This document shows, piece by piece, positions 1-64,000 of a DNA stretch of 64,000 bases (position 1 is its first letter; each line of letters begins with the position of its first letter). The stretch lies in contig CM026423.1 of assembly GCA_014871385.1 (NCBI GenBank), positions 15,420,467 through 15,484,466 on the forward strand, in the 5' to 3' direction. The position numbers and the translations under genes were made by a program. The notes under the pieces were generated by a model, which made no database searches, was not told the DNA's origin, and saw nothing but the letters and a program-made list of their open reading frames with translations. This DNA is from Ceratodon purpureus. Lineage: Eukaryota > Streptophyta > Bryopsida > Pseudoditrichales > Ditrichaceae.

Positions 1-113
1 GTATTCAGACCGTTGAGAATATCGTTTTCTTGCACCCACATGGACCACATGCTAGCAGATTGATTTGGTTGATTACTGTCTCGTTCTTATCGGACTTCAC
101 ATTTTTATCGCAG

Positions 114-3100
114 GCTAGTGTGGGGTTGGAACTTACTCGGTTCAAAAAGCATGCAGCATTTCAGAAGGTACTAAGGGAATCCGATTTTGGTTTAAGTATA
201 CATGGAGCTAGTTTCTGGCAGGTTCACCTCGTTTCTTGTTAATTTTGGATGCTGTTAAAACTTTTAAAGCGCTGACATATATTGAGTGGTGATGTAGAAA
301 AAAATTGACGATTTGAACAAGGAGAAGGATGAGATCGCAAAAATTGTTGATAACCTCAAAAAGCAGATTGAAGAGCTCAGAACCCGTGGTCTGTTCTCAC
401 GCCGAATGCTTGTTGATGCTCATGGCTTAGTTTTGTGCTCCACTACTTGTGATTAGACAACATCTTGTGGTGCTTGGACATATTTTATCATTCCTTGTCG
501 CTTCTCATTGTTGATGCTTAGAATGCTTATTTAAACGACAGGAAGACGACATGGAGGAGATCAATTGGCTATACAGCAATATGAAGCATGGATAGAGCAG
601 GTCCAGAAGGATTTGAAAGACGCAAATAGCCGTTTGGAGCAGACCGAAAAGGAGGCAGCTGCTCCTCAGGAGCAAGTACAGAAAGAGGCTGAGGTTATGA
701 TGAAAGAGAAAGAAACTCGCATTCAGGTTTGAAATGCTTCAATATTTCATTTTAAGAAGAATGTGAGGAGATAAATGGTAGTTAGGGCATCTGCTTGGCA
801 ATACATTTTATAGCCTTCGAAACAACAAATGCGCTGCACACATGAATGTGTTCGGTACAGGTCCCGTTGAAGTTTACTGATTACAGGCCTGTTTGCAGTA
901 GTGTAGTGTGCATGCCATTAGAAACTTTCTAGTGGTTGTCCAACTTCAGAGGTCATGATTTGGATCCACAGAAGTCAAGCCTAATTGTGCTACTAGTGAA
1001 GCTTTCTGTCGTTCGGGAGCTTTAAATTATTGAATGCTACTTCATCATTTCTCTAGGTGCTGGAGAAAGCTCTCGAACGGGAGAAGGAAGAAGCAAGGAG
1101 GGAGAAAGCCAGGAGAATGAAGAATGACAAAGCTTATTTGGAATTCAACCAAAAAGCACAACAGGTACCAATCCTCATTTTGCCGCTTATCCTTGTGTCT
1201 TCGAATTGGGATTTTTCTTATCAGAAAACATCCTCATAATCAATGTTAGAGCTTGATCTTTTTTTGGATGAGACCTCAATGTATAAAATGAGCTTGAGGT
1301 GAGATATTTACAGTCTCCGTCGTTGTTTTGGTGTTATTAAGGACAAAAAGAAAGCGACGGAGGATCTGGATGCATTGAAGTCTGAGAAAGAGCAGTATCA
1401 TGCAGTATGAGCTCTCACTTACTTTTTTTCATTTTCTCATCATCTGGTTGTTGAGTTACATTTGCTTACCCGTTATATCTGGGCGTCAATCGTGCATTGC
1501 TCCAGATGTAAATCAGGGGCGAAGTTAGCTCCAGATGTCTTAGTTATCTCTACTATATCCTTGCATTGGCTTATTCATAAGTATTATGGTAATTTTCCTT
1601 CATGTGCAGCAACTCGTTAGTGCTGGCCTAGTTGTGGAGCCCTCGGCAAAGACTCCGGAGTATGAGGAGGCTGGAGCCACAAACCTGGGAACTCTACAGC
1701 AAATGACAGATGATGTGGCGCCGGAGACATGCTAGCTCTGCCCCTGCTTCCTCTAGCACATGTGCGCTTCCAGTGTCAACTACAGCAGGAGTAGTCGACC
1801 CACCTGCCATAACCGAAACCATTCAAGTAACTACAGTGATTATGGAGCCTCCCACCAGTATCACGGAGCCTGCTACCACTACCATAGAGCCTGCTACCAC
1901 TATGACAGAGCCTGCTACCGGGATGCCAACTCCACCCATTGCGCCACCTTCTGTAGTTCCAGCTGCTCCTGTTCCAAATCAAGGTTCGACTTTATCGGTA
2001 TACTGTACTTCATTTTGTATCCTAAGCCCGACAATGACTTAAGGCTTTTACAGGCCGGGGTTGTTTTGCGCAAGTATTTCAATCTATGTTTTACCTTACT
2101 CTGGTTTATTCATTTTGCAATTATTGCTAGAAGAAAATGATTACAATTTATGAAATGCTCGTAATCCTCAGGACGTCCATTGAGCAACGTTGCTGGAGGG
2201 CCGACGCCAGTCGCTTCTGTGCGGGCACCCCTGCGATCGGCATCATCTGCCAGTGCTACTGCTCCTGTGCGGCCATCAACAAGGGTGACACCAATTGTAC
2301 CTGCGGTTGCCCCACTTTCCCAGGTCCAGATTGATCCTGCTAGGGAGCGAGAGATGAACCTACTTCGAGCGAGGAGACTAGAACAAGAGGTAAGTTACAT
2401 CAGCTTCAAGCTTCGAGCTCTTGCCTCTGGTTCTGATTTACTATGTTTGACATGAGTGCTTGTTATTTGCTTTCTTCCCTTCGCGTGGAGCATTATCTCT
2501 CCTTCTAAATTGCCCGCTGGCATTCTCTCTGTTTTTTCTGACAGAATAAACGGAAGACAGGACGCCGTTTAATTCGGCCTCGTATTGAGCCAGCTGGAGC
2601 TAGTACGAGCAGCATGGAAATCGGGGAAGGTAATCAGGATGGACCAGGCGAAATTGCTGAAACAGAAGCCGAGGATCGGGGTGAAGGAAAAGCACCCGCA
2701 ACTTCGGAAATTCCTGATAGTTCAGCTTCACCATCTGCTGGAGTGGCTGAAGCTGTGCCATCTGCAGCTGCAGCTGAGTCTCTGACTGTGATTGCACCAC
2801 CCGCAACTGTTGTATCTGTTGCTCGTAAGCGTGCAGCACCTGGACAAGAGATTGCACCTTCTGACGATGAACTCATACCTCAGGATAGGAAATCAGAGAA
2901 AGCTCCACCTCATAAAAAATCTCGACCTGCCGAGGTAAGATTTTCAGTTCATGTAAGTAGTGTCTTCGGTATTGCAGTATGTTTTGTATGGACCATCCCT
3001 ATACCATATCAGCCTTATCCTTCTCCTCGATTGGCACGATTTTGTCTGTTGTCAGTGTTTGGTGGCGAACATTTCACCGGTACTATTCTCTCGTTGTTAA

Positions 3101-3499
3101 ATTATATCAAATCATGAGGTTTCAAGCCAAATTTTGCACTTCCATTACTGACTTCGTCTGACTCTAAATGTGCAGGAGACAGCCATTGAGGAATTGAACG
3201 CGTCTACTATTCAACAGACTAGTGCGGAACCTGTTGATGATTCAGCGGACGCCTCACAGACAATTGTGAAATCTACTAAACTTCCTGAGATTTCTGATGC
3301 AACTGGACATTGCCCAGTTGGTGATAGCTCTGAAGCTCCAGCGCTGAAGAAACAAAGATTTTTAAAGGCAGAACTTGTATTAGTACCTCAGCAATCTCTG
3401 GAGAGGGGTTCATCCTCTAAAAGCCAGGATGTTGTTATGGTCAGTGAAGCAGCTGAACTTGCGAAGAACTGGTTCCGTACAAATGGAAGAGCTCAGTAG
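114..3499 (+). CDS. Coiled-coil protein, C-terminal exons (possible NUA/TPR nuclear-pore anchor)
   Basis: Nine exons fit GT-AG borders: 114-167, 298-388, 542-726, 1057-1164, 1342-1404, 1610-1983, 2172-2389, 2545-2934, 3176-3499. The 5' part lies outside the window. The first five encode highly charged heptad-like coiled coil (KKIDDLNKEKDE, VLEKALEREKEEARRE). The later exons encode a Ser/Thr/Pro- and Glu-rich tail with basic KKSRP and LKKQR patches. A long coiled coil followed by an acidic disordered tail with nuclear-localisation-like patches is the layout of plant NUA/TPR, which anchors the inner nuclear-pore basket; the family call is inference. Junction phases agree except inside exon six, which enters in one frame (QLVSAGLVVEPSAK...) and must leave in another (SSAPASSST...), so a one-base indel is needed near 1,720-1,735. 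The tail may also run on in another frame past 3,499. Confidence 0.45.
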
Positions 3500-6400
3500 A
3501 GAATCTAGCGGGCAATTACAGGAAGTGGGTAATGAGACGTTGGAAGTTTCTGATTTGCCAACAATGAAGAATGAAGATCAATTTTTAGAGGCACCCATTT
3601 TGCAGGCTTCCCTATCAGTTGCACCGCAACCACGTGGAATTCCAATTGGCCGTTTAAATTTCAAAGAAGAAGAAGACCGTCGTAGAGCAGTGGCGACAGT
3701 GGGTCGCGGAGGCAGGGACTCCGATTCGCGTGGGGCCCCCATCAATGAGGCAGGGGTTGGGCGATGCGTGTACACATAGCAAGGAAATAATCCGTCGTTG
3801 TCATGTACATGTCCTGATCGTTTGTTGAGTGCCTGATGTTTTTCCGTGGCCTGCAGATCTGTGCTTGAAATCAGGCAGCGTGAGCTACAGCAGCAGTGCA
3901 AGGGAGTGGACGGGGCGCTGGCGGAGAGGCAAAAATCACTGAGAGAAGAGGAGCTGAGCTGCGCGAATATGCGCCAACGCCGTGAAAGCTTGGTGGCGCA
4001 CTTCGAAGAGGAGAGACGGAACTGTGACGATTTCGAAGACACAGAAATCCAGAGAATAGGGGAGACGTCGATGGAGGAAGACGAGGAGCTCAGAACAATA
4101 GATAGGGACTTGGAGTTTGGCATGCATATTCTCAGCAGAGAGAGTGCAAGGACAGAAGAGCTTCGGAGGGAGCAACAGGGGCTGGAAACAGACTTGAAAA
4201 GGGTTGAACACGACATAAGGATGCGTGGGATGGGGTCCGCACGTTCCGAGATTTGGGTAGCGAAGTTAACCGATCAAGTGCAGCTGATGGCAGAGGGGTC
4301 CGGGATGGGAATGACACCGCTGCCGATTCGAAATCCTATGCAGCCAGTGCAAGGCAACGCGAAGATTATTTACGTTGAGAACTGCCCTGTTTGCGGTTTC
4401 AACTTCAGATGCCATAATATTTCCGTGGCTGATTGCGAATGCACCTACCATCATTTCTGTTTGGCGGCGTGGTTAAGTGATGGGAAGAGACAGTGCGCGA
4501 AATTCGGCTGCTACAGAGAATTTAGCGCAGATTGGATGGCAAGTTTTGGAGCGAATCAAGTGCGCATACCGCCAATGCGGCAGCCCAAACAGGAGGGTCT
4601 GATGGGCAGATTCAACAGAGTAGAATCCGGAAATGTTGCGGCAGCCGCATCCACGAACTGTAAGTCCTCAATTTCATTTCGTTGCTGTTGGAATTAGACT
4701 GCTCTTCCTCGCCCGTGAGCTAAGCTTCAAAATGTAATGACAGACGAGCGCTAGCTACTCTCACAGTGGGTTAACGCAGTGGAGTAAGTCGGTTACGTGG
4801 TCCCGGTTTCTACTTTTGTACGTCTTCTCTTAGGGTACAGAGTATTCTGCACATAAAGAGTTGAGGTGCTTTTTTCCATTTTCGGTGGACAGTCGAGGCT
4901 GCGCTTCAGAACCTACCGCTAAGTCCTACGGTGTCCACAGGGTTCTCTGGTCGTGTGAGTCGGTTTCCACTTTCCCAAGGGCCACTGAAGTTGGCGTCCA
5001 CTCTGAGGATGTAGAGCAGGGTAGTGGGGGCCAGAGTTGATCTCTTGCACCGCTTTCTTATCCTGGCCCCGGTAGTGACTTTCTACTCAGCAGTGCAGAT
5101 GTCTGATCATAGTGACTGAGGTATCAGAAGTAAAGTGAGGGGGTGGTTTCACGTGTATACCACGGCGAAACATACTCTGGGCATATCCATGACTTTCGGG
5201 ATGTCCGCCACCGTGGGATGACAGTGCGTGCGAACTTAGTGTACTCGTTTTCACTGGATCGTAGGGGTCAGTCGCTGAATGGTAGAAGGTATACCGTTCT
5301 GTTCACTGCGTATGCTTCTTTGCTTCGTTCATACTTGGCGGTTCCCGCTCTCTAGTAAATCACTTGTATGGCCCAGATTCACTTCTATGAAGTGTAAAAG
5401 GGCATTGAACGTGCGGTTTCCGTGGGTGGCAAGCCGTAATCGGATTGCGTCCCCATTTTGGTCCACTGAGTCACTTTCTGCGCACTGGAGTGTAGGTGTG
5501 CCACGTTCCCAAGGTAGAAATTTTCACTTCCACTGTCGAGGTGGTGCTCCGGACACGGAAGATGCGCTGCACAAGTTCGTGGACGCTGCCATTCCAATTG
5601 AGGACTGCGAAGCCACTGCGGTTGCCTTTGCACTTCCAGTGTTCGCTTCGTTATGATAGAATTCTCAGTACCACGGTCCGGCAGTTGATAGGGGCACGTT
5701 CAAAGCACTGTAGAAGAACTTGAACGATGTCATTCCACTTTCTCGCTGATCGAACAGTTTCGGTCCCCGTGCGGTTCACTGGCACCCTTGATTGTCACTT
5801 AAATTTCACTGCGGCCCTGCTTGTGCTGAGTTGAATCTTGCGGGTGTTGCAGTCCATGTGGGAAGTGCTTCTGGAACTCCGCGCTCTGAGGGGCACCAGG
5901 GACCAGGTACGCCATTGTCGGGGCCCTTGGGAACTCCAGCGTCTGGGAGCTGGAGGACCCCTTCAGGCAGCGCAGGAAGGACTAACGCTTTCGGCATATT
6001 CACGCCGTTAGAGGGCTTCACTGGGGGAACAACGGAGCAGCTCCGAACGTTGTCAACGCCATCGAAGCCTCCGTCACGGTCCGAACACACATCAGACGAG
6101 AGTATTATTTATCCGTTGGAAGATGTCTGCCTCAGTCAAGCTCAGCAGTCACCAGAGGCACGGCCAGTCGGGGGAATAGAGAACAAAGTTGACGAGGTCA
6201 TCCCGGAGACATTGCAGGGAACTGAAGGGGTATTGGACGCAGTTCTTCCCCTTGCGGCAGTGGTGGTGGATGACGGAGTGGACGATGCCATCAGCAACGA
6301 CGACGATGGAGCGGGAGTGGATGTGCGCTGTGAGGTGCAGGCTGATATAGAGGGAAAGCGCAGGGACTTGTCTCCACAGGAAGCGGAACCCGCAGAGGAA

Positions 6401-6760
6401 ACGGCGAAGTCATTGGCCCCGGAGGTGGCTTCAAAAACCACTGAGGGCACTGCAAAACATGAACCCCTCAATGCGCGACGCCAAGCTGCGTTAAGGAATA
6501 CGCTCTGCCCGTCACCGTCTCTGACTCCAGTGGCACCTTCCGAGGTTGGGTTACCGTCACGTGCGAGGAAGGGGGCTCCAGGCCGTGGGCGCGCTACACA
6601 GGGGGCGGCCATAGCTGAAAAAAGTTCGAGCTTGAAGGCACTGACGCAGGTCGGGGGGCACGACAAATTTAAACCACCCGCTGCTGTTCCTATCGCAAGG
6701 AAGGGACGGGGGCGTGGAGGGAAGCCCGTGAAGCGCAAGCGGGACGCCAGTAGCCAGTAG
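3483..6760 (+). CDS. Coiled-coil and RING-like zinc-binding protein, unknown family
   Basis: Exons 3483-3769, 3857-4659 and 5853-6760 join in phase to 665 codons. The second is bounded by CTGCAG and a strong GTAAGT, and the split codon T|TC matches the third. Residues about 100-240 are Glu/Arg/Gln-rich coiled coil. A Cys/His cluster follows (CPVCGFNF, CECTYHHFC, CAKFGC), like a divergent RING or other zinc ribbon. The third exon is disordered, with GTP/SGT-rich, acidic, and finally Gly-Arg/Lys-rich stretches ending PVKRKRD, a likely nuclear signal. The start is uncertain: exon one overlaps the end of the upstream gene in another frame, and its donor GTACAC is weak, so the gene may start elsewhere. 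A RING-type E3 ligase or a transposon-borne protein are both possible. I do not recognise the family. Exons two and three are the secure part. Confidence 0.6.
4660..5852 (+). other. 1.2 kb intron with CACTG-rich degenerate sequence
   Basis: This intron lies between the zinc-finger exon and the disordered-tail exon. It is rich in scattered variants of CACTGG/CACTTC words but has no clear period. The ORFs inside it are short and lack splice or family support. Similar wording recurs around 7.8-8.0 kb and 34.8-35.2 kb. Confidence 0.5.
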
Positions 6761-8781
6761 CAAGGGCTGTTTTTCTCAGTGCACGGAATAGGAGTCCGGT
6801 CTCGTCCGAATGTGAGATGTAGTTTCAGTTTGTTCTCGAAGTCTAGCACCCGGAGACATCGTTGCCGGAGGGTGCAGAGGTGTTTTCAACTGCGACCTAC
6901 TTTTGATTTTTTGACATCCTCAGGAGGTTTGGGATCCTGGATTATACTACAACTTCCTGCTCTCTGCTGAGGGTAGTATACGGTCTGTTTTGGTTGTCGA
7001 GCCAACAATTCGTCTTCGCAGTCGTTTCGGACTTCGAAGATGTTGTGGTACGTCTGGATTATGTGCTAGATCTGTACTGGTTCGCACGTACTTGGCACTT
7101 AGATATGTGACATATGGCCGTGCGCAACAGTGATATGGTTTGTTTGTGATGGCAAATTGATCACTAGAAAGAAGACTACAAGTTTGGGTTTGGCATGACT
7201 GTGGGCGAGTAAGTTAGATTTCGGATATCAGTTAGGAAGGCACGGAGGTTATGATCATTGTATGCACCCATATGCATTTCATCAGGAAGTGCAATTTTAT
7301 TGAGGATGGTTTCTACTTTACATCATGAAAACCGAATTTTATTTGTTGTCAATGGATGTTTAGATCCTTATGTTTTTTTAACCTCATTTTGCCGTCGAGG
7401 CCAAAGAGCAGCGCTCTATCTTCGCTAGGTTAGTGAGTTCATATATGTTGTAATCAATTTACATGTATGGAAAACCCTTGCACTCTAAGTGTCCATTGCG
7501 CTCCTTTGTCAAATGCACACCACCACTAGTACTTTGAGAGAGGTTTTCAGTTTTTGTGGACGCCACTTAACAGTTGGTGTTGCTACCTGAACACCAACTG
7601 ATTTCTTCGGGCCCTTACAATTACTATAGTGCTCGTGTACGTGAAGTAATTTGGGCCATGCCACGTGCACTGTATACTTTCATGTTGACGTCACTCCGCT
7701 TCGAATACTTCCGTTCAAACGCACGGCTGCGTACAAAGGTGCGGCTGAAGGGAGATCATGCTCCAAACGACGGCAGAATTCTGTAAAGGGAGGACGTGCG
7801 GCCTTTACAAATTCCACGCCCATGGGCACTGGAAAGTGAACGGCAAGGCGAAGTGTTCGGAGGTGGGAAGTAGGAAGTGAACTGGAAAGCCAAGCACCAA
7901 GGAGATGGGCAGTGGGAAGTGAACTGGTCTGTCACAGTATCCAGAAACGTATACACAGGAAGGAACTTCGGGTTTCCGTGACATTCGATTGGTCTCAAGG
8001 TGGAAGGTGGAGGTGATAAAATTACTTTGCAATTTAGAGGTTCAGTACTTGCCGTACGGTACAACTTGCGTCGGCGCACTCCACTTGTAACGTGTGGAAT
8101 TGTATAGAATGGGCAGGACATTACAGTAGTCATGCCAACGGTTTTAAGTGAGGACTGAATGCGTACGCAAACTTTGTGTCAAGCTTGTCACAGTAGCGAA
8201 TCGCGAGGGTGACTTCTACACTGGATTCTCAAGATCCGACACAACAGTTAGGAGCAACAGGAAGCCAACCCGATAGTTCTATTTCAGAATTTCACTTGGG
8301 GGCACAGTTCATCATCATGCTCCGAGTCTGTCTTGAAGATTTTAACCAGAATGCCTTAGTTTTTATCAACGTGGAATGTTTTCAGGCAGCTTCTGTGCAC
8401 AGTTTACGGTAGTACTGCCATGTTTCCTTCTAGAGAGATGCAAAAAGTAAGAAACACGCGTTTTCCACAGTAGAGACGTAAAATACGAGCCTAGATTAAA
8501 GTCTACTTCTCTAGAGTCATAACCAGCTGTTTCGCAAAGACCTAGACTGCACTGAGAAGTCAGCAAAAGAACATCGAGTGCACTGGCTTCAACTTCAGTT
8601 CCGGGAAAGCCTGCATTTGATTTGGAGTGCACGCGCCCTTCTCTCCACTCCTCACAGTAGATTTGCAAGGTCCTATGCATTGCAATTCAATCCGCTTGTT
8701 TGAAGACCTCAAAATCGCGATCACTGCTGCCACTAGTGCCCAAAATTTCCATAGCCAACGTCGATTCCTATTTGCACTCGC
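6761..8781. other. Intergenic region between convergent genes
   Basis: This holds the 3' flanks of the two convergent genes. At 7,820-7,930 there is a purine-rich imperfect repeat built from variants of GGGAAGTGAACTGG. No ORF here has splice or family support. I see no RNA gene. Confidence 0.5.
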
Positions 8782-10648
8782 TTAAGCACTGTCCTCGTCG
8801 TCATCTGATATCACGAGGGTCGGGGTCCCGTTCGTGTCTGTCCAGAAAGAGTCAGAGTACGCGGTAACGAACTTACACAGTGCGAATATGGGATCTAAAC
8901 AAAAATTCAGAAATGTATGAGGTACCTCATCAAACTGACAGTCTTCTTTGTGTTTACCTTTTGGTAGTTGCAGTGGAAGGCGCTTGAAAGGCAGAGGTGA
9001 ATACGGGCTGGTCACTGTTGGCGGCGCCGGATTCGCTGAGTCCTCGTCCTCGTCCTCATGATCTTCAGAAACCGTCTGTGTCCCGCCAGGTGGCTGGAAC
9101 AACTCCTCTGCAAGGGTTTACTCAACGGTGTCAAAGACCACAGTAACGAGGATCTCAGTCACGGAATTTCATGCTCTTCACGCCACTGCTGAATACAAAT
9201 CATTATTCAAATTACCAGAATCCTCCATCATCTTCTCAATTCCCCGCTGCGCGGCCTGGGCCCGCTCGCTCTTCAGCCAGGATTCCTGCACGTCTTCAAT
9301 CGCCTTCCGTTTGCGCCTCTCCGCGTCCAGCTCATCTCCACGGTCGTAGAGGTAATTCAGCTTCTGGTAGCCCGTCATGTGGTGGTAGCCGTCCGCCATG
9401 GCACGATCTTTCACTGCGTTTATGAAAAACACCGCCGATTAGGCGACACACAGGTATTGTGAATACAGAGCATGTCATTGCAGGGGTACATTCCAAGCTC
9501 TTACTCTGGTGGATGATGTAGACGTCCTAGTCGTGCTTACGCTTCCCCTTCCCCGTTGGAGTGCTATCGTCGCGTGCTGGAACATGGCGGGCCATATCGT
9601 TGGCGAGGTCTCCAACTTGCGCAGATGCTGTGGCACCTGTGGCGCCTGAATGGGGTTGATGTCAGAATCGGGAGCAATAACTCTAGAAATTTGGACAACA
9701 TGTTCTTCGGCCTATGGACGCATTGCAGAAATCACTGGCGTTTCAGTCAACGGTAAGGTACATGAAAGTCAGGGTCTCAATGCTGTTCTGAATTTCAGTA
9801 CCTTGTGCGATGACGTTTGAGAGAAGGTCGTCCTCGTCGCTGGCATCAGTCTCCTCTGCTGTCTCGGTGGGGTAGCCTGCACAGCAGTTGCACACAGCGG
9901 TTTAGTAGTCTTCAAAAGGACCCCATTATTAATGAGATCATGTGAGATACAAATGCCAAGTGCGTACAGAAGACTTAGGGTACAGCACATGGGCTTCACC
10001 TTGTTCCTCTCTCAAAGAGCAATAAACCGGTCGGTGCACAACGCTTGGCGGAACCTCCGGCAGAGCCAATGTGAGATCGAAACCCTGAAGAAGGTTAGGA
10101 TCAAGCAGGTCAGGATTCCGATTTACGAGCCAGTCATCCGGAGCTCCAGTCAGAGAATCCTCGTCGACGTCGAGTTTTTTAATCTTGTTTGGGGGAAACG
10201 GCTCTCCAATCTCGCGACAGTGCCGTCGTAGTTCCTCAAAGGTCATGAATTCCTTTTTTCCACGGGCACATATCTTCGCTGCAAACGTGGCCCAGTCCAC
10301 TGCGAACCCACGCTTCTCTGCAATTAAACCCCTTGCGAATGCTAACCCTATGCATTTGTACCTCCCAAATGGCCGCTGGTGCGTGATCTGATACAGTCGC
10401 TCAATTCGGTAGATTTGCCGAGGGCTCTCACTCTCACCGGGCTTCGCGTACCAGAATTTGCCACCTTTCATCGGTCCCCATCGCCTCTCACACATGGACT
10501 TCGAAGCAACGTCGTGGGGCAAGGAGAAAGCGGCGGTGGCAGCAGCACCCGGGACATATCCACGTCTGTTCAGTCCTTCCTCCTCGTGGAACCATCTGGG
10601 GTCCCCTTTCTCCCGCGCTCCATGAATTTGTGCTCTGGCCGGTGGCAT
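8782..10648 (-). CDS. Six-exon gene, 410-residue protein of unknown family
   Basis: Read on the minus strand, exons 10648-10000, 9876-9802, 9645-9541, 9413-9216, 9107-8958 and 8837-8782 join with every split codon in phase and end at TAA, giving 411 codons. That regularity strongly supports a real or recently real gene. The start is an ATG (MPPARAQIHG). Residues about 55-190 form a compact region (FWYAKPGE, IYRIERLYQITHQRPFGRYK, FAVDWATFAAKICARGKK) that could be a folded domain. Then come acidic patches, a Lys/Arg/Glu helix (LDAERRKRKAIEDVQESW), and a C-terminal VISDDDEDSA, which looks like a SUMO-interacting motif with acidic flank. I do not recognise the family. It converges on the zinc-finger gene, and the two may be a co-inherited pair, possibly from a mobile element. 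Confidence 0.65.
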
Positions 10649-11922
10649 CTACTTATGCACAATGGCCACGGCACATAATTAGACAGGAAACCCCTACTAC
10701 AACTTCAACAAGCACAGAAATGCCACATGGACCACACACAAACTGAGCACCGTTCAGAAAACCCTAGACGCTGTGAACACCGCCCGGGTCTCAATGAATT
10801 TGAAGGTTCTGCAGTACTCACTAATAACAACAGTGAGCTCCTTGACACTGAAATCGGAGAATAGAGAAGAAATACTTTACTTAGGCACGAAGCATTTGAG
10901 ATTTCATTAAGCTCAAGCAGTTAGATCCGAAACCCTAAAAATCATGGAAGCTGGGATCCTTCGCAAAGCATTGAAAACATTGAACAGTCGTCCAGCACTA
11001 TCCCTGCATTTCCTAAGAAGACTAACCTAACCCTTCCCTCTCTCAGCAATCCCGAATCCTAGAATCTGCGGAGAATCAATTCACTGAACCAGAATTGATT
11101 GAATATCGCAAGATTGAACAAGTTCGTGTAGAGCAGCAATTGTGATACCTCTCCGAATCGGACTCCGCAGCTCCAAGGCAAAACAGTGAGCGAAGAGCGA
11201 TGGCGTGGTCCCTCAACGACGCGCAGCAGCAGCAGAGCAGTTGGTGAAGTGGGACGAACCGAATAAAGACAGCTTCAGCTGCAAGATCTCTAGACGCCGA
11301 CGTCACACACAGAGTAATTTATCAGGAGAAAAACCCAACGAGCATCACGAAGGTCAACACAATGTAATTTCAAAACGACACAGGGTCTGAAAGACCAAGG
11401 ATGCAATCCCTCCAATCGCACTACAACTTCAACCTCAGTTACCCTACTACAACTCCAACCACAAGTACCCCCGAAATGAAGAGGACGTGCCTTCTGACCC
11501 GGAGCACCTCCTCTCCACCGATGACTGGAGAGTACTGGACAATGCCACAAATTGGGTAGACATGGTGGCTGGAGAGAGGCGAAATTAGGGTTACCTAGTC
11601 ACCAGACTGTCGTAGTCGTGGTTTCTCCACTCCATCCTAACCCGTCCACTCAGCCGCAACGTCTCAAAGCGTGGAGGCCACCTCAGCCACGAGCAATCAC
11701 CTCGGCAGGCCACCCAGACAATCCAACCAGGGTCACCTCCACGAAGTGATGGAGTGACGCTGTAGTAAGCAAAGAACCTATGCGAAGAAGGAGCCATAAT
11801 TTTGTTGCAAAGTTTAGAACGAATGCCACTACACCCATTGTAGTGATGGTAAGAAAATAATAAAATAAAAGGAAAAATATTTACGATTTGTCCTGAACAC
11901 TTGACAGAACAGCCCTCAGTGT
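10649..11922. other. Upstream flank of the minus-strand gene, no gene seen
   Basis: This is the promoter side of the six-exon gene. Short ORFs occur on both strands but lack splice or homology support. A small dyad at about 11,825-11,848 (CACTACA...TGTAGTG) is visible. The last 35 bases before the transposon match the tandem repeat on its far side. Confidence 0.5.
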
Positions 11923-11930
11923 CACTTGCC
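11923..11930. repeat. Left target-site duplication, CACTTGCC
   Basis: CACTTGCC directly precedes the left inverted repeat and recurs directly after the right one at 34404-34411. If the last T of the right end is counted, the duplication is nine bases (TCACTTGCC), the commonest length for Mutator-like elements. The sequence before this copy (GAACACTTGACAGAACAGCC and on) also occurs at 34425-34460, where it runs uninterrupted into ATATCACTTG, giving the empty-site structure. Confidence 0.85.
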
Positions 11931-12050
11931 AGGGGAAAGTTCGTACGTGAGCGGAGAGCGTAGAGCGGAGAGCGGTGAGCGCAGAATGGAGAGCACAGAA
12001 TTGAAAATTAGGAAAATTTCCAAAAGCAAAGTAGACCCTATAACCGTGGA
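11931..12050 (+). repeat. Left terminal inverted repeat of the 22.5 kb element
   Basis: The end starts AGGGGAAAG and contains the 18-base word GTACGTGAGCGGAGAGCG (11943-11960), which occurs as its exact reverse complement at 34374-34391. Reiterated GCGGAGAGCG units follow, matched in inverted order at the other end. A further 17-base block GACCCTATAACCGTGGA (12034-12050) is inverted exactly at 34195-34211. Similarity between the two ends is patchy between these blocks. Confidence 0.85.
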
Positions 12051-12694
12051 AAATTACTAAATTAAGGCTTAATTTTGATACTTTTTTTAGAAAAAGATTA
12101 TATTACCGTGGAAATTAGGGTTATCTCTGGTAAGAATTTATTACGTTTGTTCTCAAAGATACAAATTAGGGCTGATGTCATGATGACGTCATGCATACAT
12201 TCCTTTAGATTTGTCATGGGTTTAGGCAAGATACAATGATCAGGAGTTGAGTTTTAGATCAAACAAATAATTCTTTCATAGGATTATGTAAATGCACAAG
12301 ACAAATTTGAAAGAACGTAAAGGAGGCAAGGTTTGAAAACTTCCTGGAATATTTCAAAATTCGTGTATAATATCTGAACTGCTGAAACCAAAATATACCT
12401 TGTTAGAGTCCTTGTCTTCATCGAAGATTACTCTCTCTTCCTAGGCAGCAAAGCATCTTCATTTGAGTGATACAAGTAGGAGATTTTCATCATCAAACAA
12501 CACTTGGTAAGCTGGGTTCCAGAGAAGGAGGTCACTCTTGGTTTCTTGAGCTTGTCTCTAGGTGGCGTATTTGGATAGTGACACAGTCCTTGGCATGCTG
12601 TGCTGTATGCAAAGGTAGCGTAGGAGTTCGGGGATGTCAATCTGCAAGCTTGAGTGTAACGTTTGAAGACTACAAGAATTCAGTGTGTTGCGCG
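12051..12694. other. Left subterminal non-coding region of the element
   Basis: AT-rich, with several imperfect dyads and a TGATGACGTCATG palindrome near 12,180, a CRE/TGACG-type word that could be a promoter element for the small ORF downstream. No ORF here is convincing. Confidence 0.4.
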
Positions 12695-13066
12695 ATGCCG
12701 AAGGTGTGTAATGCGAGATCCAGGAGGACAAGAGCGGCTGTAGGTTTGCCCCCAAAGGCACCGGCGAGTTATGAGGAGCTGCGGCCGTGGCTGTTGGAGG
12801 TGGAGCGCGCCAGGGAACGAGGCATGGACCTGCCACCGTTTAGGCACATCGGAAGCCTCCATGTTGGTGAAGGTGAATGGCGTTGGACAGTGCTTTGTAC
12901 CAATGAGCTTCTCCGAATTATGGAGTTGTCCCTAATCCCGTATCCCTTGCTTTCGAACGTCGATGAGAATCCAGTTGTTGAGCTGCCCGAAGTGATCATA
13001 TCGGATGGCGAAACTTGCTGGTTTGATATGGACAAGAGTTGGACTGTATATCCTCCAAAGGATTAG
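12695..13066 (+). CDS. Small accessory protein of the element, 123 residues, unknown
   Basis: An ATG-initiated ORF in the left arm of the transposon. The N-terminus is basic (NARSRRTRAA), followed by an amphipathic segment (YEELRPWLLEVERARERG), a central WRWTVLCTNELLRIMELS stretch and an acidic C-terminus. Codon use looks coding and GC-richer than its AT-rich surroundings. A spliced upstream exon is possible, since the frame stays open upstream of the ATG. I do not recognise the family. Its position inside the element, outward of the methyltransferase-like gene, suggests an accessory product, but that is inference. Confidence 0.45.
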   Translation: MPKVCNARSRRTRAAVGLPPKAPASYEELRPWLLEVERARERGMDLPPFRHIGSLHVGEGEWRWTVLCTNELLRIMELSLIPYPLLSNVDENPVVELPEVIISDGETCWFDMDKSWTVYPPKD

Positions 13067-13580
13067 TATTGTGAAGTCTAGCCGGGTGTTCGAATACAAT
13101 CCTTAAGATTTGGTCTTTTATTGGATCTAGATAGGAGTATTCCAGCATGATGGTTTTAGATAATATAGATGATTCTAGAAATAAGAGAACTCGAAACCAA
13201 CTAAAACAAAGGGTCTTAAAAGTTCGTGGAATATTTCAGAGTTCGTGTACAATACTGGAGTAGCAGAAACCAAGATGTACACCAAGTCAAGAATAGGTAA
13301 CATGGCTTTGCAAATGTGGGATTTTGAATGAGTAAAATATAAGTTAAAGCGCAATTTAAATTTTGAGCATTTCTTTTGTAACATTTCATTCTTCATATTA
13401 TATTTTGAGCATTACGGTTGTGACATTTCATCCTCTACATAGGAGGAGACGATTTGGAAATGAGAATCGTAACAAGTATAGATTCAGGGTAGTAGAGTAG
13501 ACGAAGGATTACGCAATGAACTCCAATTAAATCAAATCAAATCCAATGAAAACAATGAAAGACCGAAGCCTCCTTCAAAC

Positions 13581-16500
13581 TCAGAAAATGCTACCATCGC
13601 TACTTCCACTCTCAGAACTAGATGACTCTGAATCTCCTTCTACCGCCTCGTCATCGACGAATAGAAGGGCCCTGGGATCAAAAGTAGTTGGCCGACTTGG
13701 AACATATGTTAGGGCTCCAGATTGAAACGCCTGTGCTAAGTCCTCTGCGTAGTCCGGAAGTATGAAAGGCTGAATCGGGCTGGAATGAAGACGCCACGAT
13801 GGAGTGGACACTGCTCTTGGCCCACGTGGCGATGTTGCTGAAACTACTCTGCAATAGAGAACCGATTGTGGTTAGATAGAGTACGTAGAGCTGGAAAGAG
13901 AAGTAATGATTGGATAATTTGAACAAAGAATAGAAGACTTACACCACTTGTCAGGTCTTGCTCTCTTAGGAGGCGCTTCGCCTGCTGCTGCCGGCCTTGG
14001 ATGTTTAGGAGGACCCATGGCTGATGGTTTGAGAAGGGCGTTGAATATGGCTTCGTCCTCCTCAAAAGCGAGAATGTGACGACCAACAGCCTGGGCGGCC
14101 TTGATAGAGGCCCCTGAAACTCGAAGAGAAACAAAGAAATGAGAAACTTTGGAAAAAACGAGAGGAAAAATGAAGCAGAGATATGTAAGAAGAGTTACCT
14201 GTCCCAGCATTCCAGTCAAGGACTATGTCGTCGGGCTTGGACAGCTCCTCAATGATGCTCTGCATCATCTCAGGGGATTTCTCCCTTGGGCCTCTCCACG
14301 GCACCTCCCCATTCGTGAGCTGAGATTCGGCATCGGTGAAGTTGAAAATGGCATCACTCTTGGTAATGTTGAGGAGCCCATGTATCAGGTCTTCCTTCTT
14401 CGTCTGGAAGGAGAAAGTACTGCCACTACGAACGTAGACGCGAATCCAGAACCGCATAGTCTGCAGTCAAGCAAAACTAGTGAGTAAAATTAAGCGGAAG
14501 GGTTATCAGTAAGTAAAAAGAACGGTATGTTTAGGAAAAGTACCAAGTTCTCGGGGTTCGTAGGAGAAGTGAGGCCGAGAACATTGACGCCCCACCAGTC
14601 CTTGAACAGCACGTATCCACCACCAGCAGCTTCTTCCTCGATATCCTTAGCCAGCTTCTGATCAGTGTTGTAGATGAGGCAGAGGGCACCATCTATCTGC
14701 AGGAATTCATCTGCAAAATGGAAGATGTCGTACAAATAATCCCTGTAGCGAGAGTTCCAAGGCGGAATACTCGTGGGGGGAACGGAAACGGATGGGACGG
14801 GAAGATTCTCAGGGATGTCGGCAATGATCAAGTCGACTCCTAGATGGTCCTCTTGTTTGCACCGGTCCGGAACTTCGTTTTCGCGGCTTGCTCCAAACTT
14901 GAGGAAACAAGAAAGGAGAGTTAGTAACTACATAGCGAGTACATGTGGCAGAATCCATTAAATGTCAAAATATAGGAACAAACCTTGCGAATGAAGTCTT
15001 GAGTCTTCATCCAATCCGGGTCGCCACCTTTTCTCTCCTGTCTCCTATTTCGCCGTAACATGGAATCCACAGATGAGTTGAAGACGGAAACATGTGTGGA
15101 AATCGAAGCTCCAGCGGAAGAAGTTGGTTGAGGATATAGTTTGGCCTTCCTCTGCTCAATGAGACTTCGCGTGATCGCAGAAGCACCAATGGATGAAGGC
15201 GCAGTCGCTGTGGTCGACGTTGGCATTGGGACGTCTACAGTTGGAGAAGCGTTGCCCGTCTCCTTCCCTGGTGAGGAAGACTCAGCCCCAGTATCTTGTG
15301 AGGTCTGTGACTTCGAACCCAGTGTTCGTAGTCGCCGAGCTCTCCCTTTCTTCGCTCGAGGTGCAGATGATTGACTTTGATGTTCTTCGTCTTCTTCAGA
15401 ACTGTCGTTGGAGTCTCCGACTACTGGCGCTCGAAGATCAAGTGATGATTTGACATCGGCCTCAGAATCGACTGTAAAACCACGGAGGCAATCTAGATAC
15501 CAACATCCTGCCTCCAAGTGGGGAGCTTTGTACCTCTTCAATTGCTGAGCAGAGTAGATACACTCGTCCGTGCCTCTCTGGATCCATAAAGGAAAGTACT
15601 TCGGGAGTTGGTGGACAGTGACGGCTCCTTTGGGAAGAAGCTCTCTCTTGAAGTACCTAATGTGGGCCAATTTTAAAATACTTAGTATGTGGGAGAGACG
15701 AAATGCAGGATTCAAAATGCACACATGTTTGAGTAAAGATTCATACCGGTAGATGACTCGCTTGACAACATCGGCCGTTCCAGGGAATTTCGTGAAAATC
15801 GACTTCTTATCAAAAGTCTTCTTCGCCTTGGATCCAAGGAATGCCGGGAATGCTCTGTCCCAAAGCAGAATACGCCAGCTCTCCACGTAATCGCCTGGAC
15901 GCTGAACATCAGGGGAGGCATTCCAATTGATGTCCAGCTCCTCCGCCTTACACAGGTCCTCAAACTCATGGATGACCGCTTCTTCCAACTACAAGACACA
16001 GTCAGCAAAATTAGTCTACGACAATCAAAGTGATAGAATGACAAAGACATTATCAGTTCTGGAAATAAGAGAGCATACCCCTGCCCAGAATGAAGCCCTG
16101 TTTAGCCATCGTTCGAGGTCAGCTTCCTTGAACTCCGGTGGTGGGAACCTATAAGATTGCCTTGAAGTCGGAGAGGAGTTCCACCACCTCAACCAACGAG
16201 CTTTGTACTTGGGTTCCACTGCAGCCGGCACAATCTTCTGCAGCTTGTCCAATGTCATCTCAGGTTTGTTGACATCGCTGAAGTGGCGGTTAATCTGCAA
16301 TTAGAATAGAACAGTTATCTTAATAAAATCAAGATAACACAGGAGATACGAACAAAATAGCTTAAGATAAAGTGATTAAGGAATTACCTCGGCAAGGAAG
16401 TCATCACCATTCTTGGGATTCGCAATGGCCAAGTACTCGAGGAAGTCCTTCTTCTTGACGGCCTCGATGTAGTTGTTTGACGCTGTCGTCATCGCATCCC

Positions 16501-18310
16501 AAACTCCAGATCCAGATTGATCCTCTATTGGCGTGTTCTCCTTGTAGGCTCTTGCGGCCTGATCCGAGGCGTCTGCAATCTCTCTCTGTACATGGAGATA
16601 CAACATATTAAAATCAATGTACAAACAACTTGAAATGCATGTACAGAACGAATGTACTGAGTCATGGTATAAATTCTTACTCGGTATAGGAACGCAATGA
16701 AAACCTTCGTTGTCAAGGTGAACCACCGGTCCTTTGCGTGTTTGTTCTGCACACAGATTTGAAACTCCTCTGGGCTAAGAAGATCTTTGAATTCTTCTAA
16801 CTTCATGACACCGAAAGAGCGAATGCGGAATAACTTCGCTGGAAGATTACTCTTCACATGGTCATTCTCAGTAGACCTGTGAAAAAAAAAACTGTTTAGA
16901 AAACACTTCCTAGTAGAAGGATGATCCGAAATCAAATTTAAGGAATTGTTCAACCAAAATTCTTACCAGTTGATGTCATGCATCGCATGGAGAAGATTGC
17001 CCACTTGGCCGCGGGGGTCCAATATGATGCAATGCACGGAGATGTGCCAAGCTGGGTCATCGGCATGATGCTTGTTGATGTGTCGTAACCAAGCTGAAAG
17101 GCGATGGTTACCTTCCCATACAAAAAACATTTTGCCACTGAATTGATTGAGGTCATCGTCTCTTTGGAGGTCGGCTTCGAAGGCTTCGTTAGCCTTGCGC
17201 CAGCACGGGCTCCACTTTGCCTTCTCTTCCTCCGTGACATCCTTTGACATCTCTTCAGTTTTGTACATGGAAATATACATCACGCGGTCCCCATCTCTGT
17301 AACCCTTCACGAACTCCCTCTCCAGATGTTGCACGCCCATTTCGCCAACCGGTCTGACTTTTGCCATTGCGACCATTCTACACAATGGGACAAGCAGGCG
17401 AGACTTCCTCAAGGGCTGAATACGAACGACATTGATGACGTTGATCGAGTCAACTTTATGCTGTGTTCGATGAAGCAATTCCCCTTCAACAACGTCTTTC
17501 AAGTCCAGAGGCTTTGATGATGATGGCAACACGTCCTCTGTTTGCGTCAACTCGGGTACCTGCCGTAAGCAAAAGAAATGAACAATCAAACTCAACAATG
17601 TAGATACTGAAGAATGGAATTTACCAGTCACTTAGAGATTTTCTCATAAATGAAAGAGTAAAAAAAAACATCTCAAATTTCATCTATGGCACCAAGCATC
17701 AAGGCCGTGCCACTCTACGAGGAGCCCTTCCATAGTACTGTCTAGCCTCTCTACTATTCCAATGATGGCGCCTCCTCCAAAATCGCCTGGTCTGACGGCA
17801 AGCGCTGGGCAGTATAGCCGGAAGGGCAAACACTACATGGGCCGGCCTCCTCAACACCAGAGGTGAAACAGGGGGATTAGGCGAAGACGGCGGCGTGCCA
17901 AGACGTGGCGAGGTGGGCATGTACACTGGAGAGGTGGGCATGTACACTGGAGAGGTGGGCTCATAAACAGGCGATGTAGGCATGTACTGGGGTGACTGGA
18001 CCTCGAAAGGTCCAGTGTCTACACCTAAAGGAATGGCTAAATCACAGGTACAGAAACGCTCATCCTCTGGGTCTGACAGGTCTGAAAGGTTGATTACAGA
18101 GATTGGAGAATTGACAGACATGTCGGGAGCATCTGAACCTACCTGCAAGTACAAGGCACATGGGGAAGTTAGTGTTTTCAAATCATTTGAAATAACTCAA
18201 CTTCAATTATTTCGGAAATGAAGAACATGTGTATCCAACAAATATAACATCAAAAACTATACCTCACTCTCCTCAGGTCCCTTGCTTTCACTCTCGGTCC
18301 CCATGTTCTG
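13581..18310 (-). CDS. ParB-like and N4/N6 DNA-methyltransferase-like fusion protein
   Basis: Twelve exons on the minus strand (18310-18263, 18142-17858, 17559-16967, 16876-16681, 16585-16388, 16294-16079, 15988-15747, 15656-14984, 14897-14544, 14460-14199, 14113-13943, 13837-13581) join in phase to 1,165 codons ending TGA. Residues 69-96 are CTD-like heptads (YMPTSPVYEPTSPV). Residues about 150-300 look ParB-like: VRPVGEMGVQHLEREF, then FFVWEGNHRLSAW with WEGNHRL near 259. The C-terminal third resembles a beta-class amino-methyltransferase: LIIADIPENL at about 840-849 sits where DPPY is expected, and VLDWNAGTG at 1015-1023 where the SAM-binding VLDPFxGxGT is expected, followed by AAQAVGRHILAFEED. 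Both motifs are altered, so catalysis is doubtful. PPKRARPDK is a likely nuclear signal. The weakest splice is the donor at 17858. Two more exons at 27.4-28.4 kb could precede it. Confidence 0.75.
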
Positions 18311-18486
18311 CTGTGAAGTATCCTATACGTCATAGAAAATGCACTAATGTCATTTATTAAAATCATTTTCTCCCGCGAGCAAAGTAAAGAAGTTAAAAAG
18401 CCTCATAAGAAGTAAATAATAATAATCATAATAAATCATAATAAAGAAGTTATTTCGCGAAAAAAAAAAAAAAAAACAAAATTCAA

Positions 18487-21400
18487 AAAGGCTTTGCTAC
18501 TCATTGGAGGCTCGTGGCCTCCTCGGCCAGGGCTCCATGCTACTGCTCCACAGTGGTTTCTGCTCCGAAACGAGTAGCAAAGCCGCAAGCATACAAATGG
18601 AATTAAATAAAAAAAAAACCACCAAGCCTCATTGGAGGCTCGCGGCCTCCTCTGCCAGGGCTCCATGCTAGTGCTCCACAGTGGTTTCTGCTCCGAAACG
18701 AGTAGCAAAGCCGCAAGCATACAAATGGAATTAAAAAAAATATAAACCACCAAGCCTCATTGGAGGCTCGCGGCCTCCTCGGCCGGGGCTCCTTGCTACT
18801 GCTCCACAGTGGTTTCTGCTCCGAAACGAGTAGCAAAGCCGCAAGCATACAAATGGAATTAAAAAAAAAAAAACCACCAAGCCTCATTGGAGGCTCGCGG
18901 CCTCCTCGGCCGGGGCTCCTTGCTACTGCTCCACAGTGGTTTCTGCTCCGAAACGAGTAGCAAAGCCGCAAGCATACAAATGGAATTAAAAAAAATATAA
19001 ACCACCAAGCCTCATTGGAGGCTCGCGGCCTCCTCGGCCGGGGCTCCATGCTAGTGCTCCACAGTGGTTTCTGCTCCGAAACGAGTAGCAAAGCCGCAAG
19101 CATACAAATGGAATTAAAAAAAAAAAAACCACCAAGCCTCATTGGAGGCTCGGGGCCTCCTCGGCCGGGGCTCCTTGCTACTGCTCCACAGTGGTTTCTG
19201 CTCCGAAACGAGTAGCAAAGCCGCAAGCATACAAATGGAATTAAAAAAAATATAAACCACCAAGCCTCATTGGAGGCTCGCGGCCTCCTCGGCCGGGGCT
19301 CCATGCTAGTGCTCCACAGTGGTTTCTGCTCCGAAACGAGTAGCAAAGCCGCAAGCATACAAATGGAATTAAAAAAAAAAAAACCACCAAGCCTCATTGG
19401 AGGCTCGGGGCCTCCTCGGCCAGGGCTCCTTGCTACTGCTCCACAGTGGTTTCTGCTCCGAAAGGAGTAGCAAAGCCGCAAGCATACAAATGGAATTAAA
19501 AAGAAAAAAACCACCAAGCCTCATTGGAGGCTCGGGGCCTCCTCGGCCGGGGCTCCTTGCTACTGCTCCACAGTGGTTTCTGCTCCGAAACGAGTAGCAA
19601 AGCCGCAAGCATACAAATGGAATTAAAAAGAAAAAAACCACCAAGCCTCATTGGAGGCTCGGGGCCTCCTCGGCCAGGGCTCCTTGCTACTGCTCCACAG
19701 TGGTTTCTGCTCCGAAAGGAGTAGCAAAGCCGCAAGCATACAAATGGAATTAAAAAAAATATAAACCACCAAGCCTCATTGGAGGCTCGCGGCCTCCTCG
19801 GCCGGGGCTCCTTGCTACTGCTCCACAGTGGTTTCTGCTCCGAAACGAGTAGCAAAGCCGCAAGCATACAAATGGAATTAAAAAAAAAAAAACCACCAAG
19901 CCTCATTGGAGGCTCGGGGCCTCCTCGGCCGGGGCTCCTTGCTACTGCTCCACAGTGGTTTCTGCTCCGAAACGAGTAGCAAAGCCGCAAGCATACAAAT
20001 GGAATTAAAAAAAATATAAACCACCAAGCCTCATTGGAGGCTCGCGGCCTCCTCGGCCGGGGCTCCATGCTAGTGCTCCACAGTGGTTTCTGCTCCGAAA
20101 CGAGTAGCAAAGCCGCAAGCATACAAATGGAATTAAAAAAAAAAAAACCACCAAGCCTCATTGGAGGCTCGGGGCCTCCTCGGCCAGGGCTCCTTGCTAC
20201 TGCTCCACAGTGGTTTCTGCTCCGAAAGGAGTAGCAAAGCCGCAAGCATACAAATGGAATTAAAAAGAAAAAAACCACCAAGCCTCATTGGAGGCTCGGG
20301 GCCTCCTCGGCCGGGGCTCCTTGCTACTGCTCCACAGTGGTTTCTGCTCCGAAACGAGTAGCAAAGCCGCAAGCATACAAATGGAATTAAAAAAAATATA
20401 AACCACCAAGCCTCATTGGAGGCTCGCGGCCTCCTCGGCCGGGGCTCCATGCTAGTGCTCCACAGTGGTTTCAGCTCCGAAACGAGTAGCAAAGCCGCAA
20501 GCATACAAATGGAATTAAGTAAAAAAAAAACCACCAAGCCTCATTGGAGGCTCGGGGCCTCCTCGGCCGGGGCTCCTTGCTACTGCTCCACAGTGGTTTC
20601 TGCTCCGAAACGAGTAGCAAAGCCGCAAGCATACAAATGGAATAAAAAAAAAACTAAACCACCAAGCCTCATTGGAGGCTCGCGGCCTCCTCGGCCGGGG
20701 CTCCTTGCTACTGCTCCACAGTGGTTTCTGCTCCGAAACGAGTAGCAAAGCCGCAAGCATACAAATGGAATTAAGTAAAAAAAAAACCACCAAGCCTCAT
20801 TGGAGGCTCGCGGCCTCCTCTGCCGGGGCTCCTTGCTACTGCTCCACAGTGGTTTCTGCTCCGAAACGAGTAGCAAAGCCGCAAGCATACAAATGGAATT
20901 AAAAAAAATATAAACCACCAAGCCTCATTGGAGGCTCGCGGCCTCCTCGGCCGGGGCTCCTTGCTACTGCTCCACAGTGGTTTCTGCTCCGAAACGAGTA
21001 GCAAAGCCGCAAGCATACAAATGGAATTAAGTAAAAAAAAAACCACCAAGCCTCATTGGAGGCTCGGGGCCTCCTCGGCCAGGGCTCCTTGCTACTGCTC
21101 CACAGTGGTTTCTGCTCCGAAAGGAGTAGCAAAGCCGCAAGCATACAAATGGAATTAAAAAGAAAAAAACCACCAAGCCTCATTGGAGGCTCGGGGCCTC
21201 CTCGGCCGGGGCTCCTTGCTACTGCTCCACAGTGGTTTCTGCTCCGAAACGAGTAGCAAAGCCGCAAGCATACAAATGGAATTAAAAAAAATATAAACCA
21301 CCAAGCCTCATTGGAGGCTCGCGGCCTCCTCGGCCGGGGCTCCTTGCTAGTGCTCCACAGTGGTTTCTGCTCCGAAACGAGTAGCAAAGCCGCAAGCATA

Positions 21401-24400
21401 CAAATGGAATTAAAAAAAAAAAAACCACCAAGCCTCATTGGAGGCTCGGGGCCTCCTCGGCCAGGGCTCCTTGCTACTGCTCCACAGTGGTTTCTGCTCC
21501 GAAAGGAGTAGCAAAGCCGCAAGCATACAAATGGAATTAAAAAAAAAAAAACCACCAAGCCTCATTGGAGGCTCGGGGCCTCCTCGGCCGGGGCTCCTTG
21601 CTACTGCTCCACAGTGGTTTCTGCTCCGAAACGAGTAGCAAAGCCGCAAGCATACAAATGGAATTAAAAAAAATATAAACCACCAAGCCTCATTGGAGGC
21701 TCGCGGCCTCCTCGGCCGGGGCTCCATGCTAGTGCTCCACAGTGGTTTCAGCTCCGAAACGAGTAGCAAAGCCGCAAGCATACAAATGGAATTAAGTAAA
21801 AAAAAAAACCACCAAGCCTCATTGGAGGCTCGGGGCCTCCTCGGCCAGGGCTCCTTGCTACTGCTCCACAGTGGTTTCTGCTCCGAAAGGAGTAGCAAAG
21901 CCGCAAGCATACAAATGGAATTAAAAAGAAAAAAACCACCAAGCCTCATTGGAGGCTCGGGGCCTCCTCGGCCGGGGCTCCTTGCTACTGCTCCACAGTG
22001 GTTTCTGCTCCGAAACGAGTAGCAAAGCCGCAAGCATACAAATGGAATTAAAAAAAATATAAACCACCAAGCCTCATTGGAGGCTCGCGGCCTCCTCGGC
22101 TGGGGCTCCATGCTAGTGCTCCACAGTGGTTTCAGCTCCGAAACGAGTAGCAAAGCCGCAAGCATACAAATGGAATTAAGTAAAAAAAAAACCACCAAGC
22201 CTCATTGGAGGCTCGGGGCCTCCTCGGCCGGGGCTCCTTGCTACTGCTCCACAGTGGTTTCTGCTCCGAAACGAGTAGCAAAGCCGCAAGCATACAAATG
22301 GAATAAAAAAAAAACTAAACCACCAAGCCTCATTGGAGGCTCGCGGCCTCCTCGGCCGGGGCTCCTTGCTACTGCTCCACAGTGGTTTCTGCTCCGAAAC
22401 GAGTAGCAAAGCCGCAAGCATACAAATGGAATAAAAAAAAAACTAAACCACCAAGCCTCATTGGAGGCTCGCGGCCTCCTCGGCCGGGGCTCCTTGCTAC
22501 TGCTCCACAGTGGTTTCTGCTCCGAAACGAGTAGCAAAGCCGCAAGCATACAAATGGAATTAAGTAAAAAAAAAACCACCAAGCCTCATTGGAGGCTCGC
22601 GGCCTCCTCTGCCGGGGCTCCTTGCTACTGCTCCACAGTGGTTTCTGCTCCGAAACGAGTAGCAAAGCCGCAAGCATACAAATGGAATTAAAAAAAATAT
22701 AAACCACCAAGCCTCATTGGAGGCTCGCGGCCTCCTCGGCCGGGGCTCCATGCTAGTGCTCCACAGTGGTTTCTGCTCCGAAAGGAGTAGCAAAGCCGCA
22801 AGCATACAAATGGAATTAAAAAAAAAAAAACCACCAAGCCTCATTGGAGGCTCGGGGCCTCCTCGGCCAGGGCTCCTTGCTACTGCTCCACAGTGGTTTC
22901 TGCTCCGAAAGGAGTAGCAAAGCCGCAAGCATACAAATGGAATTAAAAAGAAAAAAACCACCAAGCCTCATTGGAGGCTCGGGGCCTCCTCGGCCGGGGC
23001 TCCTTGCTACTGCTCCACAGTGGTTTCTGCTCCGAAACGAGTAGCAAAGCCGCAAGCATACAAATGGAATTAAAAAAAATATAAACCACCAAGCCTCATT
23101 GGAGGCTCGCGGCCTCCTCGGCTGGGGCTCCATGCTAGTGCTCCACAGTGGTTTCAGCTCCGAAACGAGTAGCAAAGCCGCAAGCATACAAATGGAATTA
23201 AGTAAAAAAAAAACCACCAAGCCTCATTGGAGGCTCGGGGCCTCCTCGGCCGGGGCTCCTTGCTACTGCTCCACAGTGGTTTCTGCTCCGAAACGAGTAG
23301 CAAAGCCGCAAGCATACAAATGGAATAAAAAAAAAACTAAACCACCAAGCCTCATTGGAGGCTCGCGGCCTCCTCGGCCGGGGCTCCTTGCTACTGCTCC
23401 ACAGTGGTTTCTGCTCCGAAACGAGTAGCAAAGCCGCAAGCATACAAATGGAATAAAAAAAAAACTAAACCACCAAGCCTCATTGGAGGCTCGCGGCCTC
23501 CTCGGCCGGGGCTCCTTGCTACTGCTCCACAGTGGTTTCTGCTCCGAAACGAGTAGCAAAGCCGCAAGCATACAAATGGAATTAAGTAAAAAAAAAACCA
23601 CCAAGCCTCATTGGAGGCTCGCGGCCTCCTCTGCCGGGGCTCCTTGCTACTGCTCCACAGTGGTTTCTGCTCCGAAACGAGTAGCAAAGCCGCAAGCATA
23701 CAAATGGAATTAAAAAAAATATAAACCACCAAGCCTCATTGGAGGCTCGCGGCCTCCTCGGCCGGGGCTCCATGCTAGTGCTCCACAGTGGTTTCTGCTC
23801 CGAAAGGAGTAGCAAAGCCGCAAGCATACAAATGGAATTAAAAAAAAAAAAACCACCAAGCCTCATTGGAGGCTCGGGGCCTCCTCGGCCAGGGCTCCTT
23901 GCTACTGCTCCACAGTGGTTTCTGCTCCGAAAGGAGTAGCAAAGCCGCAAGCATACAAATGGAATTAAAAAGAAAAAAACCACCAAGCCTCATTGGAGGC
24001 TCGGGGCCTCCTCGGCCGGGGCTCCTTGCTACTGCTCCACAGTGGTTTCTGCTCCGAAACGAGTAGCAAAGCCGCAAGCATACAAATGGAATTAAAAAAA
24101 ATATAAACCACCAAGCCTCATTGGAGGCTCGCGGCCTCCTCGGCTGGGGCTCCATGCTAGTGCTCCACAGTGGTTTCAGCTCCGAAACGAGTAGCAAAGC
24201 CGCAAGCATACAAATGGAATTAAGTAAAAAAAAAACCACCAAGCCTCATTGGAGGCTCGGGGCCTCCTCGGCCGGGGCTCCTTGCTACTGCTCCACAGTG
24301 GTTTCTGCTCCGAAACGAGTAGCAAAGCCGCAAGCATACAAATGGAATAAAAAAAAAACTAAACCACCAAGCCTCATTGGAGGCTCGCGGCCTCCTCGGC

Positions 24401-27010
24401 CGGGGCTCCTTGCTACTGCTCCACAGTGGTTTCTGCTCCGAAACGAGTAGCAAAGCCGCAAGCATACAAATGGACTTAAGTAAAAAAAAAACCACCAAGC
24501 CTCATTGGAGGCTCGCGGCCTCCTCTGCCGGGGCTCCTTGCTACTGCTCCACAGTGGTTTCTGCTCCGAAACGAGTAGCAAAGCCGCAAGCATACAAATG
24601 GAATTAAAAAAAATATAAACCACCAAGCCTCATTGGAGGCTCGCGGCCTCCTCGGCCGGGGCTCCTTGCTACTGCTCCACAGTGGTTTCTGCTCCGAAAC
24701 GAGTAGCAAAGCCGCAAGCATACAAATGGAATTAAGTAAAAAAAAAACCACCAAGCCTCATTGGAGGCTCGCGGCCTCCTCTGCCGGGGCTCCTTGCTAC
24801 TGCTCCACAGTGGTTTCTGCTCCGAAACGAGTAGCAAAGCCGCAAGCATACAAATGGAATTAAAAAAAAAAAAACCACCAAGCCTCATTGGAGGCTCGGG
24901 GCCTCCTCGGCCAGGGCTCCTTGCTACTGCTCCACAGTGGTTTCTGCTCCGAAACGAGTAGCAAAGCCGCAAGCATACAAATGGAATTAAAAAAAAAAAA
25001 ACCACCAAGCCTCATTGGAGGCTCGCGGCCTCCTCTGCCGGGGCTCCTTGCTACTGCTCCACAGTGGTTTCTGCTCCGAAACGAGTAGCAAAGCCGCAAG
25101 CATACAAATGGAATTAAAAAAAATATAAACCACCAAGCCTCATTGGAGGCTCGGGGCCTCCTCGGCCGGGGCTCCTTGCTACTGCTCCACAGTGGTTTCT
25201 GCTCCGAAACGAGTAGCAAAGCCGCAAGCATACAAATGGAATTAAAAAAAAAAAAACCACCAAGCCTCATTGGAGGCTCGCGGCCTCCTCGGCCGGGGCT
25301 CCTTGCTACTGCTCCACAGTGGTTTCTGCTCCGAAACGAGTAGCAAAGCCGCAAGCATACAAATGGAATTAAGTAAAAAAAAAACCACCAAGCCTCATTG
25401 GAGGCTCGCGGCCTCCTCTGCCGGGGGTCCTTGCTACTGCTCCACAGTGGTTTCTGCTCCGAAACGAGTAGCAAAGCCGCAAGCATACAAATGGAATTAA
25501 AAAAAATATAAACCACCAAGCCTCATTGGAGGCTCGCGGCCTCCTCGGCCGGGGCTCCTTGCTACTGCTCCACAGTGGTTTCTGCTCCGAAACGAGTAGC
25601 AAAGCCGCAAGCATACAAATGGAATTAAATAAAAAAACCACCAAGCCTCATTGGAGGCTCGCGGCCTCCTCGGCCGGGGCTCCATGCTAGTGCTCCATAG
25701 TGGTTTCTGCTCCGAAACGAGTAGCAAATTCGCAAGCATACAAATGGAATTAAAAAAGAAAAAACCACCAAGCCTCATTGGAGGCTCGGGGCCTCCTCGG
25801 CCGGGGCTCCTTGCTACTGCTCCACAGTGGTTTCTGCTCCGAAACGAGTAGCAAAGCCGCAAGCATACAAATGGAATTAAAAAAAAAAAAACCACCAAGC
25901 CTCATTGGAGGCTCGCGGCCTCCTCTGCCGGGGCTCCTTGCTACTGCTCCACAGTGGTTTCTGCTCCGAAACGAGTAGCAAAGCCGCAAGCATACAAATG
26001 GAATTAAAAAAAATATAAACCACCAAGCCTCATTGGAGGCTCGCGGCCTCCTCGGCCGGGGCTCCTTGCTACTGCTCCACAGTGGTTTCTGCTCCGAAAC
26101 GAGTAGCAAAGCCGCAAGCATACAAATGGAATTAAAAAAGAAAAAACCACCAAGCCTCATTGGAGGCTCGGGGCCTCCTCGGCCGGGGCTCCTTGCTACT
26201 GCTCCACAGTGGTTTCTGCTCCGAAACGAGTAGCAAAGCCGCAAGCATACAAATGGAATTAAAAAAAAAAAAACCACCAAGCCTCATTGGAGGCTCGCGG
26301 CCTCCTCGGCCGGGGCTCCTTGCTACTGCTCCACAGTGGTTTCTGCTCCGAAACGAGTAGCAAAGCCGCAAGCATACAAATGGAATTAAATAAAAAAACC
26401 ACCAAGCCTCATTGGAGGCTCGCGGCCTCCTCGGCCGGGGCTCCATGCTAGTGCTCCACAGTGGTTTCTGCTCCGAAACGAGTAGCAAAGCCGCAAGCAT
26501 ACAAATGGAATTAAAAAAAATATAAACCACCAAGCCTCATTGGAGGCTCGGGGCCTCCTCGGCCGGGGCTCCTTGCTACTGCTCCACAGTGGTTTCTGCT
26601 CCGAAACGAGTAGCAAAGCCGCAAGCATACAAATGGAATTAAAAAAAAAAAAACCACCAAGCCTCATTGGAGGCTCGCGGCCTTCTCGGCCGGGGCTCCT
26701 TGCTACTGCTCCACAGTGGTTTCTGCTCCGAAACGAGTAGCAAATCCGCAAGCATACAAATGGAATTAAAAAAAAAAAAACCACCAAGCCTCATTGGAGG
26801 CTCGCGGCCTCCTCGGCCGGGGCTCCATGCTAGTGCTCCACAGTGGTTTCTGCTCCGAAACGAGTAGCAAAGCCGCAAGCATACAAATGGAATTAATTAA
26901 GAAAACCACCAAGCCTCATTGGAGGCTCGCGGCCTCCTCGGCCGGGGCTCCTTGCTACTGTTCCACAGTGGTTTCTGCTTCGAAACGAGTAGCAAAGCCG
27001 CAAGCATACA
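18487..27010 (+). repeat. Satellite-like tandem array, 127-128 bp monomer, about 67 copies
   Basis: Near-identical monomers run head to tail for 8.5 kb inside the transposon. Each has a GC-rich half with a dyad (GGAGGCTCGCGGCCTCC), a second dyad (TTGCTACT ... AGTAGCAA), and an A-rich spacer. The spacer comes in several types (AAAAAATATAAA, all-A, AAGTAAAA, AATAAAA...CTAAA), giving 127 or 128 bp. A higher-order unit of eight monomers, 1,022 bp, repeats at 22077, 23099 and 24121; the third copy has lost one monomer near 24.4 kb. The long ORFs that span the array on both strands come from periodicity (three or six monomers stay in frame) and are not genes. Confidence 0.95.
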
Positions 27011-27443
27011 GAGCAGAGCAACCCGAAGCAGAGGAACCCGAAGTAGCAACAGCAGAGAAATAAACCCCAACACCAAGAAGTGAAGCAATTCCCACTCCCC
27101 AAACCTCCAATCCCCGGTACCGCAATCTCCATTCCCCAAACCCAACTCACTTTCGAATTCACATTCTCCGAACCCAAGTGTAGCAAATCCCGAATCCCGA
27201 AACCAAGTTCATCCGTAGCATCCGAAATCCGAATCTAGAATCCCCAAGTCGCGAATCTTCTTCAAGCACAAGCATTTCTTGAATTCAACTTCACCACATA
27301 TCCCAACAACCGCGGAACCCGAACCCACCAAGCACTCTCACATTATCCAAGCACCGAAGCACCCTGCAATCTCTCAACAATCCCCCTCGAACTCCCAACC
27401 AGCTTCCAGCAAGTAGTTTGAGCAAACACAAAAGCTCGCCTAC

Positions 27444-28423
27444 CTCGTCGTCGTTGTCGTCGTCGTCGTGCAGGTCCTGAAGCTGGTCTTCGACCTGGTC
27501 CCCGTGCTGCACTCCGACCTGCTCCTCGAGCTCCACACCTCCATCGACCTCAACGAGATCACCTTCGCCGCGGCCGCCCACAATCTCCACAGGCTGCGCA
27601 GCCATTGCTCTCCCTCCCTCTCCTGCGTCGAGAATACCTTGCCTCGCTCTTCTCGCTTCGAGACGCAGGTGCTCAAACTCGATGCAATCTCCAACTGCGG
27701 AGCCACCAGATAGATCCCCGACCCCTCTCATCCTCTCGGGGCTCTGTGTAAAAATAGCAAACATTTAAAATCATGATTCCTGTGTGTCAAGTGCCGCGGC
27801 CCTCTCAATGAGACTTATGATTCGAATGTGTAAATTGCCGCGGCCCCTCTCAAATAGACTTAGAACGAACCTCAAATTCTTTATTAAAACTTTTCAATTA
27901 CTAACGTTTTACAAAAACACTAGATTACACAAATAATTCACATCACCGTCGTAATAGAGAGAATATAAATACTTACCTTGTCGGGGTTTAAACAAAAGTC
28001 TGATTGAGAATCAGGCTCCCCTGTCGAGAACTCATTGAATGAAATCGATGGTTGCGGAGACTCTAGTTTCTGACTACAATTAAAGACTAATTCTTCACTC
28101 ATGGCCTCACGTGCTCCTCTTCTTAAATGTACAACCTGTTCCTGCTCGTGGTTCTCGACGTCCGTGTTCTCTAATAATTCCTCTTTCTCCTCTACTATAG
28201 AGTTGAGAATGAGTTTGCGAAGGCTACAAAACTTCAAAGCTACAGGCAGGTCTCCTCCTCTCCGTTTCACGGGTGCACTCAAATGGTCACTTTTAAAATC
28301 TACCTGCTTACGTGATGCTCTCCTCTTTCTAGCTCTTCTATTTGTAAAATCAGTGCGGCCAGGTTTCCTTCTTTGTTTAGGAGTAACATAAGTGGAGGGA
28401 GATGGCCCTCCACTCTGCTTCAT
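27444..28423 (-). CDS. Two-exon basic/acidic ORF, possible 5' exons of the methyltransferase-like gene
   Basis: Exons 28423-27977 (149 codons, ATG start) and 27743-27444 (100 codons) are joined by a GTAAGT donor and a TTTACACAG acceptor, both in phase 0. The first encodes a very basic segment (KQRRKPGRTDF, RRARKRRASRKQ) and the second a Gly/Glu-rich region ending in a run of Asp (DLHDDDDNDDE). The second exon ends at GAG before GTAGGC, also phase 0. The next minus-strand exon that could accept it in phase is 18310-18263, on the other side of the satellite array. If they are joined, the protein is about 1,413 residues and the array lies in a 9.1 kb intron. Otherwise this is a separate short gene. 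No domain is recognised. Confidence 0.5.
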
Positions 28424-29059
28424 GTGTCTAACCAAAGGAAGGACTCTCTCACAAAAAGACTTTCATGAAAACTTCTCCCTGCTTAAATACCTCTCACATA
28501 CAACTATTCTCCTAGAACCCTAAGTTGATATACAATCTCAACAACTGACACATTGTCTGCCCACTTTATATTAAGAATATATTTAACAATTCTATAATTG
28601 AAGCTAGATTTAAAATATCAACCTTTAATTATAAGGAATATATCTAAGTGCACTATAAATTGAAAGATTTGAATCTAGCACTTCAATCATGCTCCTTTTT
28701 ATATTCATTGTTTTAAATGTAGAATTAAAATGACGGCTCATTCTAATCTTATAATACATCATGTCAAATAGAATCCGCTCTACGATTCAAATTTTAAAGT
28801 AGAGTTCAATAAACCTTACCTCATATACTTAGACCTGCAAAAAGTGGCACTGTAATTAGTTAGCGCCGTCTCTCTTAAATCATACATTCGTTACCTAACA
28901 GACAGCATCATTCCCCAACTATTCACATGGACATTCCAACCTGAATAAAATGATCATCAACGATGCATCATTCCTCTCACTTTGCTCTCGCGATAGCGCT
29001 TGGCTGATACACTCACTCTCCTCCCTTCTTCCACTAGTATCACTGAGTTGCCTGCGAAC
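28424..29059. promoter_or_regulatory. Divergent intergenic region inside the element
   Basis: This 0.6 kb AT-rich stretch separates the leftward ORF (ATG at 28423) from the rightward transposase (first in-frame ATG at 29060). It is therefore the likely shared promoter region. No specific motif is secure. Confidence 0.4.
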
Positions 29060-32000
29060 ATGGGGATGGTCTGTCTGTACGCCCAAGGCATGGGCATCCC
29101 TCTTAGGTTTCGCGTAGATGACGATGGTCTAGCTACGGTGTCCTCTCTTCGCCTCAGTCTCAGATTCCATTTCCGTGAGGATTCCATCAATATAGAGGAG
29201 GAGATCTTCGATGACGTTACTGCGGAGGTTACCCACACCCTCGGGCAACCTTCAGTAAGAGATGAGAACAACATGTTGCAGTGGAGACTCCTCCCTGGAT
29301 CCTATAGAGTCTATGGTCTTTCTGATTCTCTGATGGCTGCATCCACTGAGATCCTCACCCCCCGTCGCTCTTCTACTTGCACAATTCAGACTCCCTTACC
29401 TCGTGATGTCAAGGTCAAAGTCGAGCCTGGTACCGAGACTTCAGATGTAGAGAAACCTCCTCCGACCGTCATATCTCTCTCTTCTGACGACGAAGTCAGT
29501 CCCGTCAAGTTGGTGCCTAAGGTCCACGCAGATGCTCCTCCTTCCAATGTCTCTCCTCCATTGTCCCAGGTCACAATTAGCATTGTTCCGCTCCTTAAAG
29601 AGATTGCTAAGACGCGTGGGTCCAAAAACATTTTGAAGAAGATAGACTATTCCACTATTAGACACGAGAGAGTAGAGTACTTGCCGGCGAAGTTTGATGG
29701 TCCGGTTCTTTTTGAGTTGCCCCCAGCTGCTGCAGGATCCTCTAAGCTCGCCGCCAAGTCTATGCAGGGAATGGATAAACGATACGACGGACACTTGTGG
29801 ACCAAGACCATCACAACAAACATCAAAAACGACTTCGGACTCTCTTTTCGAAGTTCCACTTGCGTCGGATGGCTGCGCTGCAGCAACAAGGAGTGTGACT
29901 TCCTGAAGCGTGTTCCCAAGATCTTCGAGGTTAACGAGACTGAGTTCGAAGGCTGTACCCTGCAAGCTTTTGTCATGGACCAGCCTCCTCCATCTGACTC
30001 CACGCTAGTGTGCAAGGTATGTAAAGAACCTCCATCATGTGTAGCTACATGCGAGGCTAAGATTTATTACGTTGTGGGCAAACCGAATCAGACTAGAGCT
30101 TGTATTCACATAGGAACACATGATCATCCAGTGAAAGTCGGAGACTACAGAGACTCTAAAGCAGAGATTAGTAGCTTAATAGAAGAGCAGGTAGAGATGA
30201 ACAACAAAGCAACAAAGAGCGCCGTTGTCCTGGAGGCGAGCAAACTCCTCATCGGGAGCTACCTTCTACAGCCCGAGGATGCACCGCCGAGGAAGCTGAC
30301 GATGGAGGAGCTGGTTCCTGTTTTGGATCGTTGCAAAGACATGGCGTCACCAAACATCCGCAACAAAGTCGCCACCTTCAAAAAATTCAAAAGGTACGGA
30401 ATCATGGACGGTATCACCAAGCTCCGTGGTAACAGTCTCTGGGCGTATGTCCAGGAGAATAGGTTTCCTGGTCAGGGATCTATGCGTGACAAAGTCTTCG
30501 TCTTCAAGATGTCGGAGGTCGGGCCCGGAAGTGGTTTCGACTTGGTCAGCCGAATGCAAGCTGGTGGAGACCTGGAGAACGCATGGATCATGTTCGACCA
30601 TGTAAAACGCGTCAAAGACTGGTCGACCATGGCGTGCCATGTGTACGACGCCACCTACTGCCGCGTGATGACAATCGCCACTTGCGACATGCAGTCCGAG
30701 GACACGGACGCCCAGCTCGTCTTCTGGAAAAACCTGAACCTGGTCATGGAGATCAATGGCGTTGCAGCGCCGAACTTCAAGGGGTTCATGGCGGATAACG
30801 CACAGGCGAATTGGAATGCAGTGCGAATCCTTTACGGCAATGGCAACAAAGAGGACCCAATGGAGGACCGGGAGCGGTCGTGCTTGTTCCACTGGACTCA
30901 GAACATGGTGGCGTATACGCAGAAGCACTTCCCCGAAGAACTCTGGGAACAGCACAAGAAGATGTGTACTCAGTACAAGAATGCGACCAGCATGGCAGAG
31001 GCGGAAACTCTGTACCACGCGTTGCGAGCATGGTGGGCATCCACCGGGGTCGTTGGCGAGAGCGGCCTCATCAAACTCGATCAGTGGCTGTCATTCTAGC
31101 ACCACCGCTTCCGCCAGTGGGGGGGATTCATGACCGAGGTACGATCTCTGCACTCTGTTTTGATGTTTTAGATACTGGTTTCCTAGCCCTAACCTACAAA
31201 ACTCTAATCCGTGAATCTAACGTCACCTACTGTCAAATCTGCAGAAATTCACGAAAGACGAACTCACAGAGATGCCCACCTGTAACCTCGCCGAAACAGT
31301 TCACAACAAGTGGCTTCAAGCTTCTGGAAACAACGGGAACGACCTCTACGTTGCTACCGTGGACGATTTCGTTCGGGCTTTTCTTCAGGTTATTAACTAC
31401 TACCAGTTCCTCAAAGGTGACGTCGGCGGAACAGGACCGTCCAAGAAGGAACTCAGGCTCCGGATGGCTGAACGCAACGCGAAGAAATGGGGAAATCCTA
31501 CACTGCTTGATAAGCCCATGCTCGATATGCCAGGCGCGGATGAGTTCTGCACCCGTCAGCCTATCATGCCTGGAGCGGAAGTCTTCGGTTCACAGAAGCG
31601 AAAAGCCGACGTCCCCATCGGAGCTGACGAGGAGTCTCATCGCCCGGACAAGACAAACTTCTCACGCCCAAGAGGCCCAAGACGTGCCGTCAGGGCTCGC
31701 CCTATGCAGATGCCCGTCATTGTGGAAGACGACTCCGAACACGACACCGAGGTACAATGTACCCAATCTCCTGCCCAGGAAGTTGATTCCCCTTTACCTT
31801 CACCTGTGAACAAGGGCGGCATTCGCCATGTCAACGCGGTTGAAGAAACCAAGGTCGACGTCAAGGAATGGCACATTTCCAGACTTCACAAACTTTCTGC
31901 GAAGTGCTGCTGGGCCCAAAGAGCTGAAACGAAGAAGAAGTGCACTGAGAGAATCGTCAGGGGGCCCCTTTGCACAGCTGCACCGACCTACACTGGGCTG

Positions 32001-32738
32001 TGGACTAACTATCGCAGGAACACAGTCGAGAAGACTGAGTTCTTCTTCTGCTCCGACGATATTGAGCGCTGCGTGAAAGGCTCTAAGCGCAAGTGGGTAG
32101 CGCACTACTCAAAGGACCAGGAATTCCCCTCCATTCCTGACGTCTGGCCAGTGAAACTAGGTACTAACCTAAAACTGACTGAGATTCTTGCCCTCGAAGC
32201 TGCAGGCTTTCAACTTCCGCCGAAGAAGCCCGTCTCCCCAAGACGCCTCTTCTCCTTTGCCCCGCCCCCTGCAAATCTCAACTCGGTGCCAGTCCCTGCA
32301 GACGCTGACCGCTACCCAGGCAAGAGAGACGGCAAGATGGTGAAGCGCACTGCCACTCGTCCCAATCCGGCGCAGCGACTATCCATGGGCTCCTCCGAGT
32401 CTCTCAAAGCGCGCCTCCGTTCCGTCACCATGATACCTGAGCCGGGCCACGGTTGCATCATTGGGCTGGATTCGGGCGTCGCTCCACACATCACATGTTA
32501 CCAGATTACCATCAGTTCTTACCCTGGTTGCACTTGCCCAGCATTCAAGAAGACGATGACTACGTTCAAAGGCAGGACTCAGTTCACGTATTGTAAGCAC
32601 CTTTACTACATACTCTTGAAGGTCTGCAACCGTGATCCCGAGGCCGAGCTTTTCATCCATGCGCCTACCTTTAGCTTCAACGAGGTCAAGCTTCTCCTAG
32701 AGAGTGGAATCTTGCGTCACCCCTTGGCGAAGAAGTAG
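29060..32738 (+). CDS. MULE-type transposase with WRKY-GCM1-like and SWIM zinc fingers, one in-frame TAG
   Basis: Exons 29060-31138 and 31245-32738 (GTACGA donor, CTGCAG acceptor) give about 1,190 residues. The N-terminal ~200 residues include an acidic SSDDE patch. Near 270-355 a C-x4-C ... H-x-H set (CSNKEC, IGTHDHP) matches the WRKY-GCM1/FLYWCH fingers found in MULEs. A DDE core follows: YDATYCRVM, FMADNAQANWNAV, CLFHWTQNM. Near the C-terminus CTCPAF ... YCKHLYY is a SWIM finger. Such proteins cut and join transposon ends in the nucleus. A TAG at 31097-31099 interrupts the first exon just before HHRFRQWGGF, which reads on in frame to the splice site, so it is probably a nonsense mutation of Gln or Trp. 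The start is the first in-frame ATG; the frame is open upstream. Confidence 0.8.
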
Positions 32739-32992
32739 GTAGCCCTCCTACTTTAGAACTGCCGTTTCCACAATGGCCATTTGTCACGTAGTGAATGATT
32801 TTAGTAATATACCATGTATTAAGTCAGCTATTCAGAAGCTGTATTGACTTTTTCATTATATTAAAGGCTTTGTCGATCACATTGATTGCATTCTATTTCA
32901 ATACATTCTATCTTGAACAAGTGCACTATATACCTCGTATCCTCTGACATGTACCCTTTATTATAGCAAACATATACTTGTTATTAGATGTC

Positions 32993-33445
32993 CTAATCTT
33001 CGAACCTAACACGTTTAGGGTTGCCCACTACACTATCAGCAGGGCTCCGAACCTCTGACTGTACTGCAGGACAAACTATATTTGCATTCACTTTCGTTCC
33101 AACATTTGGCAAGTGTCCTTGGTATGAACGTTTCAGCAATGGCCCACCTCCCCGCCTCCGATTCACTGATTCCCTGGAATAGGTTCCCCTTGGGATCTTT
33201 CCAACCCTGGAGTATGCATGAGTTTGCAAAGGCACATCTGCGTTCTCCTCCAGCACTCTGATATCATCCGAATTTTCTGAACGTGGAGATTCAGCTCTTA
33301 CATCCGGTTGTACGTCAACATCCGTTGTCAAAGGACGCCCTTGGCTGTTGGCCATCACCTCTTCTTCGTCCTCGACCTCAACATATGGTTGAAATGGACA
33401 AACATCGTCAGCAAGTGATACAACAATATCTCTAACGTCTTCCAT
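32993..33445 (-). CDS. Small acidic accessory ORF of the element, 150 residues, unknown
   Basis: An ATG-to-TAG ORF on the minus strand, converging on the transposase and ending 255 bp from it. The N-terminal half is acidic (YVEVEDEEEV, SENSDDIRVLEEN). The C-terminal half is basic and Gly/Arg-rich (SVNRRRGGGPLLKRS) and ends PKRVRFED. Base composition and codon use look coding against the very AT-rich flank at 33.5-34.3 kb. I do not recognise the family. As the outermost ORF of the right arm it mirrors the small ORF at the left end. Confidence 0.5.
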   Translation of the reverse strand: MEDVRDIVVSLADDVCPFQPYVEVEDEEEVMANSQGRPLTTDVDVQPDVRAESPRSENSDDIRVLEENADVPLQTHAYSRVGKIPRGTYSRESVNRRRGGGPLLKRSYQGHLPNVGTKVNANIVCPAVQSEVRSPADSVVGNPKRVRFED

Positions 33446-34194
33446 AACTGCTGTCCCGCACTACGGAAAAGAGCTTCACAAAACACCAACAGAAAAGAGG
33501 AAGAGACATACAATAATCCCACCTTAAATATCCGTGAAGATGATGCTTGGCGCCCTTGAAAACCGGCTTTTCATTGATTCGAAAGTTGTCGTCCTAAAAT
33601 GAATGAAAAAGGATGAGGGTTGAGCAGAAGTCATTTAGCATTTAAAATTTTTTAAAAAAAAATTTTAAAATAAAATAAAATTATAAAAGCAAAAATAAAA
33701 ATAAAAAAATAAATAAAAAATAAAAAACAAATTATAAAAAATGAAATTAGAAAAGGAAAAGTAAACAAAAGGAAAAATAAATATTAAGGTTGAAAAAAAT
33801 ATGAAGGCGATTGAGAAAATAAAAGAGAAAATAAAATGAAAGAGAATTAAAGGAAAGGACTCTTTTGACCCCTTTAACAAGATAGATAGAATAATGGAAG
33901 TTGATATAAAAAATAAAAGATAAAAAGTTGTAAGGCATGTAGACTATGTTGGATGAATTCTAGCAATGTTAAGAAAATGTTACGAAATTAAATGTTACTT
34001 GATCCCTGTTCAGAGGTTCAATACCAATACATTTTAAGTAGTAATTTGCATATAAATTTAAGGAGATAAGGGGAATTACTATATGCCTGAACTAGTTAGA
34101 AGGAGCTGGAGCATAGTACTAGGTGCACGTTAAAAAATTAATCACCAAGAAAAGATAATATGAACTACAAATTCAATGAAAATACTGTAATTAG
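33446..34194. other. AT-rich right subterminal region of the element
   Basis: This includes a nearly pure A/T stretch at 33,650-33,860 built of AAAATAAA-like units. No gene is seen; ORFs here are composition artefacts. Confidence 0.6.
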
Positions 34195-34403
34195 TCCACG
34201 GTTATAGGGTCAATTAAATTACTAAAATTAGTAACTTTCTAAAAATATACTAAGAATATTCGAATCTTCTAATTTTATAATTTATTTTTAGTAAAAAAAT
34301 TGCTATTTTAAGGTTCTGTCCCCCATTCTGTGCTCTCCGCTCTCCAAATCTGCGCTCACCGCTCTCCGCTCTGCGCTCTCCGCTCACGTACAAGCTACGT
34401 CCT
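34195..34403 (-). repeat. Right terminal inverted repeat of the 22.5 kb element
   Basis: This is the reverse complement of the left end at three levels: TCCACGGTTATAGGGTC (34195-34211), the CTCTCCGCTC iterations at 34330-34385, and CGCTCTCCGCTCACGTAC (34374-34391). The last bases, ACGTCCT, mirror AGGGGAA imperfectly. The spacing between blocks is about 100 bp longer than on the left. Confidence 0.85.
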
Positions 34404-34411
34404 CACTTGCC
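34404..34411. repeat. Right target-site duplication, CACTTGCC
   Basis: Direct copy of 11923-11930, immediately followed by ATATCACTTG. That is also what follows the same word in the uninterrupted repeat unit at 34454-34471. Confidence 0.85.
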
Positions 34412-34830
34412 ATATCACTTGAATGAACACTTGACAGAACAGCCCTCAGTGTCACTTGCCATATCACTTGACTGAACACTTGACAGAACAGCCTCCACTG
34501 ACCCTTGACATATCACTTGACATATCACTTGGCACTTGACATATCACTTGACATGGCACTTGACACTTGACAGAACTCTTCACAAGATACTTGACATATC
34601 ACAAGATACTGGACATATCAGAATCACTAGACAGAACACTGACATATCACTTGACACTTGGCTGACCACTTGTAAGAGCAGTCTCCACTGACACTTGACA
34701 TATCACTTGACATATCACTTGCCTTGACACTTGACATACCACTTGACACTTGGCAGGTCTCTTCACATAGTACCTGACATATCACAATCACTTGTCGGCA
34801 CACCCTCTACTGACATATCACTACTCTCAG
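34412..34830 (+). repeat. Degenerate tandem repeat of CACTTGACATAT-type units
   Basis: Imperfect short units (CACTTGACATAT, ATATCACTTGAC, CTTGACAGAACAGCC) are reiterated over about 0.4 kb. This is the array into which the large element inserted; one partial unit remains on its left flank (11895-11930). Confidence 0.75.
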
Positions 34831-35615
34831 TGTTGTGTTTCCACGGGTGGACTTCGTGACCACTGACTGTGGCCTGCATTTGCACTTCTGAGTTCACTTA
34901 TCAATGTCCTCCCAATTATCGATTACGTGGGCAACGTCCGTGGCATGCACCTTCACTTATTCGCTACTCACTTACTTACCTAGGTACGAGGAAAGTGTGC
35001 ACTCCACTTTCCCGCTGCTGGTTCGTCTGTCATTCCACTGGTGTAATTTCGTAAGTGGAGAAAGCTCTCCTACTAGTGAAACAGAAGTCACCCGTTAGTG
35101 TAGCTGCTACAGGGGAGCTTGCGGAGCACGTTCCATGGCGTGGTCGATGCCTACAAGTGCATAGCAATTATTTCAGTAAACTGGAAGTGGAGGCATAACT
35201 GAAAAGGGCAGTCAATCATAAGGGCAGTCATTGATAGAATGACAGAGGCCGAACCTGAGCTCTGAAGCTAGGGATCCGTAAGCCTACCATTGCACTTGAA
35301 AGCTTCCGCGTTTTCCTCTTCGGATATTTCGGCCTCCACAAATGGTTTGTATCCTGCATGGCGAGGATACGAAAGCACTAATGAGGAAAATTCCTTCAAC
35401 AGCACTAATGAGGCTGGAATACTTCAACACACCTCGGCAATATTCTGATGAGCATGACTATAAGTGAGCTGCGTCTCCACCAATCCTGGAAGATCCTCTC
35501 CTACAGGTGGTAGTGCTGCCTTCATTGGTCGACTGAGACAGTCGTAAAAAGGGACATTAACCTCTCAATTAAACGAGTAACTGTAATTCATCCCAGCTTA
35601 AACGTATAGCCTTAC
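34831..35615. other. No gene seen
   Basis: Scattered CACTG/GTGGA words resemble those at 4.7-5.8 kb. There are short overlapping ORFs only, with no splice-supported exon. Confidence 0.4.
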
Positions 35616-37786
35616 CTGAGGTCCCAATGGATAACTTTGCTGTTGCACTGCAGGTGGCTCTCCCACTTTGGTTGGCTAGATTGCACAACAAAAACCATGT
35701 CCGGCAGGGCCTTCGCTACATAATGTTTGTCAATGAACAGGGACTCCTCGCCTGATCGCACAAACCCAGAAATAGGCACCTCCAAAGAAATCCGTCCCAG
35801 CTCATTACGGTCTGCAAGATATGATTCATCAATATCGAAATACCTATGAGATATCAACAATAGCCATACATACTGGCCCTTGCCTATCTAGTGGTCAAAG
35901 ATACGGTATACACTTCATTTGGAGGTGAAAATTAAGAGAGAGAAGAGACCGAAACCAAGAAAAAACTGACGCAAATTCAGACAACCTATTTAATTCCTAT
36001 TTACTGAAAATCCCATGTATTTACCAATTACCGAGTGTCCGTTTCTATCAGCTTCAATTATTAACACTGAGAAGCCAACAATACTGAAACCGAATGTAGA
36101 ATATGAAGATTATAAATATTGTGATCATTACTGATAATTCATGAGCAGTTTTCATAGACTCACCAGAATGGGGTCCAAAGCCACTTAGTCGTTGCAACTA
36201 TTCCTGAAGAAGAAGGGAATCGAGACATACACGATTTGAAGAGCGATAAGTTCCGTTCACTAACATGACTGAGTAAGACTCCGCACGTCGAGTAGCGGAA
36301 AATGCCATTGCCAGCGGAGGATCCTCTGAAAGCACTACTCTGTGTCCCGACAACCAGAAATCAACAAAACAGCAAACCATTAACCCTAAACCCTAGTCAA
36401 ACAGGTAATAAAGCCCTAGTCAAACAGATAATCATTGAAAATGGCCGATATGAAAAAATAAAGTCAACTGCAGAAGGTTATAGAGATAAGCTCGAGCACA
36501 GAATTCCAGACTTACTTCTTTACACTAAACGCAACCTTCTGAGGAGGCACAACCAAGTCTTTTGGAGATCCCGTGGAGGCTCTGCATCCACTGGCAACAG
36601 GGCTGGATTCTTCAACTTCTGAACAGACAACAAGGGGGCGGCATTAATTTCTTCAAGTCAAAATAGGGTCATATATTCCCCAAACCAACCAGTTATCCAA
36701 GAGTAAGAGCTTAGCGACCTCACACTGTCAACCCACAAGCGCGACATAAATCTAGAACATGATCAAGCATCACTATCATCTGAGGAAACATCCGCAGGCA
36801 TGACAATCACAGTCGACCCGCCAGCAGCATTATCGTCGGTGGAAACACACGTCTTTCAACGTATTGACAACGTGCACAAAGTGCTTTTAAACTCCAAGAA
36901 CAAGAAACCGGGGAAAGTATAGAAAGATGTTCATTATTTGAATCCATTATCCTCAATCAATGCTGAGAAACAATTCCAGAGAAAACAGTTCGAGGGTCAC
37001 CTCTTGAGTGATAACTTAAAGTTAAAACACCGTCTTCTCATAGTAATGAAATGCTGCATCAGGCTTCTGTAGGTCACTAGGAGATTCAGTATCATCACAA
37101 TTATACTCCCTCAGATAGTAAAAATCTAGTTGAAAGCTTCTGTTTCATATGTCGCTAGAAAATGGATAAAATTGAAGGACACGTTTCAAGCATATAGCAA
37201 CAGCACACAATCACAGAGTATCAGGGGAAGATGTAGATGATAAGTGAGCTAATATTTAAAGGAATCTGAAACATGTAACTTAAAAACACATACCACAACT
37301 GGCGCTCAGAACAAGTTCCATTCTTCAATCCACTTCAATGCATGAACTGCTTCCACGCGCTGAGTTTCTTCAGGTAATTCATCACTGTAGCTGGACAGCT
37401 CTGTTCTGACATCGCTCATCCTGTCGCGAAGGTGTACAACCAAAAGCCGCTTCTCTGCATGTAAGCCTCAGTCTGGTCCAGCATATATTCATCCACGGTC
37501 CGCTACATTATAAAGGACACCAAATAGAAACACATTATACAGAGCTAATTCCAGAGCAAGAAACTGAACTCAAATGAATACAGAAGATCTCAGTGTCTCC
37601 CGTAGGATGAGTACACGTCCTGTGCATCTCCACAGCAATCTAGCAAAAGAGGTCCTGCGGCTCGCCCGTGACAATACCTTCACAGAAGGAGAGGTGAACT
37701 TTTCGGCCTTGGCAGGTCTTAAAGTGAAACAATTCACAAACATCAATCTCAGGCAGAAGCATATCAACAGCATGCTGTTGAGGATC
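35616..37786 (-). other. Cluster of minus-strand exon-like segments, gene not recognised
   Basis: Several segments have good borders. 37786-37678 (TTCAG acceptor, GTATTG donor) encodes DPQQHAVDMLLPEIDVC... 36618-36516 has a GTAAGT donor. 36198-36380 has an open stretch with LSGHRVVLSEDPPLAMAF. 35843-35616 (CATAG acceptor, GTAAGG donor) encodes YFDIDESYLADRNELG... A stretch near 37,321-37,460 reads LRDRMSDVRTELSSYSDE. I could not chain all of them in phase or assign a family. They lie directly downstream of the truncated MCM4 exons in the same orientation, where the MCM4 ATPase exons should be, and none of them encodes MCM sequence. They may belong to a separate gene or to a captured or rearranged fragment. 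Confidence 0.35.
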
Positions 37787-37912
37787 CTGAACACCAACCA
37801 TTAGCAAAGTACAGTTGTGCACCATACAACATCAGTAATTGATATTTTCAAAGATGTCAACTTCTATCTTTATGCTTCAAGGAATCGCAAATTTATGACC
37901 CTATCAACAAAC

Positions 37913-40900
37913 CTGACAAAGTAGACCTTTCTTGATATCGTCAAGTTCCCAAATGCTGGGGGCCAGCGACCTTGAAAGTCTTTCATAGATGTCTGGGAGC
38001 TTGGCTAGCTCTTTAAGTTTTTGAATCTGCACATACCAATAGTGCGTGTAAACAGTTAGACACAAGCTCTATAATGAAACACGCAGGAATCGTTGCTGAG
38101 TTGAACCCAATTTTTTGTGGTCAATCGCAGATCGCCATCAAATCCACAGAGTCAAATACAGTACATGTAGTATTCCAACGACTGGTAGGTTATCCTGCTT
38201 GGACAGGAATGCAGAGTGAGACTGCACTCGGTGCTGAGCACACGAATAGCGACAGTGAGATGTAGTGTTTTAGATTACTGAGCGTGGTTGAACTGATGAA
38301 TATAACAATGAAAATTGTAGAAGGGCATTTCTAATACCTTTGCCTCGTTTACTGCATCTGAGGAATTACCCTCTGTGTCTCTCTCCTGTTCACCCTCCTT
38401 GTTACCATCCTTGTCCGCCTCCATAGGATCATCAGCCTGCATTCGACCCTTCTCAGCCTTCTTGACGTGAACGCAATCGATGTAGGTCTGCATTAAGAAT
38501 CTGTTAATATCTTCACCCTTAAGATGATAGGGTGCTTACAATAGGCTACAGAAGAGGATTTGAGTAGAGAAGGGAGACAATTGAAATTAATGACCGAGAG
38601 GGTAACGTTGAACCAGGAAGAGGTGCAACCTTGTATAGTGCTCGCAATGTTCGTTGATTAGGGCCAACTCGCACTGCCATGGCCTTGAAAACCCCTGTTA
38701 CCTGACCAAAGAGATCATTTTGAAGTGGGTTAGGTCTCGAAGATACCAACTTTGGAATCAATTTAACCAACTTTAGACTGGAGGCTATCCAGATTTACGC
38801 AGATCTACAAGGTCCTAGTCTGCTACAAAATGGTAACGATAACACTCGAAATTAAAGAAGCTTTCTTCGAATATTTGGTGTTGAGTACGAGGGAAGTACA
38901 TACCTCAACACGATCTCCAGGCTTCACAGCATCGACCATAGTGTTATACAAACACAAGCTAACTGTATGTGGAGTCTCTCCTTCAGGAATGGCACCAGGT
39001 GTTCCTTGCAATCGTACTATTTGCTTATTTGCGAAACTGCCATCGATGAAACAACAGTGTCAGTTTTAAAATACAGTCATCAATCAGTAGCTCTGATTGG
39101 AAAAACTCATAAACTACACGTGTAGGTGTCGCTTCCTACAGTTTTCTTTCTCCCCAAACTCTGGTCGCAAAATAACTCCAAATTTCAGATCATGTACTTC
39201 TAATATCTAAAGTACAGTGGAAACTCCATGATATGGGCAAAGAAACATAACATTTTATCAGCGAAACACTAAAGGGTCTGGAGAACCAGAGAAAGGTGCA
39301 CAATTTGGTTCTCAGAAGAAATTTAATGCTTCACCAGTAATCAGATATAATTGCTACAGAAAAGTAAGTAAACGCACGTGCATCGATTGTGGATAAGCGA
39401 CATGGCATTCCGTGCTGCGCATTCTGGTTTTTCACACCTAGTGGGCTCCTCCACACGCCCTACAGAACACAAACAATAGTCACCATTAAGTAAAGAACTG
39501 GTTCATCGTCCCGAATCACAAACAAAGCAGATATATGATTTGTTTTAAAAGTGAATCCCAAAGGCATAATCAAACTGTATGAAACGCAATTAGAAATAAT
39601 AAAGCTTACCTTTCACAACTGAGAGTAGCGGAGGAGAGTGTCCACACACCAAACATTTGAAGAAGGCTCCCTTAATTTCAGGTATAATCGAACTGCATCG
39701 GATAACCATCCCCTTAACAGAGACCAGTTTGTCGATGTCTGTATGCCAACAGTAGGGAGTATGAGAGACTTAATTTCAACGGGACACTTACTTTGCTCAT
39801 TCATACATCATGATGCACTTTGCAGCAGCAAAAATCAATTATAAATATGTTTAGATACAATTCAACACTGCGAAAACTGCGAAAACGGTCGTAAAAGTGA
39901 AAGCTCACGCTCAGGTCTCCTGAGGGATTGAGTTCACGCATGTTCACTGCAGCTTTGAGGTTGAATGGCCTAGCCTGTGTAGCAGATAAACAAAGCCCTT
40001 TCAGCATATAATTGGATAATACGAAGAGTATGATAAATTATGGCATCAAGCAGGAGAGACAGTAATAACAAAACATCATTACACTAATACCAAGAGCTAG
40101 AAAGATTAGTATTGGGCGTAACTGTCATCATACTGATAGAATTGTGCTCCTGTAAGGATAACATCTTCAACTGAAATTTATAAATAACAATCCATAAATA
40201 ATACAGATTGAATAATCTGAATAAATTTAGGTAGAAATCATCACAAGTCAAGCGTAGATGCAAACCTCAATATGTTTCTCAAAGTCGGGCCTGATATCGA
40301 GGGCAACCTCTTGACACTCAGTATCCAACAAAGGGATAATATCGAGTGGATACCGAAAAATTTTGTTATAAAGATCAGGGTCATGGTCAAAAATGTTTGA
40401 CATGTCGATGTTTACAGTATCCTCTTCTCGCTCTACAGTCTGACAACACCATGCCAACAAAATGTCAGAACTCGATTAGCTAACCCTCCACAAAACACCC
40501 AACAGAATGCCGGACGCGGAAAATCACTTCAAATCCCAGATCGCTACAAGATTACCAACCTCCTAACTACTGAGCTGGATGTACTTAGAATCAAGATCAT
40601 CAGAACTCGATCGATAATTGTTGAGGAATCGACGAATAGTGGTCAACACATCCGGGATATTAACATTCGTCCCCCAGACATATGCATACTCTCCACCAAC
40701 GTCGTCATCTGGCTCAGCAGATGCAGTTGGGCGCCCCTGCCAATTCCAGAAAACCACCATGAGCATCCAAGTAACAGAAACCCATACAATGCAGCTCTAG
40801 CCACAGCATCCAAATGCAAGAAACAACATCACCGAAGCTCATTACAATACCAACGCTTCACATGCAAATCCAGAAGACATTCCTCAACATGATTCAGTCT

Positions 40901-41010
40901 ATTCACAAAATCCGGTCACATCTAGCTCCCAATGTGCCAAAATGAAGATTGAACCACTCACATCAGCACTAGGCTCCCTGGACGGGGATTGCCTCCCGGG
41001 CTCCCTGGAC
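37913..41010 (-). pseudogene. MCM4: MCM4, N-terminal half only, damaged
   Basis: Exons 40736-40571, 40432-40266, 39974-39920, 39738-39610, 39459-39378, 39036-38904, 38701-38630, 38487-38338 and 38026-37913 encode the MCM N-terminal domain. Landmarks are YVWGTNVNIPDV, DHDPDLYNKIFRYPL, a C4 zinc finger (CLVCGH ... CEKPEC), IPEGETPHTVSL, KPGDRVEVTG, TYIDCVHVKK, then [18 protein letters not shown]4 is a subunit of the replicative helicase. The AAA+ ATPase half that should follow GLLCQ is absent here. The 39974-39920 exon can only join the next one in frame if GA (39918-39919) serves as donor instead of GT. A likely first exon ending GREPSAD-like Ser/Arg-rich sequence (40962-~41010) has no in-frame ATG. 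Together these suggest a broken or partial copy; a distant continuation cannot be ruled out. Confidence 0.8.
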
Positions 41011-41416
41011 TGAGACCTCCGCCTTCACCCGCACCCGCTGTCTCAACGATGTCCTGACTGAAATTCCACCTCCTTCACTTCGAACAGTACGAACCCATCT
41101 TGAACCATCTTCTGCAACGCCTCATGCGCCTCTTCTTCTGATGCCCCTACAAATTCAGCACAATATTTTGGATTAAAGAGATTGAATCAGAATGAAATCT
41201 ACAAGTAGACGACCATCGTGCGTGCAACATGCCGAAAGAATCTCGGTGGACGACAGAGTCATCTTCTGAATAGGCCTTCCTCACGAGCGCAGTGGTGTCA
41301 AGAAGTAATTTGTGGACATGCCCCTCACTCGTATCTCAGTACCTCCATGGCCCGAGTTTTCATCGACCGTATTGTGCGTCCTCACGGTACGATCTCTTTC
41401 CCAGGGTCCTTGCCAC

Positions 41417-44400
41417 TCAGTGTGCATTGTATGCCTGCCGTTCTTCCACATTGGACAGTATTGCCTCCCTCGTATCTGCGCTCATTTTGAAACGAGGATT
41501 CCTCTTCTTGCTCTTATATTGAACGAGCTCCACCCTTGACTGCACTACCAGGTGAGAGTAGTTAAAGGCCTTCGGCTCATCCTCGAGAAGCTCGTACCTG
41601 TACGAACCTGCGTCTCGGCCCACACTTGGAAGACGTCTATAATAAGTTCCGCTAATCAACATCGTGTCCGTCGGCCATGTGCAACCCCATCCATCAGTGA
41701 ACGTCCTACTGTTCCTGTGCACGGGCATGTCGCAAAGCACCAAGAAGAATCTGTCCCCGTGCTCTGGCCGGTCAGTGTACACAACATACGTATCTCCTGT
41801 CTCGACTCTCTGCGCCTCATCATCGAGATCCGTGTCATCCTCGCCCTCATCAATGAGATCATCGTCGAATTCCCCCTCTCGGGCATGAGAGGCCTCCTCG
41901 CCCACTCCAGCAAACGTCTCCCCTTGCGCAGATGTGCTCGCCTCTCCCGCACCGCAACTCCGACCATCGACTGCGGCACTGGTTGTGCCTCCCTCATCTG
42001 CCGAGAGTCTTTGAAGACGGGTCCCGCTGCCATTGACCTCCGATCAAGAAGAAATGCCCACACGTCGCGACTCACATCAGCCCCAACGAATATGAGATAC
42101 TACAAGACAGGGGCATCACAATGCGAAATGAAGAGCATTGCTTCCTAACTACTGAATTACCAAGGCATGCGAAAAGAAAGAGCAAGTGACTCACTGGGGT
42201 AGGAGTCAGGGGCTGCAACACTTTGAGAGCCCAGTGCTTCACGTGTTGTTGTTTCGCACACAACATAGGGTTGTCGTCCATACATTCCAGGCAGAAGCAT
42301 GCAAGTTGCCGAATGTGCAAATACGTGACATTCCTGGGTGACACGGAGGACACAGAATGCACTGATCTCGTCCCCTCTATCGGACGACAGTCCAAATCCC
42401 GACTTCTATCAACCAAATTGGGATCTATTAAATGGAAATATCGGATCAGAGTCCTTCGTACATTTCCGTATGCCCGATGCTCCTCCTGCTCCTTTCGGTT
42501 GCAGAAACTCACCACGTCAGCTGCAGTCTGGAGCTTAGTCCTGGAGTCGAAATTCATTTCCTCATTTCGAATGGCACACTTCAACATAGCTCCTGCCCCG
42601 TCGTGCAGACCCTTACCGTGCCCACTTCCGAAGTATGACCACACCATCCTACAGCCATTCGGCAATTCTGGCATAACTGTAGTCGACGGATACCTGAAAC
42701 CAAATCACGCATTATCAAGGAAATGAACTGACCCTTGGCAACTATACAGTACGACAGCCATCAGAATCAGCAGGGAGAAGTCATATGCTAATTTTAGAGT
42801 GGCCATACCTCGAAACGTGGTACCAGCATCTCCGGGACTTAAACTGTGCCGCACAGCCATCCGACCATACAATGTGCTCATTCGGTCTGAGCCCCCTTTC
42901 CGTGATATGCTTCCAGTGCAATGCGAAGCAGTGCTGAACGAAAAGGGTATCATGGTCTGCCCCGTCACTAATATAATAGTGGTACTCCGTGAGCAATTTC
43001 GAAGCACCTGATCTGGGGTCAGCAATGTAAGCAGGATTCCATCGATAGCAAATATGCACTAGGATCGTTATCTGGTGCTGGAGCCAGTGCATGGACTGAA
43101 TCTCCTGATAAGGCTGAAAGGTGTAGTTCTCTGCGAAATCAACAGCAGACAGAATAGAGTCAGGGGGAAAGGTATCAATTGAAATCTTGTACTGTTCCGC
43201 TTGCCACTTAGCTATGTAGTTGTGTACAATAAACGTCCTCAACTTCGGCCTGAGATAATCCACGAAGAGTGGCGCCCCGGTTGTCTTGTACATCATTCTC
43301 AGGACCTTGTTCTCCTTCCCTGCCCGATTGGTCCCATGAACGACCATCTCGAAGTTATGCCAGTGTACCATCAGATCAGTACTCTCAGCCGATTCCCTCG
43401 GACATAACTGGAGCATGTCCACGCCACATACCTCACACACTCCCTTGATACAGTCCGGATTGTGCCACCCATCCTCCTGCAACGGGCAGACAACACTCAT
43501 CCACATATCCGTCAAACCCGTGAAATGTGTCAACTCGGCATGGCATGCAGTCGGTCGCTCAACTCCAGAGGCCTCCAAAGTTGCTGGCTTCTAGCACACA
43601 TCGCAAGGGCACTGGCAGTGCCGCCCGTGGATACCTTTCGTCGCAGTTCGCATATTATTCCACCCCACCCGTAGCTCCGCTATCTCACAATGATATCGAC
43701 ACGCACAGGTATTCCTTTCTTTCAATCTTCTTACGTAGTAAGGCTTCAGTAGCTCAAATGCCCGTAGCCCCACCCTCCTCTCCTCGTTAGCTTCCCTGAA
43801 CCGCGCATGGAATTCCAACTGCGCACCACACACAACGAACACCGCACATCAGCGAAGCCCTCGGAATACAATGATTGGTCCCCATCCAGTAACCTTGCCC
43901 GGCTGTTCACATACACCCCATGAGTGTCCTAAGGCTGCCCACCGGTGAAGTGCTGCAACGACTCCCCAGGTCCATCCTCTCTTTCTGAACTCCCCTACAG
44001 GATTCACCGAAAAATCTTCAAATCGCCCTTTAAATGGGTCTGCCTTCAGTCAGAGGTTGAATGTTACAACTCCTATGTATTGAAACCGGCTTAGTAGAGG
44101 ATACGAAGAAAATATTATCTAATTTAGATGTGCCCATTGCCCAGTCATGACACAACTCACTGGTCATGAATTATATTGCAGTATTAATCTTCCAAGGTGA
44201 AGCCCAAACCTGTACTACTGTACCGTACAGAGTATGGGGATTAGCAATTTAGCAGTGGTTAAATTAATGGACAGTCAGACCTCGAGTGTCCACAAAGAGG
44301 CAGGTGCGGCAGCATTGAAACGGAAGCAATCCAAGCACGGAGAGGACCGTGACCTCCACGGTTCAGTATCAAATTCAGTGATCGGGAGTCGGGACCTTGG

Positions 44401-46426
44401 ACTTGATCTGCCTGCAGCTGGTTTATATACTCGTACTACAGAAGACTTATTTCAGCCAAAGAATCGACTCTGGATATTTGACGCCTACAGCGTTACAACG
44501 AGTACGGTTTGGGTGACTTCGTAGCTTCAGAATACTAGTGTCCATGCGATAAGCAACCGCAGATATTAAATAGCAAGCTACGAATCATGTGACATCCATG
44601 TGATGGCAAAGTACGTCTAGTCTCTACAGTCGTTCGGATCTTGAGAAATTGGTGGATGTCCGATCCAACAGGCTTTAACAGTCCTACGTTTGATGCTCAT
44701 GTCCGATCGTCTGCAGACGCGCATGCATCTACCTTACATAGTCACATGTATGCATCATCGATCTACACAACATATGTGATACAAGGACTAAGCCAGGAAA
44801 GAAAAAACCTAGAGTGAGTGAACGAGTACTGGCATCTGGGTGATATAACTAGGCCGACTTCCTAGGCACCGTAACGAGGTAATCACAGTGTGATTAACTT
44901 GCAATCACTCCCCCATTCTCCTCGGCCATACTTGGCAACAGAGGCTGTGGGCGATTTAGACTTTTTCTTCACTGTAATGCGATATTCTCAACGGAGTTTA
45001 GAGACAAGAAATATCGCGAATATGAAAGAGAACTAAAAATGTTCAAGCATCTCTACACTGAAGGCGAAGGCATCTGTATAATACAGAGTACTCTGACACC
45101 GCTGCTCTCATCTGAATGTGTTCTATCGCATAGGCGAATGACCAAATCTAAAGAACCAAGTATGTCGACACTGTTTTCACTCGTACAGGCAAAGAAAGCG
45201 GGAGCGAAGTGAGGGCAATGCAATGTTTTACCTGTGACACTTGTAAATAATGCGTCGCATGGGTCTCGTGCTCCTTAACTCCAGTCCTTCGTCTCTTCAC
45301 GTCTTTCTTGTTAGGAGAGACAGTAGTCTCCGTCTCCCACCAGGAAGAGACCGCTGAAGTCTCCTCTGCACTTAGGGCATCGCTACGTCTTTTTCGGTTC
45401 CCCCCGGCCCACAGATTCTCCCCAGTCTCATCCACTTCAGCACGCCTTTGGAATGCTTTTCGAACGAGGTACCGGGACGCTCCCAATGCCCTGCCAATCA
45501 TGCGCTGCGAATCACCTCTCGACACAGCAGCCGTCAGGACAATGTTCCTCATCTTCGCTTTCCCCTGTATGATACCTGATCGTAAGGTTTGTAGTGCCCC
45601 TCGCAGACTCTGCACTGTTGTGGTAGTCACTGACCGCAACTTCAGAACTGCGGCGGTCAATTCCGGGTCTACAGCACGGATTCGATCGTCAGAAAAATAC
45701 CGCCGCATCACTATCTTTTTATCCTCGTCCGAGAAACCTGCGTCCAACAGACGCATGAGTTCAGTGACCCCCTTCGACGCTGCCCAAGAGCACTTCCGGT
45801 TGCGTGGACTCGCTCTCTCGCCTTCGATGTCGTTGCCGGTAGCCTCTCCGGAGTCCGTGCTCTGCGTGAGATTGACAGTTTCGTCTACGGCTTCCGTGAC
45901 GCTTGGCGCCCCACCTCCGTCCCCTTCCTCTCTATTCTGCACCTGAACTTCCTCGTCCTAGGGTTCCGCAATCGGGGGCTCCTCTGCCTCCTGTGTTTCT
46001 GACGGCCCCTCGCCGCTCCCGCCGTCCACTGTAGCCCCAGCCTCGGCCGAGTTAGACCGCAACCTCCATTGACGGTGGTGGTTTCTCTTCTCCGCAAGCC
46101 TGTTCAGAAGACGAGGAGTCAATTAGAGTACTCACACATAATTAATGCTGTTTCAATTCTCGCAATTCCCCATCAAGCGCTACTGAGGCCGTGGCTGTTC
46201 GTCCTTCAATGCACACGGAGACTTCAACCGAACAACGTCTTGCAATCAGATTCCCTACAAGCCTGCAGGTTTTCGAATAGTCACTTCAGGTGTACCTGAG
46301 TTCGCGAAGTCTGTTTTGCTCAGCCTCCTCGGCAATCTGTTGCTGCCGACGTGCGATGGCCTCCAATCTTTGTTCCCTCCGCTGGGGTTTAGCGGGCCTT
46401 TTCCGCACATTTTTTTGATTACCCAT
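41417..46426 (-). pseudogene. Transposase of a second DNA element (DDE-like, unclassified), two in-frame TAG codons
   Basis: Exons 46426-46296 (ATG, MGNQKNVRKRP), 46099-45232, 43818-42809, 42693-42195 and 42037-41417 join in phase to 1,043 codons ending TGA. An HTH-like segment (MIGRALGASRYLVRKAF) and SPNKKDVKRRR come first. FELLKPYYVRRLKERNTC and Cys/His clusters follow, then core motifs VDFAENYTFQPYQEIQSMHW, IVWSDGCAAQFKSRR and YFGSGHGKGLHDGAGAMLK, with acidic residues placed as in a DDE-type nuclease. The last exon resembles a BAH-like C-terminal domain (DTYVVYTDRPEHGD ... GTYYRRL). From memory, similar hypothetical proteins occur in non-seed plants and animals; I cannot name the superfamily. 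TAG codons at 45958-45960 and 43591-43593 break the frame, each explicable as CAG to TAG. No terminal repeats were identified. Confidence 0.75.
43819..45231 (-). other. 1.4 kb intron of the transposase, possible nested insertion
   Basis: This intron is much longer than the other introns of the gene (115-196 bp). It is AT-richer and contains only short, unsupported ORFs. Related transposases, as I remember them, read straight across this point, so an insertion here is possible, but no inverted ends were found. Confidence 0.35.
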
Positions 46427-46621
46427 CCCTACAGGCCTGCAGCGTGACGACCATATTCATTAGCAGTAACATGACGACTTTATTAGAGGTGCACAACTAG
46501 AGGGAACAAATACATCTGAGAAATAACAAAATGTCAACAAGACAATCCAAGAAGAAAATTAAAGAACCGTCAAGTCTCTAGCGTACTAACTGAATGATGA
46601 CTTTAGAATGCTGTTGATACA

Positions 46622-47691
46622 TTACAAATGCTTTGAGTCGATCAAGTAAGTTACTTGCTCAAGAAGGGATATTAGCTCCCCCGCTACAGCTTTGAACTGG
46701 CGAGACAAAACGTGCACCTCAGGATCTTTCTCAGCTTGTTCCGTTTCTGCATAGAGCACAAGCACATACATTCATCAAATAAAGTATAATGTTCACCCTA
46801 GTCTAAAAATTATTAGACATCTGTATAATAGCAGTGAAATAAAATGACAAGAAAATACCTACAGTAATATATAAATGCCAATGAACTACGTACCAGCCTT
46901 ATTCCGATCAAGCTGAGTGATACGTGCAGATTTATACGAGCTATTAGAGATCAACTCTTGTACACCAAATCGGCACCATCCTTCAAGCATCACTGTATAT
47001 GTCACACGGCCAGTGTATTTCTCGACCTCTTGCTCCAACTCAAGTGCCCTTGCTGCAACCCTCCTACGACCATATCGCTAGCATGTTAAGTTGCAACTGC
47101 AGCACATCTTCATATACGACATACCTCTCCATTATCCTCAGAAAAGGTCTACGAAAATTCCAGTCAATCAGATCAACAGCTCAGGACATGACAGAACAAG
47201 ACTTGAGTTCCATTATAATGAACTACACATCAAAAAGCAACTAGCCATATTCAGTCAATGCGATCTTCTCTTGGAATTTTATCTATGAATCAGATTAGCA
47301 ACTCAACACTAGACATTGGCAAAAAAAACCACCTTGGGTGCCACTGGATGAGATCATCGCCGCTCTTACTAACTTGCGTTTCTGATGGGTTCACTGCCCC
47401 TCTTTCTTTTTCTCCATGAGCATTGGTCCTTGTACTTGCAGATTCCAACTTCAGTATGGTAACTCATACGACCATCACCTTTAGATTACCCAAAATTGTG
47501 AACTAAGGATTAAAATCTGATCAACGGTCAAAGGAGCGAGACTACTCGCATCAACAAATAGGAAACATTTCAATCACGAGATAATTGCCTTGAGGTGAAG
47601 AAGACGATAAAACAGAACTTCCCGCAGATGAAGATTGCTCAAGACGATCGTGAAGTGGCAAGACGCCAATGAGTCTCCCTTTCTCCTCCTC
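46622..47691 (-). CDS. Small four-exon gene, about 175+ residues, unknown function
   Basis: Exons 47691-47578, 47448-47333, 47063-46894 and 46746-46622 join with matching split codons and end at TAA. The N-terminal part (GRLIGVLPLHDRLEQ) is Ser-rich afterwards. A middle part reads SKSGDDLIQWHPR. The C-terminal ~95 residues look helical (RALELEQEVEKYTGRV, QLDRNKAETEQAEKD, FKAVAGELISLLEQ) and may form a coiled coil. The 47691 exon starts at a splice acceptor without an ATG, so at least one upstream exon is missing, perhaps near 48.0-48.6 kb. The consistent phases argue for a live host gene. I do not recognise the family. Confidence 0.5.
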
Positions 47692-48053
47692 CTAGTCGAG
47701 CTCTTGTTCGATCAACCTGACACTGCAGGATCAGCAGCCACTCTTCCAAGTTAAAATTTATGATCAATGATTCAGAAAGAGTAACATATAATCCCTGACT
47801 GACTAAACCATTACGAATCAGTTTCAAATCAAAATTCTTCACAAGTAAAAGAAAACTTTTTTGCACAAAAATTAGGGTTCCCTATACTTATTCTTTAATA
47901 GGGCACCTGTTTTGTACTCCGCATCGCGGCGCAGTCCTGTCTACGGTGCTTCATACCTGATGTGTTTCTCCGCCTGTCTCAATTATCGGCGGCTTTCTAC
48001 AATATCCCTGCCTACGCCGCGCTTCGTCGTCCCGTTCACCCCATACAGGCACT

Positions 48054-48069
48054 ACCCTAACCCTAAACC
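48054..48069 (-). promoter_or_regulatory. Telo-box-like CCCTAA repeat
   Basis: ACCCTAACCCTAAACC is two telomere-type units. Such boxes are common in promoters of plant housekeeping genes. It lies upstream of the small minus-strand gene, in the direction its 5' exon should be. Confidence 0.25.
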
Positions 48070-48599
48070 GTAGCCACAGCCGTTGAATCACCAACGCCGT
48101 AATTGAGACAGGCTACCCAGCCGTATTTGACTCGGCATGCATTTCTGAAATCCCGAGACAAAAACAAGAACACCAATTTCTGAGGAGGTCGTCTGACCGT
48201 AGCACTCCCTCTGCCAGCTGCTACGACGCGCGGACCGTTTCCCCTTCACAGCAAGACCTGATACCGTTTCAAACCCTACGTCTGGCTGTGAGACGAACCT
48301 GATAACGCCGTCTTCCACATCCAGTTCGTTGTCGCCCCTTCGCTGCGTTCTGCACAGCGCGCACTGGCTGCTTCGTCACTACGTCTTCGGCACCTTCGCC
48401 TCCTTTCACGCCGATCGTGCTCGTTTCAAACCCTACCAATTGCACTTCGACGTCACCGTAGTCCTCGTCTCACGTTCTTGTGTCCCCGGTGTTGGAATAA
48501 GTTTATTGCGAAATCTTCCACTAATCCACTCCTTCGCAGAATCGATCTTCTGGCTCCCGAATTCTGCGAAATCGACAGTGCTCTCAAACTGAAAACCCT

Positions 48600-51045
48600 A
48601 ATTGCTATCTAAACCTAATTCGGAACTCGAACCCTGGCCTGGGGCAATTTGATTCTTTCGAACACCAGCATCTTCCCCGCATAATCCCAGCATGTGCTCT
48701 CACATTTACTCCCCCCCCCTTCTTCATTTCGAATACCGTACCATCACATTCCCGGGTCCGATTGGAGATTGAGGCATTTCTGAGGTTATCAGAACATTTC
48801 CTCCGCCAAACTGAACTTGCATGAAGTCTGTTCTGTCAGGCGATTAACACAGTGGACTGTGGGCAGCCATTTCTAAAGCCTTAGGAATGAGGTTCCCAAA
48901 GAACCGCTGAACCACCTGGTGAGGCGTGGCACTCTCCCGAGGCACTGCCGTTCCATTGCCACTTTCAACACAGTGATTTTGAAGTGGAATTACATTTTTA
49001 ATATTATGTTTTTTTGAAATTTTTTTTTTCCGAACCCTCCACGTCAGTCTTAAATTAGGGGAGAAATGTTCGAATGCCTCAAATTTTCACTTTAAAGCAC
49101 AGAAAAGTTTCGTTTCGCAGAGCTCCCCGAAAACACCGAAACGAAACTTTTTGGCTCTACAAAGTCCCCAAGGGTGTGCTCAGACCCATTTTTGAAACCG
49201 CAATTCACAATTGGGGGGTACAGTGCAGTCAAAAGTGATTTCCGACATTTGTGCACTCTTTTTTGTCCACTTCTTGAAATACCGGTTTTCACTTTGGATC
49301 ACTTGCCGCGACTCGTAAGGCATCGTAAAAGCCTCAGAACGGTTCCAAAATTTCGTACAGTCAAGATAACCGAGTCTATTTTCTATACCCGAAGGCCCTT
49401 CCAACATACCATAAAATTATATGTCACTTTTCTCATTGTTTACAACAATGGCTGAAATTGGCAATGAGCTAACCACTTTTGTGGTACACTTTATTGTGCT
49501 TCCCCCCTCTCATGACATCGAATTTTTATTTTGACAGTTTATTACTCATTTTTGTGAAGCCTTGTCTCGAATTATTTTGACATTGTCCTTCAATCCTACT
49601 TTCATATCATCTTATTGCTCCGATCTTCTAGTTTTCTCACTCGTAGATAGAAAATGCTCGATTTGAGATTAATTGTTTAATTTCTTTTTCTTGATTCACA
49701 AATTTTTAACTTGTTTTCTCATGTTTGAGATTGTTCGTGTTTCAAATTAGTGACATTACCGGACAGTGGGATGATTTCCAGAAGGGGAACTCACCAATGG
49801 TAAATCAGTTGTTTTGACATGACTAGTCACAACATCTCAAGTCTACCTCACAACTGCGGGAACTTCCATAGTGACAACGTCACTAGCTACTCCTCTCTGA
49901 ATCATGGTGATCGATGCCCCTCCCAAAAGCAAAATCCACCATCATTACATCAGCTTCTACATGCGTTGCCCAGCTGCATGGCTATGGTATGTCTTGCACC
50001 TCCCACTCTACCTTGTTTATTTTCGCCACCACCTTCATTTTCTCCCAACCGCCCAACTATTCATTTCCCCATCCGGCTGCTGTTCACACATTCCTGTTTT
50101 CAACTTGCCCTTGGCCATAGCTCTTCAAGAAGCATCCTCCGTCCTCTACTTTGTGGTCTTCATGCAGCTCCCCGACATCGATATCATTTCCTTGGTGACT
50201 CCTACAAAGTACCTTTCTAACCGAATTTTACGGGCCTAAGTACAATTCAGGCTATAGGTTCAATAATTTTGGAGACGCTAGTTAGGAGGCCTACATCAAG
50301 GAGCTCTACACCCGAGTTGTGCAACTTTAGTGGCCGGTGAACGGAGTGATCCCATTCCACTTTGCGGGGGGTCTTATGGCAGAGGCAATGCAAGCAGAAG
50401 TGAATTGGGGTGAATTTGGATTCAAACAATCACATCATCATCAATCTCGTTCTAGTATACCTCGCATCCTGCCGCAATTCTCTCACATATCTGACCCACT
50501 CCAACCGCTCATGAAGATTGTCCTTCAAACCAGATTCCAGGTGATCTGCCCTTTCCTTTCAATTTGTGAGTTTCGTACTTTGATTTATGCATGGGTGCTT
50601 AGGTACATGATATATGCAATTTGCCCACTGTCGGTGCATACCATTAATCATTGTGCGCACGATTTTCTAACAAGTGACCTCGGTTCGTCTCGTTTTTTGC
50701 CCCTCTCAATACTACAGCTAGAGTGATTACACCGGGAGTGGCATGCATAGTATTAGATGGCAACTATAATTTTCCATTATGGCACTGATTTGTGAAATGT
50801 GCATTGATATTGACTACTCATACAATTCCTTGCTCTGTATCGGATTGTAAACATGTGTCCCATAAATTATAATATGAAGAAGATTGTTATCCCTGACCTC
50901 GTCCTATTTATGTAGATCAAATTGTGAGATTTTGTTCTTGCCATGTTTCTCTAAACCCTCGTTGTTCTAATGGATGTAGATTGCCATATCCCAACATATC
51001 TCGTAGGAGCCCATTTCCCCACCAAATTCTCCACTGATCAATTCA
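48600..51045. other. Long stretch without a supported gene
   Basis: Moderately AT-rich sequence with only short ORFs in competing frames (for example 49819-50239). No splice-bounded exon or known domain was recognised. Confidence 0.4.
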
Positions 51046-51523
51046 GTGGCGCCTCCAATCGAAGGACTGGTCCCTTCCAACGCCCCAACTCCGACATTGT
51101 CTCCACCGACCCAGGCTCGCTATTTCGAAGGCCATGTAAACACCGTAAGCGCATCTACTCCAGCCAAATACAAGACATGGGAGCCATCCGCCAAGCGTCA
51201 CATATTCCCACAAGAAGTCTTGAACTTGAGCAGGTCAATTTTTTTGGCCGGTGTTATTCCCAGGCTGTATGTACTCCGCAAAGGAATCCTACAGCTAGTT
51301 CAGTCTCATCAGATGAGTCTTAAGGAAACACACCACGGAGCCTTTGCTGGAGTTCACACCGCCAAAGAGCGTCTGCAGGAGGAGAAAGACTGACTGAGAT
51401 TCATAGAGAGGAAGATGAGGGAAATGGTAGCGAGTTACGATTGGGCTTCAAAAGAATACGAGAGGGCGAGGGCGGTACTCACGGCAGCACGAGATGACAG
51501 AGATGCACCTTCAAATGTATAAG
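51046..51523 (+). pseudogene. Degenerate ORF with one in-frame stop
   Basis: An open frame (KTWEPSAKRHIFPQEVLN ... TAKERLQEEKD) meets a TGA at 51391-51393 and then continues in the same frame with charged, helical sequence (LRFIERKMREMVASYD, KEYERARAVLTAARDDRD) to a stop near 51523. There is no ATG at the start. It looks like the remains of a coiled-coil or transposon-encoded protein; no family is assigned. Confidence 0.3.
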
Positions 51524-52761
51524 AAAAAAACAAGAAAAAAAATTATTTCAAGAACTGTGAAGCATTGGTTAAACCATGGATTGACAACCTCAACAATGCT
51601 CAAGGGTGACTTGCGGCGTGGGAGTTTAAGAATACGGGACAAATTGCCACGGTTGGGAAGCTCACGGATGAAGCTCACACCCCAGAAGTGAATTGTCGAA
51701 GGACTTGCAAAATGATTGATAAAGACATCGCACATCTTGTGGCGGTGTCAGAATTCCTTGAGCGCGCTAGGACTTGAAGCCGTTTACGTAGCACACGGTG
51801 ATCCAGAACTCCGATATAGTATTTCAACGAGATGGTCGATAAGTCATGAGGGAGAGCATGACAGATTGGGTATCATGTAGGCAGTAGTATTCCCCTTTTT
51901 TTGCATGTCGAGATGTAGCACAAATGAACCATTTGATGCACGGGGATTTCAAGTTTGTTTTTGCAGAGTTAGAGGTCCTTAATCGGCCAATATTTAGTAC
52001 ATTCACAATCACATTTTGAGTTTGACGTTCTCAATCAATTGAGATCAAACTTGTCATCTTCGAGGATAAGTAGACTATGAACACGCAAACTAGAAGCTCG
52101 TTATGATATATTCAACATCTGTTGAGAATGTATAGTTTTTGGTGTATATTTATTTGCTAGCTGCCAAGTAAGTCTGCTTGGATAGGTTAGGTACGTTGTC
52201 AAATTGCACACAATCGTCTTCAAGTACTAATACCCTCCCCACACATCAACCCTGATATTTGTCTGTATCAAATTCAAAACACCCTACGCATTGAATTACA
52301 ACCCGGCAGAAAAATAGTAATGCCCGATTTCGCGGACCCAATTCTTCATCCATTTGTCGCACCTCACCTCATTCCTTGAATTAACCCCCTCTCAGTGGTC
52401 ATTTTTCCACCCTCGCTTTGGAATTGGTGGTTGCACCGAAATAATCTCCGATAAACGATACATTACCAAAGCAGCTTGATATAAATGTACTATTCTTGTG
52501 GTCCGATCCGCCGCCCAACACTTGGCTTTCCAAAATTGACATCGAGAAATCAGAGGATAGAGCGGTAAACACCAAAAACTCGCTTCAACCAATTACGTTG
52601 CAAAGCCAGCAATAGATGAACACCAAACAATGTTTTGGTGTTTTAACCTTACTTTTCTTTCATAGTAGACCTCAGCAGCTACTGTCGCGTGCATGCATCT
52701 GAAAACCATTTTTAGTGTTGTTTTTTTATTCTAGTTATGGACGTCGATGTCACTTGAGGTA
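51524..52761. other. No gene seen
   Basis: AT-rich sequence with short unsupported ORFs only, ending at the left inverted repeat of the 1.5 kb element. Confidence 0.45.
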
Positions 52762-54245
52762 TGGTAAATTGTACTATGACCGCCACTTTCCTATGACCGC
52801 CATCCTCAGAAGTGGCATTCCCCATCTATGAACACCCTATTTATGAACGCCCCCCATCTATGAATACCCTAGTGGCAGTCATGGGATATTAGTGGCGACA
52901 CCCTTTAATCCCTAAAGGCCCTTGACACCCGTTTCGAGTCGCAGCAATTCTGGGCAGGCTATTCTAAGGTTCCAAAATTTTATTATTTTCTGAAATTTTT
53001 ACTCTACGTAGCTCTCAACAATAGCTTTTTAATGGCGCAAATTTCAAAGCATTTGGAGTTACAATGCAAAAGTTATGAAATTTAGAAGATTCTGCTCTAA
53101 ATTCGGGCAGCCACTTACCAATCAAAATCTACCATTTTCTGCCCAAGTTGCCCGTCATTCAATAGGGCAGAAAGTGACAAGTCAAATTTTCAAAGGGTGG
53201 GCACTTGCAAAATGATGGGCCCAATATTTTTTCATCCATACACATTTATGACGGTTTTTGTCCAATTGAAAATTTACATCTAACCAACCATTTCCATCTA
53301 AAGAGGTTGCGAATTTTTTCATCCAAATGACAATTATCATCTTGAGCTTAGTTTTCATCAAAAAATCCATTTTCATCCATATAAAATATTTCATTCTATC
53401 TTCATTTTTCATCCTAACTTAATAAATTTCATCCAATATCCATGACGTGGCAGAGGGTCCATCCACAAGACCCCCTCTTACCAAAACTGCCCTTTGAAAT
53501 AAAAGAAAAATATACAATTCACACTTCAAAAAATTCTAGAAATTTGAGATCTGCTTCGATTGCAATAAAAAAATTTGTGGTTCTTTTTCTCATTGACTTC
53601 AACATATCTACCGTTCAGATTTTCAATTGGACATTTTTAGATTACCCCTAACTAGTTTTAATTTTGGTGAATATTAAGCAATTTCAGCACACCTCCTTTC
53701 ACAAAATCAAGGAAGTTTTTGCCTTTTCAAGCCCGTATGAGGCTCAAACTTTGTGGGCTTATACCTAACTTCCATACTTAAAGGAATTGATGATCCTCCA
53801 TTGATCAAATAAGTTTACAAAGTATAGTTTTTGGTCATCAAAACTTTGGTATACTCACGGTGCAGTGTCAAAAAAAACGTTCGCAGTGACTTCAAACGTT
53901 ATAATCTCGCTAATTGTACGGTGGATTATCTTCAAAATTGGTATAAAACTTTTTGGATAAGGTAGGTACAAGATCCTACGGTTTTATATTAAATATTAAG
54001 TGTAAATTTAGAAATAAGTAGTTTTCTATCAATAGGGGTATGTTTTTGGCAATTTTGGCTCCAAGAACACTTAAAGCCTTTAGGGGTTAAAATTCTATAA
54101 CTAATTCATATCATGTCCAAAAATTATGATTCCACCTCTTGTCTTCTTTAAATCTTAAGTTTTATCACTGAAAAATAGTTACAAAATACAACTATATGCC
54201 TAATATTGCTGAATCCTTATGTGGCGGTCATAGGCCAATTCACCA
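52762..54245. mobile_element. Non-coding 1.5 kb element with TIRs and TA flanks
   Basis: The left end TGGTAAATTGTACTATGACC and the right end, read on the other strand, TGGTGAATTGGCCTATGACC are inverted repeats that both continue with GCCAC. The dinucleotide TA flanks each end (52760-52761, 54246-54247), as in mariner-like elements. TATGACCGCC and ATCTATGAACNCCC words are repeated just inside the left end. There is no transposase ORF, so this would be a non-autonomous copy or a related MITE. The TA duplication is short enough to be chance. Confidence 0.5.
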
Positions 54246-55661
54246 TATATCAGGGGGATTTTTCCATTGAGTGGTACTAATGTTAGGAAATTGTTGATAT
54301 TCCGATTGACCTTTAAAATTAATTTTTCAACTTGTACCAGTTCTAGGACCATGTGTATTATTCAATTTCTACTGAGGTGAGAATTTAGGTGATCACTTAC
54401 GGCATTTAAGGTGGAGCCGACCATGTACCCATAACTAATCAGTAGACTTCTCCATTTCCGACCTCCATTTCCAACCACTTACTGTTCAAAATCTTGGGAG
54501 ATCTAGAAGAAAGTATCAAGCATGATTGGTAGAAAGGGAATCAAAGGGAATAAAAGAGAATCTTGTGGGAATATTTTGGTAGTAGCAGAGTGATCAAGTT
54601 TTGGTGTCATGGTGGTCAGTTTTAGGTGTGCCTACATATCGGTTATATGTATTACAAAAAAAATGTTTTTCAAAATTCATAGTAAATAAAATATTGAAGT
54701 AAACATGACATTTAAAGTTGCATTCCTTTTTAAACATATTTCCCCTTCAAGGAAAAATCTCCCTCAATTTATACACCTTCAATCTTAGTGGCAAATCTCT
54801 TAACTGGTCGGTTATAGGTGCCTCCACCTTACATCGGAAAATATTTGAGATGCTGGATGCATATGATTATGTTGTCCTCAAAGATGAGTGCAACACATAT
54901 CCTCCTTTCTCGTTCTTGCTGTGAGGGACTTCGCGAATTTTACTTACGGATCCTACTTTTAAGCAATGTACCATCACCTTTGAATGTAAACCCAATCATA
55001 TCGATGGCAGGATGCGGAGTTGTTTGATCATATCATCAAGGAATACAAGTAAACCTGTAGGGAACACTAGAATAAGGAAAGGCTAAAGGTCTATTCCCAC
55101 TTGGCCTTAGAGGGGGTCTTAGGAGGGGGTGTTATCTCCATTAAAAAGTGTGTGTTACCATCTACATGCTTTAGTAATTACCAATCCTACATGGCTATCC
55201 GCATGGCACACTTTCAAGAGTGGATATTAGTTAATACTTAAGAAGACAAAAGAGCTTTGAAAAATAGTAGGCGATACTTATGGGGCCACCAATATTGGAA
55301 AGATTCTCTAGTTTTCCTCTCATAAGAGTGGTTTTATGTATTGTCCCATTTGGGAGACCATTACATAATCCCCTTCCTATTGATAAGGCCTTTACAAACC
55401 TCATTCATTACACCTTTTCCAAAAAGAAGGCCAAATTGTGAAGTAGTTAAATTCTTAAGCACACTCTTTGCTAAGGCCAAGTGCGAATGGGCCTTAAGCC
55501 GTACCCAAAGCCTAACAATAAGGCAGAGACAATCCCACAGGCCAAAGATCTTAGGTTTCACAATCACCATATTACACGATCAATGGTTTCTAGCACATCT
55601 GCTATTTAGGTATGACCATGAAAGAACAGGCGAGGAGAATACTTCCTTCAATACTTCCTTG
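54246..55661. other. No gene seen
   Basis: AT-rich sequence. Short ORFs at 54.7-55.0 kb overlap one another in two frames with no splice support. The frame open from 55341 onward is treated under rejected items. Confidence 0.4.
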
Positions 55662-55729
55662 TGCATTCCCCCAACATGTGCATTCCCCCAACATGTGCAT
55701 TCCCCCAACATGTGCATTCCCCCAACAGA
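55662..55729 (+). repeat. Four tandem copies of a 17 bp unit
   Basis: The unit GTGCATTCCCCCAACAT is repeated four times, the last slightly changed at its end. Confidence 0.9.
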
Positions 55730-56202
55730 ATTAAAAATTAGGTCAAAAAACATAACAGCAGAGGAATTTGTGAAAAGCCCAAGTACTTCTGTTGAAGCAG
55801 TGGCAGGAATTGACATTGACTCAATCACATTGACAACCGAGACGGTTCTGAAAGTGAGCAGTTCTGCTATGCACTTCCCTGTTGAAATCTCTCATGCAAC
55901 AATTTTTTGGCCTACAAAATTGGCTCATCTTACACATCCGAGGCTCAAACCTCGCCAAAAAGCACACAACTGTTCTCCAAATGCTCCTCAAAATCAAGAA
56001 CGAAACACCGCGACTAAACACCGTCACTTACTGCAACAGCGGACCGGTGCGCTTAAGGGCGCCATTCCTCTCCCGCATCTCCTCGCAAAAGCTCTCCACA
56101 ACCAAAACTCCACGTCCACTCCAACGTCGCTACCCCGGCCGCGGTCCCGCAGTCCCATCAACCAAAGCCTCATCCACCATTGCAACGTCGTGTTGCACGC
56201 AA

Positions 56203-56308
56203 CCGACCAAACCCTACCTCTCAATTTTACAATCCGGGTGGTGCTCGTAATTGGCCGACCAAACCCTACCTCTCAATTTTACAATCCGGGTGGTGCTCGT
56301 AATTGGCA
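56203..56308 (+). repeat. Two tandem copies of a 52 bp unit
   Basis: The block beginning CGACCAAACCCTACCTCTC is duplicated head to tail with a 52 bp period and almost no divergence, so it is a recent duplication. Confidence 0.85.
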
Positions 56309-56335
56309 CGGAAAATTGCTTACCACCAACTGGGA

Positions 56336-56671
56336 TTATTGCCTCGGACTGCGACCCCATGGGATGAACTGGGGGGTGCGTGAGAAAGTGTTGTTGGTGC
56401 TTGGCGATGCGTAGTACGTGCTTGGCGATGCGTACGTGCTTGGCGATGCGTACGTGCTTGGCGATGCGTAGTACGTGCTTGGCGATGCCTGGGATGCGCT
56501 TGGAGTAGCGTGGCTGGAGCGCGACTCCACGAAACCCCCTGCAGCGGTGCTGGAAGTTGATGACGCATTAAAGCTCGATCCAGTCTGGTACCGTGGTGCA
56601 CCCTTGTTGTTCGGTAGCTCGACCCCATTACGCCCCTGCATCGGGCTCATGCCAAATCCTGGTCCAGACAT
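56336..56671 (-). CDS. Small ORF with ASPSTY repeats, 111 residues
   Basis: An ATG at 56671 lies five codons or fewer behind a CTCTTTCAG acceptor, so it may be the start of a last exon. The protein begins MSGPGFGMSPMQGRNG, is Ser/Ala/Thr-rich, and contains four ASPSTY or ASPSTYY units encoded by an 18-21 bp tandem repeat at 56,395-56,490. It ends WGRSPRQ. It lies downstream of the VPS13-like exons on the same strand, but no phase-consistent link was found. It could be a fragment of a disordered protein; the family is not recognised. Confidence 0.35.
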   Translation of the reverse strand: MSGPGFGMSPMQGRNGVELPNNKGAPRYQTGSSFNASSTSSTAAGGFVESRSSHATPSASQASPSTYYASPSTYASPSTYASPSTYYASPSTNNTFSRTPQFIPWGRSPRQ

Positions 56672-56894
56672 TCTCTGAAAAGAGAAAAAAAAATTTAAAA
56701 CAGGCACGACACAGAATCCAAAACATCGATTGAAGTGAATTCCCACCCCAAATTCCACAGGACAATCCAAGGGACATACCTCAGCGCGAGCTACCCCCTC
56801 ACAGGCTTCTCCGATGACACCCTAAGTGATAAGGGGGGCACACCAAAAGTCCAGCAGTGACAAAATCCGTAAACATTCACAAAGTGCTCTCCGA

Positions 56895-56962
56895 TGAAGT
56901 GAAACCCTGAGGTATGAGAGAGACGTGAGAGAGACGTAAAGCGCGTCTCTCTCATACAGGAG
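56895..56962. repeat. Inverted repeat of CGTCTCTCTCAT
   Basis: ATGAGAGAGACG, with a second GAGAGAGACG copy, precedes CGTCTCTCTCAT; together they can form a short hairpin. No gene is assigned to 56.7-57.3 kb. Confidence 0.5.
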
Positions 56963-57299
56963 CCAGTGGATACTCCCACTGAATAAGCGGACCACCCCAA
57001 TTTAGAAGGGGTAGTCGTAAAAAGTGAAGTCATTGGAAAAGTGGGCAGAGTGGGCAGAGTGGGAGCAAGCCACACCCGGATCTGTCTTCTCTCCAATGCT
57101 CTTCCAATTATGTGCTACGAGCCTTTTTGATGAGCCCCTAGTTTTTGGTTGTTTATTTTAAAATCTCTAGAGGGATGCTTGTAGAGTAATTCGGAGCCGC
57201 AGGCCCCATTTCTGAATTCGAAATCACCAAAAATGGTCTGGGGGGCCGAACTGAGAATTTCAGGGTTTTGGAAAAAAAGCCCATCTTAGGTAATAACAC

Positions 57300-60200
57300 C
57301 AAGGTCTGCATACATTAGTTCCATCTTCCCCGCTTTGACGGTAATTTCGTTTTTTGGCTGCAGTTGACTGCCAGCTTTACCTCTAGCCCTACCTGCAATA
57401 AAAAAATTAAAAATCCGTCAGTGATGCAACACAAACCTGAACAATCCAGTACGAGAACTCAAATTCAGGTACTTTCATTCCAGGCCATTCGATCACATGG
57501 ATACGGCATAATATCACAGCCTAATTCCCTCTTTCTATTATAACCCATAGAATCTTTTCGTTGTAGTAGGAAATAAAGAACTTTCATAACCAAGTTTGGG
57601 TGTCATACATTCACAAATTTGTTATTTGAAATGATAAGCTAATCCCAGTAGGATTTTCGTTCAAATTAAACTCTCTTTGCAAACTGCAGAAACTATAATC
57701 TGAAATCACCAAAATCGACACAGTTAACACAGTTCAATAAAAAAGTCCAGCTTCCCTTACCAACATTAAAAGAAGTTAGAGCTTTTTTTAGGTCTCCTTC
57801 AAGATTTAGAGCATCAAAAGATCCCATGCAATCGTCAATAGTATCACCATCCTCAAGTAGCACCACAGCACCATCTCCTTCCTGCTTTGGTCGTCGGCAC
57901 TGAAGTACTAAAAATAGCCCGGTCGCATTACGAACCCGAACCATTGGGGAAACAGTCAGGGATACTCCACCCTGCAGGTTTACACACTTCAGAAAAGAAT
58001 CCTACCACGGAAAACAACCCAAGAAGATGATATGCAAGACTAATTTTCATTATCAAGTCTTTAGACTGCTCCAAAGAAGAAAATGGTATCTGCGGATTGG
58101 TTCTGCAAATCCTAGTATGGACTCAACAAATAAATGACCCCATTGACCAAACAAATGGCCTTTATGTCAGCCTCATATATGCTGAGTAAATAATGTCAAA
58201 ATATGCTTTAAAAAACTAGGCCTAAGTGCCTTACCTGGCTTTGCCGCAAAACATCGACAACCAAGATCGGCCCAGGGCCAACATTCCTCCGCCCTGAAAA
58301 CAGAAACAGAAGAATAATCAGTTTCCCTACAGCTGATATCAATTTCATTTCCACAGGAAAAGTTGGTTGGATTTATACCTTCGCCGAACTGCAGACGAGT
58401 TCGCATTGATACCACACCAGGCTCTGTTAAAGACACCTGGATAGCTGAAGTCTGGCCACCACCCGGCTTTTGCAAATAAACATCGACTGATGACGCCACC
58501 TCAGCAGATGATAAGTCCCGCCGTGAAGTTGTATGCCTACAAACACAGACCACGATCGGAGCAGTCAACAAGCTGAAGGCAGGCCATCACTACGCTTAAG
58601 ATTGACAACATTCATAAACAAAAACAAACAAAGATAGATCATCATTAAAACAAGAGGTTAAAGTCCGATAACTGCTAAGTATATACCATTCTCCTTACAA
58701 TCTTGACAAAATTTCAAGCTATCAATATCCATGAAGAGTAAGAAATAATCAGATGTCCCACAACAACATTCACCCTAGCCTCAATCAATTTTTCCTCATG
58801 TACCGGATGAGAAACGCGTCTGTCTCCCGAGATTCAATAACTCCCTCTTGTCTTGCCTTTCCATGATCAAAACGACATACCTGTCTGGTTCTCTACCTGT
58901 GATAAAAATAAACTCACAATCAGTTGCTGATTATGGTTTGGGCAAGTGTAAAAATATACCTTGGAAAGGAAAAGTAAAACAAGATTTTAAAGTTCTTGAC
59001 TCTTTCCATTAGAATTAACCAAATTTGATTCTGCATTTCCATGAACCAAGAAGAGAGTACCTGGCAACGATTTGCTAGTACTGGAGAATGTCTTAAGGTG
59101 TAAGGGCCAGCAAGGTCAAGTGCTCCTATGAGAAACAGTAATGTATCCAACGATAACTCGCTTATAATTATGTCCACCTGTCCAATACAGCAAATAAACC
59201 ATCAGAATATGAGAAAAAAACGTTTAGATTAAGAAAGTGCTTGTGGCCAGAATAATGTTTCGAACCAGGTTAAAGCTAGTAACAAAATCAGTAACCAGAG
59301 AAAAATTTATATTCCATAAATCCTTAAACACTATCAGTACTCAACAACAGATGCATTCCTAACTTTACTTACAGCAGAGTCAAAATTAGTCAAAACTCTG
59401 AATAGTATATCTAGCAGGGATTAAGCCATAACTCACCAGCAGGCCAGAAGTTCCTGATAAAACAAGCAACTAAAGGGAGTTACTACAAGGCCATCCAAGA
59501 AATACCAATGAGCAGTTTCGGCAAGTACAAACCTTTCGTAGCCGACAGAACAAAGTAACAGGTGTCTTTTTGCTGACAACTCCGGCAATTTGCTTCTCAT
59601 TCCGTGAACGGTATAGTAATTCTATCCCAATGGGATTGATTACAGCTACCCTGCAAGCATATGGCTAATGAGAACTTTGTTCCAACTTAAGCACAATAAG
59701 GACACAGAATCCTGTTCTATTAATCAGACACTACATCGCATGTTTGAGGCTTGTAAAATGGGAAAAGTGAAGATTATATACCAGCAGCTGTTTTGAGCTT
59801 GGAAAAAATCAAAGGATAGACTACATCCAAAGAGCACCCTTGTCTTGCCGGATCCCATTTGTAACACTGCGCCAATATCCTTCACACACAACCTAACGAG
59901 AGGGAGCAAATGCATGCCTCCAGAAGCTTCATGCAACAACGTGAAGGTGAAATCATGTATATCACATGTGACATCTGGGATCACAGTAGCAGCTACAGCA
60001 ATGTCTTTGAGCCGTTGGCTGCTCTCATGTTCGTGACCATGGTCTACTTCCTCTTTATCCCCATGCTCCAATGATACAAGCTTCACGGCCTCAGGCTCCT
60101 CTTTCTCCCGCGCAAGTATCCGAAGCTTGAATGAACTACCCGGTCGCTTAACCAACATTGGGGAACCTTCAACAAGCGATAGGCCGCATTTACTTTTCTG

Positions 60201-60446
60201 GTTGACCAAGTGAAATGCACGGCGGGACATTTGAAATCCAAGCTCTTCACTCCCTTCAGTCTTGTCCTCGGTGCTTTCAATACATTCCCAGAGCTCCCAA
60301 GAGTTGTCGTGCGTAGTAGCAACCTCTGCCAGCCCAGAGCCAGGTTGAAAATGAACTCGAAAAGGCTCACCGTTGCTGTCATTTGCATGAAGAGACAACA
60401 AGGAGAACCACTTTGTTTTTCCATTCTTATTCCTTTGGTATCTCAC
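57300..60446 (-). pseudogene. VPS13/SHRUBBY-like protein, internal segment only
   Basis: Exons 60446-59782, 59650-59533, 59177-59061, 58896-58881, 58536-58379, 58293-58235, 57971-57761 and 57392-57300 carry landmarks of the plant VPS13 family, large bridge proteins that move lipids at membrane contacts. These are ISELSLDTLLFLIGALDLAG, VENQTG, NVGPGPILVVDVL, and SPMVRVRNATGLFLVLQCRR followed by GDTIDDCMGSFDALNLEG. Most junctions agree in phase. The 16-base exon (VENQTG) leaves phase 1 while the next needs phase 2, so one short exon is missing or unseen. The final exon (GRARGKAGSQLQPK...) does not resemble the family sequence I expect there, and no further exons are seen downstream. The N-terminal thousands of residues are also absent upstream in the window. 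It may be a partial copy, or the gene may continue beyond long introns. Confidence 0.7.
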
Positions 60447-61752
60447 CTGCATCAAAAAATTACCTATCCATACTCTAGCTATATGTGCTTCAGCTTTGCT
60501 TTTACTTCATTGAAATAATTGGAGACCAGTACTGCAGCCCCTTGAGGCTCAAAACGTACCTAGGGATCCGCTCTCAAAAAATGTCTGCATCAGATTGGGA
60601 GTGAAAACACACGCCACGTGTAAAAGCACACTGCGAGGCATCGCCAAAGTGCGTAGAATGGCTTCGAAAATGGCTCTTCTTCAGAGCGTCAAAGGGGGAT
60701 GCCAACATACGCCCCGCTCTTTACCGAGGCGATAGGGCCACCCCGGTGCCCTGTGAGAAATCGATCCATCTCGGCTAAGCATTTTACACGATGATAAACG
60801 AGCTTGCTCGTAATAGTCGAATGAGGGTAGACTTGATCGAATTGCCAGAAGCCAACTCTGCAGCCTCCTCCACAATACATTGCATTTGATAGGACCGGTC
60901 GAACGAACTTTGGATAAGGCACCACCAATTCCGGGATGTAGATGCCCATTAGTCGTCATCGTGCAATTGATTCGAGGTAATGAATACATAAAATATAATA
61001 ACGTATAAATAAGCTGCCACCCGCGGGTTATGTTGAGGTGTTGCACAAAGGAAAATGGATCAGACAACAGATCATCTGCAAAAAGAGACGTGGGATGAGA
61101 AACCAGCGAAAAAACAAGCTGAAGAAGCGGTGGGCACTCGGCCCAGTTCAAGAAACCTGCTACCGGTACTTCTTCAAGTAAACAACCATACAAGCCTGCA
61201 TACAAAGCAGCGGCAAACAACAGCTCTTTTAATTCCGAACAAAGGAAACAGGATGACTATGCCATAGAGAGCGTGGGCACTATTAACATCTTTGTAAGTA
61301 AGTCCACACGTTAACCCGGGTATCATGCGAGTATCATGGCGGTTCTCAAGTATCGTTATCACAGTGTGGAAAGTGTGTAGTCTTTATCTGGTACACGAGA
61401 TGTCGACAATGTCGCACCAGGCATAGTAGTGGGCGAGCTAAAGCATTACAGGAAAAACCAAATTGGTTCAATCGAAGATTCTGCTCCGTCACAAAATGAA
61501 GTTCGGTTGAAGTGAGTGGCCTGTCCTACTGTGACCGTTCATCTCAGTCAAAGTTCTAGATTGAAACAAAATAAAAAGCCTTGACACTATTCCAGTTACC
61601 CCCAGGCGCAGGCGCAGGCCAGCCGAGAAGCCCAGGCGCAGCCTCCTGATTTCTGCAAAAACTGGAACTTCAGATCCGAACAGTCAAGTCTTTTTAAGTC
61701 CTATTCACTCAAAGGAACAAGACCATCACTCGAAGGAACTAGGGTCCCTTCA
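60447..61752. other. No supported gene
   Basis: The 60,681-61,220 stretch is open in two minus-strand frames but lacks splice borders fitting the VPS13 exon at 60446. No domain was recognised. Confidence 0.4.
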
Positions 61753-61868
61753 CTCCGGCAAACGCTCAGAAACGTTGTTAACTCCGGCAAACGCTCAGAA
61801 ACGTTGTTAACTCCGGCAAACGCTCAGAAACGTCGTTCACTCCGGCAAACGCTCAGAAACGTAGAAGG
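61753..61868 (+). repeat. Four tandem copies of a 29 bp unit
   Basis: The unit starts CTCCGGCAAACGCTCAGAAA and repeats at 61753, 61782, 61811 and 61840, with the tail varying between TTGTTAA and TCGTTCA. Confidence 0.9.
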
Positions 61869-62272
61869 CAGTATGGCAAGTCAAGAATAAGAAGTTAAGC
61901 CTCCTGATCGAGACGCTCAGGACAACAACAAGGCTGTTTTACAGAACGCATATTATGAAACAAATGATCGTGCTATTGACTCTAAGACAAAAACAGGGGT
62001 GCAGGGCGCGAAAGACACCACAGATCAAAGGTGGAGGGTGGACGACAAATGCTCGCGAGAAACCAGACAAACACAGATCATCGACGTATAACCAGGACGA
62101 CGGACGGCAGTCTACAAAGGCATAAGAATACGCTTAAGGCATGAAAACAACAAGAGCAAGATCCCAGCAGTAGTTCGCTCGACCCTAGTTCAAAAGTTGC
62201 GTACCATGCTATCTCAGAATCAAGATCCCTTGAGCCAGCCGCTGAGCTCCCATTTCTAGAGTTTGTTGACAC

Positions 62273-62334
62273 TGAATATTAGGTGGCTTTGCTGCAACTA
62301 AGGCATGGATATTGGCAAAGCCACCTAATATTCA
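62273..62334. repeat. Perfect 20 bp inverted repeat with 22 bp loop
   Basis: TGAATATTAGGTGGCTTTGC at 62273-62292 is followed after 22 bases by its exact reverse complement at 62315-62334. As RNA it would form a perfect hairpin. It could be a small-RNA precursor, a MITE remnant or a recombination site; nothing nearby decides between these. Confidence 0.85.
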
Positions 62335-64000
62335 TGCACCAGGACTCTTCCAAAACTCTCCGACCTCAGTAAACAGGATCTCGACCTCCATAACCTAGGA
62401 GCAGCGAAAGGAACAACAACAGATTGCTTTGAAGAGAACCCTCTGAAGAGAATAGTACGCCGATGCTGGGTCTGACTGTGTGACAGGCATCACTCAGGCC
62501 CTGTTTATCGACAGACTGTTCCATCCTGTCGTGGCAGGTTCGCCACTGTATATTGCTAGAAAATTTATTGCGCAGGAAAAGTTGGGGTCGGTTTTAGCTA
62601 TCGGAACCCTTCACTAGGAAAAGGGGACCCTCAAGCAACTGAGGAGTTGGTATTAAGTGTCATAATAGAACATTGGAGAGACCTAGTTATTGAATGATAT
62701 TTTTTTTTTCAAATTAAAAAAAACTTGAAATCTCACCAACAGCTTGTGAATGCTACTATCCACCACGCAGGGTTGGGATGTTGGTGATCAAAGGATGTAA
62801 TCTCCCTATGGGCAAGAAATGTTTGTTAGTTGAGTATCTAATTCACCAAACTACTATTCTAATTTGATATTTCTCCAACCCCTGCACAAAATAGGCCTTC
62901 TTGTGTCAAAATCAAGAATTTCATTCACCTAGAGCTTAACAAAATTGATTTTCAAATATAAAAAATAAATATCACATGTTATTTATTCTGATGATGTAAA
63001 ATACTATTATAATAATGAAACATAATGTTGAGACAAAAATTACATTTTCCAATAAAGATTTAGTATTGTTGAACTATATCATTTACCTGTAATGAAAAAT
63101 ATTGGTACAATAAGTTCTTTTTACATCATTATCACAACTTTTCAATTACTTCCAATCACAAATTTATTTTAACAAAGTATGTAATGAAAATGGACCATTA
63201 AGTTCTAACAAAGTAACGGTATTATTAGACACAATTCAAAATTTAAGAGGATTATTCAATTACAGAGCAATTTATATTGCTTACATTTTGAAAGTTTTCT
63301 GTTTTCATATACATTCCTACACAAACAGTACACAAGTTTATAAAGATTAAAATTGAATAAAAAATAAATAGATAATTTAAAATACATATATAGAGAGATA
63401 CATAGATTCTAAGTGTATATAGATGTTCAAAATATAATGGCTATATAACAGAACTATTTCATATTCTTAGAATCAATGTTCATCTTTTCTATTAAATTTT
63501 CAATGACATTCTGTAATGCTAAAAATGACTAAAAGTGGTCTCATATGACTACAATTTTATTAAAAACTTATATTTGAATCTTTGTGAATTAGACTTAATT
63601 ATTTTTCAAAGACTGGTTCTGTAAACTCTGTTATTGGAATGAAACAATAATAAAATGTAATATTTAGTAAATTACATTATTTGGTACAAGCAGATATATA
63701 TCATTTGTTGATTAACTACCAAAGAATTTTTTGAAAGAAATAAATGACACATTTAAATTCACAACACAACCCTTTGTATACATTTATCTACATTTAATTA
63801 AAACTGCTATAGATATTTTGAGCATTATATGGAATCATAAAAAATTTAAATAATAAACAATAACTAATCCTATATTATGATTTTGTTTTCAAGTTTTTGT
63901 TATGTAGATGTTATATTATTAAATGTCATTAATCTCACCCCAACCTAAACCTAAATTTTTTCATGTTAACATGATATTATTTAGAAGATGTATCTACATC
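62335..64000. other. AT-rich non-coding region
   Basis: From about 62.7 kb the sequence is very AT-rich, with no ORF of note and no clear repeat. I see nothing identifiable in it. Confidence 0.6.

Follow-up and report, generated by a model that had tools for sequence, protein, structure and literature searches.

Genes that join a ParB-like domain to a DNA methylase are carried by transposons of brown, red and green algae (PMC12477816). One of them, Sola1-1_Ec32 of Ectocarpus, is a Sola1 element of 21.5 kb in which a gene for a ParB-like and N4/N6 methyltransferase protein of 1,104 aa lies opposite to the transposase gene; tandem arrays are not mentioned for it in the parts of that report consulted (PMC12477816). 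In Arabidopsis, VANDAL transposons encode an accessory protein, VANC, which has fast-changing tandem repeat targets in the non-coding parts of the element; the repeats vary between related transposons, and the protein has a variable part with tandem peptide motifs (PMC5735166). Phages encode ParB-methyltransferases with the ParB part preceding the methylase (L080, L082, L084, L086 and L088), as well as adenine methylases with the motif IV context IADIPYN (L076 to L079). In ParB-parS partition systems, the parS sites are short and dyad-symmetric and lie beside the ParB gene.

The DNA analysed here, a stretch of 64,000 nucleotides from the moss Ceratodon purpureus (the window), contains a locus that resembles the algal ones (Table 1). 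A large DNA transposon of 22.5 kb carries, opposite to its transposase gene, a gene whose predicted product of 1,138 aa appears to combine both domains, the ParB-like one being recognised at the motif level. By description, which is the level at which the proteins were compared, the loci differ in host (alga versus moss), in carrier (Sola1 versus a MULE-like element with a 10-bp target site duplication, TSD) and in the motif IV aromatic residue, which the window lineage lacks (PMC12477816). The sequence-only reading had taken an intron-rich version of such a fusion inside a plant MULE to be undescribed; as to its kind this did not hold, given the algal transposon genes (PMC12477816). Our literature search found no report of a ParB-methylase transposon gene in moss, and what is new relative to the consulted parts of the algal report is the land-plant host, the MULE-like carrier, motif IV reading DIPE versus DIPY or DQPY, and the array 5' of the gene. 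The algal kind of gene apparently extends to a land plant.

Table 1. Features of the mobile element and its genes, in window coordinates
Feature	Position	Strand	Details
Whole mobile element	11932..34402	.	22,471 bp; ends GGGGAAAGTTCGTACGTGAGC.../...CACGTACAAGCTACGTCC; bounds from two other copies and TSDs
TSD, left	11922..11931	.	TCACTTGCCA
TSD, right	34403..34412	.	TCACTTGCCA
Terminal inverted repeat, left	11932..11999	+	
Terminal inverted repeat, right	34335..34402	-	
ParB-like/methyltransferase-like gene	13581..18304	-	12 exons, 1138 aa; last junction uncertain
Exons 1-6	18304-18263, 18142-17858, 17559-16967, 16876-16705, 16585-16388, 16294-16079	-	
Exons 7-12	15988-15747, 15656-14984, 14897-14544, 14403-14199, 14113-13943, 13846-13581	-	
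Four heptads	17903..17986	-	YMPTSPV-like; resemble RNA polymerase II CTD
Exon 3, ParB-like region	16967..17559	-	WEGNHRL at ~17118-17098
Exon 9, methyltransferase motif IV region	14544..14897	-	DIPEN at ~14819-14805
Exons 10-11, motif I region	13943..14403	-	VLDWNAGTG...GRHILAFEEDEAIF; PF01555 E 2.9e-8
Tandem array	18500..27010	.	128-bp unit, ~67 copies; contains 61/61 window sites of TTTCGGAGCAGA
Transposase gene	28997..32738	+	open parts 28997-31099 and 31221-32738; intron between presumed
SWIM-like CxC...CxH in transposase	~32529-32600		by eye

The window holds a real coding gene, far beyond chance. A dynamic program scoring splice sites and coding potential, with the ATG at 18304 as start, returned one long model, and its 12-exon version contains no internal stop, bearing out the initial observation that 12 exons join in phase. 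All introns are GT-AG, with weak site scores for several, and the junction between exons 11 and 12 requires an acceptor ending GAG at 13847. The program's top path instead has 13 exons and 1,094 aa, which leaves some 88 residues at the C-terminal end in doubt; subsequent searches were run on residues 1-1050. All 12 exons align in a near copy, C11 (98% DNA identity), and exons 2 to 12 align in copy C3b, in which exon 1 was not found by alignment; in both, stops are confined to introns. At the depth of the window and C11, no constraint is visible, since dN/dS is 0.94 at dS 0.015. Between subfamilies, purifying selection holds exon 3 and the central exons: for exon 3, comparisons of the window with four diverged copies, one of which (L003) has a stop inside this exon, gave dN/dS of 0.07-0.11 at dS 1.6-3.0.

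A high-copy transposon carries the gene as an accessory, and the gene travels with the transposase. The ends of the element form inverted repeats (11938-11999 against 34397-34335, 63 bp at 88.9%), and all 3 copies examined are flanked by a 10-bp TSD, each its own, that of C3b being readable as 10-12 bp. The Ceratodon purpureus genome contains at least 150 matches to the ParB exon. When the best 150 matches of the ParB exon and of the transposase were compared, 37 of the 150 listed ParB copies had a listed transposase within 25 kb (mean 2.9 and maximum 10 in 500 random placements), in line with the expectation that other copies would also adjoin one, and in 32 of these 37 pairs the transposase is upstream and divergent. 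The proposal of a eukaryotic MULE as carrier stands as regards the transposon; the MULE label came without a Pfam domain match, neither transposase open reading frame giving a MULE or SWIM hit. The scan covered three proteins, among which a ParA-like gene was also sought. The carrier is accordingly termed MULE-like on the TSD length (8-11 bp in MULEs; PMC6446971), the inverted repeats and, by eye, the SWIM-like motif; a DAT...MADNA...CLFHW pattern was likewise seen by eye in the transposase.

ParB identity of the N-terminal part is weakly supported, at the level of the motif. The WEGNHRL box noted initially is present (residues 257-263), and the domain itself gained little: Pfam and PHROG profile searches of this half gave no match, and hhalign against phage ParB reached E 0.03 (probability 1.7%; best of 11 controls E 0.11) over 24 columns spanning the GNHRL box, so that similarity to the phage ParB-methyltransferases is confined to G-H-R. 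A single-sequence AlphaFold model of the ParB exon alone had a pLDDT of 36, too low to read a fold from. The ParB profile also hit ribosomal protein eL24 (E 0.01), which was judged to be chance. Relatives outside this genome were found neither among phages for the ParB exon, nor among viral contigs for most of the protein, nor among viral and genome contigs for the ParB alignment, the contig scans being limited by seeding with short back-translated peptides.

Just 5' of the gene, many copies carry a tandem array, with units of 117-348 bp across types. TRF arrays (score >300) were present in 24 of 38 upstream pieces, including 22 of the 30 pieces L009-L038; the remaining 8 had none within 1.5 kb. 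The core was not found in L020, and family II upstream pieces showed neither array (0/4) nor core (0/4). Eight array types have a 12-mer in common, compared with 4-5 nucleotides in mononucleotide shuffles, a control that overstates the core because the types share descent and are not independent. Since 94-100% identical exon 3 sequences accompany different arrays, any recognition site would have to be the core that these arrays have in common. In sister array types, although not in that of the window, which has the 12-mer core only, there is a dyad, GGTGTCTGCTTTCGGAGCAGACACC, with 304 exact sites in the genome (reversed control, 0); the 100 sites listed all fall into 7 clusters located 0.9-10.3 kb upstream of a ParB copy on the same strand (chance per point, 0.0035). 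A second subfamily has a different dyad with 1706 sites, and in 7 of 9 flanks of such arrays with unknown neighbours the ParB gene was at the predicted place, 93-95% identical to that of the second subfamily; it was absent from the other 2. The idea of the satellite as a chance neighbour was dropped after upstream arrays and the dyad-ParB pairing recurred across copies. Dyads do not explain every array: the shuffle test detected none in L024 (type F) and L007, those of L001 and L034 are weak, and the 6-bp arms of the window type were reached by 39 of 300 shuffles. In many copies, the array keeps a subfamily-specific core through fast turnover.

We consider it about an even bet that the ParB-like half recognises its own element's array and that this accessory gene of a MULE-like transposon thereby marks or shields the element. 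The ParB-like half would bind the array, a candidate site on the element's own DNA, from which the protein could spread or recruit factors; the element so marked or shielded might oppose silencing or be aided in transposition. More tentatively, each family I subfamily's protein may recognise the core of its own upstream array in a ParB-parS-like manner, the two co-evolving by subfamily and shielding the element against plant silencing; with only some 1 kb between array and gene on a single element, however, plain co-inheritance could also account for each dyad going with its ParB subfamily. As in ParB-parS, a ParB-like gene adjoins sites with dyad symmetry, but the moss units are far longer than parS sites. 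The locus also resembles VANC in its TE-encoded accessory protein with a variable part bearing tandem peptide motifs, and in fast-changing, non-coding tandem repeats that vary between related elements; however, the action of VANC has been shown experimentally, whereas the moss likeness lies in repeat anatomy, and the consulted parts of the VANC report mention no ParB or methylase domain (PMC5735166). The many copies in one genome offer natural variation in both protein and candidate DNA sites, which the consulted parts of the algal report do not show (PMC12477816), so that element self-recognition and silencing escape can be tested with cognate and non-cognate arrays.

The C-terminus, as first proposed, is supported as methyltransferase-like of the beta class: VLDWNAGT (motif I, ~14223-14199) follows DIPEN (motif IV), the PF01555 match scores 34.4 bits against a cut-off of 26.7 (model positions 160-218 of 221), and hhalign to phage adenine methylases gave a full-domain match (E 6e-7 at 92% over 179 columns; none of ten shuffles did better than E 0.19). 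The family shares motif I and the context IADIP-N with these stand-alone methylases, whereas its match to phage ParB-methyltransferases is poorer (E 0.0012 over 49 columns); the phage proteins differ in being 249-429 aa long and lacking the central region. The catalytic motif of beta-class N4/N6 amino-methyltransferases is [DNS]-x-P-[YFW]. It is present in the six loci read of sister family II (DQPY/DQPF), but not in the window, where motif IV is DIPE, as in C11, C3b, L003 and L007; L002 has DVPE, L006 DIRE and L008 DIPK. An active enzyme that modifies adenine or N4-cytosine in the element's own DNA by methylation, and thereby protects or activates the element as proposed for the algal proteins, is unlikely for the window family despite the phage match, the retained motif I and the intact family II motif: the aromatic residue is absent in 8/8 copies, compared with DIPY in 4/4 phage relatives, and exons 9-10 are under looser constraint (dN/dS 0.15-0.71). 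Confidence in a plainly active window methylase was lowered for this loss. Because motif IV lacks its aromatic residue, this half more probably serves the window lineage in a structural role or with weakened activity, and it probably still binds S-adenosylmethionine or DNA; if either family has a working N6-adenine or N4-cytosine methylase, it is more likely family II. The two families form a natural pair of methylase versions, one having the catalytic aromatic residue and the other lacking it.

Equally doubtful is a role as co-factor in transposition, such as that of a ParB-like nuclease aiding the transposase, with the array as a side effect (a promoter or recombination-prone filler). The close divergent linkage to the transposase, the variation in array length from approximately 7 to 67 units among copies 98% identical elsewhere, and the non-specific DNA nicking reported for a bacterial ParB-methylase (PMC5512222) fit such a role, which, however, explains neither why the core persists while the arrays turn over nor the methylase-like domain. 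That the arrays act by forming hairpins, in RNA or as DNA cruciforms, independently of the protein, for example as silencing decoys or replication elements, is improbable: 5 of 8 monomers fold at z -3.3 to -6.9 and paired arms change together between array types (GGTGTC/GACACC to CGTGTC/GACACG, GGAGGC/GCCTCC to GAAGGC/GCCTTC), but fold z is only -2.2 in the window type, -1.4 in L001 and +0.7 in L007, and the window type keeps the 12-mer core without a long dyad.

Homology of the heptads to the RNA polymerase CTD (E 2e-16) was not accepted, the match being to the heptad repeat; at least two heptads are present in 35 of 39 copies.

The gene is a transposon-borne accessory gene, of a kind reported in algae (PMC12477816, available text), and is carried by a MULE-like element whose bounds were set by inverted repeats (table below). 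Two further copies of the element, C11 and C3b (on contigs C11 and C3), were compared with it: C11 is 98.3-98.5% identical to the window element on either side of the tandem array that separates the gene from a divergent transposase, and C3b shows 85% identity over the greater part of the gene region and 90-92% over the transposase region. A 10-bp target duplication was found at the same element ends in all 3 copies, by a search which allowed sliding ends, with the element ends picked for agreement between copies, and which also matched a longer flanking repeat in the window; MULE target duplications are given as 8-11 bp (PMC6446971, available text). A tandem repeat of the CACTTGACATAT type encloses or adjoins the element, whose 2 flanks share 38 identical bp. 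Across the genome (362 Mb, 151 contigs; window at C3:15420467-15484466), the ParB-like exon (exon 3) yielded 150 scored matches among 1,899 candidates and the transposase 150 among 2,068. The sequence-only reading had placed the gene on a transposon, and its other copies bear this out: for 37 of the 150 listed ParB copies, a transposase match in the list lies no more than 25 kb away (random placement: mean 2.9, maximum 10 in 500 placements), and, among the matches listed, 32 of these 37 pairs show the window-like divergent arrangement.

Features of the element and its surroundings in the window
Feature	Positions	Strand	Remark
Element	11932-34402		
Flanking repeat	11894-11931, 34403-34821		38 bp identical on both flanks
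Gene, 12-exon version	18304-13581	-	starts with ATG; 1138 aa
CTD-like heptads	17986-17903	-	exon 2, protein N-terminus
3' exons with lower dS	14897-13581	-	
Open frame in element	27291-28462	-	
Open frame in element	32993-33460	-	
Open frame in element	12467-13066	+	
Other long open frames, right half	41417-45957		possibly of other mobile elements

The gene start was placed by a dynamic program on splice sites and codon use, whose own best path has 13 exons (1094 aa). The 12-exon version has a weak last junction; all 12 exons are confirmed by C11 and exons 2-12 by C3b. The exon order is common to 8 diverged copies (L001-L008; approximately 47-83% identity per matched stretch), most of which have at least one exon interrupted by a stop or gap. 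Of the scored ParB-exon matches, 126 of 150 have no internal stop, and 21 of the 24 stop-bearing copies among the matches listed lie on contig C6, which, at 110.5 Mb, is likely a sex chromosome: the other contigs from C1 to C13 measure 16.5 to 29.0 Mb each, and the Ceratodon purpureus genome is described as 360 Mb with U and V sex chromosomes of >100 Mb each (PMC8000587, available text). The heptads encoded by exon 2 resemble the CTD of RNA polymerase II, at least 2 being present in 35 of 39 copies, and are possibly mimicry or a simple repeat.

The array consists of approximately 67 units of 128 bp in the window and 6.7 such units in C11, and that of C3b is unrelated (periods 137, 211, and 348 bp). 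Arrays were detected in 24 of 38 upstream pieces (TRF, score >300), which extend only approximately 1.1-1.5 kb from exon 3. Those of the window subfamily were clustered into 8 types, A to H (D, E, F, and G being one loose cluster divided by period and sequence), between which exon 3 is 94-100% identical, compared with 72-74% versus C3b. The longest word common to all 8 types is TTTCGGAGCAGA; mononucleotide shuffles gave 4 (286/300) or 5 (14/300) nucleotides, a generous control, because the types share descent. This core is present in 29 of the 30 upstream pieces L009-L038, in none of the 8 from L001-L008 or the 4 from the sister family II, and is absent from the remainder of the 38 loci. All 61 core sites in the window fall within the array. 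Of the 11 monomers tested, 6 contain long dyads (10-12-bp arms) beyond what shuffles give (reached by 0-1 of 300); dyads are weak in L009, L034, and L001 (39, 14, and 13 of 300), and none was found in L024 or L007. Single-strand folding of 8 monomers gave z-scores between -6.9 and +0.7, that of the window type being -2.2.

Dyads were also traced to their neighbors. The dyad GGTGTCTGCTTTCGGAGCAGACACC, which belongs to sister array types and not to the window's own, occurs 304 times in the genome (reversed control, 0); the 100 listed sites fall into 7 clusters, and every cluster lies 0.9-10.3 kb upstream of, and on the same strand as, a ParB copy in the list (random-point chance, 0.0035). For the C3b dyad the genome has 1706 sites, against 0 for its reversed control, and the 100 listed fall, by our own count, into 12 clusters. 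Two adjoin listed ParB copies (75% identity) and 1 lies approximately 5 kb from a ParB match. For the other 9, approximately 2 kb were examined where array orientation predicted the gene: 7 flanks contain a ParB exon 93-95% identical to that of C3b and 65-74% to the window's (matched stretches), with none at the remaining 2 (L096, L097) or in 9 control pieces from the window. Such pairing alone is no proof of binding, because the gene moves along with the array; that the core has persisted while arrays turned over is the stronger hint of binding. The ParB-like half most likely recognises the array of the element that encodes it. The anatomy of gene plus array resembles that of VANC in Arabidopsis VANDAL elements, the targets of VANC often being tandem repeats that vary between related elements (PMC5735166, available text).

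Support for the proposed ParB-like domain is weak: its W-[ED]-G-N-H-R-L box is conserved in 10 of 10 aligned exons, the arginine being nearly, not fully, invariant in a 23-sequence alignment, but searches of Pfam and PHROG gave no match, and that to phage ParB domains was weak (hhalign E 0.03, probability 1.7%, 24 columns on the GNHRL box; best E 0.11 in one reversed and ten shuffled controls). The methyltransferase-like C-terminus was confirmed by PF01555, which matches residues 962-1019 above its cut-off. Methylase exons of 5 copies from the window's family I match 4 phage adenine methylases over 179 columns (E 6e-7; ≥0.19 in ten shuffles) and, more weakly, 6 phage ParB-methyltransferases (E 0.0012, 49 columns). 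Where all 4 adenine methylases read I-A-D-I-P-Y-N, the window reads I-A-D-I-P-E-N. The aromatic residue of motif IV is found in 0 of 8 family I copies (window, C11, C3b, L002, L003, L006, L007, and L008), a count limited to readable copies, L001, L004, and L005 being without a readable motif. Judging from sequence, methylase activity has probably been lost or changed in the window's lineage.

A genome search with PF01555 (32 matches) led to family II (L052-L061), which has the same order of parts (ParB, center, methylase), a ParB exon 40-44% identical to that of family I, and motif IV DQPY or DQPF (L052, L053, L054, L055, L056, and L061). None of its 4 upstream pieces contains an array. Approximately 50 genomic matches show at least 64% identity to this family.

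Nei-Gojobori comparisons of the window gene with C3b, L002, L003, and L008, in which some exons are near saturation and exon 4 dS is not computable, gave dN/dS of 0.07-0.11 for exon 3, 0.05-0.16 for exons 6-7 (L002 exon 6 not computable), 0.24-0.32 for exon 8, and 0.15-0.71 for exons 9-10. Between subfamilies, dS is lower in the 3' exons (0.06-0.78 in exons 9-12) than in exons 2-8 (0.7-3.1 where computable), as if the gene were mosaic, which suggests that subfamilies have recombined within it. Between the window and its near copy C11, dN/dS is 0.94 at a dS of only 0.015.
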